53,462 bases of DNA from Methylococcaceae bacterium (GTDB lineage Bacteria > Pseudomonadota > Gammaproteobacteria > Methylococcales > Methylomonadaceae). The stretch's first letter is position 1. Every line of letters begins with the position of its first letter. The translations under genes and the position numbers were made by a program. Below the pieces are notes generated by a model that saw only the letters and a program-made list of their open reading frames with translations, was not told the origin of the DNA and ran no database searches. Below, in pieces: positions 1-53,462 of this stretch. Location of the stretch: the NCBI GenBank assembly GCA_012965425.1, contig DTSI01000122.1, positions 1 to 53,462 on the forward strand. The letters run 5' to 3'.

Positions 1-1408
1 TGAAGAAAGCATCAGAGGCCATGGCTGAACCTGCGACGTCTAAGTTTTCATCAGCGGCTTTAATGCCGGCAATCCGTGCCGAATAAACACGACTCATTTG
101 CCCGGCTCCAACGCCAATCGTTTGTTGGTTTTTGGCGTAAACGATAGCATTGGATTTAACAAATTTAGCGACACTCCATGCAAAGATCATATCGTTAAGT
201 TCTTCTTGGGTTGGTTGTCGTTTGCTGACAACGGTAATGTCTTTGGCGGTGATTCGACCTATGTCATTATCCTGAACCAGTAGTCCGTTGGTTACACGTT
301 TGAAATCATAACTGGGGAGGCTTTCGAGTGGCCATGAGCCCGTTTCCATGACGCGAACATTAGGTTTTGTTTGCAGAACAGTGCGGGCGCCATTGTCAAT
401 AGACGGGGCGATAATGACCTCGACAAATTGTCGTTCGATAATTGTTTTTGCCGTGAGTTCATCCAAAGGTTGATTGAAAGCGATAATTCCGCCAAATGCG
501 GAAGTGGGGTCTGTCTGGTAAGCACGGTTGTAGCTTTCAAACAGACTGTCTGCGATGGCAACGCCGCAAGGGTTAGCGTGTTTGACAATAACGCAAGTGG
601 GTACGTTGGCAAAAGACTTAACACATTCCAGCGCGGCATCAGCATCGGCAATATTATTATAAGATAATGCTTTTCCTTGCAGTTGTCGGGCCGCGGCCAG
701 AGTCCCTGAGGCAGGGTTGGCTTCACAATAAAAAGCCGCCTTTTGGTGGGGGTTTTCACCGTAACGCATGATTTGTGATTGTTTAAATTGCAGATTTAGA
801 TTTTCAGGGAACGGATTGCCGTCTACGTTGTTTAAATAGCCTGCTATAGCACTGTCATAGTGGGCGGTATGTTCAAAGCTCTTACGGGCTAGTTTAAAGC
901 GGCTTTCCTGGGATAGTACCCCTTTATTTATGGTGAGTTCATCGACAGTGTTTTGATAGTCGGTTGGGTCTACGATAACCGAAATGCTGGCATGATTTTT
1001 AGCAGCAGCACGGATCATGGTGGGACCGCCAATATCTATATTCTCTATGGCTGTTTCAAAAGAACAATTAGGGTTTGCGACGGCTTGTTGAAAGGGGTAG
1101 AGGTTAACAACAACCATATCAATAGGGAGAATGCCATGTTCTGCCATAACCTTGTCATCGGTGCCGCGACGTCCTAATATGCCGCCATGAATCTTGGGGT
1201 GTAATGTTTTTACACGTCCGGACATCATTTCAGGAAAACCGGTATAGTCGGAAACTTCAATCACGGGAATACGGTGTTCGGTCAGTTGTTGGGCAGTGCC
1301 ACCGGTACTGAGTATTTCAATGCCAAGGTTATGTAGTTGGCGGGCAAAATCAATAATGCCGGTTTTATCAGATACGCTAATGAGCGCACGGCTTATTTTA
1401 AGGTCCAT
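1..1408 (-). CDS. purH: Bifunctional PurH (AICAR transformylase/IMP cyclohydrolase), 3' end cut by window
   Basis: Catalyses the last two steps of de novo IMP synthesis in the cytoplasm. The minus strand from the ATG at 1408 reads [18 protein letters not shown], the typical N-terminus of the IMP cyclohydrolase (MGS-like) domain, followed by STGGTA and [15 protein letters not shown] motifs. The last codons in the window read SDAFF, the conserved transformylase motif near the C-terminus. About 469 codons are present; the family is usually about 520, so roughly the last 50 residues lie outside. No stop or frameshift was noticed. It lies 31 bp downstream of fis on the same strand, an arrangement common in gammaproteobacteria. 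Confidence 0.95.
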
Positions 1409-1439
1409 AATGTCAGTGTTTAGTTCAGTTAAAGTCAGG

Positions 1440-1718
1440 TTAGGAAATTTTGTATTGGGCGATTTTTTTACGCAGTGTACTACGACTGATGCCGAGAATT
1501 TTAGCCGCTTTAGATTGATTGTAACCGGCTTGTTCTAAAGTAACCTCAAGCATTGGTTTTTCAACTTCTCGGATGACAATAGTGTAAAGTTCGTCATTCT
1601 CATGGTCACTTAGGTGTTCAAAATAGTCCATAACCGCTGTTCTGACATGCGTGGCTAAGGGTGTCGCATTGCAGCGTGTAACGTTTCTGGCCTCAGTATT
1701 TTTGCTTTGGTTAGTCAT
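1440..1718 (-). CDS. fis: DNA-binding protein Fis
   Basis: Nucleoid-associated DNA-bending protein and global regulator. The C-terminal helix-turn-helix is clear ([20 protein letters not shown]), preceded by the four-helix dimer core. I chose the ATG at 1718 (92 residues, MTNQSKN), one base after the dusB stop, because E. coli Fis is 98 residues and the dusB-fis order is conserved. An in-frame ATG at 1745 would overlap dusB. The ribosome binding site before 1718 is poor, so translational coupling to dusB is likely. Confidence 0.93.
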
Positions 1719-1719
1719 A

Positions 1720-2691
1720 TTAATCGCTAAATAATTCGAAAGCATTATTAACCCAATGCATTTGTTCTGTGGGAACGAGTGCTTGATTAATTTTATGCTT
1801 CAAGGTGTCAGGAATGAGCCCAATAGGGTTGAAGTACCAGTTAATATGTTTACGGGCTATTTGAACGCCCATATTATCACCATAAAAGAGGTAAAGTGCC
1901 TCTAGATGGCGCTGTAATGTGATTTGTTTTTCTACCAAAGGAACGGGAGGCAGAAGTTCGCCATGGATTAGGTAATGGTTTATTTCGGTAAAGATCCATG
2001 GCCGTCCCTGTGCTGCACGACCAATCATAATGGCATCGGCTTGGGTATAGTCTAATACTGCTTTTGCTTTTTGGACACTATTAATATCACCGTTGGCAAT
2101 AATAGGTATTCGGCTATGAGCTTTAATTTTTTTGATAGTGTCGTATTCAGCATTACCGGAAAATCGACAAGCACGGGTCCTGCCGTGGATGGTGAGGGCG
2201 GAAACACCTGCTTCTTCGGCAATTTTTGAAATTTTAAGCGCATTACGGTTTTCAGTATCCCAACCGGTTCTGATTTTTAAGGTAACCGGCAATTTAACTG
2301 CTTGAACAACGGCATCAAGAATCTTACCGACCAGTGCTTCGTCTCTTAGTAAGGCTGAACCTGCGGCCACGGCGCATACTTTTTTAGCAGGGCAACCCAT
2401 ATTGATATCAATGATTTGAGCGCCCTGGTCCGCATTGTAATGGGCTGCGTTTGCCATTTGCTTCGGGTTGGTTCCTAGAATTTGAACGACTCGCGGTTCT
2501 GTTTCACCGCTGTGGTTGCTTTTAAGCTGGGTGCGGTAATGGTTTCGTAGGTTGGGGTTGGACGAAACCATTTCAGAAACAGTCAGACCCGCGCCGAAAT
2601 TCTTACAGAGTTGCCTGAACGGTCGATCTGTTACACCCGCCATCGGGGCTAAAAAAAGATTGTTTTTTAATTTAATGGAACCGATTTGCAT
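1720..2691 (-). CDS. dusB: tRNA-dihydrouridine synthase B
   Basis: FMN-dependent reduction of uridine in the tRNA D-loop. The protein has the DusB N-terminus APMAGVTDRPFR, the MGCPAKKVC motif with the catalytic cysteine, the FMN-barrel motif IHGRTR, and IIANGDI near the FMN phosphate site. The start is placed at the internal ATG at 2691 (MQIGSIKL, 323 residues) rather than 2715 because the family begins at this point. First gene of the dusB-fis unit, as in E. coli. The 260 bp up to aroQ is a divergent intergenic region in which I did not identify a specific promoter. Confidence 0.95.
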   Translation of the reverse strand: MQIGSIKLKNNLFLAPMAGVTDRPFRQLCKNFGAGLTVSEMVSSNPNLRNHYRTQLKSNHSGETEPRVVQILGTNPKQMANAAHYNADQGAQIIDINMGCPAKKVCAVAAGSALLRDEALVGKILDAVVQAVKLPVTLKIRTGWDTENRNALKISKIAEEAGVSALTIHGRTRACRFSGNAEYDTIKKIKAHSRIPIIANGDINSVQKAKAVLDYTQADAIMIGRAAQGRPWIFTEINHYLIHGELLPPVPLVEKQITLQRHLEALYLFYGDNMGVQIARKHINWYFNPIGLIPDTLKHKINQALVPTEQMHWVNNAFELFSD

Positions 2692-2952
2692 AATGAAGCC
2701 TAAAGTTTCAGCCATAAATTATACTGTTAATCGATACTTATTAGTAGTGTATACGATAAAGCGCAGAAAAGATTATCGGTTTAAATTGGGTGAGGGTGAG
2801 ATCATTAAAGTCTCTAAAATACAGGAAAGTGCTATTACTTGGTTCTAAAAGACAATGATATGGACAATTGCGGCTAATTTAGGCAGAATGAACCAGCGGG
2901 CGCAGTTAGCTCTTAACTTACATGAATAATTGAGGGTGAAATAAGCGATTAA

Positions 2953-3396
2953 ATGGCAGCTATAACCGTAATTAATGGGCCTAATCTTAATCTTTTAGGT
3001 ACTCGAGAACCTGAATTATACGGTCACGCAACGCTTGCAAGTATTCAGAGAGACCTTGAAGTATTAGCTACAGAGTTGGGGCATGTGCTTAAGTTTCACC
3101 AAAGCAATGCGGAACATGAAATTATTGATTTAATTCATCAGGCGGGTTCTGGTGGTGTTGATATGTTTATTATTAACCCGGCTGCATTTACACATACCAG
3201 CGTGGCAATTCGTGATGCTGTTTTAGGTGTTAAAATTCCTTTTATAGAGGTTCATTTGTCAAATGTGTATGCTCGGGAAACCTTTAGGAAACACTCTTAT
3301 TTCTCAGATATAGCCGAGGGGGTTATCTCTGGGTTTGGCGAAAATGGCTATCATATGGCCTTAACGGCTGCTCATCAAATTTTACTCGCGAGATAA
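2953..3396 (+). CDS. aroQ: 3-dehydroquinate dehydratase, type II
   Basis: Third step of the shikimate pathway. The 147 residues match the small dodecameric type II family. The N-terminal motif [17 protein letters not shown] carries the catalytic Arg and Tyr of the lid, [11 protein letters not shown] carries substrate-binding residues, and EVHLSN includes the catalytic His region. It sits four bases before accB and is probably cotranscribed with accB and accC, a frequent arrangement in gammaproteobacteria. Confidence 0.96.
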
Positions 3397-3400
3397 GGTA

Positions 3401-3838
3401 ATGGATATTAGAAAAATAAAAAAATTAATTGAAATAATTGAAGCATCCGATATTGCTGAATTCGAGATTACCGAAGGTGAGGAATCCATTCGCATCAGTC
3501 GCTATTCAGCCAATGCTGTGGTGCCAGCACCGGTTATGGCCGCTCCTATTGCGGCGCCAGCGGTGAGCGAGAGCCAGCAAAAGGCGGTTGTTGAGGAACA
3601 TGCAGGTCATATTGTGAAGTCACCGATGGTGGGTACTTTTTATGCGTCAGCTTCGCCGGGCTCAAAGATTTTTGTGAATGTAGGGCAGAGGGTTAGTGAA
3701 GGTGACACCCTGTGTATTATCGAAGCTATGAAGATTTTGAACCAAATCGAAGCGGAAACCAGTGGTACGGTTACCAAAATTTTGGTTGAAAATGCACAAG
3801 CTGTTGAATATGGGCAGCCACTTTTTGTGATTGAATAA
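3401..3838 (+). CDS. accB: Biotin carboxyl carrier protein of acetyl-CoA carboxylase
   Basis: Carries the carboxybiotin between AccC and AccAD in fatty acid synthesis. The N-terminal dimerisation segment ([13 protein letters not shown]) is followed by an Ala/Pro-rich linker (about residues 38-60) and the biotinyl domain. The biotinylation motif EAMKILNQ places the modified lysine at K111. Also present is the thumb-type segment [12 protein letters not shown] seen in AccB proteins. The full length of 145 residues is normal. It is followed by accC 40 bp downstream. Confidence 0.97.
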
Positions 3839-3878
3839 CACGCGTTCTTAATAACCGTATTTAAAAAGATAAAAAACA

Positions 3879-5219
3879 ATGTTTGATAAAATCGTTATTG
3901 CTAATCGGGGCGAAATTGCGCTGCGAATTTTACGTGCCTGTCGTGAGTTAGGCATTAAGGTGGTCGCTGTGTATTCTGAAGCAGACAGGAATTTAAAGCA
4001 TGTCCGGTTAGCCGACGAGTCTGTTTGTATCGGTCCTGCGCCCTCGAGTGAAAGTTATTTGAATATTCCTGCGCTGATTAGTGCAGCGGAGGTGACCGAT
4101 GCGGAAGCTATTCATCCGGGTTATGGTTTTTTATCTGAAAATGCTGCGTTTTCAGATAAAGTAACACAGAGTGGTTTTGTTTTTATCGGGCCTAATGGTG
4201 ATACGATTCGCCGCATGGGCGATAAGATTGAAGCTAAGCGTGCAATGCAAGCAGCTAATATTCCGTGCGTCCCTGGGAATGGTGACCCTTTAACGGACCA
4301 TTCTGAAACTAATTTAAAAATGGCGCGGGAGATCGGTTATCCCGTTATCATTAAAGCGGCAGGTGGCGGTGGCGGCCGAGGCATGCGTACGGTTCATACT
4401 GAAGCCTCGTTATTAAATGCTATTTTATTAACCAAAACTGAAGCAGGCACGGTGTTTGGTAATGATACGGTCTATATGGAAAAGTTTCTTGAAGACCCGC
4501 GGCATATTGAGTTTCAGATTTTAGCGGATATGCACGGTAATGCTATTCACCTCGGTGAGCGCGATTGTTCAATGCAGCGGCGCCATCAAAAAGTAGTAGA
4601 GGAAGCCCCAGCCCCCGGCATTACCGAAGAGCAACGTAAAATGATGGGAGAGCGTTGTGCTAATGCGTGTATTGAGATTGGTTACCATGGTGCCGGGACC
4701 TTTGAGTTTTTGTATGAGAGGGGCGAGTTCTTTTTTATTGAAATGAATACTCGTATTCAGGTTGAGCATCCGGTGACTGAAATGGTCACCGGTGTGGATC
4801 TTGTTAAAGAACAATTTCGCATTGCCGCGGGAGAACCGTTGTCGATTACCCAAGATGAGGTTAAATTAACGGGGCATGCCATTGAGTGCCGCCTCAATGC
4901 GGAAGACCCTAAAACATTTATCCCTTGCCCTGGTACTATCGATACGCTCCATTTTCCGGGCGGCCCGGGTATTCGTTGTGAAACCCATCTGTATAATGGT
5001 TATACGGTGCCGCCGCATTATGATTCAATGATTGGTAAATTGATTGCCCATGGTGAAGATCGGAAAAGTGCTATTTTCCGAATGCGGACGGCTTTGGAAG
5101 AAATGATTATCGGTGGGATTAAGACAAACATACCTTTGCAACGCGAAATATTAGCGGATAATGCCTTTGTTGTCGGTTCTCAAAACATTCACTATCTGGA
5201 AAAAAAGCTAGGAATGTAA
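3879..5219 (+). CDS. accC: Biotin carboxylase subunit of acetyl-CoA carboxylase
   Basis: ATP-dependent carboxylation of biotin on AccB. The 446 residues have the biotin carboxylase N-domain ([20 protein letters not shown]), the ATP-grasp glycine-rich loop ([12 protein letters not shown]), the metal-binding segment [16 protein letters not shown] with the catalytic Glu/Arg, and the C-terminal domain with [12 protein letters not shown]. Length and motifs are complete. Cotranscribed with accB. A 76-bp gap separates it from prmA. Confidence 0.97.
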
Positions 5220-5295
5220 ATCAGTTAATTTTATTAACGGCAGTGGTTAGAATAATTTTCTTTCACACTACTCACTCTATGGCTAAGGCGTGCTC

Positions 5296-6174
5296 ATGAG
5301 TTGGAAACAGTTATCTGTTATCACGGATAAGCAACATGCCCCGGCGTTATCGGATCTTTTTAGTCAGTTTGGCGCAGTCTCGGTTACATACCTGGACGCG
5401 CTTGACGAGCCTATTTATGAACCCGAACCGGGGGAAACAAAGATCTGGGAACAAACGCGAGTGGTTGCGTTATTCGAGATGTCTGTTCATGCAGAGATTT
5501 TAGAACTTTTGGTGAGTCAACAATTTCCCGGGTTTTCATTACAAGACTGGCGACTGGATATTTTACAAGACCAAGTCTGGGAACGAACATGGATGGCGCA
5601 TTTTAAGCCGATGTTGTTTGGCGATAGGCTATGGGTCTGTCCCAGTGGCTCTGAACAAGCATCGCCCGAAACAGTTTGTATGACCTTAGACCCAGGGCTT
5701 GCCTTTGGAACGGGCACGCACGCTACCACGGCCTTATGTTTAGAGTGGCTGGCATGCTATGACTTAAAGGACAAGACTGTTCTTGATTATGGCTGTGGTT
5801 CAGGTATTTTAGCGATTGCGAGTGTGTTGCTGGGTGCTAATCATGTTTCTGCGGTGGATATTGATACACAAGCGATTACCGCAACGAAAAATAATGCCGC
5901 CAAAAATAATATTGCCTCGAAAATAGATTGTTATTTACCTGATGATTGCCCAGCACTTCAGGTTGATATTATTGTTGCCAATATTTTAGCTAATCCCTTG
6001 ATTGAAATGGTTCGGGCGATTTCCAAGTTATTGCGGCCTGGCGGACAGTTGGTGCTTTCCGGTATTTTAAGTGAGCAAGCTGATAGTATTATGGAGGCCT
6101 ATCGACCATTTTACCAATTACAAGAGCCCGCGTATCAGACTGGTTGGTGTCGTATTGCAGGAATCAAACTTTAG
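5296..6174 (+). CDS. prmA: Ribosomal protein L11 methyltransferase
   Basis: SAM-dependent trimethylation of ribosomal protein L11. An N-terminal substrate-recognition domain is followed by the class I methyltransferase core: FGTGTHATT, the SAM-binding motif VLDYGCGSGILAIA, and the NILANPL motif that replaces the usual NPPY in PrmA. An upstream GTG at 5290 is in frame, but the ATG at 5296 (MSWKQL, 292 residues) matches the family start. The gene ends 4 bp inside the convergent thioredoxin-like gene, so the two 3' ends overlap. Confidence 0.95.
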   Translation: MSWKQLSVITDKQHAPALSDLFSQFGAVSVTYLDALDEPIYEPEPGETKIWEQTRVVALFEMSVHAEILELLVSQQFPGFSLQDWRLDILQDQVWERTWMAHFKPMLFGDRLWVCPSGSEQASPETVCMTLDPGLAFGTGTHATTALCLEWLACYDLKDKTVLDYGCGSGILAIASVLLGANHVSAVDIDTQAITATKNNAAKNNIASKIDCYLPDDCPALQVDIIVANILANPLIEMVRAISKLLRPGGQLVLSGILSEQADSIMEAYRPFYQLQEPAYQTGWCRIAGIKL

Positions 6175-6689
6175 TCTGAATGAATCAATTCTTGTAATTC
6201 CAGTAAGGATATTTCACCGGCATGGGATTTTTGGATTATTCCATTTTCATTAACAAAAACAGTAAAAGGGACGGTGTTGATAGCATTGCCCATTTCCTTA
6301 GAGAGAACGATGCCATCATCACCGGCGATTAAGACGGGAAAGTTAACCGGGTAATCTTCTAGAAAAGCCTGAACGGATTGCTTGTCCTCAATAGCAATAC
6401 TGATAACCTGTACATTGTCGGTGGCTAATTTTTTCTGCAGTGCTATAAATGCAGGTATTTCTTTACGACACGGTGGGCACCAGGTTGCCCAGAAGTTGAT
6501 GACCCGTTTTTTTCCGGCCCAGTCAGCGAGTGAGCGTGGCGTATCCGATAAATCCGGTAAGACTATTTTTGCTAGTGGGTGCGGTATCTTAGACGGTGCT
6601 GAAGGAAAAAATTGTTGGCTTAAAAGACCCAGTGAAAGAGCTGCAATAGCAATACTCATGAAGGTCATACGGGATTTGAACAGGGACAT
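6171..6689 (-). CDS. TlpA-like thiol:disulfide oxidoreductase
   Basis: Membrane-anchored periplasmic thioredoxin of the TlpA/ResA group. Residues 11-31 form a signal anchor. The redox motif WCPPC lies in NFWATWCPPCRKEIPAF, and the cis-proline loop is seen at NTVPFTVFV. The length of 172 residues is normal. It directly follows dsbD (dsbD stops at 6690, this starts at 6689), so DsbD is its probable electron donor. The substrate could be cytochrome c haem-site cysteines or a metal-centre assembly; the sequence does not decide this. Confidence 0.88.
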   Translation of the reverse strand: MSLFKSRMTFMSIAIAALSLGLLSQQFFPSAPSKIPHPLAKIVLPDLSDTPRSLADWAGKKRVINFWATWCPPCRKEIPAFIALQKKLATDNVQVISIAIEDKQSVQAFLEDYPVNFPVLIAGDDGIVLSKEMGNAINTVPFTVFVNENGIIQKSHAGEISLLELQELIHSD

Positions 6690-8474
6690 TTATCGGGCTT
6701 GTTTTACGTGGCTTAAGAAATCATCGGCTGCTTTGTAACCGATTAGACGTAAATGTTCTTGTTCCTTTTTGCCGGAATCAAAAAATAAGATGGCAGGGGG
6801 GCCAATTAGATTGAAGTGCTTCAATAAAACATGGTCATCTGCAGTCATAGCAGTCACATCCGCTTGTAACAACATAAACGGAGAGAGTTCTTGTTGTACC
6901 GCGTTATTCGAGAAGGTATAGGCTTCCATTTCTTTACAGGAAATACACCAGTCAGCATAGAAATCTAACATCACCCACTGTTGCTGTTGCTGTGCCTGAG
7001 ATAGCTTTTGGTTCAGATCGTCTAGAGAAGTGATGCGCTCAAATTTAAGGGAATGCTCGGACGCTTTTGTCGTTTGACTAAAATGGTTCAAGGGTTGTAA
7101 AGGATTAGTACTGCCTGTTGCAATACCGATGATCAGAATAATACCGTAAACCAGCATGATTAAACCAATCCCTTTCCACAGTTTTTTCCAGCCGTTACTG
7201 GGTTGCGGTAGTGGCTCAATTGCATTCATGTAAATGGCTGGAATAATCAGTAGAGAAGCCCAGAGTGCCATCATGAGAGAAGCAGGGAGGATACGGTCGA
7301 GCATCCAGGCGGCAACGGCGAGCATAACAACCCCGAATATGGCTTTAGTGGTGTTTAACCATGCCCCTGTTTTGGGTAATAAAGAGCCTGCTGACGCGCC
7401 AATGGCAAGTAGCGGCATTCCCATGCCCAGTCCCATTAAGAAGAGTGCTGATCCGCCGAGTAGAGCGTCACCGGTTTGACCAATATAAATCAAAGCGCCG
7501 GCCAGTGGTGCAGCAACGCAGGGACCGACAACCAGTGCAGATAATGCGCCCATAATGGCGGCGCTTATAATGCCCTTGTTTTTTTGTTGATTACTGGCGT
7601 TATACAGGCGGTTTTGTAATGACTGTGGTAATTCAAGGTTATAAAAGCCAAACATGGATAATGACAAGAGAATGAAAAGGCCACTAAACGAGGCGATAAT
7701 CCAGGGTTGTTGTAATTCAGCTTGCAGGTTGCTGCCAAATAATGCGGCTAAAATACCAAATGCGGTATAAGCAACCGCGCCGGCTATGACATAACTTAAC
7801 GATAATATAAAGCCCCTCCAAGCTGTGACGGGGCCTTTTTGCCCGACAATGATACCCGAAAGAATAGGGATCATTGGAAAAATGCAGGGGGTAAAGGCTA
7901 ACAGGAGTCCAAAGCCAAAAAAGCTTGCTAAAATTAACCCATAACTTTTTTCACTTAAGTTCTGAGCAATTTGATCTTGTTCGGAATAGTTGTTTGTTTT
8001 TGGTGCAATCGGTGTTTGGGCAGCGCTTGGTTTAATGTGGCTGGGTTCTATAACAATGGTTTTGCTCATGGGTGGATAGCAAACACCGACCTCAGCACAA
8101 CCTTGAAAGCCTGCTTTTAATTCAAAAGGGACAGGAGGGTCTATCGAGTGCTCAACAGGGATGGAGAAACTGAGGGCATTATGAAATATTTCAACCGCAC
8201 CAAAAGCCTCATCTAGCTTTGGTGTGCCATGCGGAAGGCTGTAAGGACCCAATGTAACGTTTTTTGTATTAGCTGTGGTAAGGGTTACTTTTTCTCGATA
8301 GAGGTAGTAACCCTCGGCAATTTGCCAATGAACTTCGATCGTTTTGTTGTCTAATGACTGCGCGTAAAATTTGAATGCTTGCTCAGGCGGAAGTAGGTCG
8401 TTATTGGTGAGCGCATAGGTTTGTTGGCATCCTAAGATGATGAGGATAACCCCCCAAAACTTTATGAAAGGCAT
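6690..8474 (-). CDS. dsbD: Thiol:disulfide interchange protein DsbD
   Basis: Transfers electrons from cytoplasmic thioredoxin across the inner membrane to periplasmic thiols. Three parts are visible: an N-terminal periplasmic domain after a signal peptide (residues 1-21), with the cysteine pair in GCAEVGVCYPP; a central domain of about eight membrane helices with cysteines in FTPCIFPM and VVGPCVAAP; and a C-terminal thioredoxin domain with DWCISCKEME. The length of 594 is typical. Its 5' end overlaps the 3' end of cutA by 13 bp, and the TlpA-like gene follows immediately, so the three form one operon. Confidence 0.96.
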   Translation of the reverse strand: MPFIKFWGVILIILGCQQTYALTNNDLLPPEQAFKFYAQSLDNKTIEVHWQIAEGYYLYREKVTLTTANTKNVTLGPYSLPHGTPKLDEAFGAVEIFHNALSFSIPVEHSIDPPVPFELKAGFQGCAEVGVCYPPMSKTIVIEPSHIKPSAAQTPIAPKTNNYSEQDQIAQNLSEKSYGLILASFFGFGLLLAFTPCIFPMIPILSGIIVGQKGPVTAWRGFILSLSYVIAGAVAYTAFGILAALFGSNLQAELQQPWIIASFSGLFILLSLSMFGFYNLELPQSLQNRLYNASNQQKNKGIISAAIMGALSALVVGPCVAAPLAGALIYIGQTGDALLGGSALFLMGLGMGMPLLAIGASAGSLLPKTGAWLNTTKAIFGVVMLAVAAWMLDRILPASLMMALWASLLIIPAIYMNAIEPLPQPSNGWKKLWKGIGLIMLVYGIILIIGIATGSTNPLQPLNHFSQTTKASEHSLKFERITSLDDLNQKLSQAQQQQQWVMLDFYADWCISCKEMEAYTFSNNAVQQELSPFMLLQADVTAMTADDHVLLKHFNLIGPPAILFFDSGKKEQEHLRLIGYKAADDFLSHVKQAR

Positions 8475-8782
8475 GAGCGAATCCAGTTAAGATAATCAGT
8501 TTGGCCGTGTTGTACTGGCGTGGCAATTATTTCGGGTACATCGTAGGGGTGGTTAGTTAGAATGATACGCTCAATCTCCGGGTAATGTGTTTGGTCAGTT
8601 TTAAGTAATAATAAGTGTTCTTGGTCAGTAATAACTTTGCCTTGCCAGCGGTAAATAGATGTGATGTTGGGTACAATATTGGCGCAAGCGGCAAGTTCGT
8701 TTTCAATGACAGTAATAGCTAGTTTTTCCGCGACCTCTTTGGTGGGACAAGTGCAATAGATGATAAGAAAATTGGAGGCCAT
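8462..8782 (-). CDS. cutA: CutA1 divalent-cation tolerance protein
   Basis: Small trimeric cytoplasmic protein of the CutA1 family, linked in E. coli to copper and divalent metal tolerance; its biochemical role is uncertain. The sequence has the family motifs YCTCPTKEVAEKLA, AACANIVPNITSIYRWQGK and HPYDVPEIIATP. I start it at the internal ATG at 8782 (MASNFLI, 106 residues) because the upstream ATG at 8803 adds non-family residues. It overlaps dsbD by 13 bp, the same pairing seen in E. coli. Confidence 0.93.
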   Translation of the reverse strand: MASNFLIIYCTCPTKEVAEKLAITVIENELAACANIVPNITSIYRWQGKVITDQEHLLLLKTDQTHYPEIERIILTNHPYDVPEIIATPVQHGQTDYLNWIRSCLS

Positions 8783-8885
8783 CGGTCGTCCACATAAAAA
8801 CATTTAACTGTATATTATAAGGTGTTAGTGTGTATGAGAATAAAGAATTTTTTAGTATTATTTAATGATAAGTGAGATAAGAGTC

Positions 8886-9341
8886 ATGAACCCTTTGAGA
8901 ATCATGTTGTTAATATTTTTAATAGTCCCGTTTCTGGAAATCTATTTATTACTGAAAATGGGTGGGTTAATTGGGGTGTTCCCCACCGTGCTATTGGTCG
9001 TTTTTACGGCTGTTTTGGGTGCGTGGATGTTACGTCAACAAGGCTTTGAAACATGGCAACGTTTTCAACAAGGGATGGCAAAGGGAAAAGTTCCCGCAAT
9101 GGAAATGTTAGAAGGTCCGGTTTTGCTTGTAGGGGGAGCTTTCCTGTTAACGCCGGGTTTTTTTACGGATATCATCGGTTTTACTTGTTTGGTACCGTTT
9201 ACCCGTAAAAAATTAGTGACTTATTTGATCGAGCGGCAGTTAGTGGTCATGGCCGGTGGCGGTCCGTTTCAACCGCAAGCGAACGCTCGGTCAAAAGATG
9301 AGAATATCATTGAGGGGGAATACAAGAAAGGCGATGAGTAA
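8886..9341 (+). CDS. fxsA: FxsA family membrane protein
   Basis: Inner-membrane protein whose overexpression in E. coli suppresses F exclusion of phage T7. The N-terminal half carries hydrophobic segments with the family motif VPFLEIYLLLKMGG. A second hydrophobic stretch with LTPGFFTDIIG follows, then a hydrophilic cytoplasmic tail. The start is set at the ATG at 8886 (MNPLRIML, 151 residues); an upstream in-frame ATG at 8865 is less likely. It is divergent from cutA, and a strong terminator follows directly. Confidence 0.92.
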   Translation: MNPLRIMLLIFLIVPFLEIYLLLKMGGLIGVFPTVLLVVFTAVLGAWMLRQQGFETWQRFQQGMAKGKVPAMEMLEGPVLLVGGAFLLTPGFFTDIIGFTCLVPFTRKKLVTYLIERQLVVMAGGGPFQPQANARSKDENIIEGEYKKGDE

Positions 9342-9401
9342 AAAAAGGTAATCAGGGCGATATTCAAACATGCAGTGAATAGCGACCTGATTACCTTTTT
9401 T
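9341..9401. terminator. Bidirectional rho-independent terminator
   Basis: Long inverted repeat: AAAAAAGGTAATCAGG at 9341 pairs with CCTGATTACCTTTTTT ending at 9401. It has A and T tracts on both sides, so it can serve both fxsA (+) and the convergent DUF2892 gene (-). The stop codon of fxsA touches the left arm. Confidence 0.9.
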
Positions 9402-9417
9402 AAGGGAGTGCGAAACT

Positions 9418-9639
9418 TTAGGTGTTTGAATCCGTAGAATTTCTGCCTAAAGCGGAATAAGCAGGACACCAGCCGTTATAACCGGTAGCAATTAATGCGA
9501 GTGCTAACAGTAATAAAAAAATACTAGCGGTTATTACTGAAACAAGGAAGAGTGTGCCACCGCTGATAAGGCGTATTTTTTTCTCTTTTTCGCCAATATT
9601 CATTTCGGGTTTGATCAATTGCTTATAGTCAAAGTTCAT
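9418..9639 (-). CDS. DUF2892 small inner-membrane protein
   Basis: The 73-residue protein has the DUF2892 layout: an N-terminal segment (NIGEKEKKIRLISG), one or two closely spaced membrane helices (about residues 25-52) and the ending GWCPAYSALG with a conserved cysteine. Relatives are found alone or fused to rhodanese domains, as in YgaP. The start could be Met1 or Met13. Its function is unknown; the rhodanese link in other genomes hints at sulfur handling, but nothing in this neighbourhood supports that. Confidence 0.8.
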   Translation of the reverse strand: MNFDYKQLIKPEMNIGEKEKKIRLISGGTLFLVSVITASIFLLLLALALIATGYNGWCPAYSALGRNSTDSNT

Positions 9640-9750
9640 AATTAGATTACCTCGCTGTTATCGTGTTTGGCCTGATGTTTTTGTTAGAATACGCTGAATT
9701 ATCATAAAAATATACTGTCACGCAGATTTGCATAGGAAAAAATACGTTTA

Positions 9751-11919
9751 ATGGATGTTACTCATATAATAGAATCGTTAAATGATGCGCAGCGTCAGGC
9801 AGTGACCGCACCGTCTCAGTCAATCCTGGTGTTAGCCGGGGCTGGTAGTGGTAAAACGCGCGTTTTGGTGCACCGTATCGCTTGGATAATTAAGACACAA
9901 GACCTTTCGTCACAAAGTATTTTAGCGGTGACTTTTACCAATAAGGCGGCGACTGAAATGCGCGGCCGCATTGAGAAGTTATTAGATTACTCGGCTCAGG
10001 CCATGTGGGTGGGGACATTCCATGGTTTAGCGCATCGTTTACTCAGGCGTCATGCGCACGAGGCAGGTCTGCCAGAAGCTTTTCAAGTGATCGACTCAGA
10101 TGATCAGTTGCGGATGATTAAACGATTATTGAAGGCATTGGCGCTGGATGAGGCGCGGTGGCCTCCGCGGCAAGTACAAGGCTACATTAATGGGCACAAA
10201 GAAGAAGGGCGACGGGCACGACATATGCCTGAGACTGGAGATTTGTACCAGCGACAGATGTTGACCCTTTATCGTGAATATGAACAAACCTGTATGCGTT
10301 CGGGGCTGGTTGATTTTGCGGAATTATTACTTCGAGTACATGAATTATTACGTGATAATGAAAAATTATTGCAGTTCTATAAGCAACGGTTTTTACATGT
10401 GCATGTAGATGAATTTCAAGATACCAATACGATTCAATATGCTTGGTTACGTTTATTGACTGAGGGTAAAAATAATTTATTTGTCGTGGGTGATGATGAT
10501 CAATCTATTTATGGCTGGCGTGGCGCTAAGATAGAGAATATTTACAGTTTCCAGTCAGATTACCCGAATCATTTGGTGGTGCGTTTGGAGCAAAATTATC
10601 GTTCAACAGCTAATATTCTTAATGCGGCTAATGCTTTGATTGTTAATAATCAGGGCCGCATGGGTAAAGAGCTATGGACTGAGGACGGTGACGGAGAACC
10701 GATTTCGTTGTATGCAGCATTTAATGAGCAAGATGAAGCTTATTTTGTTGTTGAACGAATTAAGAAATGGGTGGAATTAGGAGGGTTACGGTCTGAAGCG
10801 GCTATTTTGTATCGCTCGAACGTTCAATCCAGACTATTTGAAGAACGTTTAATGTCGGGTGGTATTCCTTACCGAGTCTATGGTGGGTTACGGTTTTTTG
10901 AACGCGCTGAAATTAAGAATGCATTGGCTTATTTGCACTTAATAGCCCATGCAAATAATGACTCGGCATTTGAACGTGTTATTAATATTCCTAATCGTGG
11001 GATTGGGCCTAAAACGATTGAAGATCTTCGTAGCGTTGCGCGTGATGAGCGTATTTCACTATGGCAGGCGGTAAATAAATTAGTGCTGTCCGGTGTAATC
11101 ACAGCCAGAACAAAAAGGGTACTGAATAGCTTTATTGATGTCATTAATAACTTGATTGAGCAAGCGGAAGGCTTGGCGTTGCATGAAAAAGTACAACGGG
11201 CTGTAGAGCATACGGGCTTAATTGATTTTCATAAAAAAGAGAAAGGGGAAAAGGGCGAGGCACGGGTTGAGAACTTGCAAGAATTAGTGAATGCTGCGCG
11301 TCAATTTGATTATGAAGAAGACAATACCGAAGGCCTTAACGAGTTAGATTTGTTTTTGGCTCATGCTGCCTTAGAATCGGGCGAAATGCAGGGTGATCAA
11401 TACGATGACTGCGTTCAACTGATGACCTTACATTCAGCCAAGGGACTGGAGTTTAAATTAGTTTTTATTGTCGGTGTTGAAGAAGGTTTATTTCCGTCGC
11501 CCAGATCCATAGAAGACCCAAGTCGCCTAGAGGAAGAGCGGCGGCTTTGTTATGTAGGAATCACAAGAGCCATGCAAATTTTGTATTTGAGTTATGCCGA
11601 ATCTCGGCGGATCTACGGGCGTGATACCTATCCCAAATGTTCTCGGTTTATAAAAGAAATACCGAGTGATAAAATCCAGGAAATCCGAATGGGTGCAACG
11701 ATTAGCCGGCCGGTTTCAATGGCCAAATCAGGATTTTCACCCCGTCAGCAAAAGACGGCTTTTCAGTTAGGGCAGCGTGTCAGTCATGTGAAATTTGGTG
11801 AAGGCGTGGTATTGCAAGTTGAGGGAGAAGGTGCGCAGGAACGGGTTCAAGTCAATTTTACGGCGGTCGGCATGAAATGGTTAATGTTGGCTTACGCAAA
11901 ATTAGAAGCTATTGCTTAA
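9751..11919 (+). CDS. uvrD: DNA helicase II
   Basis: 3'-5' superfamily I helicase in nucleotide-excision and mismatch repair. All SF1A motifs are present: LNDAQRQAVTAP (Q motif), LAGAGSGKTRVLVHRIAW (Walker A), VDEFQDTN (Walker B), VGDDDQSIYGWRGA (motif III), LEQNYRST (motif IV) and LMTLHSAKGLEF (motif V). The 722 residues and the C-terminal VSHVKFGEGVV segment fit UvrD rather than Rep. It stands alone on the plus strand and converges with the metal efflux pair. Confidence 0.96.
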   Translation: MDVTHIIESLNDAQRQAVTAPSQSILVLAGAGSGKTRVLVHRIAWIIKTQDLSSQSILAVTFTNKAATEMRGRIEKLLDYSAQAMWVGTFHGLAHRLLRRHAHEAGLPEAFQVIDSDDQLRMIKRLLKALALDEARWPPRQVQGYINGHKEEGRRARHMPETGDLYQRQMLTLYREYEQTCMRSGLVDFAELLLRVHELLRDNEKLLQFYKQRFLHVHVDEFQDTNTIQYAWLRLLTEGKNNLFVVGDDDQSIYGWRGAKIENIYSFQSDYPNHLVVRLEQNYRSTANILNAANALIVNNQGRMGKELWTEDGDGEPISLYAAFNEQDEAYFVVERIKKWVELGGLRSEAAILYRSNVQSRLFEERLMSGGIPYRVYGGLRFFERAEIKNALAYLHLIAHANNDSAFERVINIPNRGIGPKTIEDLRSVARDERISLWQAVNKLVLSGVITARTKRVLNSFIDVINNLIEQAEGLALHEKVQRAVEHTGLIDFHKKEKGEKGEARVENLQELVNAARQFDYEEDNTEGLNELDLFLAHAALESGEMQGDQYDDCVQLMTLHSAKGLEFKLVFIVGVEEGLFPSPRSIEDPSRLEEERRLCYVGITRAMQILYLSYAESRRIYGRDTYPKCSRFIKEIPSDKIQEIRMGATISRPVSMAKSGFSPRQQKTAFQLGQRVSHVKFGEGVVLQVEGEGAQERVQVNFTAVGMKWLMLAYAKLEAIA

Positions 11920-11975
11920 GGTGATTTTCAGCTCATACTATTTGAGTCATTGATGAGTATGGTGTTGGTTTTGCG

Positions 11976-14900
11976 TTAGGGCTTTTCAGCGCGGTGATGT
12001 AATAACCGATAAAGCGCGGGTAATACGAGTAGCGTTAGTAAGGTTGAGGAAACGATGCCGCCAATGACGACAGTGGCTAAGGGACGCTGAACTTCAGAGC
12101 CAATACCTACATTGAGTGCCATGGGAATAAACCCTAAGGACGCGACTAAGGCCGTCGTTAATACAGGGCGTAGACGGGTTAATGCGCCTTTAATAATAGC
12201 AGCATCTAAACTTAGCCCGGCTTTTCTAAGATCGCTGATAAAGGCGACCATGACGAGGCCATTGAGCATGGCAATACCGGATAACGCAATAAAGCCAACC
12301 GCCGCTGAAATTGAAAAAGGAATATCTCGAAAAATAAGTGCTAAAACACCACCGGTTAATGCCAGAGGGACGCCTGAAAAAATAATTAGCGTATCTTTTA
12401 TAGAGTTGAGAGCTAATAATAATAAGCCAATGATGAGTGCGAGGGTGATCGGAACGACTAGTGATAGGCGCTGCGATGCAGACTCAAGTTTCTGAAAGGT
12501 ACCGCCGAATTCAATCCAATAACCGGCAGGTATTTCAACAGATTGGTCAACGGCTTTTTGCACGTCCGCAACAAAGTTCCCCAAGTCCCGGCCGCGAACA
12601 TTTGCGGTTACGACAACACGGCGTTTGCCGTTCGCTAATTTTAATTCAGCGAGTTCTCCTAAAGGAATATAGTCACCCTGAGCTCTATGGATAGGAAATT
12701 CTTTTAACGCACTAATATCTGTTCGCAGGTGTTCGGGTAGCCGAACTATAATGGGGGTGCGTCTATCGCCTTCATAAAATTGACCGGCAATGCGGCCGGC
12801 CAGAGCGATGGAAAGTTGTTCTTGTATCTCTTTAATACTAATGCCGAATTGTAACAACCTGTTTCGTTTGGGCTGTATGGTCATGACGGGTAAGCCCGTG
12901 GTTTGTTCAACGGCAATATCTACAATGCCATCAACAGGGCGGATTGATTTTTCAATTTCATTGCCTAAAAGAATAAGTTGATCAAAATCATCACCAAATA
13001 CTTTGATAGCAAGCTCTGCGCGTACACCGGCCAGTAACTCATTGAACCGCATTTGTATTGGTTGTAAAAATTCATAGCGATTTCCCGGTAAGGGCTCAAC
13101 GAGGGCTGCAAGTTCATTGATCAATTGCGCTTTTGATTTATCAGGGTTAGGCCAAAATTTCCTTGGTTTTAAAATAATGAAATTATCGGCAACGCTGACT
13201 GGAACCGCATCGGTGGCAATTTCAGCGGTTCCGATTTTTGCAAAAATACGCTCGACCTCGGGTAGGTTTTTTATTTTCTCTTCTAAAAGTTGTTGTAATT
13301 GAATGGCTTGTTTGAGCGAGGTTCCTGGGATTCGCAGCGCATGCATTGCAATATCCCCCTCATCTAAATTCGGGACAAATTCGCTACCGAGTTTAGTGGC
13401 GGTATAACTGCAAAGGAGTACGAGTATCGCCGCCACACTCACCACACTCCAGCGTTTATCAATAGTCGTGGTTAATAGCACTTGATAACTAGCATGGGCA
13501 TGCTTCATCAGCAGGTTTTCTTTTACAATAACTGGTTTTTTAAAAAGTAAAGCGATGCAGGCCGGCACCAATGTGATCGATAATAACATCGAACAGGCTA
13601 ATGCAATAACAACGGTTTTCGCCATGGGGTGAAACATTTTTCCTTCTATGCCAGAGAGGGCAAAGATAGGAATATAAACGGCGGTGATAATGAATACGCC
13701 AAATAGAGCGGGACGGATGACTTCTTTAGTTGCATCAAAAACGAGGGTTAAGCGCTCCTCTAATGTCAGTGTAGAGCTGTTCGTGCTCAGTTTACGGAGG
13801 CAGTTTTCGACAATAATAATCGTGCCATCAACAATTAGGCCAAAATCTAAGGCACCTAAGCTCATTAGATTAGCGCTGACTTTGGTATATACCATTCCTG
13901 TTACAGTCATTAACATGGTGATGGGAATGACTGCAGCGGTTAACAGTGCAGCTCTGACATTACCTAGAAATAGGAAGAGGATAACGATGACAAGCAGCGC
14001 ACCTTCGAGTAGGTTGGTTTGTAATGTTTTAAGTGTTTTGTTGACCAAAGTGGTTCGGTCATAGACGGCTGTCAGGGTGATTCCGGGAGGGAGGCTGGTC
14101 TTTATTTGTTCAAGTTTCTTGGCCACTGCATCAGCAACGATGCGGCTGTTTTCACCAATGAGCATAAAGACTGTACTCATGACGACTTCTCGGCCATTTT
14201 GAGTGGCGGCGCCGGTCCGGAGTTCAAGACCTTCGCCGATGTCGGCGACCTGTTTGAGTTGCACCGGACGACCGTTAGTTCCGGTAACCAGAATCTCGCC
14301 GAGCGTTTGCGTGCTATTGATCTGACCGGGTACTCGTAACAATAATTGCGAGCCATTGTGTTCGATAAAGCCAACGCCTTGGTTGTCGTTATTGGCTGCA
14401 ATCGCAGTAATTAAATCGTTCTGGGTAAGGCCATAGGCTAATAAATTATCGGGTTCAATGGTTACCAATATTTCACGTTTAAAACCGCCGATAGGGTTGA
14501 CTTCAATGACGCCGGGGACATGGAGTAGTTGGGGGCGGATAATCCAGTCATGGACCGAGCGAAGATCAGTGGGTGAAATAATAGAACCATCGGCATTGAC
14601 GGCGTTTGGTGCGGCATCAACGGTAAACATGAATATTTCACCTAGCCCGGTGGCAATAGGGCCTAATAACGGTTCAAGGGCAGAAGGGAGGTCGCTCTTT
14701 GCAGCAATAAGCCGTTCATTGACCAGTTGTCGGGCAAAATAGATGTCAGTATCGTCGTTAAAAATGATGGTGATTTGCGATAAGCCGTAACGGGATAATG
14801 ACCGGGTATGGCTAAGATGAGGTAAGCCTGCCATTGCGGTTTCGATAGGGTAACTCACGCGTTGCTCCACCTCGAGTGGAGTGTACCCGGGGGCTTCGGT

Positions 14901-15050
14901 ATTAATCACGACTTGAATGTTGGTAATATCTGGGACGGCATCGATGAGTAATCGAGTGGAATTCCACAGCCCGAGTGCGATTAAAGCAACCACACTGATA
15001 ATGATGAGCGTACTGCGTTGAATGGCTAGGCGAATAATAGAGTCAAGCAT
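11976..15050 (-). CDS. czcA: CzcA-type heavy-metal RND efflux pump
   Basis: Inner-membrane proton-driven exporter of the HME-RND family (1024 residues). It has the RND layout of an N-terminal helix, a large periplasmic domain, a helix bundle, and repetition of both. The TM4 motif DFGLIVDGTIIIVENCLRKL is of the CzcA class (Zn/Co/Cd type) rather than the CusA class; metal choice remains an inference. The adaptor gene precedes it with 9 bp between them. No outer-membrane factor gene is adjacent, so the pump must borrow one encoded elsewhere. Confidence 0.92.
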   Translation of the reverse strand: MLDSIIRLAIQRSTLIIISVVALIALGLWNSTRLLIDAVPDITNIQVVINTEAPGYTPLEVEQRVSYPIETAMAGLPHLSHTRSLSRYGLSQITIIFNDDTDIYFARQLVNERLIAAKSDLPSALEPLLGPIATGLGEIFMFTVDAAPNAVNADGSIISPTDLRSVHDWIIRPQLLHVPGVIEVNPIGGFKREILVTIEPDNLLAYGLTQNDLITAIAANNDNQGVGFIEHNGSQLLLRVPGQINSTQTLGEILVTGTNGRPVQLKQVADIGEGLELRTGAATQNGREVVMSTVFMLIGENSRIVADAVAKKLEQIKTSLPPGITLTAVYDRTTLVNKTLKTLQTNLLEGALLVIVILFLFLGNVRAALLTAAVIPITMLMTVTGMVYTKVSANLMSLGALDFGLIVDGTIIIVENCLRKLSTNSSTLTLEERLTLVFDATKEVIRPALFGVFIITAVYIPIFALSGIEGKMFHPMAKTVVIALACSMLLSITLVPACIALLFKKPVIVKENLLMKHAHASYQVLLTTTIDKRWSVVSVAAILVLLCSYTATKLGSEFVPNLDEGDIAMHALRIPGTSLKQAIQLQQLLEEKIKNLPEVERIFAKIGTAEIATDAVPVSVADNFIILKPRKFWPNPDKSKAQLINELAALVEPLPGNRYEFLQPIQMRFNELLAGVRAELAIKVFGDDFDQLILLGNEIEKSIRPVDGIVDIAVEQTTGLPVMTIQPKRNRLLQFGISIKEIQEQLSIALAGRIAGQFYEGDRRTPIIVRLPEHLRTDISALKEFPIHRAQGDYIPLGELAELKLANGKRRVVVTANVRGRDLGNFVADVQKAVDQSVEIPAGYWIEFGGTFQKLESASQRLSLVVPITLALIIGLLLLALNSIKDTLIIFSGVPLALTGGVLALIFRDIPFSISAAVGFIALSGIAMLNGLVMVAFISDLRKAGLSLDAAIIKGALTRLRPVLTTALVASLGFIPMALNVGIGSEVQRPLATVVIGGIVSSTLLTLLVLPALYRLLHHRAEKP

Positions 15051-15059
15051 GCTTGCTAA

Positions 15060-16295
15060 TCAGTGATCGTGTGAGGCGCCTGATTTTTCGATATCGGCTT
15101 TAATGATGTAACTGTTCTTGGAAACGTATTCAGCGTTTGGTTTAAGGCCGCTGAGAACCTCGGCCCAGTCGTGTGTGATCAGACCTAATTGAAGCATACG
15201 GACTTCATAGGTTTCACCAATTTTTACAAATACGACAGTCAGGTCTCTAAATGACTGTAACCCTGAACGCTTAACCGCTAGTGGGGCTTTGTGCTCGGCT
15301 ATTTCAATTGCACCGCGAATAAAGCGCCCGGCGATGAGTTGGTTGTTATTATTGTTATGTTGGGTGCGCACAATGACTGATTGATTGGCCTGCGTAACGG
15401 TATCAATTTGGGTAATAACACCGGTGATCGGTTGGTTACTGCCATGAAGGAACAAGGAAACCTTGTTACCTAAAGCGATTTTATGCTGGTTTTCTGGGAA
15501 GATAGCGAGTTCGCTGATTAAAATTGAATCATCAATAAGTGTGAATAAAATGCGGTTATTGGTTTGTTCTCCGGAATTGGCGTTACGGTGGTGAATAACG
15601 CCGTTAATGGGGGCGCGTATTTTAAAAAGTTCAAGGCCTAAGTTTCTTTTAATAGTGAGTAGTAATTGTCCTTTTTTGACCTGCTGACCTAATGAGACTT
15701 TAACGCTTTTTATCGTACCTTCGAAACGTGATCTTATTTCGCGGAAATTTTCAGGGTGTGTCGTTAATTTACCATAAGCTGAAATGGTTTTTTTGAGTAT
15801 TCTAGGTTGTGCAATAGCCGTTTCAATAGCTAATGTTTTGGCCAGATCAGCGTGAATTTTGGTGCGACCTTCGAAACTATCATATTGCCAACGGTGGCTT
15901 ATGTCGCGATAGTGGGCAACGACTAAAATAACAAAGGAATGCGGTTCATAAATAAGACTATCGCCGCGAAGAAAATCTTTCTGTGGCGTGAAATTAATTT
16001 CATTTTGAGTGCCATCAAGACGGGTCAGGGTGATATTCAATGATACATCATGAAGATTAACGGAGTGGCCTTTATCGGTCACCCAAACGCGAAACTCGGG
16101 CGGAATGCCGCGTTCGTAGATGGCAAGCTCGATGGCAAAATCATTGTCAGTTAATAGCCTGCCCTGGTGAGGACCTTTTTGTGGTGTTTTTTTGGGGGCT
16201 TGATCGACAGGGGTTTTATCAGCAAATAGGGGGGTGACAGTTAGTAACAGAAAGAGCGTAAAAATAGAACTAAAGGCTGGCAGTAATATTTTCAT
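15060..16295 (-). CDS. czcB: CzcB-type RND periplasmic adaptor
   Basis: Membrane-fusion protein linking the RND pump to an outer-membrane channel. Residues 1-25 are a signal peptide. The N-terminal third resembles the extra domain seen in CzcB-like adaptors. The lipoyl/barrel-sandwich halves are visible at VKVSLGQQVKKGQLLLTI and FKIRAPINGVIHHRNANSGE, followed by a beta-barrel region. The C-terminus carries a small His motif (ASHDH) that could bind metal. It forms an operon with czcA. Confidence 0.9.
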   Translation of the reverse strand: MKILLPAFSSIFTLFLLLTVTPLFADKTPVDQAPKKTPQKGPHQGRLLTDNDFAIELAIYERGIPPEFRVWVTDKGHSVNLHDVSLNITLTRLDGTQNEINFTPQKDFLRGDSLIYEPHSFVILVVAHYRDISHRWQYDSFEGRTKIHADLAKTLAIETAIAQPRILKKTISAYGKLTTHPENFREIRSRFEGTIKSVKVSLGQQVKKGQLLLTIKRNLGLELFKIRAPINGVIHHRNANSGEQTNNRILFTLIDDSILISELAIFPENQHKIALGNKVSLFLHGSNQPITGVITQIDTVTQANQSVIVRTQHNNNNNQLIAGRFIRGAIEIAEHKAPLAVKRSGLQSFRDLTVVFVKIGETYEVRMLQLGLITHDWAEVLSGLKPNAEYVSKNSYIIKADIEKSGASHDH

Positions 16296-16344
16296 GGGTT
16301 AGTTTATTTTACTCGTCAGTGACTCGTGGAAAAAGATTAAGCAA

Positions 16345-16381
16345 CGCCAGTGCTTAGTCTGGTTAAAAGAAAGCACTGGCG
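16345..16381. terminator. Perfect 11-bp inverted repeat between lipoprotein gene and czcB
   Basis: CGCCAGTGCTT at 16345-16355 pairs perfectly with AAGCACTGGCG at 16371-16381, with a 15-nt loop. It lies downstream of the minus-strand lipoprotein gene and upstream of czcB. There is no immediate U-tract, so it may be a weak terminator, an RNA stability element or an operator for the metal efflux genes. Confidence 0.5.
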
Positions 16382-16396
16382 GGGAGGGTTAATTTT

Positions 16397-16786
16397 TTAC
16401 AGGCGGACAAAGCAACGGTTGTTAGCGAATTTTTTAGCGTCTTTAAGTTTTTTACGCAGTTGCTTGGCGCGGGGTGGGTCTCTGAAAATACTGCCATTTT
16501 CGCCCGGAGTCCGGCGCATGAATGTAAAAGTTAACGCCTGATCATATTCATCGTGCGTCATTTGACTGGCTATTTTGTCGATACTGCAAATGCAGGGGTA
16601 TAGGGTTTCATAGCGCAGTCCGCCTTCTTTTTCTATACATTGTAGTACAAATTCGACACGAGTTTGAGTCGGGTAATCGTTAATGACTTTGGGTTTCGAG
16701 TGGGGTGGACGGTTACCCGTTAGGATGCATCCGTTTAATAATAAAAAAACGAAAAAGAAGCATGACTTAATAAATGATGTTTTCAT
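16397..16786 (-). CDS. Small lipoprotein of unknown function
   Basis: The 129-residue protein has a lipobox at residues 17-20 (LNGC), so it should be lipid-anchored. The mature part has a segment VEFVLQCIEKEGGLRYETLYPCICSI split by three cysteines, then IASQMTHDEYDQALTF and RTPGENGSIFRDPPRA. I recall similar short cysteine-containing proteins near quinoprotein or c-type cytochrome genes, but none is present here and I assign no function. The next gene upstream on the same strand is the DUF302 lipoprotein. Confidence 0.7.
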   Translation of the reverse strand: MKTSFIKSCFFFVFLLLNGCILTGNRPPHSKPKVINDYPTQTRVEFVLQCIEKEGGLRYETLYPCICSIDKIASQMTHDEYDQALTFTFMRRTPGENGSIFRDPPRAKQLRKKLKDAKKFANNRCFVRL

Positions 16787-16810
16787 GGGGGGGGGTCCTA
16801 AGGTGGTTTG

Positions 16811-17263
16811 TTATTCGGCGGCAAAGTTAATGATTTCCCTCACTTTGTTGTTCATCGTGGCTGAAAATTGATTTAACGCTGAATTATTCGTATTCGTTGG
16901 TAAAAGACGAGATTTTATAACAACTTTGCCTGCATAGGTATAGGTTACGACATTACAGGGCATATGGCGAATAGTATGGGGAGAAAGTTCCAGTAATTTC
17001 TTCGCATGCGTTAAATTACAGTACTGTACGGTATCGTATTCGGGAAAAGGGATATTTTCGCGTTGGCGGATGACTTTGCCGACACGGCTGTGTCCGGTAA
17101 TCCTGAAGTTTTGCTCCGTAATGGCAATTTCGAGTTCGGCGAGAACATCGTCATAGGGCTTAGTTGTTTCTACTTGATAGTAGTGTACTGTTTCATTGGT
17201 TGGCAGTAAACCACAGGCCTGTTGAAAGAGTATCAGTGCGAGTATTATTAGAAACCTGAACAT
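16811..17263 (-). CDS. DUF302-like lipoprotein
   Basis: The 150-residue protein starts with a signal peptide ending in a lipobox (QQAC at residues 14-17). The body resembles DUF302: YYQVETTKPYDDVLAELEIA, EQNFRITGHSRVG and the Y/C-containing segment YCNLTHAKKLLELSP. DUF302 proteins are small alpha/beta proteins of unknown role. It is the first gene of a two-gene minus-strand unit with the small lipoprotein and is divergent from mobA. Similarity was judged by eye. Confidence 0.7.
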   Translation of the reverse strand: MFRFLIILALILFQQACGLLPTNETVHYYQVETTKPYDDVLAELEIAITEQNFRITGHSRVGKVIRQRENIPFPEYDTVQYCNLTHAKKLLELSPHTIRHMPCNVVTYTYAGKVVIKSRLLPTNTNNSALNQFSATMNNKVREIINFAAE

Positions 17264-17316
17264 CTTTGAATTTACATGGAATAGAATAAGGTAATTTGAA
17301 ATTGAAGCTTAGCATT

Positions 17317-17907
17317 ATGACTGATCAAACAAAAGTCACAGGGGCAATATTAGCCGGTGGGTTAGCCCGCCGAATGGGTTTAGACCAAGATAAGGGCCTT
17401 ATTATGTTTCGAGGCCAACCGATGGTGACTTATGCTTTGACGGCAATGAAAGGGGTTGCTGATTGTGTGGTCATTAATGCCAATCGAAACCTTGATCGGT
17501 ACCAACGTTTTGGTGTGCCGGTTATTCGCGATGAGACATCAACCTTTGATGGGCCTTTAGCAGGGGTTTTGTCAGTTATGAATGCATGCGATACGGAAGT
17601 GTTAATAGTGATGCCTTGTGATAGCCCTTTAATTCAAAGCAGACATTTAGAGAAATTAAGGCAAGCGTTGATTGGGTCTAACTATGATGTAGCGGTGGCA
17701 CATGATGGTGAGCGAATGCATCCGGTTTTTTTAGCGTTAAAGACACAACTGGCCGGTAGTCTTCAGTTGTTTTTGTCTGCAGGGCAACGGAAGATTGATC
17801 TTTGGTTACGCCAGCATGCTTTGGTGGAAGTGGATTTTAGTGGAGAACCTGAGGTCTTTTGTAATATTAATACCGTGGATGAGTTAACTCATCTTGAGGA
17901 TGTTTAA
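17317..17907 (+). CDS. mobA: Molybdenum cofactor guanylyltransferase
   Basis: Adds GMP to molybdopterin to form the MGD cofactor used by formate dehydrogenases and related enzymes. The nucleotidyltransferase signature GAILAGGLARRMGLDQDKG is at the N-terminus, with VMPCDSPLI for metal binding and HPVFLALK further on. The ATG at 17317 (MTDQTKV, 196 residues) is preferred to 17296. Its TAA shares bases with the start of fdhD (ATGGC at 17907), giving tight coupling; both serve formate dehydrogenase maturation. Confidence 0.93.
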   Translation: MTDQTKVTGAILAGGLARRMGLDQDKGLIMFRGQPMVTYALTAMKGVADCVVINANRNLDRYQRFGVPVIRDETSTFDGPLAGVLSVMNACDTEVLIVMPCDSPLIQSRHLEKLRQALIGSNYDVAVAHDGERMHPVFLALKTQLAGSLQLFLSAGQRKIDLWLRQHALVEVDFSGEPEVFCNINTVDELTHLEDV

Positions 17908-18770
17908 TGGCAGAGCAACCGTTTAAACCAGAAATGACAGCAGCAGGGCTGAGCCATTCGGAGCGAGTATCGTGTCTCGATGAACGGGGGCAAGCACAAG
18001 AAATTTATCTGGTGGGTGAGCGTGCGTTAACTATTTATGTGGATAGACAGGAGATTGTGACCTTGATGACGATAGGCTCACACCCTGAATTATTAACGTT
18101 GGGTTATTTAAAAAATCAGGGTTTTTTTGATCATTTAACTGAGCTTAGAGCGATTCAGGTGGATTGGGAAACGGAAGCGGTAGCGGTTGTTAGCGCACAG
18201 TCAGAAAGTGATTTTTCAGAGCAAATGAAGCAGCGAACGGTAACCACTGGCTGTGGGCAAGGAACTGTGTTTGGTCGTTTGATGGAGAAATTACAGAAAA
18301 TCAAGGTGCCAGATCTTGAGGTGAAGCAGTCGACACTGTATGCAATGTTAGCTGCAGTGTATGCTTACAATGAGGTTTATAAGCAGTCGGGCGCTGTGCA
18401 TGGCTGTGCGTTATGTGAAGGGAGTCGAATTGAATTATTTGTAGAGGATGTGGGGCGTCATAATGCGGTTGATGTCATTGCCGGCTATATGTGGCTGAAT
18501 AATATTTCTGGCGACAATAAAATCTTCTACACGACCGGGCGATTAACCTCTGAAATGGTGATTAAGGTGACTCAAATGGGGATTCCCGTTTTGTTATCTC
18601 GCTCGGGAGCGACTCAGATGGGCTTGGCGATGGCTCAACAAGCTGGGGTCACGTTAATTTCTAGAGCAAAAGGGCAGCGTTTATTGGTCTTGAACGGTGG
18701 GGATAAAGTCATTTTTGATGCGATACCTGAACGGCGTCGAAAAAATGACCGTAGTGGTGTATTAAGATAA
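17907..18770 (+). CDS. fdhD: Formate dehydrogenase sulfurtransferase FdhD
   Basis: Passes sulfur from IscS to the molybdenum cofactor of formate dehydrogenase. Conserved segments seen are TTGCGQGT, GAVHGCALC, EDVGRHNAVD, YTTGRLTSEMV and LLSRSGATQMG. E. coli has a CxxC pair at the first position; here only one cysteine remains (TTGCGQG), a variant known in the family. It overlaps mobA. No formate dehydrogenase structural gene lies in the window, so its target is elsewhere. Confidence 0.92.
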   Translation: MAEQPFKPEMTAAGLSHSERVSCLDERGQAQEIYLVGERALTIYVDRQEIVTLMTIGSHPELLTLGYLKNQGFFDHLTELRAIQVDWETEAVAVVSAQSESDFSEQMKQRTVTTGCGQGTVFGRLMEKLQKIKVPDLEVKQSTLYAMLAAVYAYNEVYKQSGAVHGCALCEGSRIELFVEDVGRHNAVDVIAGYMWLNNISGDNKIFYTTGRLTSEMVIKVTQMGIPVLLSRSGATQMGLAMAQQAGVTLISRAKGQRLLVLNGGDKVIFDAIPERRRKNDRSGVLR

Positions 18771-18786
18771 GTTGAGCTTATAAATT

Positions 18787-19507
18787 TTATGAGTTTCTCA
18801 GTGCGGCCATCCGTTTTGCTAACGGTGGATAGCTCTGGAATAATGGGCTTACGTGTCGACCCTTGATGCCGAAGGCGGCTAGTTCATTCGGCATTGTTTT
18901 GGGTTCACTGGTTTTTTGTAGGGTTTTTTAGGGCATTAATCATTTTTTGCTGGCCTGCTAATTGAGTACCGCGCCGGCATCGGCTTTACATTCACGGTGA
19001 CGAGAAAACTACATAACGATAATTGTGGCTAGAATAGATAAGGCTATTTGGGCTATAAGTTGAGTTACATAGTAAGCAGGACCCAAGCCGCGTTCCGTTT
19101 TAAATACGATACGGTCGACCAAGTGACCGATGATCGAAGCAAAGAAGAAAACAAAAGTATTCACAATGCCCTGTAATAACGTCATGGTAACTATATCGCC
19201 ATTGGCAATATGACTGATTTCATGACCAAGCACAGCTTCGGTTTCATCGTTATTGAGTGTGGTTAATAAACCCGTGCTAACAGCGACCAAGGCATTGTTT
19301 TTACTTATGTCGGTAGCAAAAGCATTAACATCGTCGCTGTTGAAAATAGCAATTTCAGGATTGCTGATACCGACTTGTTGAGCTTGTTTGCTAATTGTTT
19401 GGTGTCGCCATTTTCAGTCGCGTTGTTGGGCGTTGTAATGATTTGCAGTCCCATTGTTTTTTAGCCAGTGATTTGGACAATATAAGGGAAATGACAGAAT
19501 CGTTCAT
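18787..19507 (-). pseudogene. htpX: Decayed htpX membrane protease gene
   Basis: HtpX is an inner-membrane zinc protease for misfolded membrane proteins. The best-preserved part (19290-19009) holds VAVSTGLL, the zinc motif HEISH and NGDIVTMTLLQGIVNTFV. Pieces upstream lie in other frames: MNDSVISLILSKSLAKK, then MGLQIITTPNNATENG, then QQVGISNPEIAIFN. A stop follows TIIVM at 19009. After it, HtpX-like C-terminal pieces continue with further stops (FSRHRECKADAG, then PPLAKRMAALRNS). The N-terminal membrane segment is missing. At least two frameshifts and several stops make this a clear pseudogene. Confidence 0.9.
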
Positions 19508-19600
19508 GCTGATAATGAGTAGTGAGGGGTAGTGGATATTAATACCTTGTTGATCGCACTCGGAAAATCAAGATTATTAACAGGGGGAATAACGTTAGGT

Positions 19601-19612
19601 TAAGGAGGTGAT
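19601..19612 (+). promoter_or_regulatory. Full-length Shine-Dalgarno sequence of nudF
   Basis: TAAGGAGGTGAT is the exact complement of the 3' end of bacterial 16S rRNA. It runs directly into the ATG at 19613, which is closer than usual if the whole match is used. Confidence 0.8.
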
Positions 19613-20224
19613 ATGTCGGACACAGTTAAAAAGGTTAATGTGATTGAACAGGAGTATTTATACCGGGGGTTTCTTCGTTTAAAGCGTATTCGGTTGCGGC
19701 ATACTTTATTTGAAGGGGGGTGGGGCGATGAGATTGACCGGGAATTGATTGAACGTGGCGACTGTGTGGCTGTTTTGCTTTACGACCCGGACGTTGATGC
19801 GGTGGTGCTTGTTGAACAATTTAGGGTCGGTGCACTGGGTCACTCTAAGACGCCTTGGTTGTTGGAAATTGTAGCCGGTGTTGTTGAATCTGGAGAAAGT
19901 TCTGAAGCAGTCGCTTATAGAGAAACGGTTGAAGAAGCAGGGTGTGCGATTGAAGAACTCCGTTATATTTGTGAATATTATAGTTCGCCGGGAGCATTTT
20001 CAGAACGCATGACTCTGTTTTGTGGTCGAGTGGATTCTTCTAAAGTTGGAGGGGTTCACGGTGTTTTAGCAGAGAATGAAGATATTAAAGTCTGGGTTAT
20101 GCCTTTTGATGAGGCTTTTGAATTAATGACACAAGGAAAGGTTAATTCAGCCACGGCAATCATTGGGCTACAATGGCTGGCTCTGAATAGAGAACCGTTA
20201 CAACGTGAATGGGGCGGCGGATGA
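19613..20224 (+). CDS. nudF: ADP-ribose pyrophosphatase (Nudix hydrolase)
   Basis: Hydrolyses ADP-ribose to AMP and ribose 5-phosphate. The Nudix box is intact: GVVESGESSEAVAYRETVEE, followed by AG. The N-terminal region (YRGFLRLKRIRLRH) and the downstream segment YYSSPGAFSERMTLF match the NudF/TrgB type. The 203 residues are full length. Its stop codon abuts that of convergent nadB with no gap, so no terminator separates them. Confidence 0.92.
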   Translation: MSDTVKKVNVIEQEYLYRGFLRLKRIRLRHTLFEGGWGDEIDRELIERGDCVAVLLYDPDVDAVVLVEQFRVGALGHSKTPWLLEIVAGVVESGESSEAVAYRETVEEAGCAIEELRYICEYYSSPGAFSERMTLFCGRVDSSKVGGVHGVLAENEDIKVWVMPFDEAFELMTQGKVNSATAIIGLQWLALNREPLQREWGGG

Positions 20225-21877
20225 CTAAAGAGTCTTTGTTGTTTTTTTGAAGGCAGGAGCATAGTGCTGTGGGTTCAGTACCGTATTTTGGGGCGGAGTA
20301 CGGTTATCTTGCTCGGGGTAGTCTTGATTGTAATGTAACCCACGACTTTCTTTTCGTTGTTGAGCACTAATAATAATAAGTTCAGCCACAATAACGAGAT
20401 TACGTAATTCAAGGAGATCGCTGGTTATGGTGAAATCACTGTAATATTCATGAATTTCTGCTTTTAATAAATTGATTCGTTCACGCGCACGACTCAGTCT
20501 TTTATCAGACCGTACTATGCCAACATAATCCCACATGACACGACGGATTTCATCCCAGTTATGGGCAATGACAACTTCTTCATTCGATTTAGCAACTTGC
20601 GATTCATCCCAAGGCCGGATGGCTTTTGGCATGGCTTTGTGCGGCAGTTCGGAGAGAATGCTTTCAGCGGCTTGATTAGCAAAAACAAGGCATTCTAGCA
20701 GAGAGTTACTTGCCATTCGGTTAGCGCCATGAAGCCCGGTGCAGGCAACTTCACCAATGGCATAAAGCCCTGAGACATCGGTCTTACTATTGCTATCGGT
20801 AATGACGCCGCCGCAGGTGTAGTGTGCGGCAGGAACAACGGGTATTTTTTGCGAGGTAATATCGATGTTAAATTTTAAACATTGCTGGTATATATTTGGA
20901 AAATGGGTATGGATAAATGCGGGGGATTTATGACTAATATCAAGATAGACAAAATCGATGCCGTATTTTTTTATCTGATGATCAATGGCACGGGCAACAA
21001 TATCCCGGGGGGCAAGTTCCTCGCGGCTATCAAATAAGTGCATAAATGGTTCGCCGTTGGGTAGTAAAAGTTTAGCGCCTTCCCCTCGGATAGCCTCACT
21101 GATTAAAAATGAGCGGGCATCGGGATGGTACAGGCAGGTGGGGTGAAATTGCATGAATTCCATATTGGCAATGCGGCAACCTGCTCGCCACGCGAGTGAT
21201 AAGCCATCGCCGGTCGTGATATCTGGATTACTGGTATAGAGGTAGACCTTGTTGGCTCCGCCCGTTGCTAGAACAACAATACGTGCTGAAATGGGGATAA
21301 CAGCATTGTTTTGGGTGTCCAGCGCATAAGCGCCAGTGATATGGCCATCAGGGAATTGACGGGATTTAGCATTTACTAAATCGATAGCATTATGGTGTTC
21401 TAAGAGTGTGATATTGCAATGTTGTTGTGCCCGCTCCATAAGTATTGAAATGATTGACTTACCCGTTGCATCAGCCGCATGAACAATGCGCCGATGAGAA
21501 TGGCCGCCTTCACGGTTTAAATGTAGACGGGGTGAGTTTTGAGTATTGTCAAGTTCGTGGGTGAAAGAAACGCCTTGTTTGATAAGCCACTCGATGCTTT
21601 GCTTACCCTGTTTAACGGTTAAGGTGACAATATCGCGGTCACACAAGCCCTCGCCAGTCTTTAAGGTATCTTCAATATGAGAATCAATAGAGTCAGCATA
21701 ATCAAAAACAGCTGAAATGCCGCCCTGCGCATATAAGGTATTGCTTTCTTCGGTGGCTAATTTTGACAGTACGGTGACTTTATGATGGTCGGCTAGCTTA
21801 AGTGCTAAGGTTAATCCAGCGCCCCCACTACCGATAATGAGTACATCTGTATAAATGGAAGAGTATGAGTCAGTCAA
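20225..21877 (-). CDS. nadB: L-aspartate oxidase
   Basis: FAD enzyme of NAD synthesis, oxidising aspartate to iminoaspartate. The N-terminal dinucleotide fold is DVLIIGSGGAGLTLALKLA. Other motifs are SNTLYAQGGISAVF, HLNREGGHSHRRIVHAAD, GGANKVYLYTSNPDITTGDG, MEFMQFHPTCL and CTGLHGANRMASNSLLECLV. The 550 residues are full length. It is divergent from rpoE, the usual gammaproteobacterial layout, with 164 bp between them. Confidence 0.96.
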   Translation of the reverse strand: MTDSYSSIYTDVLIIGSGGAGLTLALKLADHHKVTVLSKLATEESNTLYAQGGISAVFDYADSIDSHIEDTLKTGEGLCDRDIVTLTVKQGKQSIEWLIKQGVSFTHELDNTQNSPRLHLNREGGHSHRRIVHAADATGKSIISILMERAQQHCNITLLEHHNAIDLVNAKSRQFPDGHITGAYALDTQNNAVIPISARIVVLATGGANKVYLYTSNPDITTGDGLSLAWRAGCRIANMEFMQFHPTCLYHPDARSFLISEAIRGEGAKLLLPNGEPFMHLFDSREELAPRDIVARAIDHQIKKYGIDFVYLDISHKSPAFIHTHFPNIYQQCLKFNIDITSQKIPVVPAAHYTCGGVITDSNSKTDVSGLYAIGEVACTGLHGANRMASNSLLECLVFANQAAESILSELPHKAMPKAIRPWDESQVAKSNEEVVIAHNWDEIRRVMWDYVGIVRSDKRLSRARERINLLKAEIHEYYSDFTITSDLLELRNLVIVAELIIISAQQRKESRGLHYNQDYPEQDNRTPPQNTVLNPQHYAPAFKKTTKTL

Positions 21878-21994
21878 GGTCAGAGATCTCGTTAAAGAAC
21901 CGATGTAAATAAGATTTTTTTAGCTAAAAACTTAGTGGATGATACCTTTTTTATGGTGTAATTGGAAAAGTAATAAAAAAACTTAAGGCAAATA

Positions 21995-22021
21995 GAACTT
22001 ATGACGTTGTATTCTGTCACT
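21995..22021 (+). promoter_or_regulatory. Possible sigma-E-type promoter for rpoE
   Basis: GAACTT at 21995-22000 matches the -35 core of sigma-E/AlgU promoters. After a 16-bp spacer comes TCACT at 22017, only a partial match to the usual TCTGA-like -10. Autoregulation would be expected for rpoE. The call rests mainly on the -35. Confidence 0.35.
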
Positions 22022-22041
22022 TTAAACTAGTAAGGTGTGTT

Positions 22042-22635
22042 GTGCGAATACAGACAAAGACCAGTGATCAAGTTGACCAGGAATTTGTGTCGCGAGTGCA
22101 ACGCGGTGATAAATCAGCTTATGACATGTTGGTTCGAAAGTACCAGCATCGGGTTACGCAGTTGGTTAATCGCTATGTGAAAGATCCCAGCGAAGCGCAA
22201 GATGTTGCACAAGAGGCTTTTATTAAGGCTTATCGGGCGTTAGTTCGGTTTAGAGGGGATAGCGCTTTTTATACTTGGTTATATCGGATAGCGATTAATA
22301 CGGCTAAAAATCATTTAGTGGCAAGGGCGCGTCGATCATTTAATAATGAAGTCGATTTTCAGGAAGCTGAACACAGTGTTAGTAGCTTGCAACTGTGTAA
22401 TTTGGATACGCCGGATAAGCTGTTGCTAAATGATGAGATTATTGCAAATATTCAGCAGACTATTGATGAGTTGCCGGAGACAATGCGGGAGGTCATTATT
22501 TTGCGAGAGCTTGAAGGCCTTAGTTATGAGGCTATTGCTAAAACGCTTGATTGTCCTGTCGGAACCGTAAGGTCGAGAATTTTTCGGGCGCGTGAAGCGA
22601 TTGATAAACGATTACAGCCATTACTTGAAGGGTAG
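22042..22635 (+). CDS. rpoE: RNA polymerase sigma factor RpoE (sigma-E/AlgU)
   Basis: ECF sigma factor for envelope stress. Region 2 motifs DAQEAF-like (AQDVAQEAFIKAYRAL) and FYTWLYRIAINTAKNHL are clear, and region 4 has ILRELEGLSYEAIAKTLDCP and GTVRSRIFRARE. The start is GTG at 22042 (MRIQTKTSDQVD), giving 197 residues. The anti-sigma gene rseA follows 7 bp downstream, then rseC and mucD, as in the algU-muc clusters but without mucB/rseB. Confidence 0.96.
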   Translation: MRIQTKTSDQVDQEFVSRVQRGDKSAYDMLVRKYQHRVTQLVNRYVKDPSEAQDVAQEAFIKAYRALVRFRGDSAFYTWLYRIAINTAKNHLVARARRSFNNEVDFQEAEHSVSSLQLCNLDTPDKLLLNDEIIANIQQTIDELPETMREVIILRELEGLSYEAIAKTLDCPVGTVRSRIFRAREAIDKRLQPLLEG

Positions 22636-22642
22636 TTTTTTT

Positions 22643-22957
22643 ATGGACAAATATATAAACGAAAAAATCTCACAATTTATTGATGATGAATTAGGTGCTG
22701 ATGAAGCAATTAAGGTGCTTGAAAAAGTTGAATATGACGGTTGTTTTGAAGGAAAACTTAGACGCTATCATTATATTCGTAAGTTGATTCGGACTGAGTC
22801 ACCTATTGCAGTGGATACTGATTTTGTCTCTCAGGTAAATAATCGACTTCAATCTGAGCCTGAGCTGGCGTTGCCTTTTTGGCGTCATTTTGAGAGTGAG
22901 CAAGTACTGACCGTTGCATTAGTTGCAGTTATGGCTTTAGTGCTCGCGTCTTGGTAA
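22643..22957 (+). CDS. rseA: Short anti-sigma-E factor RseA/MucA-like
   Basis: The N-terminal part (MDKYINEKISQFIDDELG and the following helices) matches the cytoplasmic sigma-binding domain of RseA/MucA. The protein is only 104 residues, against about 195-215 in E. coli and Pseudomonas. It ends inside its single membrane helix (QVLTVALVAVMALVLASW). The periplasmic part that binds RseB and is cut by DegS/AlgW is therefore absent. I looked for a frameshifted continuation in the 70 bp before rseC and saw none. The start is the ATG at 22643, 7 bp after rpoE; an upstream in-frame ATG inside rpoE is not credible. Confidence 0.85.
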   Translation: MDKYINEKISQFIDDELGADEAIKVLEKVEYDGCFEGKLRRYHYIRKLIRTESPIAVDTDFVSQVNNRLQSEPELALPFWRHFESEQVLTVALVAVMALVLASW

Positions 22958-23043
22958 ATACAGTTAATCGGTGTCGATTCTTCTTGTTGTAGTCAGGCGT
23001 TTTATATTTCATTGACGTTGTTTATTGAGTGGCTCGGTTGGTT

Positions 23044-23487
23044 ATGATAGAAGAACGCGTTGTTGTTTCGAAAAAAGAACATAATCAGGTTTGGGTCAGA
23101 GCATTGCCGGCCGCAAACTGCAGTAATTGTCGGCAAAAATCGGCTTGCTCAACCCCGTTAGTTGAACAATTCTTACGGAAACGAGAAATTCTTGTAGAGA
23201 CAGATTTAGTGCTGGAGTCGGGCGATCAGGTCATCGTTGCGATTCATGAAGACGCTTTTCTTAAAGGGTCTGTTGTCCTTTATTTTGTCCCTATTGTTGC
23301 ACTGTTGATAGGGGCTGGGTTGGGTGAGGTGGTCGCACCTTATTTTTTAGGACTAAGTCTGGATGTGCTCATGTGTATTTCAGGGGCAGTGTCATTTTTT
23401 TTGTCGTTATTTTTAATTCATTTAGGTCTGCGGTCATTTTTTTATAAGTCTTTTTCAAAGCCAGTTGTCGTGCGAAAAGTTAATTAA
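23044..23487 (+). CDS. rseC: SoxR-reducing/sigma-E regulator RseC (MucC)
   Basis: Inner-membrane protein of the RseC/MucC family, a positive modulator of sigma-E in some species and part of SoxR reduction in others. The start MIEERVVV (ATG at 23044) precedes the cysteine-rich cytoplasmic motif CSNCRQKSAC, followed by two membrane helices at about residues 80-130. The 147 residues are a normal length. A GTG at 23029 is an alternative start. It lies directly after rseA, with no rseB between. Confidence 0.9.
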   Translation: MIEERVVVSKKEHNQVWVRALPAANCSNCRQKSACSTPLVEQFLRKREILVETDLVLESGDQVIVAIHEDAFLKGSVVLYFVPIVALLIGAGLGEVVAPYFLGLSLDVLMCISGAVSFFLSLFLIHLGLRSFFYKSFSKPVVVRKVN

Positions 23488-23724
23488 GCCTTTGGGCTGA
23501 TTAGCATTCAAATGCTGTGCGTAAAGACTAACGATAGCGGTTAGTTTTTCCTTGTAATTCTATAAAGAGCCCCAATATTTGGTTTATATATATCGGCACA
23601 GTATGTGGTGGTAAAGATTGCTGAGGCTAGCGTAGGGTTGGTTGGATAGATAATTGATTTTTACAAGCGTGCGCATAGAGTATAGAAATTAGGTAAATAG
23701 GTTCGTTTATAAAATGAGGGTGAG

Positions 23725-25149
23725 ATGGTTAGAAAATTAGTGGGTTGTTTAGGGGTGTTGTTATGGTTAACCGGTTCAGTGGCGTTCGCGCAATTGCCAG
23801 ATTTTACGCAATTGGTAAAAGAACAAAGTCGAGCGGTAGTGAATATCAGTTCGGTTCATAGAGCCTCAGGAATTAACCATCATGCGCCTGATGGGGCGTT
23901 GGAACCCGGACAAATTCCTATGGAAGAGTTTCTTAAGCGTTTTTTTGAAGGACAGGGGCAACTGCCGGGACCCCGGTCTGGGCCGCATGGCGGATCAAAA
24001 GGATCTAATTCGCTCGGGTCAGGTTTTATTATTTCAGAAGAAGGTTATATATTAACGAATCATCATGTTATTCAAGGTGCGGATGAAATTATTGTTAAGT
24101 TATCTGATCGGCGTGAATTAATAGCGACATTGGTCGGGTCAGACCCTCGAACGGATGTTGCCTTATTAAAAGTTAAAGCGCATTCATTGCCCATTGTTGA
24201 GATCGGTTCAGTGGATGAACTACAGGTTGGCGAATGGGTATTAGCGATTGGCACTCCTTTTGGTTTTGAGCATTCCGTCACTGCAGGTGTTGTGAGTGCT
24301 AAAGGGCGTAGCCTGCCCGGTGATAATTATGTGCCGTTTATTCAGACGGATGTGGCCATTAATCCGGGTAATTCCGGCGGGCCCTTATTTAATCTTAAAG
24401 GGCAGGTGGTGGGGATGAATTCTCAGATTGTTAGTCGTTCGGGAGGTTATATGGGGCTTTCATTTGCCATACCGATGGATGTTGTGATGACCATTGTCGA
24501 GCAGTTAAAGAACAGCGGTCAAGTCTCGAGAGGGTGGTTGGGTGTTCATATACAAGATGTGACCAGTGATCTGGCAGAGTCTTTTGGAATGGATCGACCT
24601 TACGGCGCGGTGGTTGCCAAAGTGATTCCAGAAGGACCAGCCGCTAGCTCGGACCTACAAACAGGCGATGTGATTATTGCATTTGAAGGTAAGAAAATTG
24701 AATTGTCATCGGAATTGCCACCGCTTGTCGGGGTAACGCCGGTTAACAAAGTTGCTAAAATTAAAGTGGTTCGAGCGGGTAAAATCAAGATTATTACGGT
24801 TAAGATTGGTTTGTTGCCCGAACAGCCTCAAACGGCAGCAGCAAGCATACAGCCGTCTCCCCAGATTTCGAATAGATTGGGTGTGGTTGCTCTTGACTTG
24901 ACTCCGGAACAAAGAACTCAGTTGCAATTGTCGAGTCAGGGTGTTGTGGTGCACAGTGTGCTAAGAGATCCAGCAAGAGCTGCCGGTATACAACCGGGAG
25001 ATGTAATTTTAAGAATTCAGAATAATGTCGTTCGGAACTTGGCTGCATTTGATAAAATAGTACGTGGTTTACCCGTGGGCAAGTCAATTTCTATATTGAT
25101 TGAGCGTCAAGGTAGGCGTTTGTTTTTACCAATCAAAATAGAAAAATAA
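23725..25149 (+). CDS. mucD: Periplasmic serine protease MucD/DegP
   Basis: HtrA-family chaperone-protease. A signal peptide (residues 1-22, VAFAQ) is followed by a trypsin-like domain with the triad H114 (TNHHV), D144 (RTDVALL) and S217 (GNSGGPL). Two PDZ domains follow (about 260-350 and 380-470; second with [18 protein letters not shown]). The 474 residues are typical of MucD. It lies downstream of rpoE-rseA-rseC across a 237-bp gap, so it may have its own promoter; I found no convincing sigma-E site there. lepA begins 2 bp after its stop. Confidence 0.94.
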
Positions 25150-25151
25150 CA

Positions 25152-26951
25152 GTGGATCAAAAAAATATACGAAATTTCTCAATTATTGCTCATATTGATC
25201 ATGGGAAATCAACATTAGCGGATCGTTTTATTCAGATTTGTGGCGGCCTGACTGATCGTGAAATGGGAAATCAGGTGCTTGACTCTATGGATCTGGAGCG
25301 TGAGCGTGGTATTACGATTAAGGCGCAAAGTGTCACCTTGGATTTTCATTCAAAGAATGGGGAAACCTATCAACTGAACTTTATTGATACACCGGGACAT
25401 GTCGATTTCTCCTATGAGGTTTCGAGATCGTTAGCTGCTTGTGAGGGTGCCTTGTTAGTGGTTGATGCGGCACAAGGGGTTGAGGCGCAAAGTGTAGCCA
25501 ATTGCTATACGGCCATCGAGCAAGGATTGGAAGTGCTTCCGGTCTTGAACAAGATTGATTTACCATCGGCAGAGCCTGACCGTGTTGTTAGGGAGATTGA
25601 GGATATTATCGGAGTCCCCGCCGATCATGCGTTGAAAATTAGTGCTAAGACTGGGTTGGGTATAGAGGATGTTTTAGAGCAGGTAGTTGAGAAAATACCC
25701 GCGCCACAAGGGGATCGTGCTAATCCATTACAAGCGCTTATTATTGATTCTTGGTTTGATCCTTATTTGGGCGTGGTTTCACTGGTCAGGATCATGAATG
25801 GGAGTATTCGACGAAAACAGAAAATCACCCTAATGTCTTCGGGGCGTACTTTTTTGGTTGATCAAGTCGGTATATTTTCACCAAAACGAGAAAATAAGGA
25901 AGTATTAGAATGTGGTGAGGTAGGTTTTCTAGTAGCCGGTATTAAAGATATTTTTGGTGCCCCTGTCGGGGATACGATTACGCTGGCTGAGAATCCAGCA
26001 GTAGGGCCATTAGAGGGCTTTGAAGAGATTCAGCCGCGGGTTTTTGCAGGACTTTATCCGGTAACGTCGGATGACTATGAGGGTTTGCGGGAGTCGCTTG
26101 ATAAATTGCGTTTGAATGATGCGGCATTACAATTTGAGCCAGAGACTTCAGAGGCCTTGGGTTTTGGTTTTCGCTGTGGGTTTTTGGGTATGCTTCACAT
26201 GGAGATTATTCAGGAACGACTGGAGCGCGAATACAACCTTAATCTTATTACAACAGCACCGACAGTTGTCTATGAGGTCGCGTTACATAATGGTGAGGTG
26301 ATGTTGATTGATAACCCTTCTAAATTGCCCGATGCAGGGATGGTCCTCGAAATCAGAGAACCTATCATTGAGGCTAATATTTTAGTTCCTCAGGAGTATT
26401 TAGGAAACGTTATAGGTCTTTGTGTCGAGAAGCGTGGTGTTCAGAAAAATATGGAGTTTCTGGGTTCACAAGTTTCGTTAAGTTATGAGTTACCGTTAAG
26501 TGAAGTGGTTTTGGACTTCTTTGATCGATTAAAGTCAGTTAGTCGGGGTTATGCCTCTTTTGATTATGAATTTAAGCGATTCCAAACCGGTGAATTGGTT
26601 AAATTGGATGTGCTGATTAATGGCGATCGTGTTGATGCGTTATCCTTAATTATTCACCGTGATGGCATTCAATACAAAGGTCGGGATTTGGTCGATAAAA
26701 TGAAAGACTTAATTCCTAGACAGATGTTTGATGTGGCTATTCAAGCAGCAATCGGTGCCAAGGTGATTGCGCGTTCTACCGTTAAGGCGATGCGAAAAAA
26801 TGTAACCGCTAAATGTTATGGTGGTGATATTTCTCGTAAAAGAAAGTTGTTGGAAAAACAAAAGGCGGGTAAGAAGAGAATGAAGCAGGTTGGGCGAATT
26901 GATATACCCCAAGATGCTTTTTTAGCAGTACTTCGAATGGGTAAAGATTAA
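25152..26951 (+). CDS. lepA: Elongation factor 4 (LepA)
   Basis: Ribosome-bound GTPase of the translational factor family. The G motifs are [10 protein letters not shown] (G1), DTPGHVD (G3) and NKIDLPSA (G4). The 599 residues include the LepA-specific C-terminal domain ([18 protein letters not shown], then GKKRMK). The start is GTG at 25152. The gene heads the lepA-lepB-rnc-era-recO-pdxJ run conserved across proteobacteria. Confidence 0.97.
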
Positions 26952-27016
26952 TTTAGCAGTCTTAACCGGTTTATATAAGGTTTTTTTTAGGGTATTAATC
27001 ATCAAAGGAATTATAA

Positions 27017-27793
27017 GTGGATTTTGATTTTTCTTTTTTTCTCGTTGTCGCAACGTTTGTTTCTGGCGGGATTGTGTTGTTTTATAAGTTTTTTGGTAAG
27101 ACCGAACCGGTGAGCAGCGAAACGGAAAAAGAACCGTTATTGCTTGACTATGCACGGTCATTTTTTCCGGTGGTTCTTGTTGTTTTGTTGCTGCGTTCAT
27201 TTTTAGTTGAACCCTTTCGGATCCCTTCGTCATCAATGATGCCCTCCTTATTGATTGGTGATTTTATTTTGGTCAGTAAGTATGCCTACGGTGTCAGGTT
27301 GCCTGTCGTTCATACTAAGGTGATTGAGGTTGGTCAACCTGAGCGCGGTGATGCGATTGTGTTTAGATACCCTAAAGCTCCAGACGTCGATTATATCAAA
27401 CGGGTTGTGGGTATCCCGGGCGATAGAATTTCTTACTATAAGAAGCAGGTTTTTTTGAATGGGAATCCGGTTGATCAGGTTTCTTTAGGGCCGTATGTGG
27501 GTGTGGGGCAAGGTGCTAAAATGACCGGAGCTGAGCATCTTGTTGAAAGCTTTGGCGAAAGAGATCACGAAATTTTATTACAACCTAAAAGTTCTAATAC
27601 TGAAGGGGTTTGGGTTGTTCCGAAAGGACATTATTTTGTCATGGGTGATAATCGTGATAATAGTAATGACAGCCGGTACTGGGGCTTTGTTCCTGAGCAA
27701 AACTTAGTTGGGAAAGCTTTTTATATTTGGATGAACTGGGATTGGGAACATAAAGGTATTGGCCTTGAACGTATTGGGACTGTGCTTGAATAG
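27017..27793 (+). CDS. lepB: Signal peptidase I
   Basis: Membrane-bound Ser/Lys protease that removes signal peptides. Two N-terminal membrane helices (about 7-26 and 48-64) are followed by the catalytic serine S73 in PSSSMMPS and the catalytic lysine K128 in YIKRVVGIPGD. The box GDNRDNSNDSRYWGFVP is near the C-terminus. The start is GTG at 27017 and the length of 258 residues is usual. Cotranscribed with lepA (65 bp upstream). Confidence 0.96.
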   Translation: MDFDFSFFLVVATFVSGGIVLFYKFFGKTEPVSSETEKEPLLLDYARSFFPVVLVVLLLRSFLVEPFRIPSSSMMPSLLIGDFILVSKYAYGVRLPVVHTKVIEVGQPERGDAIVFRYPKAPDVDYIKRVVGIPGDRISYYKKQVFLNGNPVDQVSLGPYVGVGQGAKMTGAEHLVESFGERDHEILLQPKSSNTEGVWVVPKGHYFVMGDNRDNSNDSRYWGFVPEQNLVGKAFYIWMNWDWEHKGIGLERIGTVLE

Positions 27794-27834
27794 ACTATTC
27801 TTAACACTCAAGTGTGTGAAGAATGGAGGTCAGT

Positions 27835-28212
27835 ATGGTTTTAATAAAAAAGCAGGCGGGAGTTAGCTGGATTGGCACGTTGATTATTATTGGGGCACTC
27901 GCAATAACAGGTTTTTTTGTGGGCCGAGTAGGGTTGGTGTATTTTAATCATTATCAGGTGAAGACGATTTTTGATTTATTGGAGAATGAGCAGTCTGTAG
28001 AGCAACGATCGAATGTTGAAGTCAGGCGTTTTATTACAAAGTATTTTTCATTAAACAGTGTAACTTATATACAAAGTGAAGATGTAAAGCTGGAGCAGCA
28101 AGTGGGTTCAATAAAAGTACAATTGGACTATGAAGTTGTTAAACCCATTGTAGGTAATTTGAGCTTTTTAATCAGTTTTTCTGAAACCAAAAATTTAAAG
28201 GTAATTTTTTGA
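27835..28212 (+). CDS. DUF4845 membrane-anchored protein
   Basis: Small protein located between lepB and rnc in many beta- and gammaproteobacteria. The N-terminus (KKQAGVSWIGTLIIIGALAI) resembles a type IV pilin-like or signal-anchor helix, and the rest is a soluble periplasmic part of about 90 residues. The ATG at 27835 is preferred to 27823. The role is unknown; position suggests a link to protein export. Its TGA overlaps the TTG start of rnc. Confidence 0.82.
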   Translation: MVLIKKQAGVSWIGTLIIIGALAITGFFVGRVGLVYFNHYQVKTIFDLLENEQSVEQRSNVEVRRFITKYFSLNSVTYIQSEDVKLEQQVGSIKVQLDYEVVKPIVGNLSFLISFSETKNLKVIF

Positions 28213-28901
28213 TTAGAGAACCTAAGGTATTGTTAAAAAAACTGGGGTTACAGTTTAATGATGCAAAAATTTTTAGCAGGGCATTGACTCACCGTAGTGC
28301 CGAAGAAAAAAATAACGAACGGTTAGAGTTTCTGGGCGATGCTGTTTTAGGTTTTGTTATTGCCGATGTGTTGTGCAAGCAATTTCCAAAGGCCAGTGAG
28401 GGTGATTTAAGTCGACTAAGGGCGAGCCTTGTTAATCAAACAACCTTGGCAGGAATTGCACGAGAGCTTCATTTGGGCGATTATCTCATTATGGGATCAG
28501 GTGAATTAAAGAGCGGTGGTTTTCGGCGTGATTCTATTTTGTCTGATGCGCTGGAGTCTATTATGGGTGCGGTCTTAACTGATCAGGGCTTTGTCGTTTG
28601 TCGGGAATGGGTGTTAAGTATTTTTGCGGAAAGACTTTCACAGTTAAGTACCGATAATTGGCAAAAAGATCCTAAAACGCGGTTGCAAGAATATCTACAA
28701 GCTCGGCAGTTAGAGTTACCTATTTATCAATTGCTGACAGAATCTGGCCAGCCCCATGTAAAAAAGTTCACCATTGAATGCCTTGTTTCGGTGATAGAAG
28801 AGCCGGTCACAGGAGCAGGCACATCAAGAAAGAAAGCAGAACAAGAGGCCGCTGAACAGATGTTGAGGCGAATTTCAAAATTAGCAGGAATGCAGTCATG
28901 A
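28209..28901 (+). CDS. rnc: Ribonuclease III
   Basis: Double-strand RNA endonuclease for rRNA and mRNA processing. The signature NERLEFLGDAVL carries the catalytic acidic residues; FRRDSILSDALESIMGAV completes the site. A dsRNA-binding domain ends the protein (GAGTSRKKAEQEAAEQML). The 230-residue frame begins at a TTG (28209) overlapping the stop of the previous gene. It overlaps era by 4 bp. Confidence 0.96.
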   Translation: MIREPKVLLKKLGLQFNDAKIFSRALTHRSAEEKNNERLEFLGDAVLGFVIADVLCKQFPKASEGDLSRLRASLVNQTTLAGIARELHLGDYLIMGSGELKSGGFRRDSILSDALESIMGAVLTDQGFVVCREWVLSIFAERLSQLSTDNWQKDPKTRLQEYLQARQLELPIYQLLTESGQPHVKKFTIECLVSVIEEPVTGAGTSRKKAEQEAAEQMLRRISKLAGMQS

Positions 28902-29779
28902 ATTGTGGTTATATAGCGCTTATTGGGTGTCCAAATGTCGGTAAATCGACATTGATGAATCATCTTTTGGGTCAAAAAATTAGTATTACTTCACGCAAGC
29001 CTCAAACCACACGGCATCAAATATTAGGCATAAAGACGACAGATTTGGGACAGGCTATTTTTGTCGATACTCCGGGAATGCATGATGGCGAACAACGAGC
29101 GCTTAACCGTTATCTTAATCGTACGGCAGATACTTCTTTATTAGGGGTCGATCTGGTGATTTGGTTGATTGATAGCCTTGAATGGCAGGCGTATGACGAT
29201 GTTATTGTTAAGAAATTAAAGCGCGCGGGCGTGCCTGTTATATTAGCCGTTAATAAGGTTGACAGGATTAAAGATAAACGGGCGATGCTACCCTTTTTTT
29301 CTGAGGCGGGTAAGAAGTTTCCTTTTGCAGAAATTATTCCTGTATCTGCATTGAAAGGCAATAATTTAGAACAATTGGAACGACTTATTATGGCGCGGTT
29401 GCCGGAGTCTGCATGGATTTATCCAGAAGATCAGATTACCGATCGCCCGGAACGTTTTTTAACGGCTGAAATTATTCGTGAAAAATTAATCAGGCGTTTA
29501 GGCCAGGAGTTACCGCATGCGTTAACGGTTGAAATTGAGCGTTATGAGGAAACACCCGCGATTACTCGTATTTATGCCATTGTCTGGGTTGAGCGTGATA
29601 CCCAGAAGAATATTGTAATTGGTAAGCAAGGTGCTTTATTAAAAAGCATTGGTACCGATGCGCGCCAAGACATAGAAGTTTTAATTGATAATAAGGTCTA
29701 TTTACAGCTTTGGGTTAAGGTTAAAAAAGGCTGGGCAAATAATGAGCGGGCGCTCAATAGTCTGGGGTTTAATGACTAG
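28898..29779 (+). CDS. era: GTPase Era
   Basis: Essential GTPase for 30S subunit maturation. G motifs seen are GCPNVGKSTL (G1), DTPGMHDGE (G3) and NKVDRI (G4). The KH RNA-binding domain has the segment KNIVIGKQGALLKSIG. The 293 residues are full length. It starts within the stop of rnc and its end overlaps the start of recO by 8 bp, so the three are translationally linked. Confidence 0.97.
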   Translation: MNCGYIALIGCPNVGKSTLMNHLLGQKISITSRKPQTTRHQILGIKTTDLGQAIFVDTPGMHDGEQRALNRYLNRTADTSLLGVDLVIWLIDSLEWQAYDDVIVKKLKRAGVPVILAVNKVDRIKDKRAMLPFFSEAGKKFPFAEIIPVSALKGNNLEQLERLIMARLPESAWIYPEDQITDRPERFLTAEIIREKLIRRLGQELPHALTVEIERYEETPAITRIYAIVWVERDTQKNIVIGKQGALLKSIGTDARQDIEVLIDNKVYLQLWVKVKKGWANNERALNSLGFND

Positions 29780-30494
29780 CCACGCCGTTTATTCTCAAAC
29801 TGCTTTTGTTTTACATACTCGAAAATACCGTGAGACCAGCCTTTTAGTGGATGTTTTTACCTGTGATTATGGGATAGTCACGCTGGTTGCAAAGGGGGTG
29901 CGTAAAAAGAACTCAAAATGGGTCGGTGTTTTACAGTGTTTTCAGCCGTTGGAGATTTCTTTTTCCGGTCGTTCAGAATTAAAAACATTAACCGGTGCAG
30001 CACTTCATGGGAGAAGCATTGAGTTAACGGGCCTGGTGCTTTATTGTGGTTTTTACCTGAATGAATTGTTGATTTATTTTTTACATAAGCATGATGCCCA
30101 CCCTGAGGTGTTTGAAGATTACCGGTATTGTTTGGTTCAACTTGTAACGGAAGACTCTGTAGAATCGGTTTTGCGTATTTTTGAATTAGCCTTGTTAGAA
30201 AATTTAGGGTATGGCTTGCAGTTGGAGAATGATGCGGTCACAGAGCGCCCTATTGACCCCAATCAACAATATGATTATCTAAGCGATATTGGGCCAGTGC
30301 CTACAATGAGTCAGGGTTTTTCGGGAAAGAGTTTGATTGCATTAAGAAAAAAAATATTAAATGATGAGTTGGTTAGAAAAGAGGCTAAGCAATTGATGCG
30401 TCAGGTCATTGATTTTCATTTGCAAGGGCGGGAACTTAAAAGTCGTGCGTTAATTAGCCAGTTTATTAGGCAACAGTCGGTAACGACCGCCTGA
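29772..30494 (+). CDS. recO: DNA repair protein RecO
   Basis: Mediator that loads RecA at gaps with RecF/RecR. The OB-fold N-terminus is YSQTAFVLHTRKYRETSLLV, followed by VAKGVRKKNSKWVGVLQCF and a helical C-terminal domain. The zinc cysteines of some RecO proteins are not evident, as in many proteobacteria. I use the ATG at 29772 (MTSHAVYSQ, 240 residues) overlapping the era stop; earlier in-frame ATGs lie deep within era. Confidence 0.93.
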   Translation: MTSHAVYSQTAFVLHTRKYRETSLLVDVFTCDYGIVTLVAKGVRKKNSKWVGVLQCFQPLEISFSGRSELKTLTGAALHGRSIELTGLVLYCGFYLNELLIYFLHKHDAHPEVFEDYRYCLVQLVTEDSVESVLRIFELALLENLGYGLQLENDAVTERPIDPNQQYDYLSDIGPVPTMSQGFSGKSLIALRKKILNDELVRKEAKQLMRQVIDFHLQGRELKSRALISQFIRQQSVTTA

Positions 30495-30522
30495 GTATAA
30501 TTAAGTTTAAGGGCATAAAAAA

Positions 30523-31260
30523 ATGGAGCAGTCAGTTATTTTATTAGGCGTTAATATTGATCATGTTGCAACATTACGACAGGCGCGAGGAACAGCTTAT
30601 CCAGAGCCTGTAGAAGCCGCGTTAATGGCTGAGAAGGCCGGTGCCGATAGTATTACTGCACATCTTCGGGAAGATCGTCGCCACATTCAGGACCGTGATA
30701 TTTTTTTACTTAAAAGCATGATACATACGCGGTTAAATTTAGAAATGGCGGTGACCGATGAAATGGTAAAAATTGCTGCTGATATACAGCCGCAAGCATG
30801 TTGTTTAGTCCCTGAGAAAAGGGCTGAGTTAACCACTGAAGGGGGGTTGGATGTTACCGGCAGTTTCTCTAGAGTTAAAGCGGCTTGTCAGCAGTTAGCG
30901 GCGGCAAACACGGAGGTATCCTTATTTATTGATCCAGATCCGTTGCAAATTGATGCGGCCGTTGAAGCCGGCGCACCGGTTATTGAATTGCATACCGGTA
31001 CCTACGCAGATGCTAAAACAACTGCCGGGCAGAATGAAGAATTGCAACGGATTAAAAAGGCGGCGGCTTATGCCTATAGTCAAGGTTTACAAGTGAATGC
31101 CGGGCATGGATTGACTTATCACAATGTTGAGGCAATCGCGAAAATTCCTGAAGTGGTCGAGTTGAATATTGGACATTCCATTATAGCCCGAGCGGTTTTG
31201 GGGGGGTTATCGGAAGCCGTTAGAGAAATGAAGACTTTAATGCGGGCAAGTCGCGGGTAA
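30523..31260 (+). CDS. pdxJ: Pyridoxine 5'-phosphate synthase
   Basis: Final ring-closing step of vitamin B6 synthesis. The sequence has [22 protein letters not shown] split over the start, [34 protein letters not shown] and [25 protein letters not shown] near the end. The 245 residues are full length. It ends the recO-side operon. Confidence 0.97.
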
Positions 31261-31316
31261 TTTTTTCAGGAGCTCGCTTTATCTGACATCTTTATAATAA
31301 GGGCCAAATAAGAAAA

Positions 31317-32276
31317 TTACCGTGTGCCCAAAGCGTGTTTTTGAATACGGTAAAGTAAGGTATCGCGGCTAATGCCGAGAAGGCGTGCCGATTTACTGCG
31401 ATTGCCATTAGTCCGCGTCAGGGCTTGGTGGATTAAGTCGGCTTCTAAGGCATCAAGGCTGATACCAGCTTCAGGTAAAATAGAAATATCGCGCTTGTGT
31501 TTGACGGTTAGTTGACTGACAAACTCTTTAGGGATATTTTCCGGTTCTAATGTCTTTCCTGGTAAAAGAACACTCACTCGTTCGCAAAGATTTTTAAGTT
31601 CACGAATATTTCCGGGCCATGAATAGCTACGTAGCTGCTTTAAACTGAGGGTGCTGAATTTAGCAGACTGTACACCATATTTAGAGGCGAATTTTTGCAA
31701 GTAAAATGTACATAAGCTTTCAATATCTTCAGTGCGTTCGTTAAGCGCCGGTAGCTCTAAGGGCACAATGTTGAGGCGAAAATAAAGGTCAGATCTGAAA
31801 AGTCCTTGGTTTATTTGGTCATCGAGGTCGGAATTGGTGGCAGAAATTACGCGAACATCCAAGGTAATTGTTTGGGTGTCTCCGACCGGTAAACATTCGC
31901 CGGTTTCTAGAAAGCGTAATAACTTTGCCTGAACAGGTAGCGCTAAAGCGTCAATTTCGTCAAGAAACAAAGTGCCCTGGTTAGCAGCGTGTAACAGTCC
32001 TTGTTTATCGGTGTCGGCACCGGTAAAGGCACCTTTTTTGTGACCAAAAAGTTCAGATTCAATAACCCCTTTGGGGAGTGCTGCGCAATTTATTTTAATA
32101 AAAGGCTGTTCCGCGCGCGGGCCGCTTTGTTGGATCGCCGTGGCCAAAATTTCTTTACCGGTACCTGTGGGTCCTTTAATTAGAATGCCAACATCGCTAA
32201 AAGCAATCATTTGCGCGCTACGCACAACACTTTCCAGCGCCGGTGATTTACCAATAATGTGTGAGAATTTATTCAT
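31317..32276 (-). CDS. PspF-like sigma-54-dependent activator without sensory domain
   Basis: An AAA+ enhancer-binding protein of 319 residues. Walker A is GPTGTGKE, the sigma-54 contact loop is GAFTGA, Walker B is FLDEID, and the Fis-type helix-turn-helix is near the C-terminus (NRSKSARLLGISRDTLLYRI). It begins directly with the AAA+ domain (SHIIGKSPALESVV), with no receiver or GAF domain. This is the PspF architecture. PspF in E. coli is held inactive by PspA. No psp gene is adjacent here; the only pspA in the window lies about 14 kb away on the island. Calling it PspF proper would need phylogeny. Confidence 0.85.
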   Translation of the reverse strand: MNKFSHIIGKSPALESVVRSAQMIAFSDVGILIKGPTGTGKEILATAIQQSGPRAEQPFIKINCAALPKGVIESELFGHKKGAFTGADTDKQGLLHAANQGTLFLDEIDALALPVQAKLLRFLETGECLPVGDTQTITLDVRVISATNSDLDDQINQGLFRSDLYFRLNIVPLELPALNERTEDIESLCTFYLQKFASKYGVQSAKFSTLSLKQLRSYSWPGNIRELKNLCERVSVLLPGKTLEPENIPKEFVSQLTVKHKRDISILPEAGISLDALEADLIHQALTRTNGNRSKSARLLGISRDTLLYRIQKHALGTR

Positions 32277-32333
32277 ATTGTTTTTCTTTTTTCCAGCTTA
32301 GCTGAACTATTTCAATGTAACTATATCTTTAAT

Positions 32334-33134
32334 TTAGTACATTTTTAGTGGGATAAGTTCTGGTTGCACAGCAAAAGCAGCCAGTACAATGAGTAAAAAT
32401 CCCGCAAATAATCGAAAAACTTTCATCCGGGAAAGCCGCGTCATAAGACTAGTTATTATACCCACGCTAAAGACTGCAGGTAAAGTCCCTATTCCAAATG
32501 CTAGCATCGTAAGTCCGCTACGGGTGATGTCGCCCGTGGTAGCCGCCAAGGCGAGTGCGGTATAGACTAAGCCGCACGGTAGCCAGCCCCAAATCATGCC
32601 GAAAAACAAAGACTGTGACAGGGTTTTTACCGGGATAAACCGATGAGCAATGGGTTGTAGTGTGCGCCAGAGCGTAACACCTATTTTTTCAAGGTAAGCA
32701 AACCGTGGAAACAGACCGGCAATATGAAGGCCGGCACCGGCCATAATAATAGCGGAAAAGATTTGTAAGTAGCGGTGACCATGACCCTCGCCTAATGGCG
32801 TCGTGAGTATGGATTCAATCAGGCCAACTAGGAGTCCTGCTAAAGCATAGCTGGAAATTCGGCCTACATTATAGGTGAACACATAAGGTATTAATCGTGC
32901 TTTCTGTTGGCGTATTTGGGTGTCAAGGCTGAGTGTTAAGGTGCCGATAATCGACCCGCACATGCCTAAGCAGTGCATGCTACTAAAAAGCCCCATCACA
33001 AACGCAACAAAGTATGAATGGGTAAATTCAGAAGTTAAGGTTCGAGAGTGATGACCGTGTTCGGGTACTGCGTTTGCTAAAGGCGAAAGCAGATCATTCC
33101 AAAATTGTGGGTTAAGTAGTTGTTCAAAAATCAT
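32334..33134 (-). CDS. SafE/DsbD_2-family membrane protein
   Basis: Polytopic membrane protein (266 residues, about six helices after an N-terminal cytoplasmic stretch) of the 'sulfite exporter TauE/SafE' or cytochrome-biogenesis transmembrane type. The paired conserved motifs are SSMHCLGMCGSI and WGWLPCGLVYTALALA, with cysteines that could bind copper. Relatives near cco genes are linked to copper supply for cytochrome oxidase. Here it is divergent from a copper-type TonB receptor, which supports metal transport, but the substrate is inferred. Confidence 0.8.
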   Translation of the reverse strand: MIFEQLLNPQFWNDLLSPLANAVPEHGHHSRTLTSEFTHSYFVAFVMGLFSSMHCLGMCGSIIGTLTLSLDTQIRQQKARLIPYVFTYNVGRISSYALAGLLVGLIESILTTPLGEGHGHRYLQIFSAIIMAGAGLHIAGLFPRFAYLEKIGVTLWRTLQPIAHRFIPVKTLSQSLFFGMIWGWLPCGLVYTALALAATTGDITRSGLTMLAFGIGTLPAVFSVGIITSLMTRLSRMKVFRLFAGFLLIVLAAFAVQPELIPLKMY

Positions 33135-33209
33135 AAGGCGTGGAAAGTATCATACTTTTTGGCGTAAAACTATATAGGCGGTGTAATAAAAACGGTCTTT
33201 TATTTAACT

Positions 33210-33229
33210 ATTGTGTTATTTAACACAAT
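33210..33229. promoter_or_regulatory. Perfect palindrome in divergent control region
   Basis: ATTGTGTTA-TT-TAACACAAT is a perfect 9-2-9 inverted repeat, 76 bp upstream of the SafE-like gene and 195 bp upstream of the TonB receptor. The form fits a dimeric repressor operator. The cognate regulator is not evident. Confidence 0.55.
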
Positions 33230-33256
33230 TTACAGTGAGACCTCATGGTTTTGTTG

Positions 33257-33274
33257 TTTTTTGTATACAAAAAA
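33257..33274. promoter_or_regulatory. Second perfect palindrome in divergent control region
   Basis: TTTTTTGTATACAAAAAA is an 18-bp perfect palindrome located between the first palindrome and the TonB receptor promoter. It could be an operator or, being T-tract/A-tract flanked, a DNA-bend element. Confidence 0.45.
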
Positions 33275-33361
33275 GACTGATGTATAGGTCATTTAACGTA
33301 ATTTCCCTAAAATACAGAACAAAACACGGTCTGTGAAATGTAATGTAAAGCACTGATTTTT

Positions 33362-33390
33362 TTGATAATTGTTGGGTTAATTGATACTAT
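33362..33390 (+). promoter_or_regulatory. Sigma-70 promoter of the TonB receptor gene
   Basis: TTGATA (33362-33367), a 17-bp spacer and TACTAT (33385-33390) form a good sigma-70 match, 33 bp before the ATG at 33424. The AAGGAA ribosome binding site follows. Confidence 0.6.
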
Positions 33391-33423
33391 CCTGTCGTGT
33401 AAAAATACAAGTTAAGGAAATTC

Positions 33424-35550
33424 ATGAAAACGATAATAAAATCCACTGCCTTGGTTTTGGGTATCTGTGCTGGAATCGGTCCTGCGGTTGCCGAACATGA
33501 ACAGCTCCCCAGTTTGGTTATTGAAGGCAGCGCTATGCGTGCAGGTGCTTTTACCACAGCTCCGGATTCAACAGGCCTTAAAGATACCGCGTCATTGTTA
33601 GAGCGCGTGCCGGGTGCAAACGTTAACCGTAACGGTCCACTAACCGGTATCGCTGTTTACCGAGGAATGTTTGGTAATCGTGTGACTTCAACAATAGATG
33701 CTGCTGCGCTTAAAGAGGCAGGACCTAACAGTATGGATCCACCGTTGAGCCATTATCCTGCAGCATTAACTGAAAGTTTAACGGTGCATCGTGGTATTGC
33801 GCCAGTGAGCAGTGGTATTGAAACCTTAGGGGGATCAATGCATGCCAAATCGCGTAAAGGACAATTTGCCGAAGGCGAGGGCATTGAAACGCATGGTGTG
33901 GGTTCAATGGGATACAGTTCGGTTGATGATGGTTATGTGGGCGCTTTAATGGGCTCAATAGCGAATCAGAATCATAAGCTTCATCTTTCAGGGTCGCAAG
34001 AAAAAGGTGGTGATTACACGGTTAAAGGTGGCACCCCGCAAGAAAATACTCAGTATGATCGCAATGCTTTTTCAGGCGGTTACGGTTATCAACGCGCGGG
34101 ACATGAGTTTGGTCTTAATTACAGTAATACTGACTTAGGTACAACCGGCGCGCCGGCACTGCCAATGGATATTGCTTATGTCAAAGGCGGGCTATGGGAC
34201 ATGCATCACAATTGGGACTTACGCGATGGTGTTTCGCTCAAAACCGACGTTTTCTACCAAAAAATGCGTCATTTGATGAGTAATAGTATTTTACGCGGTG
34301 GTGGCTCAACAATGATGGATGAAATGCTTAATCGTACTAAGGTCGAAGCCGGTGGTTTAAGTATGGCGCTTTCGATGTCTTTTGGTCATGGTGAATTAAT
34401 TGTGGGTGTTGACGGTGATCAGTCTAACCATGATGCTAATCAGACAATGAATGATACGAGTACTATGAATGGCGGAAATGGCATGGGAATGGGCATGGAC
34501 ACTTTATTGTTTAATAAAGTAGAACGAGATCGTTATAGTGTCTTTACTGAATGGAGTGGCAGCGTAACAGAAGATGTCTCTCTAGAACTTGGTGCCCGTT
34601 ATACGCATACCTGGTCTGATGCGGGGCAGGCATCTGGATTCATGAATACAGCTAATAAAGCCGCTACTGATAACGCAACTGGCATGACAGATATGAATGC
34701 TTTCAATGCCGCAGATAGAAAGCGTAATTTTAATGAGGTTGATTTGGTTGCATTGTTACGTTACCAAGCATCTTCAACACTTGATGTAGAAGTAGGGCTG
34801 GCCAGAAAGAATCGTGCGCCAACTTATCAGGAATTATATTTATTCACTAATAATAAAGCGACGGGTGGTTTTGCTGATGGCAATACTTATATTGGCGATT
34901 TAGAGTTAGAACTTGAAACAGCTTATCAATTTAATTTAGGATTTGATTGGCATACCGATAAAGCGTATTTCTCACCACAAGTATTCTACCATTATGTAGA
35001 TGATTATATTCAGGGTGTGGATACAGCGGCTTCAGATGCCAGTAAAGCGATTAATATGATGGGTATGGCGGTTGGTGCTGATCTTCAATGGAACAATACT
35101 GAGGCTCAATTATTTGGGGTTGATTTAGAAGCCGGTTATCAAATTACAGATTTTGTACGCGCTGATGCAGGTTTGAATTATGTCCGTGGTATGCGGGTTA
35201 ACGCACCGACTGGAGATAAAGATCTTTATCGGATGGCACCGTTGAACGGACGTACACAGCTAACGTATGAAAATGCAGGTTGGCAAGGTTCAGTCGAAGG
35301 CATTTTTTATGCTGATCAAGGTGATGTGGCCGGCTATAACGGTGAACAAAAGACTAAAGGTTATATGGTTTTGAATCTTCGTGGACAGTATGAGGCCTAT
35401 AAAGGACTGGTAATCGCGACGGGTATTGAGAATGTTCTGGATGAACACCGCTTTAACCACTTAGGGGGTTATGCTCAACATAACCGCGAGAATGGCCGCG
35501 TAGCAATGCCAGGTCGTAACTTGTATGCTACTTTAGGGTATACTTGGTGA
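33424..35550 (+). CDS. TonB-dependent receptor, OprC/NosA copper type
   Basis: Outer-membrane receptor of 708 residues. A signal peptide (about 1-23, PAVAEH) is followed by a plug domain (TASLLERVPGANVNRNGPLT, IAVYRGMFGNRV) and a 22-strand barrel ending in ATLGYTW with the terminal aromatic residue. The plug resembles OprC/NosA copper receptors. Met-rich stretches (MMDEMLNRTK; MNGGNGMGMGMD; MINMMGMAV-like near residue 545) could bind copper. A divergent SafE-like gene and a following terminator define the locus. Copper as substrate is inferred from motif and context. Confidence 0.85.
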   Translation: MKTIIKSTALVLGICAGIGPAVAEHEQLPSLVIEGSAMRAGAFTTAPDSTGLKDTASLLERVPGANVNRNGPLTGIAVYRGMFGNRVTSTIDAAALKEAGPNSMDPPLSHYPAALTESLTVHRGIAPVSSGIETLGGSMHAKSRKGQFAEGEGIETHGVGSMGYSSVDDGYVGALMGSIANQNHKLHLSGSQEKGGDYTVKGGTPQENTQYDRNAFSGGYGYQRAGHEFGLNYSNTDLGTTGAPALPMDIAYVKGGLWDMHHNWDLRDGVSLKTDVFYQKMRHLMSNSILRGGGSTMMDEMLNRTKVEAGGLSMALSMSFGHGELIVGVDGDQSNHDANQTMNDTSTMNGGNGMGMGMDTLLFNKVERDRYSVFTEWSGSVTEDVSLELGARYTHTWSDAGQASGFMNTANKAATDNATGMTDMNAFNAADRKRNFNEVDLVALLRYQASSTLDVEVGLARKNRAPTYQELYLFTNNKATGGFADGNTYIGDLELELETAYQFNLGFDWHTDKAYFSPQVFYHYVDDYIQGVDTAASDASKAINMMGMAVGADLQWNNTEAQLFGVDLEAGYQITDFVRADAGLNYVRGMRVNAPTGDKDLYRMAPLNGRTQLTYENAGWQGSVEGIFYADQGDVAGYNGEQKTKGYMVLNLRGQYEAYKGLVIATGIENVLDEHRFNHLGGYAQHNRENGRVAMPGRNLYATLGYTW

Positions 35551-35582
35551 GTACTTGTTAAAGCCTTTGGGCTAAAATAAAA

Positions 35583-35608
35583 AAACGCCGCTTCTGCGGT
35601 GTTTTTTT
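35583..35608. terminator. Rho-independent terminator between TonB receptor and pyrF
   Basis: AAACGCCGC-TTCT-GCGGTGTTT hairpin with a GC stem, an upstream A-run and a downstream run of seven T. It can act for both the plus-strand receptor gene and the convergent pyrF. Confidence 0.9.
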
Positions 35609-35637
35609 ATGTCTGAAAGATAAGGGTTAAAAAAGTT

Positions 35638-36363
35638 TTAAGTAAATTGGCTGGCAATTTGGTTTTGGATTTTCTCTGCCATGGTTCTAGGACTTTCCGC
35701 ATCACGAATCGGCCGGCCCACGACAATGTAGTCGGCGCCATTTTGAAAGGCTTGTTCAACACTGACGACCCGTTTTTGATCATCTTCCTCCCGGTTATCA
35801 ACCGGTCGAATGCCGGGGGTAATCACCAGTAATCGGTGGTCAATTTCTCCTCGGATCATCGGTGCTTCAAGGCCGGATGACACAATACCATCGCAACCGA
35901 TTGCTAAGGCCCGGCGTGCTCTTGAGAGCACGAGGTCTTTAATATCACACTGAAATCCTAAATCATCTAAATCACCACGGTCAAGGCTGGTCAGAGCCGT
36001 AACGGCTAAGACCTTAAGGTCGCCTTTGTTACGGGCGGCGGCTTCCATAATAGCGTCGTTACCGTGAATGGTTGCCAGATCAACGCCGCGTTGACTTAAG
36101 GCCTTAATCGCGCGGCCAACGGTTGCGGGCACATCGAAGAATTTTAAATCAACAAAGATTTTTTTATCTCGTTCTTTGAGCCATTCGATAAAGCCAAAGT
36201 AATCCCCCGACATAAAAAGTTCCATGCCCACTTTGTAAAAAATAACCGAGTCGCCCAGTTCTTCGACCAGTGCTTGTGCTTCGGTGATGCTCGAGACATC
36301 GAGCGCCATAATTAAACGTTCTTCAGGGCGGATGGGTTTAGTAGACAGTAAAGATTGATTCAT
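35638..36363 (-). CDS. pyrF: Orotidine 5'-phosphate decarboxylase
   Basis: Last step of UMP synthesis. The catalytic motif is FVDLKFFDVPATV (Asp-x-Lys-x-x-Asp), with LIMALDVSS at the N-terminus, and LLVITPGIRP and ADYIVVGRPI binding the phosphate. The 241 residues are full length. It stands alone, convergent with the TonB receptor and divergent from the AEC permease. Confidence 0.96.
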   Translation of the reverse strand: MNQSLLSTKPIRPEERLIMALDVSSITEAQALVEELGDSVIFYKVGMELFMSGDYFGFIEWLKERDKKIFVDLKFFDVPATVGRAIKALSQRGVDLATIHGNDAIMEAAARNKGDLKVLAVTALTSLDRGDLDDLGFQCDIKDLVLSRARRALAIGCDGIVSSGLEAPMIRGEIDHRLLVITPGIRPVDNREEDDQKRVVSVEQAFQNGADYIVVGRPIRDAESPRTMAEKIQNQIASQFT

Positions 36364-36464
36364 AACGATGTAGTCAGTAACGAGAAAGGCTCATATCTTA
36401 CCGCAACTTAAAACGTTGGTGAATGGTAGAATGCGATTACGATTTTTTAACGTGTTGAAAAGCC

Positions 36465-37382
36465 ATGGTTCAAACCCTCATTCAAATGACCTTATTGATT
36501 GCTTGTGGAGCCGCGTGGCGTTATTTTAAGCCGGCACACATCGAAATCAGTACGGTTCGAATGGTTTTAACCTCATTGGTTTATTACTTGTTATTGCCGG
36601 CGATGATCATTGAGGTGATGTGGCAGGCAGACATCGGTTGGCAATCTGTTAAAGTCATTGCCGTTGGCAGTGTGTCGATTGTTGTCGGTATGGGCGTTAT
36701 TGGCTTATGGTTATCGAGGTTTAATATAACGCGCGCGCAAAAAGGTGCCTTAATTTTAGTTACGGCCTTTCCGAATGTCACTTATTTAGGTTTACCGGTT
36801 TTAGAACAGGTGCTAGGGGATTGGGCGCGGTCAGTGGCAATTCAGATGGATTTGTTTTCAGGGCAGCCTCTCTTGTACACCGTAGGAATTATGATTGCGC
36901 GTTATTATGGCAGTGCGGATAACGGAGTTGAGAAAATAAACGGAGCGGTTATTAATACGCCGCCTTTTTGGGCTGCAGGTGTTGCTTTAGTCTTAAATAC
37001 AGCGCAGATTAGTCAGCCTGAATTTGTTCACGGAACGCTGCAACGATTGTCTGACGGCGTTATTCCGTTAATGTTAATTGCTTTAGGGATGGCTCTGGAC
37101 TGGCAGTCATTTCGGCGTCGCGCGTTGTCGTTGCTGTGGCCAGTGGTCGGAGTTAAATTGGCGCTGATGCCACTGGTTGCCTTGGGACTGGCAGGGTGGT
37201 TGGTGTTGGACCCGGGCGTTAAGGTGGCGGCCGTGCTTGAGATGGCAATGCCCAGCGGTGTGCTTTGTTTAGTCTTGTGTGACCGTTATGGCTTGGACGC
37301 GCCGCTTTATGCCATGGCGGTAACGGTTACGACGGTTTTAAGTTTACTGACCTTGCCACTGTGGTATGGAGTGTTAAGTTAA
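36465..37382 (+). CDS. AEC-family (auxin efflux carrier) permease
   Basis: Inner-membrane transporter of 305 residues with about ten hydrophobic helices in two repeats of five, as in the auxin efflux carrier family. Motifs include LVYYLLLPAMII and VTAFPNVTYLGLPVLE in the first half and AMPSGVLCLVLCDRYGLD in the second. Bacterial members carry malonate, malate or other small acids; the substrate here is not evident. Its TAA abuts the ATG of cinA at 37383, so the two genes are cotranscribed. Confidence 0.85.
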   Translation: MVQTLIQMTLLIACGAAWRYFKPAHIEISTVRMVLTSLVYYLLLPAMIIEVMWQADIGWQSVKVIAVGSVSIVVGMGVIGLWLSRFNITRAQKGALILVTAFPNVTYLGLPVLEQVLGDWARSVAIQMDLFSGQPLLYTVGIMIARYYGSADNGVEKINGAVINTPPFWAAGVALVLNTAQISQPEFVHGTLQRLSDGVIPLMLIALGMALDWQSFRRRALSLLWPVVGVKLALMPLVALGLAGWLVLDPGVKVAAVLEMAMPSGVLCLVLCDRYGLDAPLYAMAVTVTTVLSLLTLPLWYGVLS

Positions 37383-38609
37383 ATGATTAAAATTGAAATT
37401 TTATCGCAAGGCGAAGAGTTGCTAACAGGACAAGTTGTTGATACCAATGCCAGTTGGTTGTCGGACGAATTGGTTCGTATGGGATTAACAATCACCCGTC
37501 ACACCACGGTAGGGGATGATAAGGGCGACTTGGTCGCGGTATTAAAAGAAATCGCTGTGCGTGCCGATGGCTGTCTCTGTACCGGGGGGTTAGGACCAAC
37601 GGTCGATGATTTAACTGCAGAAGCGGTTGCTGAGGCATTTGCTCTACCGTTAAAACTCGATACAACGGCGTTAGCGCAAATTGAAGGTTTTTTCGAACAC
37701 CGCGGTCAACCGATGCCAGCATCGAATCGTAAGCAGGCCTTGCTACCGACAACCGCCACACGATTAGATAATCTGTGTGGAACCGCGCCGGGTTTTTCTT
37801 TGGAGCATACGGGGTGTTGGTTTGGCTTTATGCCGGGAGTGCCGTATGAAATGAAACAACTCTTTAATAATGCGATTCGGCCGGTCTTTTTACAACGCTT
37901 TCCGGAACGGCTAAAATCATTGGTTATTATTAAGACCTTAGGCTTGGGGGAGTCTGATTTACAAGATAGGATCCAATCGATTGCTATTCCTAACGGGGTG
38001 CGCTTAGGGTTTTTAACGGCGCCTGAAGGCAATCAGATTAAATTGTTATTTGACGCTGATTTTCCACAGGGTCGTGCGCAAGGATTAATTGCTGATTTTA
38101 AAAACCAATTGGGTGCGAGTGTTTTTTCAGTGACCGATGATCGTTCCTATCAGCAAACTGTTTACGATGTGGTCGGAGAGCAATTAATCAATAAAGGGCT
38201 GACCTTAGCGGTTCTTGAAACTTTGACACAGGGGGAAATAGCCAGTCAATGTTTGGGAAAGCCATGGTTGTTGTCAGCGGTTTATTGTCAAGATTTAATA
38301 CAGTTAGCCCGTTTCATAGGTATGGATTACTTAGCGAAAAATAGCGATAAAGCATGGTGCCAACTCGCACAGAACAGTGCTGAGGTTGTCAGGCGCAAAG
38401 CAAAGTCAGACTATGGGTTGGCGCAGTTGTGTTTTAATAATAAAATAGACGGTTCCCCTGCGAGGGGGACTATTTATACCGCACTGGTCACAGCGACAAC
38501 GGCGATCAGTTTTATCGATCAGGTCGGCGGATCCTTGCGGCGACAACAGCGCCAGAGTGCCTTAAAAGCATTTGATCGGCTCAGAATTTTTTTACAGGAA
38601 AATAACTAA
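37383..38609 (+). CDS. cinA: CinA-like protein with degenerate deamidase domain
   Basis: The N-terminal MoCF-like domain is well kept (EILSQGEELLTGQVVDTNAS, CTGGLGPTVDDLTAEAVAE, MPGVPYEMKQLF). The C-terminal NMN deamidase (PncC) domain, from about residue 250, is degenerate: the usual AESCTGG motif reads LETLTQGE, and the glycine-rich TGIAGP segment is replaced by LCFNNKIDG. The domain length is kept, so this looks like loss of catalytic residues rather than truncation. If NMN recycling is needed, another PncC must supply it. It overlaps no neighbour and precedes uup by 1 bp. Confidence 0.87.
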   Translation: MIKIEILSQGEELLTGQVVDTNASWLSDELVRMGLTITRHTTVGDDKGDLVAVLKEIAVRADGCLCTGGLGPTVDDLTAEAVAEAFALPLKLDTTALAQIEGFFEHRGQPMPASNRKQALLPTTATRLDNLCGTAPGFSLEHTGCWFGFMPGVPYEMKQLFNNAIRPVFLQRFPERLKSLVIIKTLGLGESDLQDRIQSIAIPNGVRLGFLTAPEGNQIKLLFDADFPQGRAQGLIADFKNQLGASVFSVTDDRSYQQTVYDVVGEQLINKGLTLAVLETLTQGEIASQCLGKPWLLSAVYCQDLIQLARFIGMDYLAKNSDKAWCQLAQNSAEVVRRKAKSDYGLAQLCFNNKIDGSPARGTIYTALVTATTAISFIDQVGGSLRRQQRQSALKAFDRLRIFLQENN

Positions 38610-38610
38610 T

Positions 38611-40515
38611 ATGCCTTTGGTCAGACTTAAAAAAGCAATGATTGCTTTCGGTACCCATGCCTTACTGGATAATGCAGAATTTCAATTGACTAAGGGAGAA
38701 CGGGTTGGCCTGTTAGGACGTAACGGTGAAGGTAAATCAACCTTGATGAAAATCATCGGGGGTGAAATTCATCTGGATCAAGGCGAATTATGGTTAAAAC
38801 CGGAGTTACGGTTAGCACGTCTAGAGCAGGAGGCGACTTTAGCCAGTGAGCAGACAATTTATGATGCTGTCGCCGAGGGTTTAGGGGAAGTCGGGCAATG
38901 GATTATGCGTTACCACGCCTTATCAGCATCCATGGAAATGCAAGACGAGGCAGCCTTAAATGAATTAGGGGTTTTGCAGCAAAAATTAGAAGCGCATCAC
39001 GGTTGGCAATTACAGCAACGGGTAGAAAATATTTTAAGTCGTTTGCAATTACCTGCCGATGATAAAATTGGGGAATTATCGGGCGGCTGGAAGCGCCGTG
39101 TTGCACTGGCAAGGGCCTTAGTGATAGACCCTGAAGTCTTACTGTTAGATGAACCCACTAACCACCTTGATTTAGACAGTATTGCCTGGCTGGAAGAACA
39201 ATTGTTGAATTTTAGTGGGGCTATCTTATTTGTAACGCACGACCGGTTTTTTTTACAAAAGCTAGCCACACGAATTGTTGACTTAGACCGGGGGCAACTG
39301 GTTTCATGGCCCGGTGATTATCAGGATTACCTAAAGCGAAAAGCGGCGGCGTTAGAAGAAGAAGCAACGCAGAATGCCTTGTTCGATAAGAAGTTAGCAC
39401 AAGAAGAAGTCTGGATTCGACAAGGCATTAAGGCCCGTCGCACACGCAATGAAGGACGTGTTCGGGCCCTGAATAAATTGCGCCAAGAGCGGAGTCAACG
39501 ACGGGTTCAGCAAGGCAGCGTTAAACTGGGGGTGGAGCGCTCTGAAAATTCGGGTAAAAAAGTTATTGTCGCTGATAACATTTATTTTACTTATCCGGAT
39601 AAGCCGATTATTTCAAATTTCTCAACGGTTATTCAACGCGGCGATAAGATAGGATTAATTGGTCCAAATGGGGCTGGAAAAACAACGTTTTTACAGCTAT
39701 TGTTAAAGCAGATTGAACCGGATCAGGGAAAAATAGAGCACGGAACCAAATTGCAGGTCGCCTACTTTGACCAGTTGCGTGATCAGTTAGATCCGAATAT
39801 GACCGTGGCAGATGCGGTTGCTGGTGGTAATGACCATGTCATGATAGGGAGTAATAAACGCCATGTGATGTCTTATCTGAATGATTTCCTTTTTGCGTCG
39901 AATCGGGCGCGATCGCCGATCAGAAGTCTTTCGGGTGGGGAAAAGAATCGCTTGTTATTGGCGCGTTTATTTACCCAGCCGGCTAATTTACTGGTGATGG
40001 ATGAGCCGACTAATGATCTTGATTTAGAAACATTAGAATTGCTGGAAGATTTACTCGTGAACTATGAGGGAACCTTGTTATTGGTCAGTCACGACCGGTT
40101 ATTTCTAGACAATGTGGTTACCAGTGTGATGGTGTTTGAAGGCCCGGGGCAGGTGAATGAATACGTGGGCGGTTATGCCGATTGGCAACGGTATAAAACT
40201 GAACTTGCCGAACCGGTTAAGTCTGATAAAAAAAGTTTAAAAGAAAAACCGAAGAGCGTAAAAAAGAAAAAATTATCATATAAAGACCAAAGAGAGTTAG
40301 AGCAATTGCCGGAGGCCATCGAGCAGTTGGAAGAAAGACAGGCTGAGCTGAATGCTCAGATTAATGCTCCAACCTTTTATCAGCAGGACCATAGTCTGGT
40401 TGCTCAAACATTACAGGCTCTAGAGGATTTAGAAGCAGAACTCGAAGAGAGTTACGCCCGCTGGGATGCGCTTGAATTAATGACCGTGCAAAACGAACAA
40501 ACAAAGGACCATTGA
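38611..40515 (+). CDS. uup: ABC-F ATPase Uup
   Basis: Soluble protein with two ABC domains. Walker A motifs are GLLGRNGEGKST and GLIGPNGAGKTT. ABC signatures are LSGGWKRR and LSGGEKNR, and Walker B motifs are LLLDEPTNHLDL and LVMDEPTNDLDL. A C-terminal coiled-coil (from about residue 530, KLSYKDQRELEQLPEAIEQL) identifies Uup, which binds branched DNA and ribosomes in E. coli. The start ATG at 38611 (634 residues) is chosen over 38572, which lies inside cinA. Probably part of the AEC-cinA-uup unit. Confidence 0.93.
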   Translation: MPLVRLKKAMIAFGTHALLDNAEFQLTKGERVGLLGRNGEGKSTLMKIIGGEIHLDQGELWLKPELRLARLEQEATLASEQTIYDAVAEGLGEVGQWIMRYHALSASMEMQDEAALNELGVLQQKLEAHHGWQLQQRVENILSRLQLPADDKIGELSGGWKRRVALARALVIDPEVLLLDEPTNHLDLDSIAWLEEQLLNFSGAILFVTHDRFFLQKLATRIVDLDRGQLVSWPGDYQDYLKRKAAALEEEATQNALFDKKLAQEEVWIRQGIKARRTRNEGRVRALNKLRQERSQRRVQQGSVKLGVERSENSGKKVIVADNIYFTYPDKPIISNFSTVIQRGDKIGLIGPNGAGKTTFLQLLLKQIEPDQGKIEHGTKLQVAYFDQLRDQLDPNMTVADAVAGGNDHVMIGSNKRHVMSYLNDFLFASNRARSPIRSLSGGEKNRLLLARLFTQPANLLVMDEPTNDLDLETLELLEDLLVNYEGTLLLVSHDRLFLDNVVTSVMVFEGPGQVNEYVGGYADWQRYKTELAEPVKSDKKSLKEKPKSVKKKKLSYKDQRELEQLPEAIEQLEERQAELNAQINAPTFYQQDHSLVAQTLQALEDLEAELEESYARWDALELMTVQNEQTKDH

Positions 40516-40560
40516 GAAAGTAAGCGGTTAGTTTGATGCGGGTTTTCTTGTCGGTTGTGT

Positions 40561-41076
40561 TTATTCGGTTTGTTTTGAATAAAAGCGGTAATCAGCTTGA
40601 TAGGGGACAGCCTGCTCGCTCCCTAAGTGATTACTATTGCAGGGGATGTTAGGTTTCACTCCACCTTGTGTGTTAATTCGATTAATAAAACTAACCGTGG
40701 CAAAGAGTCCGGTGCCGCTGTGTGCTAAGCCTTGAACGAGCAACCAAGGTGCCGCCGTTTTATGCGTGGCATTGGTTTTTTTAACTAAGCGACCGGTCAC
40801 GACGCTACCATCACGGTACTTCCATTGCGGCCCGGTAGAGTGGCTGCCTACAATAGCGCCTTGTTCGTTGAACAGCGTTGCATCCGGGCCGGTTAAGTGC
40901 CAGCGATATTGATTGTCTAGCAGCATACATTGGTAAATTTGAGCACCCTTAGCATGCGTAGTTATGAGTTGCGTATGACCGGCTGGCGGCTGAATACCGT
41001 CAGGAATAGAAATTACTTGGGCAAGCACAGTCGTGAAGGACGATAAAAACAGCAAAGCCGTTGTTAGGAATTTCAT
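40561..41076 (-). CDS. DUF3455 secreted protein
   Basis: 171-residue exported protein with a signal peptide (1-19, TTVLAQ). The body fits DUF3455: GAQIYQCMLLDNQYRWHLTG, PQWKYRDGSVVTGRLV and a C-terminal QADYRFY segment. Function unknown in bacteria. It lies alone on the minus strand. Confidence 0.8.
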   Translation of the reverse strand: MKFLTTALLFLSSFTTVLAQVISIPDGIQPPAGHTQLITTHAKGAQIYQCMLLDNQYRWHLTGPDATLFNEQGAIVGSHSTGPQWKYRDGSVVTGRLVKKTNATHKTAAPWLLVQGLAHSGTGLFATVSFINRINTQGGVKPNIPCNSNHLGSEQAVPYQADYRFYSKQTE

Positions 41077-41247
41077 AGTGGTTGTCTTTTAGTTAATTTA
41101 AGTGGGTCAGTCTAGCAAAAAATAGTGTTTGATACTGGGGGGTGTTTTGAGATTCGGCCTGTTTTTAATGTAGTAGGGCCACTTTAGGAAGATGCCTTAA
41201 GATAAAGCCTTGAAGAACTGTAGGGGTTTTTAATGTAAAATGGTCAA

Positions 41248-42000
41248 ATGTTATGGTCAAATTTTTCATTAGGCTCGGTTAAACCGGAACACCGGTTTCG
41301 CGATTATTTTATTATTGTCTTCACCTTTGTCTGTGTGGCGTTGAGTTTACCTTCTGATGCCGACGGTGATTTGGTGTGGCAGTATAAATTAGGTGCGCTC
41401 GCTTGGTTTTTCTTGATTTGCTTACTTAAAGGTGAAAATGCAAATATTAGAGCTCAAATTGTTGTGGCGATTATTTTTGCAACCATTGGTGAGCATATTG
41501 CATCCATTTATTTAGGCGGGTATACCTATCGTTTTGAAAATGTGCCCGCGTATGTGCCGCCAGGACATGGAATGGTTTATTTGAGTTCTGTGGCCATGGC
41601 GCGCTCCGGGTTGTTTTTACGTTATGCAAAAGAAATCACTTACTTAGTGTTAGTCAGTTGTGGTCTTTGGTCTTTGTGGGGTATTACGTTGGCAGAAAGA
41701 GGGGATGTGGCTGGTGCACTGTTGTACTGTGTCTTTTTTGTGTTTATGTTTAAAGGGCGTTCGCCCTTACTGTATTTAGGTGCTTTTTTTATTACCACAT
41801 GGCTGGAGCTGATTGGCACGGCTTACGGTGTTTGGTATTGGGCTGAGTTGGATCCGTTGTTTGGCTGGCCCGGTGGAAATCCACCCAGTGGTGTTGCGGC
41901 CTTGTATTGTTTGATTGATGCCGCTGCGATTTATGGGGCACCGCATGTTTTGCGATTAGTCGATATGACAAAGCGTCGTTTTTTTGTTCAGCCCGGCTAA
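41248..42000 (+). CDS. Conserved polytopic membrane protein, unknown function
   Basis: 250 residues with about seven predicted membrane helices. Distinctive segments are FATIGEHIASIYLGGYTYRF, PAYVPPGHGMVYLSSVAMAR and WPGGNPPSGVAALYCLIDAA. I do not recognise the family. The many aromatic and Gly/Pro residues in loops suggest an enzyme- or pigment-like membrane protein rather than a simple channel. It stands alone with a good start at 41248 and is the last apparent core gene before the mobile region. Confidence 0.65.
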   Translation: MLWSNFSLGSVKPEHRFRDYFIIVFTFVCVALSLPSDADGDLVWQYKLGALAWFFLICLLKGENANIRAQIVVAIIFATIGEHIASIYLGGYTYRFENVPAYVPPGHGMVYLSSVAMARSGLFLRYAKEITYLVLVSCGLWSLWGITLAERGDVAGALLYCVFFVFMFKGRSPLLYLGAFFITTWLELIGTAYGVWYWAELDPLFGWPGGNPPSGVAALYCLIDAAAIYGAPHVLRLVDMTKRRFFVQPG

Positions 42001-42061
42001 GGAAGCAGCAGGAGTGATTTTCAGTTTTTGGTTTGACTGAAAAAAACTTTATTTTTTAAAA

Positions 42062-42082
42062 TGGCGGAGAGAGAGTCCGCCA
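42062..42082 (-). repeat. Hairpin resembling a tRNA-Ser 3' end, possible attachment site
   Basis: TGGCGGA-GAGAGAG-TCCGCCA is a perfect 7-bp hairpin. Read on the minus strand, the right part of the tRNA-like sequence is CTCTCTCCGCCA followed by TTTT, identical to the last 12 bases of E. coli-type tRNA-Ser(CGA). No T-arm or tRNA body is present, so it could be the 3' fragment left at one end of an integrated element. The adjacent integrase supports this. It could instead be a plain hairpin downstream of the membrane protein gene. Confidence 0.4.
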
Positions 42083-42247
42083 ATAGAGCGCTCAATACCA
42101 TCCAATGCAGTCTTAAAGCACCTTAAAAAACAACACTTTATAGTTTAGTAGCGCCCAACGTTATATGCTATAATCTAAGTCGATTGGGGGGCTAATTGGG
42201 GGACTAGTTTCGTCCCTGACATACTGAAATAACACGGAGCGTTACTT

Positions 42248-43372
42248 ATGGCCATTCATAAACTCAATTCACGGTTTATACCAACTGCAGCTACTGGAAA
42301 ATATGAGGACGGCGGCGGTCTTCGTATTATCGTTACCAAAACAAAAGCTAAGAAATGGGTTCTACGCTATACGCTTAATGGTAGGCGGCGTGAAATGGGC
42401 CTAGGAAGCTATCCCGATGTCGGTTTATCTGCAGCACGTGTCAAAGCCGCTGAATGTCGACAACTTGTAGCATCCGGGATCGACCCCATTGAGGCACGAA
42501 ATGCAAAATCCATAAAAATACCAACCTTTACCACTTGCGCCGCCCAACATATCCGCGCACATCGCAAGGGATGGAAAAACGCTAAACACGGCCGCCAATG
42601 GGTTCGAACGATTAAAACTTATGTGGTTCCTGTCATTGGATCAAAAACAGTTGATACTATTACGACCGATGATATCTTACAAATCCTTAAACCTATATGG
42701 AACACCAAAACGGAAACGGCTAAACGTATCCAAGGACGCATGGAGAATATCCTAGATTTTGCCGCAGCGCGCAAATACCGTGACCAATCAAATCCCGCTC
42801 GGTGGCGTGGTCACTTAGATAAATTATTACCGAAACCTTCTCGGGTTAAAACCGTTGTCCACCACCCTGCAATGCCTTATACCGCACTCCCGGGCTTTAT
42901 GGCTGAACTATCGACTGAAAATATCTCTGCACTGGCCTTACGACTTCTTATACTAACTGCCACACGGACCAGTGAGGTCTTGCAAGCCGAATGGTCCGAA
43001 GTCGACCTGACCGCTGCCATCTGGACTATACCGGCTGAACGAACAAAAACTAAACGCGAACACCGAATCCCTCTATCAGATGCCGCTATCGCTATTTTTA
43101 ATTCTATTGATCATAGCGCCGGTAACCCCTATGTCTTTCCCGGATCCCGGCAAAGTCGACCGTTATCCAATATGGCATTACTGAAGCTAATGCGCGACAA
43201 AGGGTATGGTGCAAACGGTGATAAAGGTAAATACGTTCCACACGGATTCCGATCCAGTTTTCCTCGAGATGTTGCCGAAATGGCATTGGCCCATACGATA
43301 GAGAATAAAACTAAAGCAGCATACCGACGCGGCGACCTCTTCGAAAAACGTAGCGTTGTGATGCAAGATTGA
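42248..43372 (+). pseudogene. Damaged P4-type tyrosine integrase
   Basis: Site-specific recombinase of the DUF4102-N-terminus family. The N-terminal arm-binding domain (KYEDGGGLRIIVTKTKAKKW, LGSYPDVGLSAARVKAAECR) and the catalytic domain (TATRTSEVLQAEW, HGFRSSF, AEMALAHT, AAYRRGDLFEKR) are recognisable, with R, HxxR, H and Y all present. Two defects are seen. About ten residues usually found between HGFRSSF and PRDVAEM (a RDWxAEQ-type segment) are missing without a frame change. The frame then stops at TGA (43370) after MQD, where ANYLS continues in frame, consistent with a Trp codon turned into a stop. Activity is therefore doubtful. Confidence 0.8.
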
Positions 43373-43492
43373 GCTAATTACTTATCTTAATTTAAACCAA
43401 TGACCGTGAGATCATTACGCACGCTGGTAACACTATCAGAACATTTAAATCATCCCTGCCTTTAATTAGCAAATAAACAAATTGAACTTTAA

Positions 43493-43672
43493 ATCCGTAG
43501 CCTCCGCAGAACCTTCGCTACAGTCCTTGAGAACGCAGGAGTACCCGAATCAACGATAAGCCAACTCATGGGTCACAAAAAGCAAAGCATCTCGTTATAC
43601 CTCTACTCAGGCGGCCTAGGATCCACACGATTGCAAACGGAAATAGAACGGATTAGCTTTGACCTAACTTAG
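43493..43672 (+). pseudogene. C-terminal fragment of a second tyrosine recombinase
   Basis: The frame from 43496 reads SLRRTFATVLENAGVPEST and ISQLMGHKKQSISLYLYSGG, ending at TAG 43672. This matches the last 60 residues of phage-type integrases: RRTF is the HxLRRTF region, LMGHK the conserved His, and the Y in SLYLYSGG the likely nucleophile. A stop lies just before it and no start exists. It is unrelated in sequence to the preceding integrase, so two elements have recombined here. Confidence 0.75.
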
Positions 43673-43802
43673 CTCCACTGTATAAAAAACAGACAAGCCT
43701 CGCTATAAGAAAAAACCAAGTTATTCTTTATACATCAATCTCCTAATAATGACTGTTCCTTTAGGAGCTTTGCAACGGCTCATTCCGTATCAAAATTCAT
43801 AT

Positions 43803-44915
43803 TCAGGCGGTAGAGTTAAGCTTATTACTTGCGTCATTTACGCATATATGCACACCCTCTTTTACCATGCATATAATGCTTGTTCCGCTACACACTTCAT
43901 TAGGGTTAGGGTTGGTAACAATCCCATCTGACCCAATATAAGCTAAAGGAAGACCGTAGTTATTTTCAACAGATACAAAGATAATGTCTTTCCATCGTTT
44001 CTCCGTGAAGACCACATCCAATCGTGCTAAGTGATCTCCTGAGTGATAGAATAAGTTCTCCATAACCGTTTCAGTACCAGGAGCCACGATAGCACGAACG
44101 AGAAGTTCTGGATAAGCCCTGATAGGCCTCATTACAGTTTTAGCACCTGCGACTAACATTCTGTTACGATTTAAATCATCAACGCTCTCAGCCGCAATGA
44201 TCGCTTGGGTGCCAATTTCTTTGATTCGAGTCAGAACATCAAAAGTTAAGCTATCAGAAATCTCATCTTGGGGTCGCTTTGCCAGAACAATAATATATTG
44301 CGCTTCCGCCACATTTACAGCATTAAGACATTCATTGCTTTCACTCTTACCGTCATAATGAACGACGCCGAACTCAGTTATTTTACTAGGAAGACCATCA
44401 GAATATTTTCGTGTTAGCAATTGAATCGGTAAATCTTTCAGCTCTGGCGTTTGTCTTATCTGTGAAATAAAGCGACTAAGATATGCTTCAGTGTCTTCGT
44501 CTGGGGTGTTCACGATAAGTATGTGGTCTTTCATTTTCCATCTCCATTTGCCATTTCGTTTCGCTTCTAATGTTTGTGCTCTGCTCTCAATAAACTCAGC
44601 TGCAAGTTCTGCGAGTACCGAGATCGCGAAAAAATAAATACAGATTACTGTGATTAAACGCCCCTGCCAGGTACCGGCAGAAAGATCACCATAGCCAACT
44701 GTTGTAGCCGTAGTAATAGACAACCAGAGTGCATCGCCAGGACTAAACCCCTCGAAATAAACCATTGCTGAAGCATGAACGGCGATCAACCCGGCCAGCA
44801 AGAGGAAAAGTTTGCCCAACCGAATAAGCATTCTTGTTTCTTGGTGCTTAGTGAATTTAAGGTATTTTCTTTTTTTCCAGTACGACCAAAATATAGGTCG
44901 TTGCATCGCTGACAT
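43803..44915 (-). CDS. Potassium channel with TrkA-N-like domain
   Basis: 370 residues. Two membrane helices (about 31-52 and 83-108) flank a pore loop with the K+ selectivity filter TTVGYGDL. A cytoplasmic RCK/TrkA-N-like domain starts near residue 129 (DHILIVNTPDEDTEAYL). The usual GxGxxG nucleotide loop is not kept, so the ligand may differ from NAD(H). The start at 44915 has a good AAAGGA site and lies 2 bp after the 106-residue gene. It is the last gene of the yjfI-pspA-yjfK unit, suggesting control of K+ flux during membrane stress. Confidence 0.88.
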   Translation of the reverse strand: MSAMQRPIFWSYWKKRKYLKFTKHQETRMLIRLGKLFLLLAGLIAVHASAMVYFEGFSPGDALWLSITTATTVGYGDLSAGTWQGRLITVICIYFFAISVLAELAAEFIESRAQTLEAKRNGKWRWKMKDHILIVNTPDEDTEAYLSRFISQIRQTPELKDLPIQLLTRKYSDGLPSKITEFGVVHYDGKSESNECLNAVNVAEAQYIIVLAKRPQDEISDSLTFDVLTRIKEIGTQAIIAAESVDDLNRNRMLVAGAKTVMRPIRAYPELLVRAIVAPGTETVMENLFYHSGDHLARLDVVFTEKRWKDIIFVSVENNYGLPLAYIGSDGIVTNPNPNEVCSGTSIICMVKEGVHICVNDASNKLNSTA

Positions 44916-44917
44916 TA

Positions 44918-45238
44918 TTATTCCTTTCTGCTCCAGTGTAGATTAACTTCTTCCGTCACTCTGCGTTTTATCTCTGCCTCGTCACTAGGATTAAGGCCAT
45001 ACTTTTCCGCAAGGAATTTCAAGTCTGTATCATCGATAGACAAACCAATGCGTGGCCGTTGAATTTTCTTGAAAGGCAATCCAACAATCTTACGAATCAT
45101 ATCGCTGGGCTTAATACCGTAATCAATTGCATCATGCTGAATCTGGTCATTTCGAGCCGCTTGAAAAGAGAAGTGGAGCTGAATTTTCTTTAATGCCGCT
45201 TTCTCAAGACCCCATTTTCCCTCGCTATCTTTAGGCAT
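44918..45238 (-). CDS. 106-residue unknown protein in the pspA operon
   Basis: No family recognised. It is basic and helical, with an internal motif GIKPSDMIRKIVGLPFKK, followed by RPRIGLSIDDTDLKFLAEKY and GLNPSDEAEIKRRVTEEV. The repeated 'G-[IL]-[KN]-P-S-D' pattern suggests two related helical repeats, and a DNA-binding role (for example ribbon-helix-helix-like) is possible but unproven. It overlaps yjfK by 8 bp and is followed by the channel after 2 bp, so tight coexpression is certain. Confidence 0.65.
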   Translation of the reverse strand: MPKDSEGKWGLEKAALKKIQLHFSFQAARNDQIQHDAIDYGIKPSDMIRKIVGLPFKKIQRPRIGLSIDDTDLKFLAEKYGLNPSDEAEIKRRVTEEVNLHWSRKE

Positions 45239-45875
45239 GTGGGTGCATTTCTTCTATAGCTCCGCCATCAATATAAACCTGTAAAAACACATCAGTATCA
45301 CCATCAGCCCATACTTCAACATTGACACCGAAGTTCTCATCCGGACTTTCACATTCGTGATAGCTAAGTTCTTTACCATCATTAGCTTCTGTAAGATTTT
45401 CTTTTCCAGGATCACGATCGTAGAAATACGCTGTTGCATTTTTTATTATCTGAATGTACTTGGGCGCATACCACCCCTCATATTCAGGGACGTCTTGCTG
45501 GACATCTAACTCGACTTGGACATCTTCAAATAAATCGGAAAAAACATCTTCATTAAAGAGAGTTAAAACCTTTTCACGTGGAATTTTTAAGGACAAACAA
45601 ATAGTCTGCTCGCCGTCTTCATTCTCAAAAGACATGTAGATGATGTTGCCGTGCTGATCCTTTAAAGAAATTTCTTTATTTACACCGGACTCATATTCAT
45701 AACCACATACTGAAACAACCGTTAAGGATTGTTCTCTTAGAGATTTTGGTAACTCAGTGCGATACTTAAAGACGACAATGTCGTTTACATTCAGTTGATC
45801 AGGCGAAGAGATAACTCTTGCAGGCCCTGTATCCTGTTCTTTTCTTTTATAAGCCTTGAATAGTTTTTTAAACAT
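45231..45875 (-). CDS. yjfK: DUF2491 protein, YjfK-like
   Basis: 214 residues from the ATG at 45875 (MFKKLFKAYKRKEQ), which has a GAGG ribosome site and fits the 219 residues of E. coli YjfK. The longer frame from 45995 would overlap pspA and add unrelated residues. The sequence has no membrane helix, and is acidic and beta-rich, with segments IIYMSFENEDGEQTICLSL, YEGWYAPKYIQIIKNATAYF and DTDVFLQVYIDGGAIEEM. In E. coli it lies in yjfIJKLMC between the PspA paralogue and the DUF350 protein. Role unknown; likely a cytoplasmic partner of the PspA paralogue. Confidence 0.8.
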   Translation of the reverse strand: MFKKLFKAYKRKEQDTGPARVISSPDQLNVNDIVVFKYRTELPKSLREQSLTVVSVCGYEYESGVNKEISLKDQHGNIIYMSFENEDGEQTICLSLKIPREKVLTLFNEDVFSDLFEDVQVELDVQQDVPEYEGWYAPKYIQIIKNATAYFYDRDPGKENLTEANDGKELSYHECESPDENFGVNVEVWADGDTDVFLQVYIDGGAIEEMHPHA

Positions 45876-45927
45876 TTGAACCTCGTAACAAAAGTGCACC
45901 CGTAGACGCACTCTGACACAACTATGA

Positions 45928-46617
45928 TTATGCTTCTTGTTTCTGGCTCTTAAGACGAGCAAGAACGCTTTTTGCAGAAGCGGAGTTTTCACCAATGCCA
46001 GCGTCAGCTAGGCGAGCCTCAAGATCATCCCCTTGGGTTTCCATCCAGTCACCCGCTTCAAGGTTGTCTTCAAACTTTTGTTGCTTAGCTTTAACCCTCT
46101 CAAGCGCAGCAGAAATTTTGTTGTCGGCACTACCCGAGGCAGAAATGTTAGATGAAATTGCCGATGTCGCTTTTTGAAGCTGCTCTACAGTTTTCACCTT
46201 ATCCAGATCACGCTTATTTTTCTGAATTTTCTTTTCGTAACCTTTAATCATTTTGTTGACTTTATTGACGTTTACTTTTGCCGTGTCATATTCAGTTTTA
46301 AGCTCGTTTCGCTCACTCTCTTTTTCAGCAATACGTTCAGCAACTTCAGTGGCTAATGCTTCCTCGCCTTTTTCCAAACAGGCCATCACTTTTGATTCAA
46401 GACTGACAATATCTTCGTTTAGCGTATTAACCATGCGATTAAGGCTTATTTCATTACCCTTCATGCTAGTCAACGACGTCTTCGCTTTTGCCAATGCTTC
46501 ACCCGCCTCACGAATTTCTTGCTCAAGAATTCTGACTGCATTTGCATCAACAACGGCTTCACCCACTTCACTAACACCGCCCCGAATAGCGGTCATGATA
46601 CTTTTTAAAATACTCAT
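45928..46617 (-). CDS. yjfJ: PspA/IM30-family protein, YjfJ-like
   Basis: 229 residues, nearly all helical coiled-coil as in PspA/Vipp1: starts SILKSIMTAIRGGVSEVGEA (the amphipathic membrane-binding helix), continues through Glu/Lys-rich heptads (about 25-190) and ends in a small C-terminal helix (SAKSVLARLKSQ). PspA-family proteins are ESCRT-III-like membrane-remodelling scaffolds. The neighbours (DUF2170 before, DUF2491 after) identify the YjfJ branch rather than the classical pspABC operon. The yjfI stop lies 13 bp upstream. Confidence 0.92.
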   Translation of the reverse strand: MSILKSIMTAIRGGVSEVGEAVVDANAVRILEQEIREAGEALAKAKTSLTSMKGNEISLNRMVNTLNEDIVSLESKVMACLEKGEEALATEVAERIAEKESERNELKTEYDTAKVNVNKVNKMIKGYEKKIQKNKRDLDKVKTVEQLQKATSAISSNISASGSADNKISAALERVKAKQQKFEDNLEAGDWMETQGDDLEARLADAGIGENSASAKSVLARLKSQKQEA

Positions 46618-46630
46618 CTTTTTACCCCGT

Positions 46631-47035
46631 TTAAACTAATAGATCTTGTTCTTGAATTTCTTCCAATACTTCAATCGTGTTTTCAGCTTGTACCTCTAAC
46701 TCGTGAACTATATTCTCGACTGAAGTGCTAAGCGACATTGCGCCGAATAATATATACATGTCACCCTGCAAACCCACAGAGCTTAATGGAACGGCTGGGC
46801 TCATTTGTAACATTTCAACGTTAAGTGCGGCGATTTTCTCAGGCTTAACATCACTTACTTTGAATAGCTGAGTAACGGCCAATAATTGAGTGTCGGTTTC
46901 GACCAGGTGAATCGAGAATTCGTCATTGTTCGAACAAACTACCTCCAACACGCCAGACTCGGAAAGAACCGCTTGGAAAGTAGTTCCCTCGGCAGTCGTT
47001 TGCTCGTTTAGCTTATGCATTAAATCTGCAAGCAT
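46631..47035 (-). CDS. yjfI: DUF2170 protein, YjfI-like
   Basis: 134 residues from the ATG at 47035 (MLADLMHKLNEQT). I choose this start because AAAGGAG lies just before it and E. coli YjfI has 133 residues; the ATG at 47059 has no ribosome site and lies next to an operator. The protein is soluble and acidic with alternating strands and helices, including ESGVLEVVCSNNDEFSIHLV and PAVPLSSVGLQGDMYILFGA. Function unknown; always seen with PspA paralogues in my knowledge of the yjf operon. First gene of the second half of the module. Confidence 0.82.
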   Translation of the reverse strand: MLADLMHKLNEQTTAEGTTFQAVLSESGVLEVVCSNNDEFSIHLVETDTQLLAVTQLFKVSDVKPEKIAALNVEMLQMSPAVPLSSVGLQGDMYILFGAMSLSTSVENIVHELEVQAENTIEVLEEIQEQDLLV

Positions 47036-47060
47036 TTCAGGCTCCTTTATGGTTTCCATG

Positions 47061-47114
47061 CGCCATATTATGGCGTTGAGTTAATAATATATGCCATATT
47101 ATGGCTTTTGGCAA
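47061..47114 (-). promoter_or_regulatory. yjfI promoter overlaid by two palindromic operators
   Basis: On the minus strand: -35 TTGCCA (47114-47109), exactly 17 bp spacer, -10 TATATT (47091-47086). GCCATAATATGGC (47105-47093), a perfect 6-1-6 palindrome, fills the spacer. CGCCATAATATGGCG (47075-47061), a perfect 7-1-7 palindrome with the same core, lies just after the expected start of transcription. Their centres are 31 bp apart, about three helical turns. This is a classic layout for repression by a dimeric regulator binding cooperatively. The -35 lies right after the stop of the spermidine synthase gene. Confidence 0.75.
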
Positions 47115-47115
47115 C

Positions 47116-48837
47116 TTATTTGCTGCGCTTTGTGTAAAAAACACCTTCATGCTTTCCCCATGCCTCTTGGTGGTATTGGTAGGTAGCATGAGAACCTAAA
47201 TAATTAACTGCTATTTTGCTCTTTTCGGCATAGAAATTGGTTGGAAAGACAAAAGCCGCCATCATTTGTTCTTTGGTTAGATTACTTTCTATAGAGGCGT
47301 TACGCTCAGAAGACGCCAACCGCTCTTTGGGAGACTTGCCAATTTTAGTAGCAATAGTCCAACCCCACTCACCAAATGTTGGCACATTGGTATGGTATTG
47401 CTCAGTAACAAATCCTGCATCTTCTACTGTTTTACCAACAGAAATAAACGCTTTTTGGGAGTGGTAAGGTGAAGTAGATTGCACGACCATGGCTCCATCA
47501 CCTGAAAGTAAATCTTTAAGGCGACTATAGAAGAAATTACTGTAAACCTTATTGATGTCTGGGTGACTTGGGTCAGGCAAGTCCACAATAATCGTGTCAA
47601 AACGCTTTTGTTCGCTAAGAAGTTTTTCCACCTCTACAAACGCATCACCAATAACAATAGAAACTCTAGGGTCTCTGAAAGCACTATTATTCATTGCCAG
47701 AATACGCTGCGCTAGATCGATTGGCATATCCTGATCTTCACCTCTGAACATAGAAATCATTTCTTTATCGAGATCAATTAACGTTACCGTCAGAGGGTTC
47801 CATTGTAAAATATCTCTTACAGCTAAACCGTCTCCGCCACCGATAACCAACACATGGTCTTGCCGTGCAGAAGCTGTAAGGGCTGGATAGGTTAGGTAGC
47901 TGTGATAAATTTCCTCATCATTGCTTGAGAATTGAAGCCTCCCATTGATATATAGGCTTGTAATTTTAGGCAAGCCCTTCCCTATATACCGTTCAGTTAC
48001 TGTCAAATGCTGATATGGAGTGATCTTCGTATGTATTACCGTATCTTTGAACAGCGTTGCTTGCATATTTTCCATCCAGCTCGCACCACCTAATGCCAAT
48101 GATGTAATAATACCTAGCAATACAAAGTGAGCGATAAACAATTTACCGACCGACTTTAATCGCTCTTTATAGATAATAATAAAGACGATCCCTACGATGG
48201 AATTAACTAGCGATGTAGCAACCGCAGCGGTGATAATGGGCAATTTTAAACAGACGAGAACCCATATAGCCGCACCTACCCCAGCCCCAATATAATCAGC
48301 ACCATAAATGGTGCCAATATTGTGCTCCAAGTGTTCGCCGTGTAAATCTTCACGAATTCGGGCGATCAAGGGTATCTCCATACCTATCATTAACCCGAGT
48401 AACCCTCCTGCTAGAAAAGGCAGGACGTTGGTAAATCTTGTGAGTCCACGAATAAACTCCCCATCAGTCGTAATTGTTGGGTGTAAGCCATAAATATCTT
48501 GTAAGTACGTGGGTAACGTATAAGACAGTGAGAAGCTTAATGAAATGAGAATGATTGAGGTGGCACCCGCAAACCCGATCGCCCACTCCAGCCAGACAAA
48601 ACCATTGAATGGGCACTTAACCCATTTCGCGATAAATGCACCAACCCCCATAGAAACAATCATAATACCTATCATGGCATAGATGGTTGACTCCATCGCG
48701 CCAAGCACCCGACCTGCGTAATGGGCCATTAAGTATTCATAAATTAATCCGCATGCTGCTAACGTACCCATAATGGTTATTAGCAAAGCATCATGAATGA
48801 ATAGCTTTTGTTTCAGACTGAAAGTTGATGCAGTCAT
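47116..48837 (-). CDS. speE: Membrane-fused spermidine synthase-like protein
   Basis: 573 residues from the ATG at 48837 (MTASTFSLKQK). The N-terminal 220 or so residues form about seven membrane helices. The C-terminal half is an aminopropyltransferase domain: TVTERYIGKGLPKITSLYIN, the motif VLVIGGGDGLAVRDIL (decarboxylated-SAM binding), VTLIDLDKEMISMF, and FDTIIVDLPDPSHP with the catalytic Asp. A GTG at 48855 is an alternative start overlapping the DUF350 gene. With speD in the same operon it should make spermidine or a related polyamine at the membrane; the acceptor is unknown. Confidence 0.87.
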   Translation of the reverse strand: MTASTFSLKQKLFIHDALLITIMGTLAACGLIYEYLMAHYAGRVLGAMESTIYAMIGIMIVSMGVGAFIAKWVKCPFNGFVWLEWAIGFAGATSIILISLSFSLSYTLPTYLQDIYGLHPTITTDGEFIRGLTRFTNVLPFLAGGLLGLMIGMEIPLIARIREDLHGEHLEHNIGTIYGADYIGAGVGAAIWVLVCLKLPIITAAVATSLVNSIVGIVFIIIYKERLKSVGKLFIAHFVLLGIITSLALGGASWMENMQATLFKDTVIHTKITPYQHLTVTERYIGKGLPKITSLYINGRLQFSSNDEEIYHSYLTYPALTASARQDHVLVIGGGDGLAVRDILQWNPLTVTLIDLDKEMISMFRGEDQDMPIDLAQRILAMNNSAFRDPRVSIVIGDAFVEVEKLLSEQKRFDTIIVDLPDPSHPDINKVYSNFFYSRLKDLLSGDGAMVVQSTSPYHSQKAFISVGKTVEDAGFVTEQYHTNVPTFGEWGWTIATKIGKSPKERLASSERNASIESNLTKEQMMAAFVFPTNFYAEKSKIAVNYLGSHATYQYHQEAWGKHEGVFYTKRSK

Positions 48838-48841
48838 ATGA

Positions 48842-49729
48842 TTACGCCAACACACTAATAATTAATAAACCAATAACAATGAAAATAGCAGCTTCAACTA
48901 ATGCAATCCCGCTGTTCTGCTGGTTGTCTACCTCCTCGACAACATCAATATTGTGAAGGATTGCTTTACGCGCAATAAACGAAAAGAACGTTGTGATAAA
49001 GGATAAGCATACCGATACAGCTGACCACCATACGGCCGACATAAATGGCGTAGCATGAATATACTCAACCATAGAACCAGCTGCACTGAACGCTAACGCA
49101 GATCCTAATAAGTGGCCCGCATAGCGAATAGCTAATGCTTGATTACCACCCTTTAACGCAAGCTGAAGAAATTCCCCAGGGTGACGGCGTGAATAGATAA
49201 ATGCTCTAGCTCGAGTAACGGCAAGCAAAACGACCTGAGTAGAAAAGAAAGCAGTTGCAGCGGCTGTTAAGCCGGTCCAGTCTTCCGCATCAACCCACCC
49301 CATAATGGCATTAATGATAATACCCAGTGCCACGAAATTAGCGGCTTGCACTATACCGATTGCCTTGTTTTCATTATGAATCTCATTCTTCAATGAGAAT
49401 TTATGAAAAATAACAAACTCATTAATCTGAGCGCCTATTTTCAAAAGAACGACACCTGCAAAAGCATACGTTAAGATATTAATGACTTCTTGAATGTATG
49501 ATGCATCAGCATCTCCTTTTACTGCTGCAGAAAGTACTAGGCCAAGCGCAATAGCACCACCTGCAAAAACAGTACCAAAGGCATAGTTATCTTTCTTTGA
49601 GAGTTCGTCAGTCGTATTGACGCCAGCAAGTAAACCTAGCAAGTAGCGGAAACTTGCGATGCTAGCGACAGCAACAAGCATATTGATAGTTAGGACAACA
49701 AGCATCCAAGGTTCTATTTGATATAACAT
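48842..49729 (-). CDS. DUF350 membrane protein with two repeats
   Basis: 295 residues, about eight membrane helices. DUF350 proteins such as E. coli YjfL have four helices in about 130 residues. Here two copies appear: the first about residues 10-135 (YAFGTVFAGGAIALGLVLSA, ILTYAFAGVVLLKIGAQIN) and the second about 145-295 (ENKAIGIVQAANFVALGIII-type start, then VCLSFITTFFSFIARK). This is a duplication fused in one chain. It follows the lipoprotein by 11 bp and overlaps the possible GTG start of the spermidine synthase. Role unknown. Confidence 0.83.
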   Translation of the reverse strand: MLYQIEPWMLVVLTINMLVAVASIASFRYLLGLLAGVNTTDELSKKDNYAFGTVFAGGAIALGLVLSAAVKGDADASYIQEVINILTYAFAGVVLLKIGAQINEFVIFHKFSLKNEIHNENKAIGIVQAANFVALGIIINAIMGWVDAEDWTGLTAAATAFFSTQVVLLAVTRARAFIYSRRHPGEFLQLALKGGNQALAIRYAGHLLGSALAFSAAGSMVEYIHATPFMSAVWWSAVSVCLSFITTFFSFIARKAILHNIDVVEEVDNQQNSGIALVEAAIFIVIGLLIISVLA

Positions 49730-49740
49730 ATATTTGTTCC

Positions 49741-50742
49741 CTATTTTCCGCCAAATGAACTGCGCGATGAGGTATAGCCCGTACTGCGTGAATTACTGTA
49801 GACGCTTTTACTAGCCGTCTTGTATGAGCTTGGTGTTTTCGTCTTACTATAACCCGCTGTTGATGAAGAGCCCGCATTAGGTTTGCTTGATCTCTGCGAG
49901 GAAATTTTCGTTGTTGTAGCACGCTTCTTGGCATAAGCACTTTGAAATTTCTTACCCTGCCTCGCGAACTTTTTCTTTGTTTGCGTTTCGAGAGAAGATT
50001 GAGACTTCTTCTGTCGAGGTGAAGTGTATGTTGAGCGTCCGTAATCGTGGTAATAACTATACCCTCGTCGTCTACTCCAACTATCGTAATAATAAGACCT
50101 GTTCATCATGCTTGAGAAGAAAGCATACTGGCCATACCAAGCCCATAAGCTATTACCACTACTATTAGTTCGCCATGACCCATAGTGCGGGTTACCCACT
50201 AGCTGTGCTCCGGCTCCTGAGTCACTAACCCCATCAATCCTTTCTTCGGCTGTTTTGCTTAAGGCATCTATACGAGGAAGCCTTCCATCAGATAAATCAG
50301 CTAACACATTGATTGGGTCAGCTAGCATCTGGCCATACAAATGTGATTTCGCTGCATTATTGATTGCTACAAATTCGTTGTTTACTTCTTTGTAGCGCTC
50401 AATATCACCTTGGTCTGAAGCAGGAATGTCCGAAATAGCATCGGTTAAGCGTAATTTCAAGCCTTGGAATATCGGTCCTTCAGTAGTCGAGTCTTTGGCT
50501 AGTTGATCTATCAAATCGGATAATTCAGGTTTGTGCATTGCTACTTGAGAGGCATACATTGCAAGAATTGCTGAGTTAGGAATGTTCCCTGCCTTGATAT
50601 GCCCCTCAAGGCGACTCAGGTTTCGTTCTGTCGTCCTGGCAAACTCATTTAATCGCTTTTCACGCTTTTCCTGCTCAGAGCTACAGCCTACAATCAAGAG
50701 CTGTATCAGGAGAACAGTAAAAATAAGTTTCAACTTATTCAT
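49741..50742 (-). CDS. Lipoprotein with Tyr/Ser-rich tail, unknown function
   Basis: 333 residues. The lipobox is LLIVGC (Cys20). Residues 25-190 are a helical domain (NEFARTTERNLSRLEGHIKA; DPINVLADLSDGRLPRIDAL). After about residue 190 comes an aromatic segment (NPHYGSWRTNSSGNSLWAWY, SYYYDSWSRRRGYSYYHDYG), then a basic low-complexity Ser/Lys/Thr tail ending in RSSFGGK. The tail is likely extracytoplasmic and disordered. I know no function for it. The AAGGA ribosome site and the tight spacing to DUF350 show it belongs to the operon. Confidence 0.72.
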   Translation of the reverse strand: MNKLKLIFTVLLIQLLIVGCSSEQEKREKRLNEFARTTERNLSRLEGHIKAGNIPNSAILAMYASQVAMHKPELSDLIDQLAKDSTTEGPIFQGLKLRLTDAISDIPASDQGDIERYKEVNNEFVAINNAAKSHLYGQMLADPINVLADLSDGRLPRIDALSKTAEERIDGVSDSGAGAQLVGNPHYGSWRTNSSGNSLWAWYGQYAFFSSMMNRSYYYDSWSRRRGYSYYHDYGRSTYTSPRQKKSQSSLETQTKKKFARQGKKFQSAYAKKRATTTKISSQRSSKPNAGSSSTAGYSKTKTPSSYKTASKSVYSNSRSTGYTSSRSSFGGK

Positions 50743-50784
50743 TTATACTTTTCCTTATAGGGTTAATATTCTCATTACGAAAAA

Positions 50785-51174
50785 TTACGACTCAAAAGGT
50801 AGGCATCGATCAAGAGACCGCACCTCCACAATTGAATCACTAAAGCTCTCTGCTATATATTTGGCTGACAGCTCTGGCTGAGCATCACCACACATAAAAA
50901 CATCGAAGGCCGCATATCCTTTTTCCGGCCACTGGTGAACCGTCATATGAGACTCTGACAACACTAGAACCCCAGTTAGCCCACAGCCCTCACCAAAACT
51001 ATGAAAATGATGTGCTAGAACCGTGGCACCAGCAACAGCTGCGGCCTCCTCCATCAAGGCCCTCAGTTCTTTCTCTTTCAAAAAAGCCTGCCTGCCTTTG
51101 CATTCAATCAATAAATGTTTGCCAATAGTCACTTCTTCTTTCTTCCTGTAGTGGTCAAATAATTTTGGACTCAT
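50785..51174 (-). CDS. speD: S-adenosylmethionine decarboxylase, small class
   Basis: Makes decarboxylated SAM for aminopropyl transfer. About 129 residues from the ATG at 51174 (MSPKLFDHYRKKEEV). The self-cleavage site ESH (VLSESHMTVHQWPE) gives the pyruvoyl serine; GYAAFDVFMCGDA completes the active-site region. It is the bacterial class Ib size. An ATG at 51192 is also in frame, but its six extra residues lie in DNA that reads as an integrase remnant in another frame, so I prefer 51174. Ribosome site is weak. Upstream of the lipoprotein by 42 bp, it heads the first half of the module. Confidence 0.85.
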   Translation of the reverse strand: MSPKLFDHYRKKEEVTIGKHLLIECKGRQAFLKEKELRALMEEAAAVAGATVLAHHFHSFGEGCGLTGVLVLSESHMTVHQWPEKGYAAFDVFMCGDAQPELSAKYIAESFSDSIVEVRSLDRCLPFES

Positions 51175-51376
51175 CTCGACGATCTCGGGCATCTTTTAAG
51201 CGAATGGCGGGGTAAACAGTCATGGAAAGGGGTTTGCGCTTACTTTGGAAACGATAGTCAAAACGCCACCAGTTGCCACCACTCGGACTGACAAGCTAAT
51301 ACAACCCGCCGCCATCGGTTAATTTGTAGGCTTTTTCCTTGGGTGTACAGGTTTTGATCGTGATTGCTGTCGACAT
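51170..51376 (-). pseudogene. N-terminal remnant of a DUF4102-type integrase
   Basis: Minus strand from ATG 51376 reads MSTAITIKTCTPKEKAYKLT, then DGGGLY, a TAG stop at 51298-51296, then LVSPSGGNWWRFDYRF and LSMTVYPAIRLKDARDRRDE. This matches the arm-binding domain of P4-type integrases up to the KDARDRRDE helix, after which similarity ends and the frame closes. The end at about 51170 lies inside the 5' end of speD. It is a separate integrase from the one at 42248 and has the opposite orientation. Confidence 0.78.
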
Positions 51377-51696
51377 CCTGATGGTAACACCTTTGAGAGT
51401 AACTCATATAAGGTCAAATATAACATAAAAAAAGATGGATGATATTTCGAAGTCTAATGAACCTAAATAGCCGTAAAATATACCGGTAATCTATGGATTA
51501 ATAATTGTTAAAATACTGTATTGAACTTACGTGGATGCTTATTTAGTGGCGATAACTGGGATCGAACTAAAAGCGATGAGAAACCCAGAAGAACCGCTAT
51601 TGCTGTTCTAACAGCTTGTTTAGTGTTAACTTTTAGATTCATCAAGACAGAAAATACCCATCTAACATGACACAACAAGATACCAAATACCTTCGG
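51377..51696. other. Unassigned stretch between integrase and hsdR remnants
   Basis: No gene recognised. The minus strand has a 76-codon frame (51738-51508) whose first codons belong to the hsdR remnant; the rest lacks recognisable similarity. A short direct or terminal repeat search did not yield a convincing insertion sequence end by eye. Confidence 0.4.
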
Positions 51697-51738
51697 CTGT
51701 TTGTCGATGAGTTCTGCGCGTGTATCAGCTTCGTTCAT
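51697..51738 (-). pseudogene. hsdR: 5' remnant of hsdR (type I restriction subunit)
   Basis: ATG at 51738 overlaps the hsdS stop (ATGA). The first residues MNEADTRAELIDKQ match the start of EcoEI-type HsdR proteins. After about 14 residues the similarity ends abruptly, so nearly the whole endonuclease gene has been deleted. Confidence 0.65.
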
Positions 51739-52222
51739 GGTGATTCGTTTTGTAGTTCTTGTGCGAGGATTGATGCTTTTAGAACATTATAGTGAGTAAC
51801 CTGTTGTTCGTAGATAAGTGCTAAGTTTTGTGTTTGTGTGGAAATGCTGTCTAGTTTTTCTATCAAGCCAATTTGAACTTTTTTGCTTGAAGGATAGTAA
51901 AAATTAAAGTCTCCAATCTGTTTTTTTGTAATAGCTTGTCTAGTAGCACCTTCACTATCACCGACTTCTAATAATTCAACTTTACAAGGTTTAGAAACTA
52001 ATCCGTATGCCAATAGCTTAGGCATAACAGTATTCTCTTTAACTCGAATAATGCAAACGTGTTAATTTACACGAGCGGGCAAAATATCACTTCCTACAAC
52101 ACAGCACCGTGCCACAGATGCACCTGTTATGTTTAAAAGTACATCATCGCGCTGCACGGTAACGTTAGCCAGCTTGGTACCTTGTTCATCATTCAGAAAT
52201 TCAAAGTGGTAGAGATTATGCA
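51735..52222 (-). pseudogene. hsdS: hsdS (type I restriction specificity subunit) remnant
   Basis: The reading frame contains HFEFLNDEQGTKLANVTV, DDVLLNITGASVARCCVV, DILPARVN, a TAA stop (52064-52062, probably a former Gln codon), HVCIIRVKENTV, and after that the open frame ATRQAITKKQIGDFNFYYPS and a coiled-coil end. These are the central conserved and C-terminal parts of HsdS; the first target-recognition domain is missing. The remnant is followed by the hsdR start with the usual overlap. Confidence 0.82.
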
Positions 52223-52306
52223 TCTCTTAATGACGGCCAAGCGGTAGAATATGAAGTAGGCCAAGGCCAGAAAGGTCCTTGTGCTAACAAAGTTGTAGCA
52301 ATTTAG
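52223..52306 (+). pseudogene. 3' fragment of a cold-shock protein gene
   Basis: Frame 52223-52306 reads SLNDGQAVEYEVGQGQKGPC then ANKVVAI and a stop; this matches the C-terminal strand of CspA-family proteins. The upstream RNP motifs are absent. It joins the hsdS remnant at its 5' end, and an attC-like site starts 8 bp after its stop. Confidence 0.72.
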
Positions 52307-52314
52307 TAAAAAAC

Positions 52315-52381
52315 ACATAACCAGCCGCTTAACTTGACCGGCGCATAAAACGCACCGATCAAGTTAGCTCAAACGTTATAG
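52315..52381 (+). other. Integron attC-like recombination site
   Basis: ACATAAC (52315-52321) and GTTATAG (52375-52381) form the outer R''/R' boxes, pairing over ATAAC/GTTAT. Unpaired spacers follow, then GCTTAACTTGA (52327-52337) pairing with TCAAGTTAGC (52359-52368), leaving one extra T on the first strand. The loss of perfect symmetry by a single extrahelical base and the position just after a gene stop are hallmarks of attC. No integron integrase is in the window. Confidence 0.6.
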
Positions 52382-52554
52382 GGCGGCTTAAAGTCCGCTG
52401 GCGCCCGAAGCAAGCATACTCCACGTTCCGAATTCAGTAGCCCTTTTTCCCTTAACAAGGAAATGCCACTTTGTTGCTGATTCCGTCTATTGCCTTGGTG
52501 GGTATTGCTATTTGACTAAAGTGATTTTGGCGCTATTTTGACTCACAAAATAAA

Positions 52555-52578
52555 GGCCATCGAAAAAACTCGATGGCC
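52555..52578 (-). terminator. Terminator of the small basic protein gene
   Basis: GGCCATCGA-AAAAAC-TCGATGGCC is a perfect 9-bp stem, 10 bp downstream of the minus-strand stop at 52588, followed on that strand by a T-rich tract (TTTATTTTG). Confidence 0.85.
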
Positions 52579-52587
52579 GTCCCGTGC

Positions 52588-52704
52588 TTAATTACCTAAA
52601 ACATTGGCTGTGGATTTCTTGGCTGCCTTTGCAGCTTTCTTCTCTTTTGCCGTTAAAAGCGGTTTCTTTTTGACATTCTTTTTACTGTCTTGTCCTTTAC
52701 TCAT
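52588..52704 (-). CDS. Small Lys-rich protein (38 residues)
   Basis: Short gene beginning at the ATG 52704, with AGGAG placed 7 bp before it, and ending at TAA 52588; a strong terminator follows. The product starts MSKGQDSKKNVKKKPLL and continues with TAKEKKAAKAAKKST, so it is very basic, probably unstructured or nucleic-acid binding. Small proteins of this MSKGQDSKK type are widespread in gammaproteobacteria, with no known role. The tidy signals at both ends make it a true gene. Confidence 0.75.
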   Translation of the reverse strand: MSKGQDSKKNVKKKPLLTAKEKKAAKAAKKSTANVLGN

Positions 52705-52768
52705 GATACTCTCCTCTTGAGGTAACCTCTTAAACCTAAAGTCAGTCTAAGCCAACCTATGGACTGTG

Positions 52769-52812
52769 GTTACGCAACGCCCTCCATTCAAGCGGCCAAG
52801 TCGATGCGTAAC
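52769..52812. repeat. Inverted repeat in 300-bp gene-poor stretch
   Basis: GTTACGC (52769-52775) pairs with GCGTAAC (52806-52812) in the otherwise gene-free stretch 52705-53009. No T-tract and no box order fitting attC. A 70-codon plus frame crosses it, but I see no support for coding. Confidence 0.4.
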
Positions 52813-53009
52813 AATATCAGTATGGTCTTATGGGCGATCAATTGATAGGATTAGCTGGTCGCTATGTGCATTAATGTCTATTATTAGCACATACTATACC
52901 TATCACGAAGATTCAGAGTATTACCTGTTGCCCGATAACAAGGTGTTCAATTTGACGCCAAAAAGTGGCGCAAATTAACTTAACGCTAGGAACTCGAGCT
53001 ACCCAGTCT

Positions 53010-53462
53010 ATGGAAAAATTAGTTGTACTCGTTGATGTGCAGAATATTTATTACACGACAAAGCAATCTTATGCTTGTAATTTTGATTACAATAAGTTTT
53101 GGGCGAAAGCCACTTCAAATAGGAAGGTAATAAAAGCGATTGCTTACGCCATCGATCGCAATGATGAAAAACAAAGACAGTTTCAAAATATACTTAGAGC
53201 GATCGGTTTTGAGGTAAAACTTAAGCCATTTATCCAAAGGGTTGATGGGTCAGCAAAAGGCGATTGGGATGTGGGCATAACTCTCGACGCTATAGAGTAC
53301 GCCAAAGATGCAGATGTGGTCGTGTTAGCATCAGGTGATGGGGATTTTGATTTGCTGGTTGAAAAAATACGTAAAGATTTAAATGCGATAGTAGAGGTCT
53401 ACGGTGTGCCTAAGTTCACATCCACTTCACTAATTAGTTCAGCATCAAAATACATTCCAATC
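53010..53462 (+). CDS. NYN-domain (LabA/DUF88-like) protein, 3' end cut by window
   Basis: Starts MEKLVVLVDVQNIYYTTKQS and continues through FWAKATSNRKVIKAIAYAID, GDWDVGITLDAIEYAKDADV, VVLASGDGDFDLLVEKIRK to the window end. The acidic residues in VDVQN, DWDVG and SGDGDF are the metal-binding site of NYN/PIN-like ribonucleases. About 151 residues are present, and the C-terminus lies outside. NYN proteins often sit in accessory islands and may cut RNA in stress or defence. Nothing else here narrows its role. Confidence 0.85.
   Translation, partial: MEKLVVLVDVQNIYYTTKQSYACNFDYNKFWAKATSNRKVIKAIAYAIDRNDEKQRQFQNILRAIGFEVKLKPFIQRVDGSAKGDWDVGITLDAIEYAKDADVVVLASGDGDFDLLVEKIRKDLNAIVEVYGVPKFTSTSLISSASKYIPI

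Follow-up and report, generated by a model that had tools for sequence, protein, structure and literature searches.

Introduction

PspA is an ESCRT-III-family membrane remodeller that is present across life. The operon class closest to the locus studied here was described by Ravi et al. 2024 (PMC11237479), who defined a 6–7-gene core and proposed a role for it in polyamine-linked membrane dynamics. In the main text of that study, a K+ channel occurs only in the third, ATP-grasp, group, the AdoMet decarboxylase is placed in operons without the PspA dyad, and TelA is not mentioned. Related operons are yjfIJKLMC in E. coli, where YjfC is annotated as a peptide-spermidine ligase and heat-evolved strains show increased expression of yjfIJKL (PMC12492005), and bacABCDEF in P. 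aeruginosa, for which the published report (PMC10948618) describes a contribution of bacA to biofilm formation, a sigma-54-type promoter, and no spermidine synthase in or around the operon. Copies of yjfIJKLMC are also found on the plasmids pQBR103, pPma4326F and V. campbellii pIFL1_1. Our literature search retrieved no experiment on the operon, and searches for M. tuberculosis Rv2598-2601 and for guessed locus tags of Shewanella were likewise negative.

Here, we analyse a nine-gene block in a marine methane-oxidising bacterium (Methylococcaceae, GCA_012965425.1), located in a stretch of 53,462 nucleotides of contig DTSI01000122.1, hereafter the window. The idea that the gene set is unrecorded is not supported, because Ravi et al. 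2024 (PMC11237479) cover both the operon class and the link between polyamines and the membrane.

Gene content of the block

The nine minus-strand ORFs at 43803-51192 overlap or nearly abut each other, in the order SpeD–lipoprotein–DUF350–7TM-SpeE–DUF2170–PspA–DUF4178–RHH–K+ channel (Table 1). This agrees with the nine same-strand genes of the initial annotation, several family labels of which are revised below.

Table 1. Features of the block and of its integrase-containing flank.
Feature	Coordinates	Strand	Basis
Tyrosine integrase, 374 aa, adjoining the block	42248..43372	+	Phage_int_M 3.6e-29, Arm-DNA-bind_3 1e-21, Phage_integrase 4.2e-15
C-terminal remnant of a second integrase	43494..43661	+	Translation read from sequence
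Two-TM K+ channel, TTVGYGD selectivity filter, cytoplasmic RCK-like domain	43803..44915	-	PF07885 2.3e-12, PF22614 1.3e-4
Tandem ribbon-helix-helix (RHH) protein, 106 aa	44918..45238	-	Structure model, weak profile matches
DUF4178-family beta-rich protein	45231..45875	-	DUF4178 in 31/55 homologues
PspA/IM30 (YjfJ-type), 229 aa	45928..46617	-	PF04012 1.1e-34
DUF2170 / YjfI-BacA family (CesT/Tir-chaperone-like)	46631..47059	-	PF09938 1.7e-24
7TM-fused aminopropyltransferase (SpeE-like), 579 aa (GTG start) or about 573 aa (ATG start at 48837)	47116..48855	-	PRK03612 6.6e-170, 566 bits
Double DUF350 (YjfL-family) integral membrane protein, 295 aa	48842..49729	-	PF03994 1.1e-33, two stretches
Lipoprotein, GNPxYGxW motif, low-complexity C-terminus	49741..50742	-	Lipobox IVGC in translation
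speD, class 1b S-adenosylmethionine decarboxylase proenzyme, 135 aa	50785..51192	-	PF02675 2.9e-28, TIGR03330 4e-31

The speD gene, which encodes the only SpeD in the genome, starts at the ATG at 51192 or at the ATG at 51174, the latter being the start chosen initially. Its product matches the T. maritima SpeD structure 1vr7 (2e-17) and contains the pyruvoyl Ser81, His86 and Cys101, as expected for a putative AdoMet decarboxylase. In the 7TM-SpeE protein, seven hydrophobic segments located N-terminal of residue 252 are fused to a spermidine-synthase domain, residues 263-539 of which match the spermidine synthase 1iy9 (5.6e-28). The motifs GGGDG, D425-L-P-D428-P, QSTSPYH and NVPTFGEWGW are retained, in agreement with a putative spermidine synthase function, and the catalytic motifs are invariant across nearly all sampled homologues.

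Of the other membrane-related proteins, the DUF350 protein contains seven hydrophobic segments by simple hydropathy, and residues 29-276 of the K+ channel match K+ channel structures, MthK among them. No Pfam family reached the cut-off for the lipoprotein, homologues of which were present at 80 of 85 compared loci, with the GNPxYGxW motif in 77 of these 80. Judged by position and lipobox rather than by a profile, it corresponds to the "novel lipoprotein (Ctha_1186 domain)" of Ravi et al. (PMC11237479).

The DUF2170 protein is related to the solved DUF2170 family protein 8q8o (4.6e-06), and its profile finds E. coli YjfI (2.6e-18), just as the PspA profile finds YjfJ (1.7e-43). The initial proposal of a module related to yjfIJKL is supported, as a conserved combination of polyamine and PspA genes. 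The gene that had been labeled DUF2491 belongs instead with DUF4178 (Table 1); DUF2491 is absent from the Pfam matches listed for its 55 homologues, and its profile misses YjfK, the DUF2491 type (E 0.55), while finding an annotated DUF4178 protein. Translation likely starts at the ATG at 45875 and not at the TTG at 45995, which overlaps pspA. The predicted structure is all-beta and confident (pLDDT 92.6), with no meaningful fold match in the PDB. Nor is the PspA protein a paralogue, as previously stated, because it is the single PspA_IM30 protein in the genome. The absence of yjfC and yjfM was correctly recognized, since other families account for all nine ORFs.

The ORF once listed as a 106-residue unknown is real and can now be characterized: the gene is conserved at 69 of 85 loci and its product is predicted to contain two ribbon-helix-helix motifs, the model showing two RHH-like pairs of helices. 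Some homologues weakly match RHH_10, RHH_1 and NikA-like profiles, and the PDB matches to the model include permuted single-chain Arc, antitoxin Rv0298, NikA, CopG and CdbA, all with non-significant E-values. The protein is probably an autoregulator of the operon. As for other regulatory elements, an Rfam search of 40000-53462 gave no match, no tRNA or tmRNA was found within the window, and scans for sigma-70 promoters and terminators gave background levels only. A sigma-54 scan scored against a shuffled background showed no convincing enrichment either ahead of the first gene or ahead of the DUF2170 gene, the top scores being similar to those of the background.

Conservation of the gene set and supply of polyamines

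A search for the same genes elsewhere revealed shared synteny, with all nine genes present at 24 of the 85 loci. Because the same order recurs across marine gammaproteobacteria, the set is not due to chance, and co-occurrence of the genes is far beyond what chance would give. Most of the remaining loci lack SpeD, the channel or both and are otherwise complete. The channel is found at 52 loci and SpeD within the operon at 38, speD being the gene most often missing, while the genes for the lipoprotein, DUF350, DUF2170, PspA and DUF4178 are present more consistently. Thus, neither SpeD nor the K+ channel is essential to the core. Pairwise identities of the block genes are correlated, with r mostly 0.75-0.92 for the core and lower values, 0.57-0.82, for the K+ channel. 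The original description of the block as two halves fits the separable or reorderable modules seen among these loci. A new observation is that TelA, or alternatively band-7/SPFH-SHOCT proteins, take the place of DUF2170-PspA beside some related 7TM-SpeE/DUF4178 genes, which suggests that the scaffold is exchangeable.

Also new is the finding of operon carriers that lack SpeD and yet retain an intact SpeE active site, which is as conserved as in the SpeD carriers. Among 23 sampled genomes whose operon lacks its own SpeD, 12 have no SpeD at all, corresponding to 12 of the 36 sampled carriers, and spermidine production can therefore not be the universal output of the operon. A carboxynorspermidine decarboxylase, representing a separate polyamine route, scored above the cut-off in five of these 12 genomes.

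Horizontal acquisition

In this genome, the block is local foreign DNA that was acquired horizontally. It adjoins an integrase, genus mates have the same flanks around a site where the block is missing, and the tree of the block conflicts with the host order, with an AU test rejecting a single clade for the host-order copies (p 9e-99). The integrase remnant has copies that are 83-85% identical elsewhere in the genus. The initial proposal of an island is supported for the host genome, but not as a general rule, since the flanks sampled elsewhere consist of ordinary chromosomal genes. A search for direct repeats or att sites marking the exact ends of the island gave no convincing pair. We found no plasmid DNA match to the block, and the matches to plasmids at the protein level were distant 7TM-SpeE proteins on megaplasmids only, at about 30% identity. 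PADLOC matches to SpeE-mad2 (5.6e-13) and to the PspA coiled-coil look like shared folds and not like a defence system.

Discussion

Our main hypothesis, to which we assign about an even chance of being correct, is that the block is an accessory operon that was acquired horizontally and serves under inner-membrane stress. PspA would coat and remodel the damaged inner membrane, restrained or targeted by the YjfI-like DUF2170 chaperone. At the membrane, SpeD and the membrane-tethered SpeE could produce spermidine or a different aminopropylated compound, and this product may stabilise anionic lipid or signal to PspA, DUF4178 and the channel-like DUF350 protein. The lipoprotein may report the state of the envelope, while the exit of K+ through the RCK-gated channel could balance the added polycation or a lost membrane potential, with expression of the operon being controlled by the tandem-RHH protein. 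In favor of this hypothesis we count the family assignments, the conserved nine-gene order, the correlated identities, the invariant SpeE motifs, the replacement of DUF2170-PspA by membrane-associated TelA or band-7/SPFH-SHOCT proteins, and the horizontal arrival, along with the view of Ravi et al. (PMC11237479), the upregulation of yjfIJKL in heat-evolved E. coli (PMC12492005) and the described contribution of bacA to biofilm formation (PMC10948618). Against it we count the relatives without SpeD or channel, including the SpeD-less genomes, and that no sigma-54 signal like that of the psp and bac operons was seen upstream.

A possible, albeit rather unlikely, alternative is that 7TM-SpeE is not a polyamine synthase but modifies another membrane acceptor, such as a lipid head group, a peptide or a lipoprotein; SpeD would then help only optionally, by raising the level of decarboxylated SAM, and the module would mark membrane components for PspA. 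The SpeD-less genomes with their conserved active site, the separate polyamine route in some of them, and the QSTSPYH and FGEWGW pocket motifs, which differ from those of aligned soluble spermidine synthases, are consistent with this alternative, and Ravi et al. (PMC11237479) mention aminopropylation of further substrates. However, GGGDG and both Asp of DxxD are kept in 7TM-SpeE, the NCBIfam name for the family is polyamine aminopropyltransferase, and many loci do have an in-operon SpeD. More speculatively, the core of 7TM aminopropyltransferase, DUF4178 and DUF350, usually with the lipoprotein, could be a general membrane-conditioning machine on interchangeable scaffolds (PspA-YjfI, TelA, band-7/SPFH), with the K+ channel as its electrical partner. 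Under this reading, which we consider unlikely, the enzyme would modify a membrane acceptor rather than make free spermidine, which would explain why the core persists in genomes without any SpeD.

It is very unlikely that a small host genome has simply gained a self-contained cassette for spermidine supply, with PspA and the channel as mere passengers. The only SpeD and the strongest spermidine-synthase match of the genome do lie in the block, but the host also has a full-length carboxynorspermidine-decarboxylase-like gene (280 bits, under the family cut-off), and PspA, like most other genes of the block, is more constant than speD, which is the gene most often missing. Least probable of all is an anti-phage or anti-toxin defence island, an idea raised initially that is not supported: the adjoining integrase, the patchy presence of the operon and the induction of PspA by phage secretins would fit, but PADLOC gave no convincing match within the block, the 103 flanking ORFs gave few matches at 1e-10, each in one member only and several to housekeeping-like families, flank Pfam tallies were mostly ordinary metabolism and envelope genes, and 7TM-SpeE was absent from the phage records and viral contigs searched.

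Comparison with known systems

Operons of this type occur widely among marine bacteria and have for the most part been described before, with a presumed role in protection of the cell membrane. The classical pspFABC system differs in that PspB, PspC and PspF are not found among the nine products, nor a sigma-54 excess upstream of the first gene. The bac operon shares the DUF2170 protein (BacA) and the PspA-family protein (BacB), whereas its reported sigma-54-type promoter (PMC10948618) has no counterpart that stood out upstream in the block. The E. coli yjfIJKLMC operon has in common with the block DUF2170, PspA and DUF350 in one operon and a polyamine link. The block lacks DUF2491 (YjfK), DUF1190 (YjfM) and the ATP-grasp ligase (YjfC), and it contains SpeD, 7TM-SpeE, DUF4178, RHH, the K+ channel and a different lipoprotein. 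In the TelA variant (Alteromonas mediterranea pAMCP48-600, genome G490), 7TM-SpeE, DUF4178, a related lipoprotein and DUF350 are shared, as is SpeD on plasmid pAMCP48-600, and the position of DUF2170-PspA is taken by TelA together with a small protein predicted to be membrane-bound.

The closest relative is the "second major group" of Ravi et al. (CesT/Tir-PspA with 7TM-spermidine-synthase; Shewanella AAN56744-AAN56747), which has seven of the nine genes in common with the block: the DUF2170-PspA dyad, here as adjacent ORFs (PF09938, PF04012), the 7TM region fused N-terminally to a spermidine-synthase domain, the 8TM DUF350 protein, the lipoprotein, identified by position and lipobox and not by profile, DUF4178, and the optional terminal RHH gene. 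The block is an extended variant of this core, with speD added in front and the RCK K+ channel following RHH at the end. The nine-gene version thereby extends a recurrent pairing of PspA with a polyamine enzyme by a dedicated SAM decarboxylase and by a gated K+ channel, and with the SpeD-less carriers the acceptor of the membrane-bound aminopropyltransferase is now directly testable in culturable Shewanella, Colwellia and Psychromonas.

Gene content and conservation

The nine open reading frames of the block lie on one strand and encode, in order of transcription, SpeD (S-adenosylmethionine decarboxylase), a lipoprotein, a double DUF350 protein, a 7TM-fused aminopropyltransferase (7TM-SpeE), DUF2170, PspA (the sole PspA in the host genome), DUF4178, a tandem-RHH protein of 106 residues and a K+ channel that carries an RCK-like domain. 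The DUF2491 label in the initial annotation is wrong, since Pfam matches among 55 homologs were to DUF4178 in 31 and to DUF2491 in none, and the family profile missed the DUF2491-type YjfK of E. coli (E 0.55). The 106-residue product, previously called an unknown, proves to come from a conserved gene; its AlphaFold model has two helix pairs placed like RHH motifs, and a permuted single-chain Arc, the antitoxin Rv0298, NikA, CopG and CdbA appear in the Foldseek list with weak E-values.

One scan of GTDB genomes returned at least 552 relatives of 7TM-SpeE. Among 85 loci searched with profiles (80 of them scan hits, with the window and four loci of related genomes added), we found the genes for DUF350 in 83, the lipoprotein in 80, DUF2170, PspA and DUF4178 in 73 each, RHH in 69, the K+ channel in 52 and SpeD in 38. 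The window's gene order is the commonest one and 24 of the 85 loci carry all nine genes, which bears out the earlier view of the nine genes as a meaningful set. The core genes show strongly correlated pairwise identities (r mostly 0.75–0.92; the K+ channel is looser), indicating that these genes have largely moved as one set. The proposed division into two halves holds insofar as several loci have extra genes between SpeE and DUF2170, some are reduced to lipoprotein-DUF350-SpeE, and others have lipoprotein-DUF350 shifted to the operon end; however, SpeE and DUF2170 mostly still adjoin, and the halves are thus tendencies rather than units.

In two loci, too few to gauge generality, TelA (toxic anion resistance) and a small predicted membrane protein replace DUF2170-PspA beside related 7TM-SpeE, DUF4178, lipoprotein and DUF350 genes (Alteromonas mediterranea plasmid pAMCP48-600, 6007–12665; genome G490, 7106–15090). 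A band-7/SPFH-SHOCT gene adjoins a tandem DUF4178 gene and lies upstream of 7TM-SpeE in loci L042 and L043, and a separate lineage (L154) has the order SpeD-CesT-PspA-DUF4178-DUF350-SpeE, unlike the block. Band-7 and actinobacterial variants have been described (Ravi et al., 2024; PMC11237479); TelA is absent from the main text of that article.

Supply of decarboxylated SAM

The block SpeD retains the pyruvoyl Ser, His and Cys, and SpeE retains GGGDG and the D-L-P-D-P motif, with QSTSPYH and FGEWGW as family-specific segments. SpeD of locus L056 has SHSH in place of the window's SESH, and in two Moritella loci (L110, L133) the in-operon SpeD is shorter and diverged near the catalytic region (ESHAAVHTFPEEGKSYVELSSC).

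The search for SpeD covered 36 genomes. In 13 of them SpeD is encoded within the operon; it is the only copy in 12 of these, and the remaining one has a second copy. Among the other 23, 11 encode SpeD elsewhere, and none was found anywhere in 12 (Psychromonas, Thalassotalea, Shewanella, Colwellia and relatives). The SpeE active site is the same in all three groups. Carboxynorspermidine decarboxylase scored above the cut-off in five of the 12 SpeD-less genomes. Since no source of decarboxylated SAM was recognized in these hosts, either it comes from an unrecognized source or SpeE works by a different chemistry. Of the questions raised by the block, this one is the most interesting.

Transfer and insertion site

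The host genome (2.32 Mb, 99.8% complete) encodes an AMO/PmoA-family protein, and a relative in the same order (G044) was matched by sequence containment to Methylococcaceae bacterium UBA1147; the host is thus very likely a Methylococcales methanotroph. In the SpeE tree, the window copy falls among copies from genomes labelled Cellvibrionales or Porticoccaceae and is remote from the copies of its own order, and a single clade for the latter was rejected (p-AU 9e-99). The left flank is shared with G003 and G004 and the right flank with G001 and G004, genus mates that lack the block at this site; G003 carries a partial block (97% identity) on a short contig, while its left-flank contig has no block at that place. 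From the tree conflict and these block-free flanks, we conclude that the block counts as mobile on an evolutionary scale and forms an island in this genome. It is uncommon, being present in 13 of 369 genomes of the class (E 1e-100) and, at a looser threshold (E 1e-40), in 24 of 311 of the order.

The island claim stands locally, but 103 ORFs sampled from flanks elsewhere are of ordinary chromosomal character and revealed no accumulation of defence genes, leaving a general defence-island reading, and the suggested role against phage, unsupported.

Features of the block and its insertion site (window positions)
Feature	Position	Remark
Left flank	up to 42075 or 41999	matches G003/G004, then different DNA
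Integrase	42248–43372	fills gap between shared flanks
Integrase remnant	43494–43661	also within gap, with block
Nine-gene block	43803–51192	minus strand
7TM-SpeE	47116–48855	
400-bp repeat	51163–51567	speD start and upstream DNA; 83% identity, on host contig C147
Right flank	from 52184	kept in G004 and G001, there on separate contig
Imperfect hairpin	52313–52385	strong; DNA fold z-score -3.8; between block and NYN gene; ends similar to integron attC sites
NYN-domain (LabA-like) gene	52965–53462	86–88% DNA identity in genus mates; right-flank marker of variable site

The integrase may be inactive; next to related integrases, it seems to be short of about 10 residues close to the C-terminal RSSF-PRDVAEMALAHTI segment.

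A 97%-identical block forms a 7.3 kb contig in an 'uncultured Oleiphilus' bin (L056, CAJWBJ010000157.1); its ends nearly coincide with the block edges, so it was probably misbinned or broken at repeats. Copies in an Acidobacteriota-labelled MAG (L066) and a Desulfocapsaceae MAG (L076) fall inside gammaproteobacterial clades, through either transfer or misbinning.

Comparison with known systems

The best-supported reading, to which we give about an even chance, is that the block is an inner-membrane stress module; a specific polyamine–K+ coupling is perhaps conceivable, and we consider it rather unlikely. The initial annotation rightly linked the set to the yjf genes, and yjfIJKL of E. coli has higher expression in heat-evolved strains (PMC12492005). 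Another paper presents P. aeruginosa BacA as a solved DUF2170 protein and links its related operon to biofilm formation (PMC10948618). Our literature search turned up no functional work on the nine genes as a set. The set had been thought unrecorded, but an operon of six to seven genes was already described by Ravi et al. (2024), who predict that polyamine concentration or aminopropylation acts in PspA membrane dynamics (PMC11237479). The nine-gene block is an extended variant of this operon class. Ravi et al. (2024) placed the K+ channel in a different group, with an ATP-grasp ligase, whereas here the channel closes the block.
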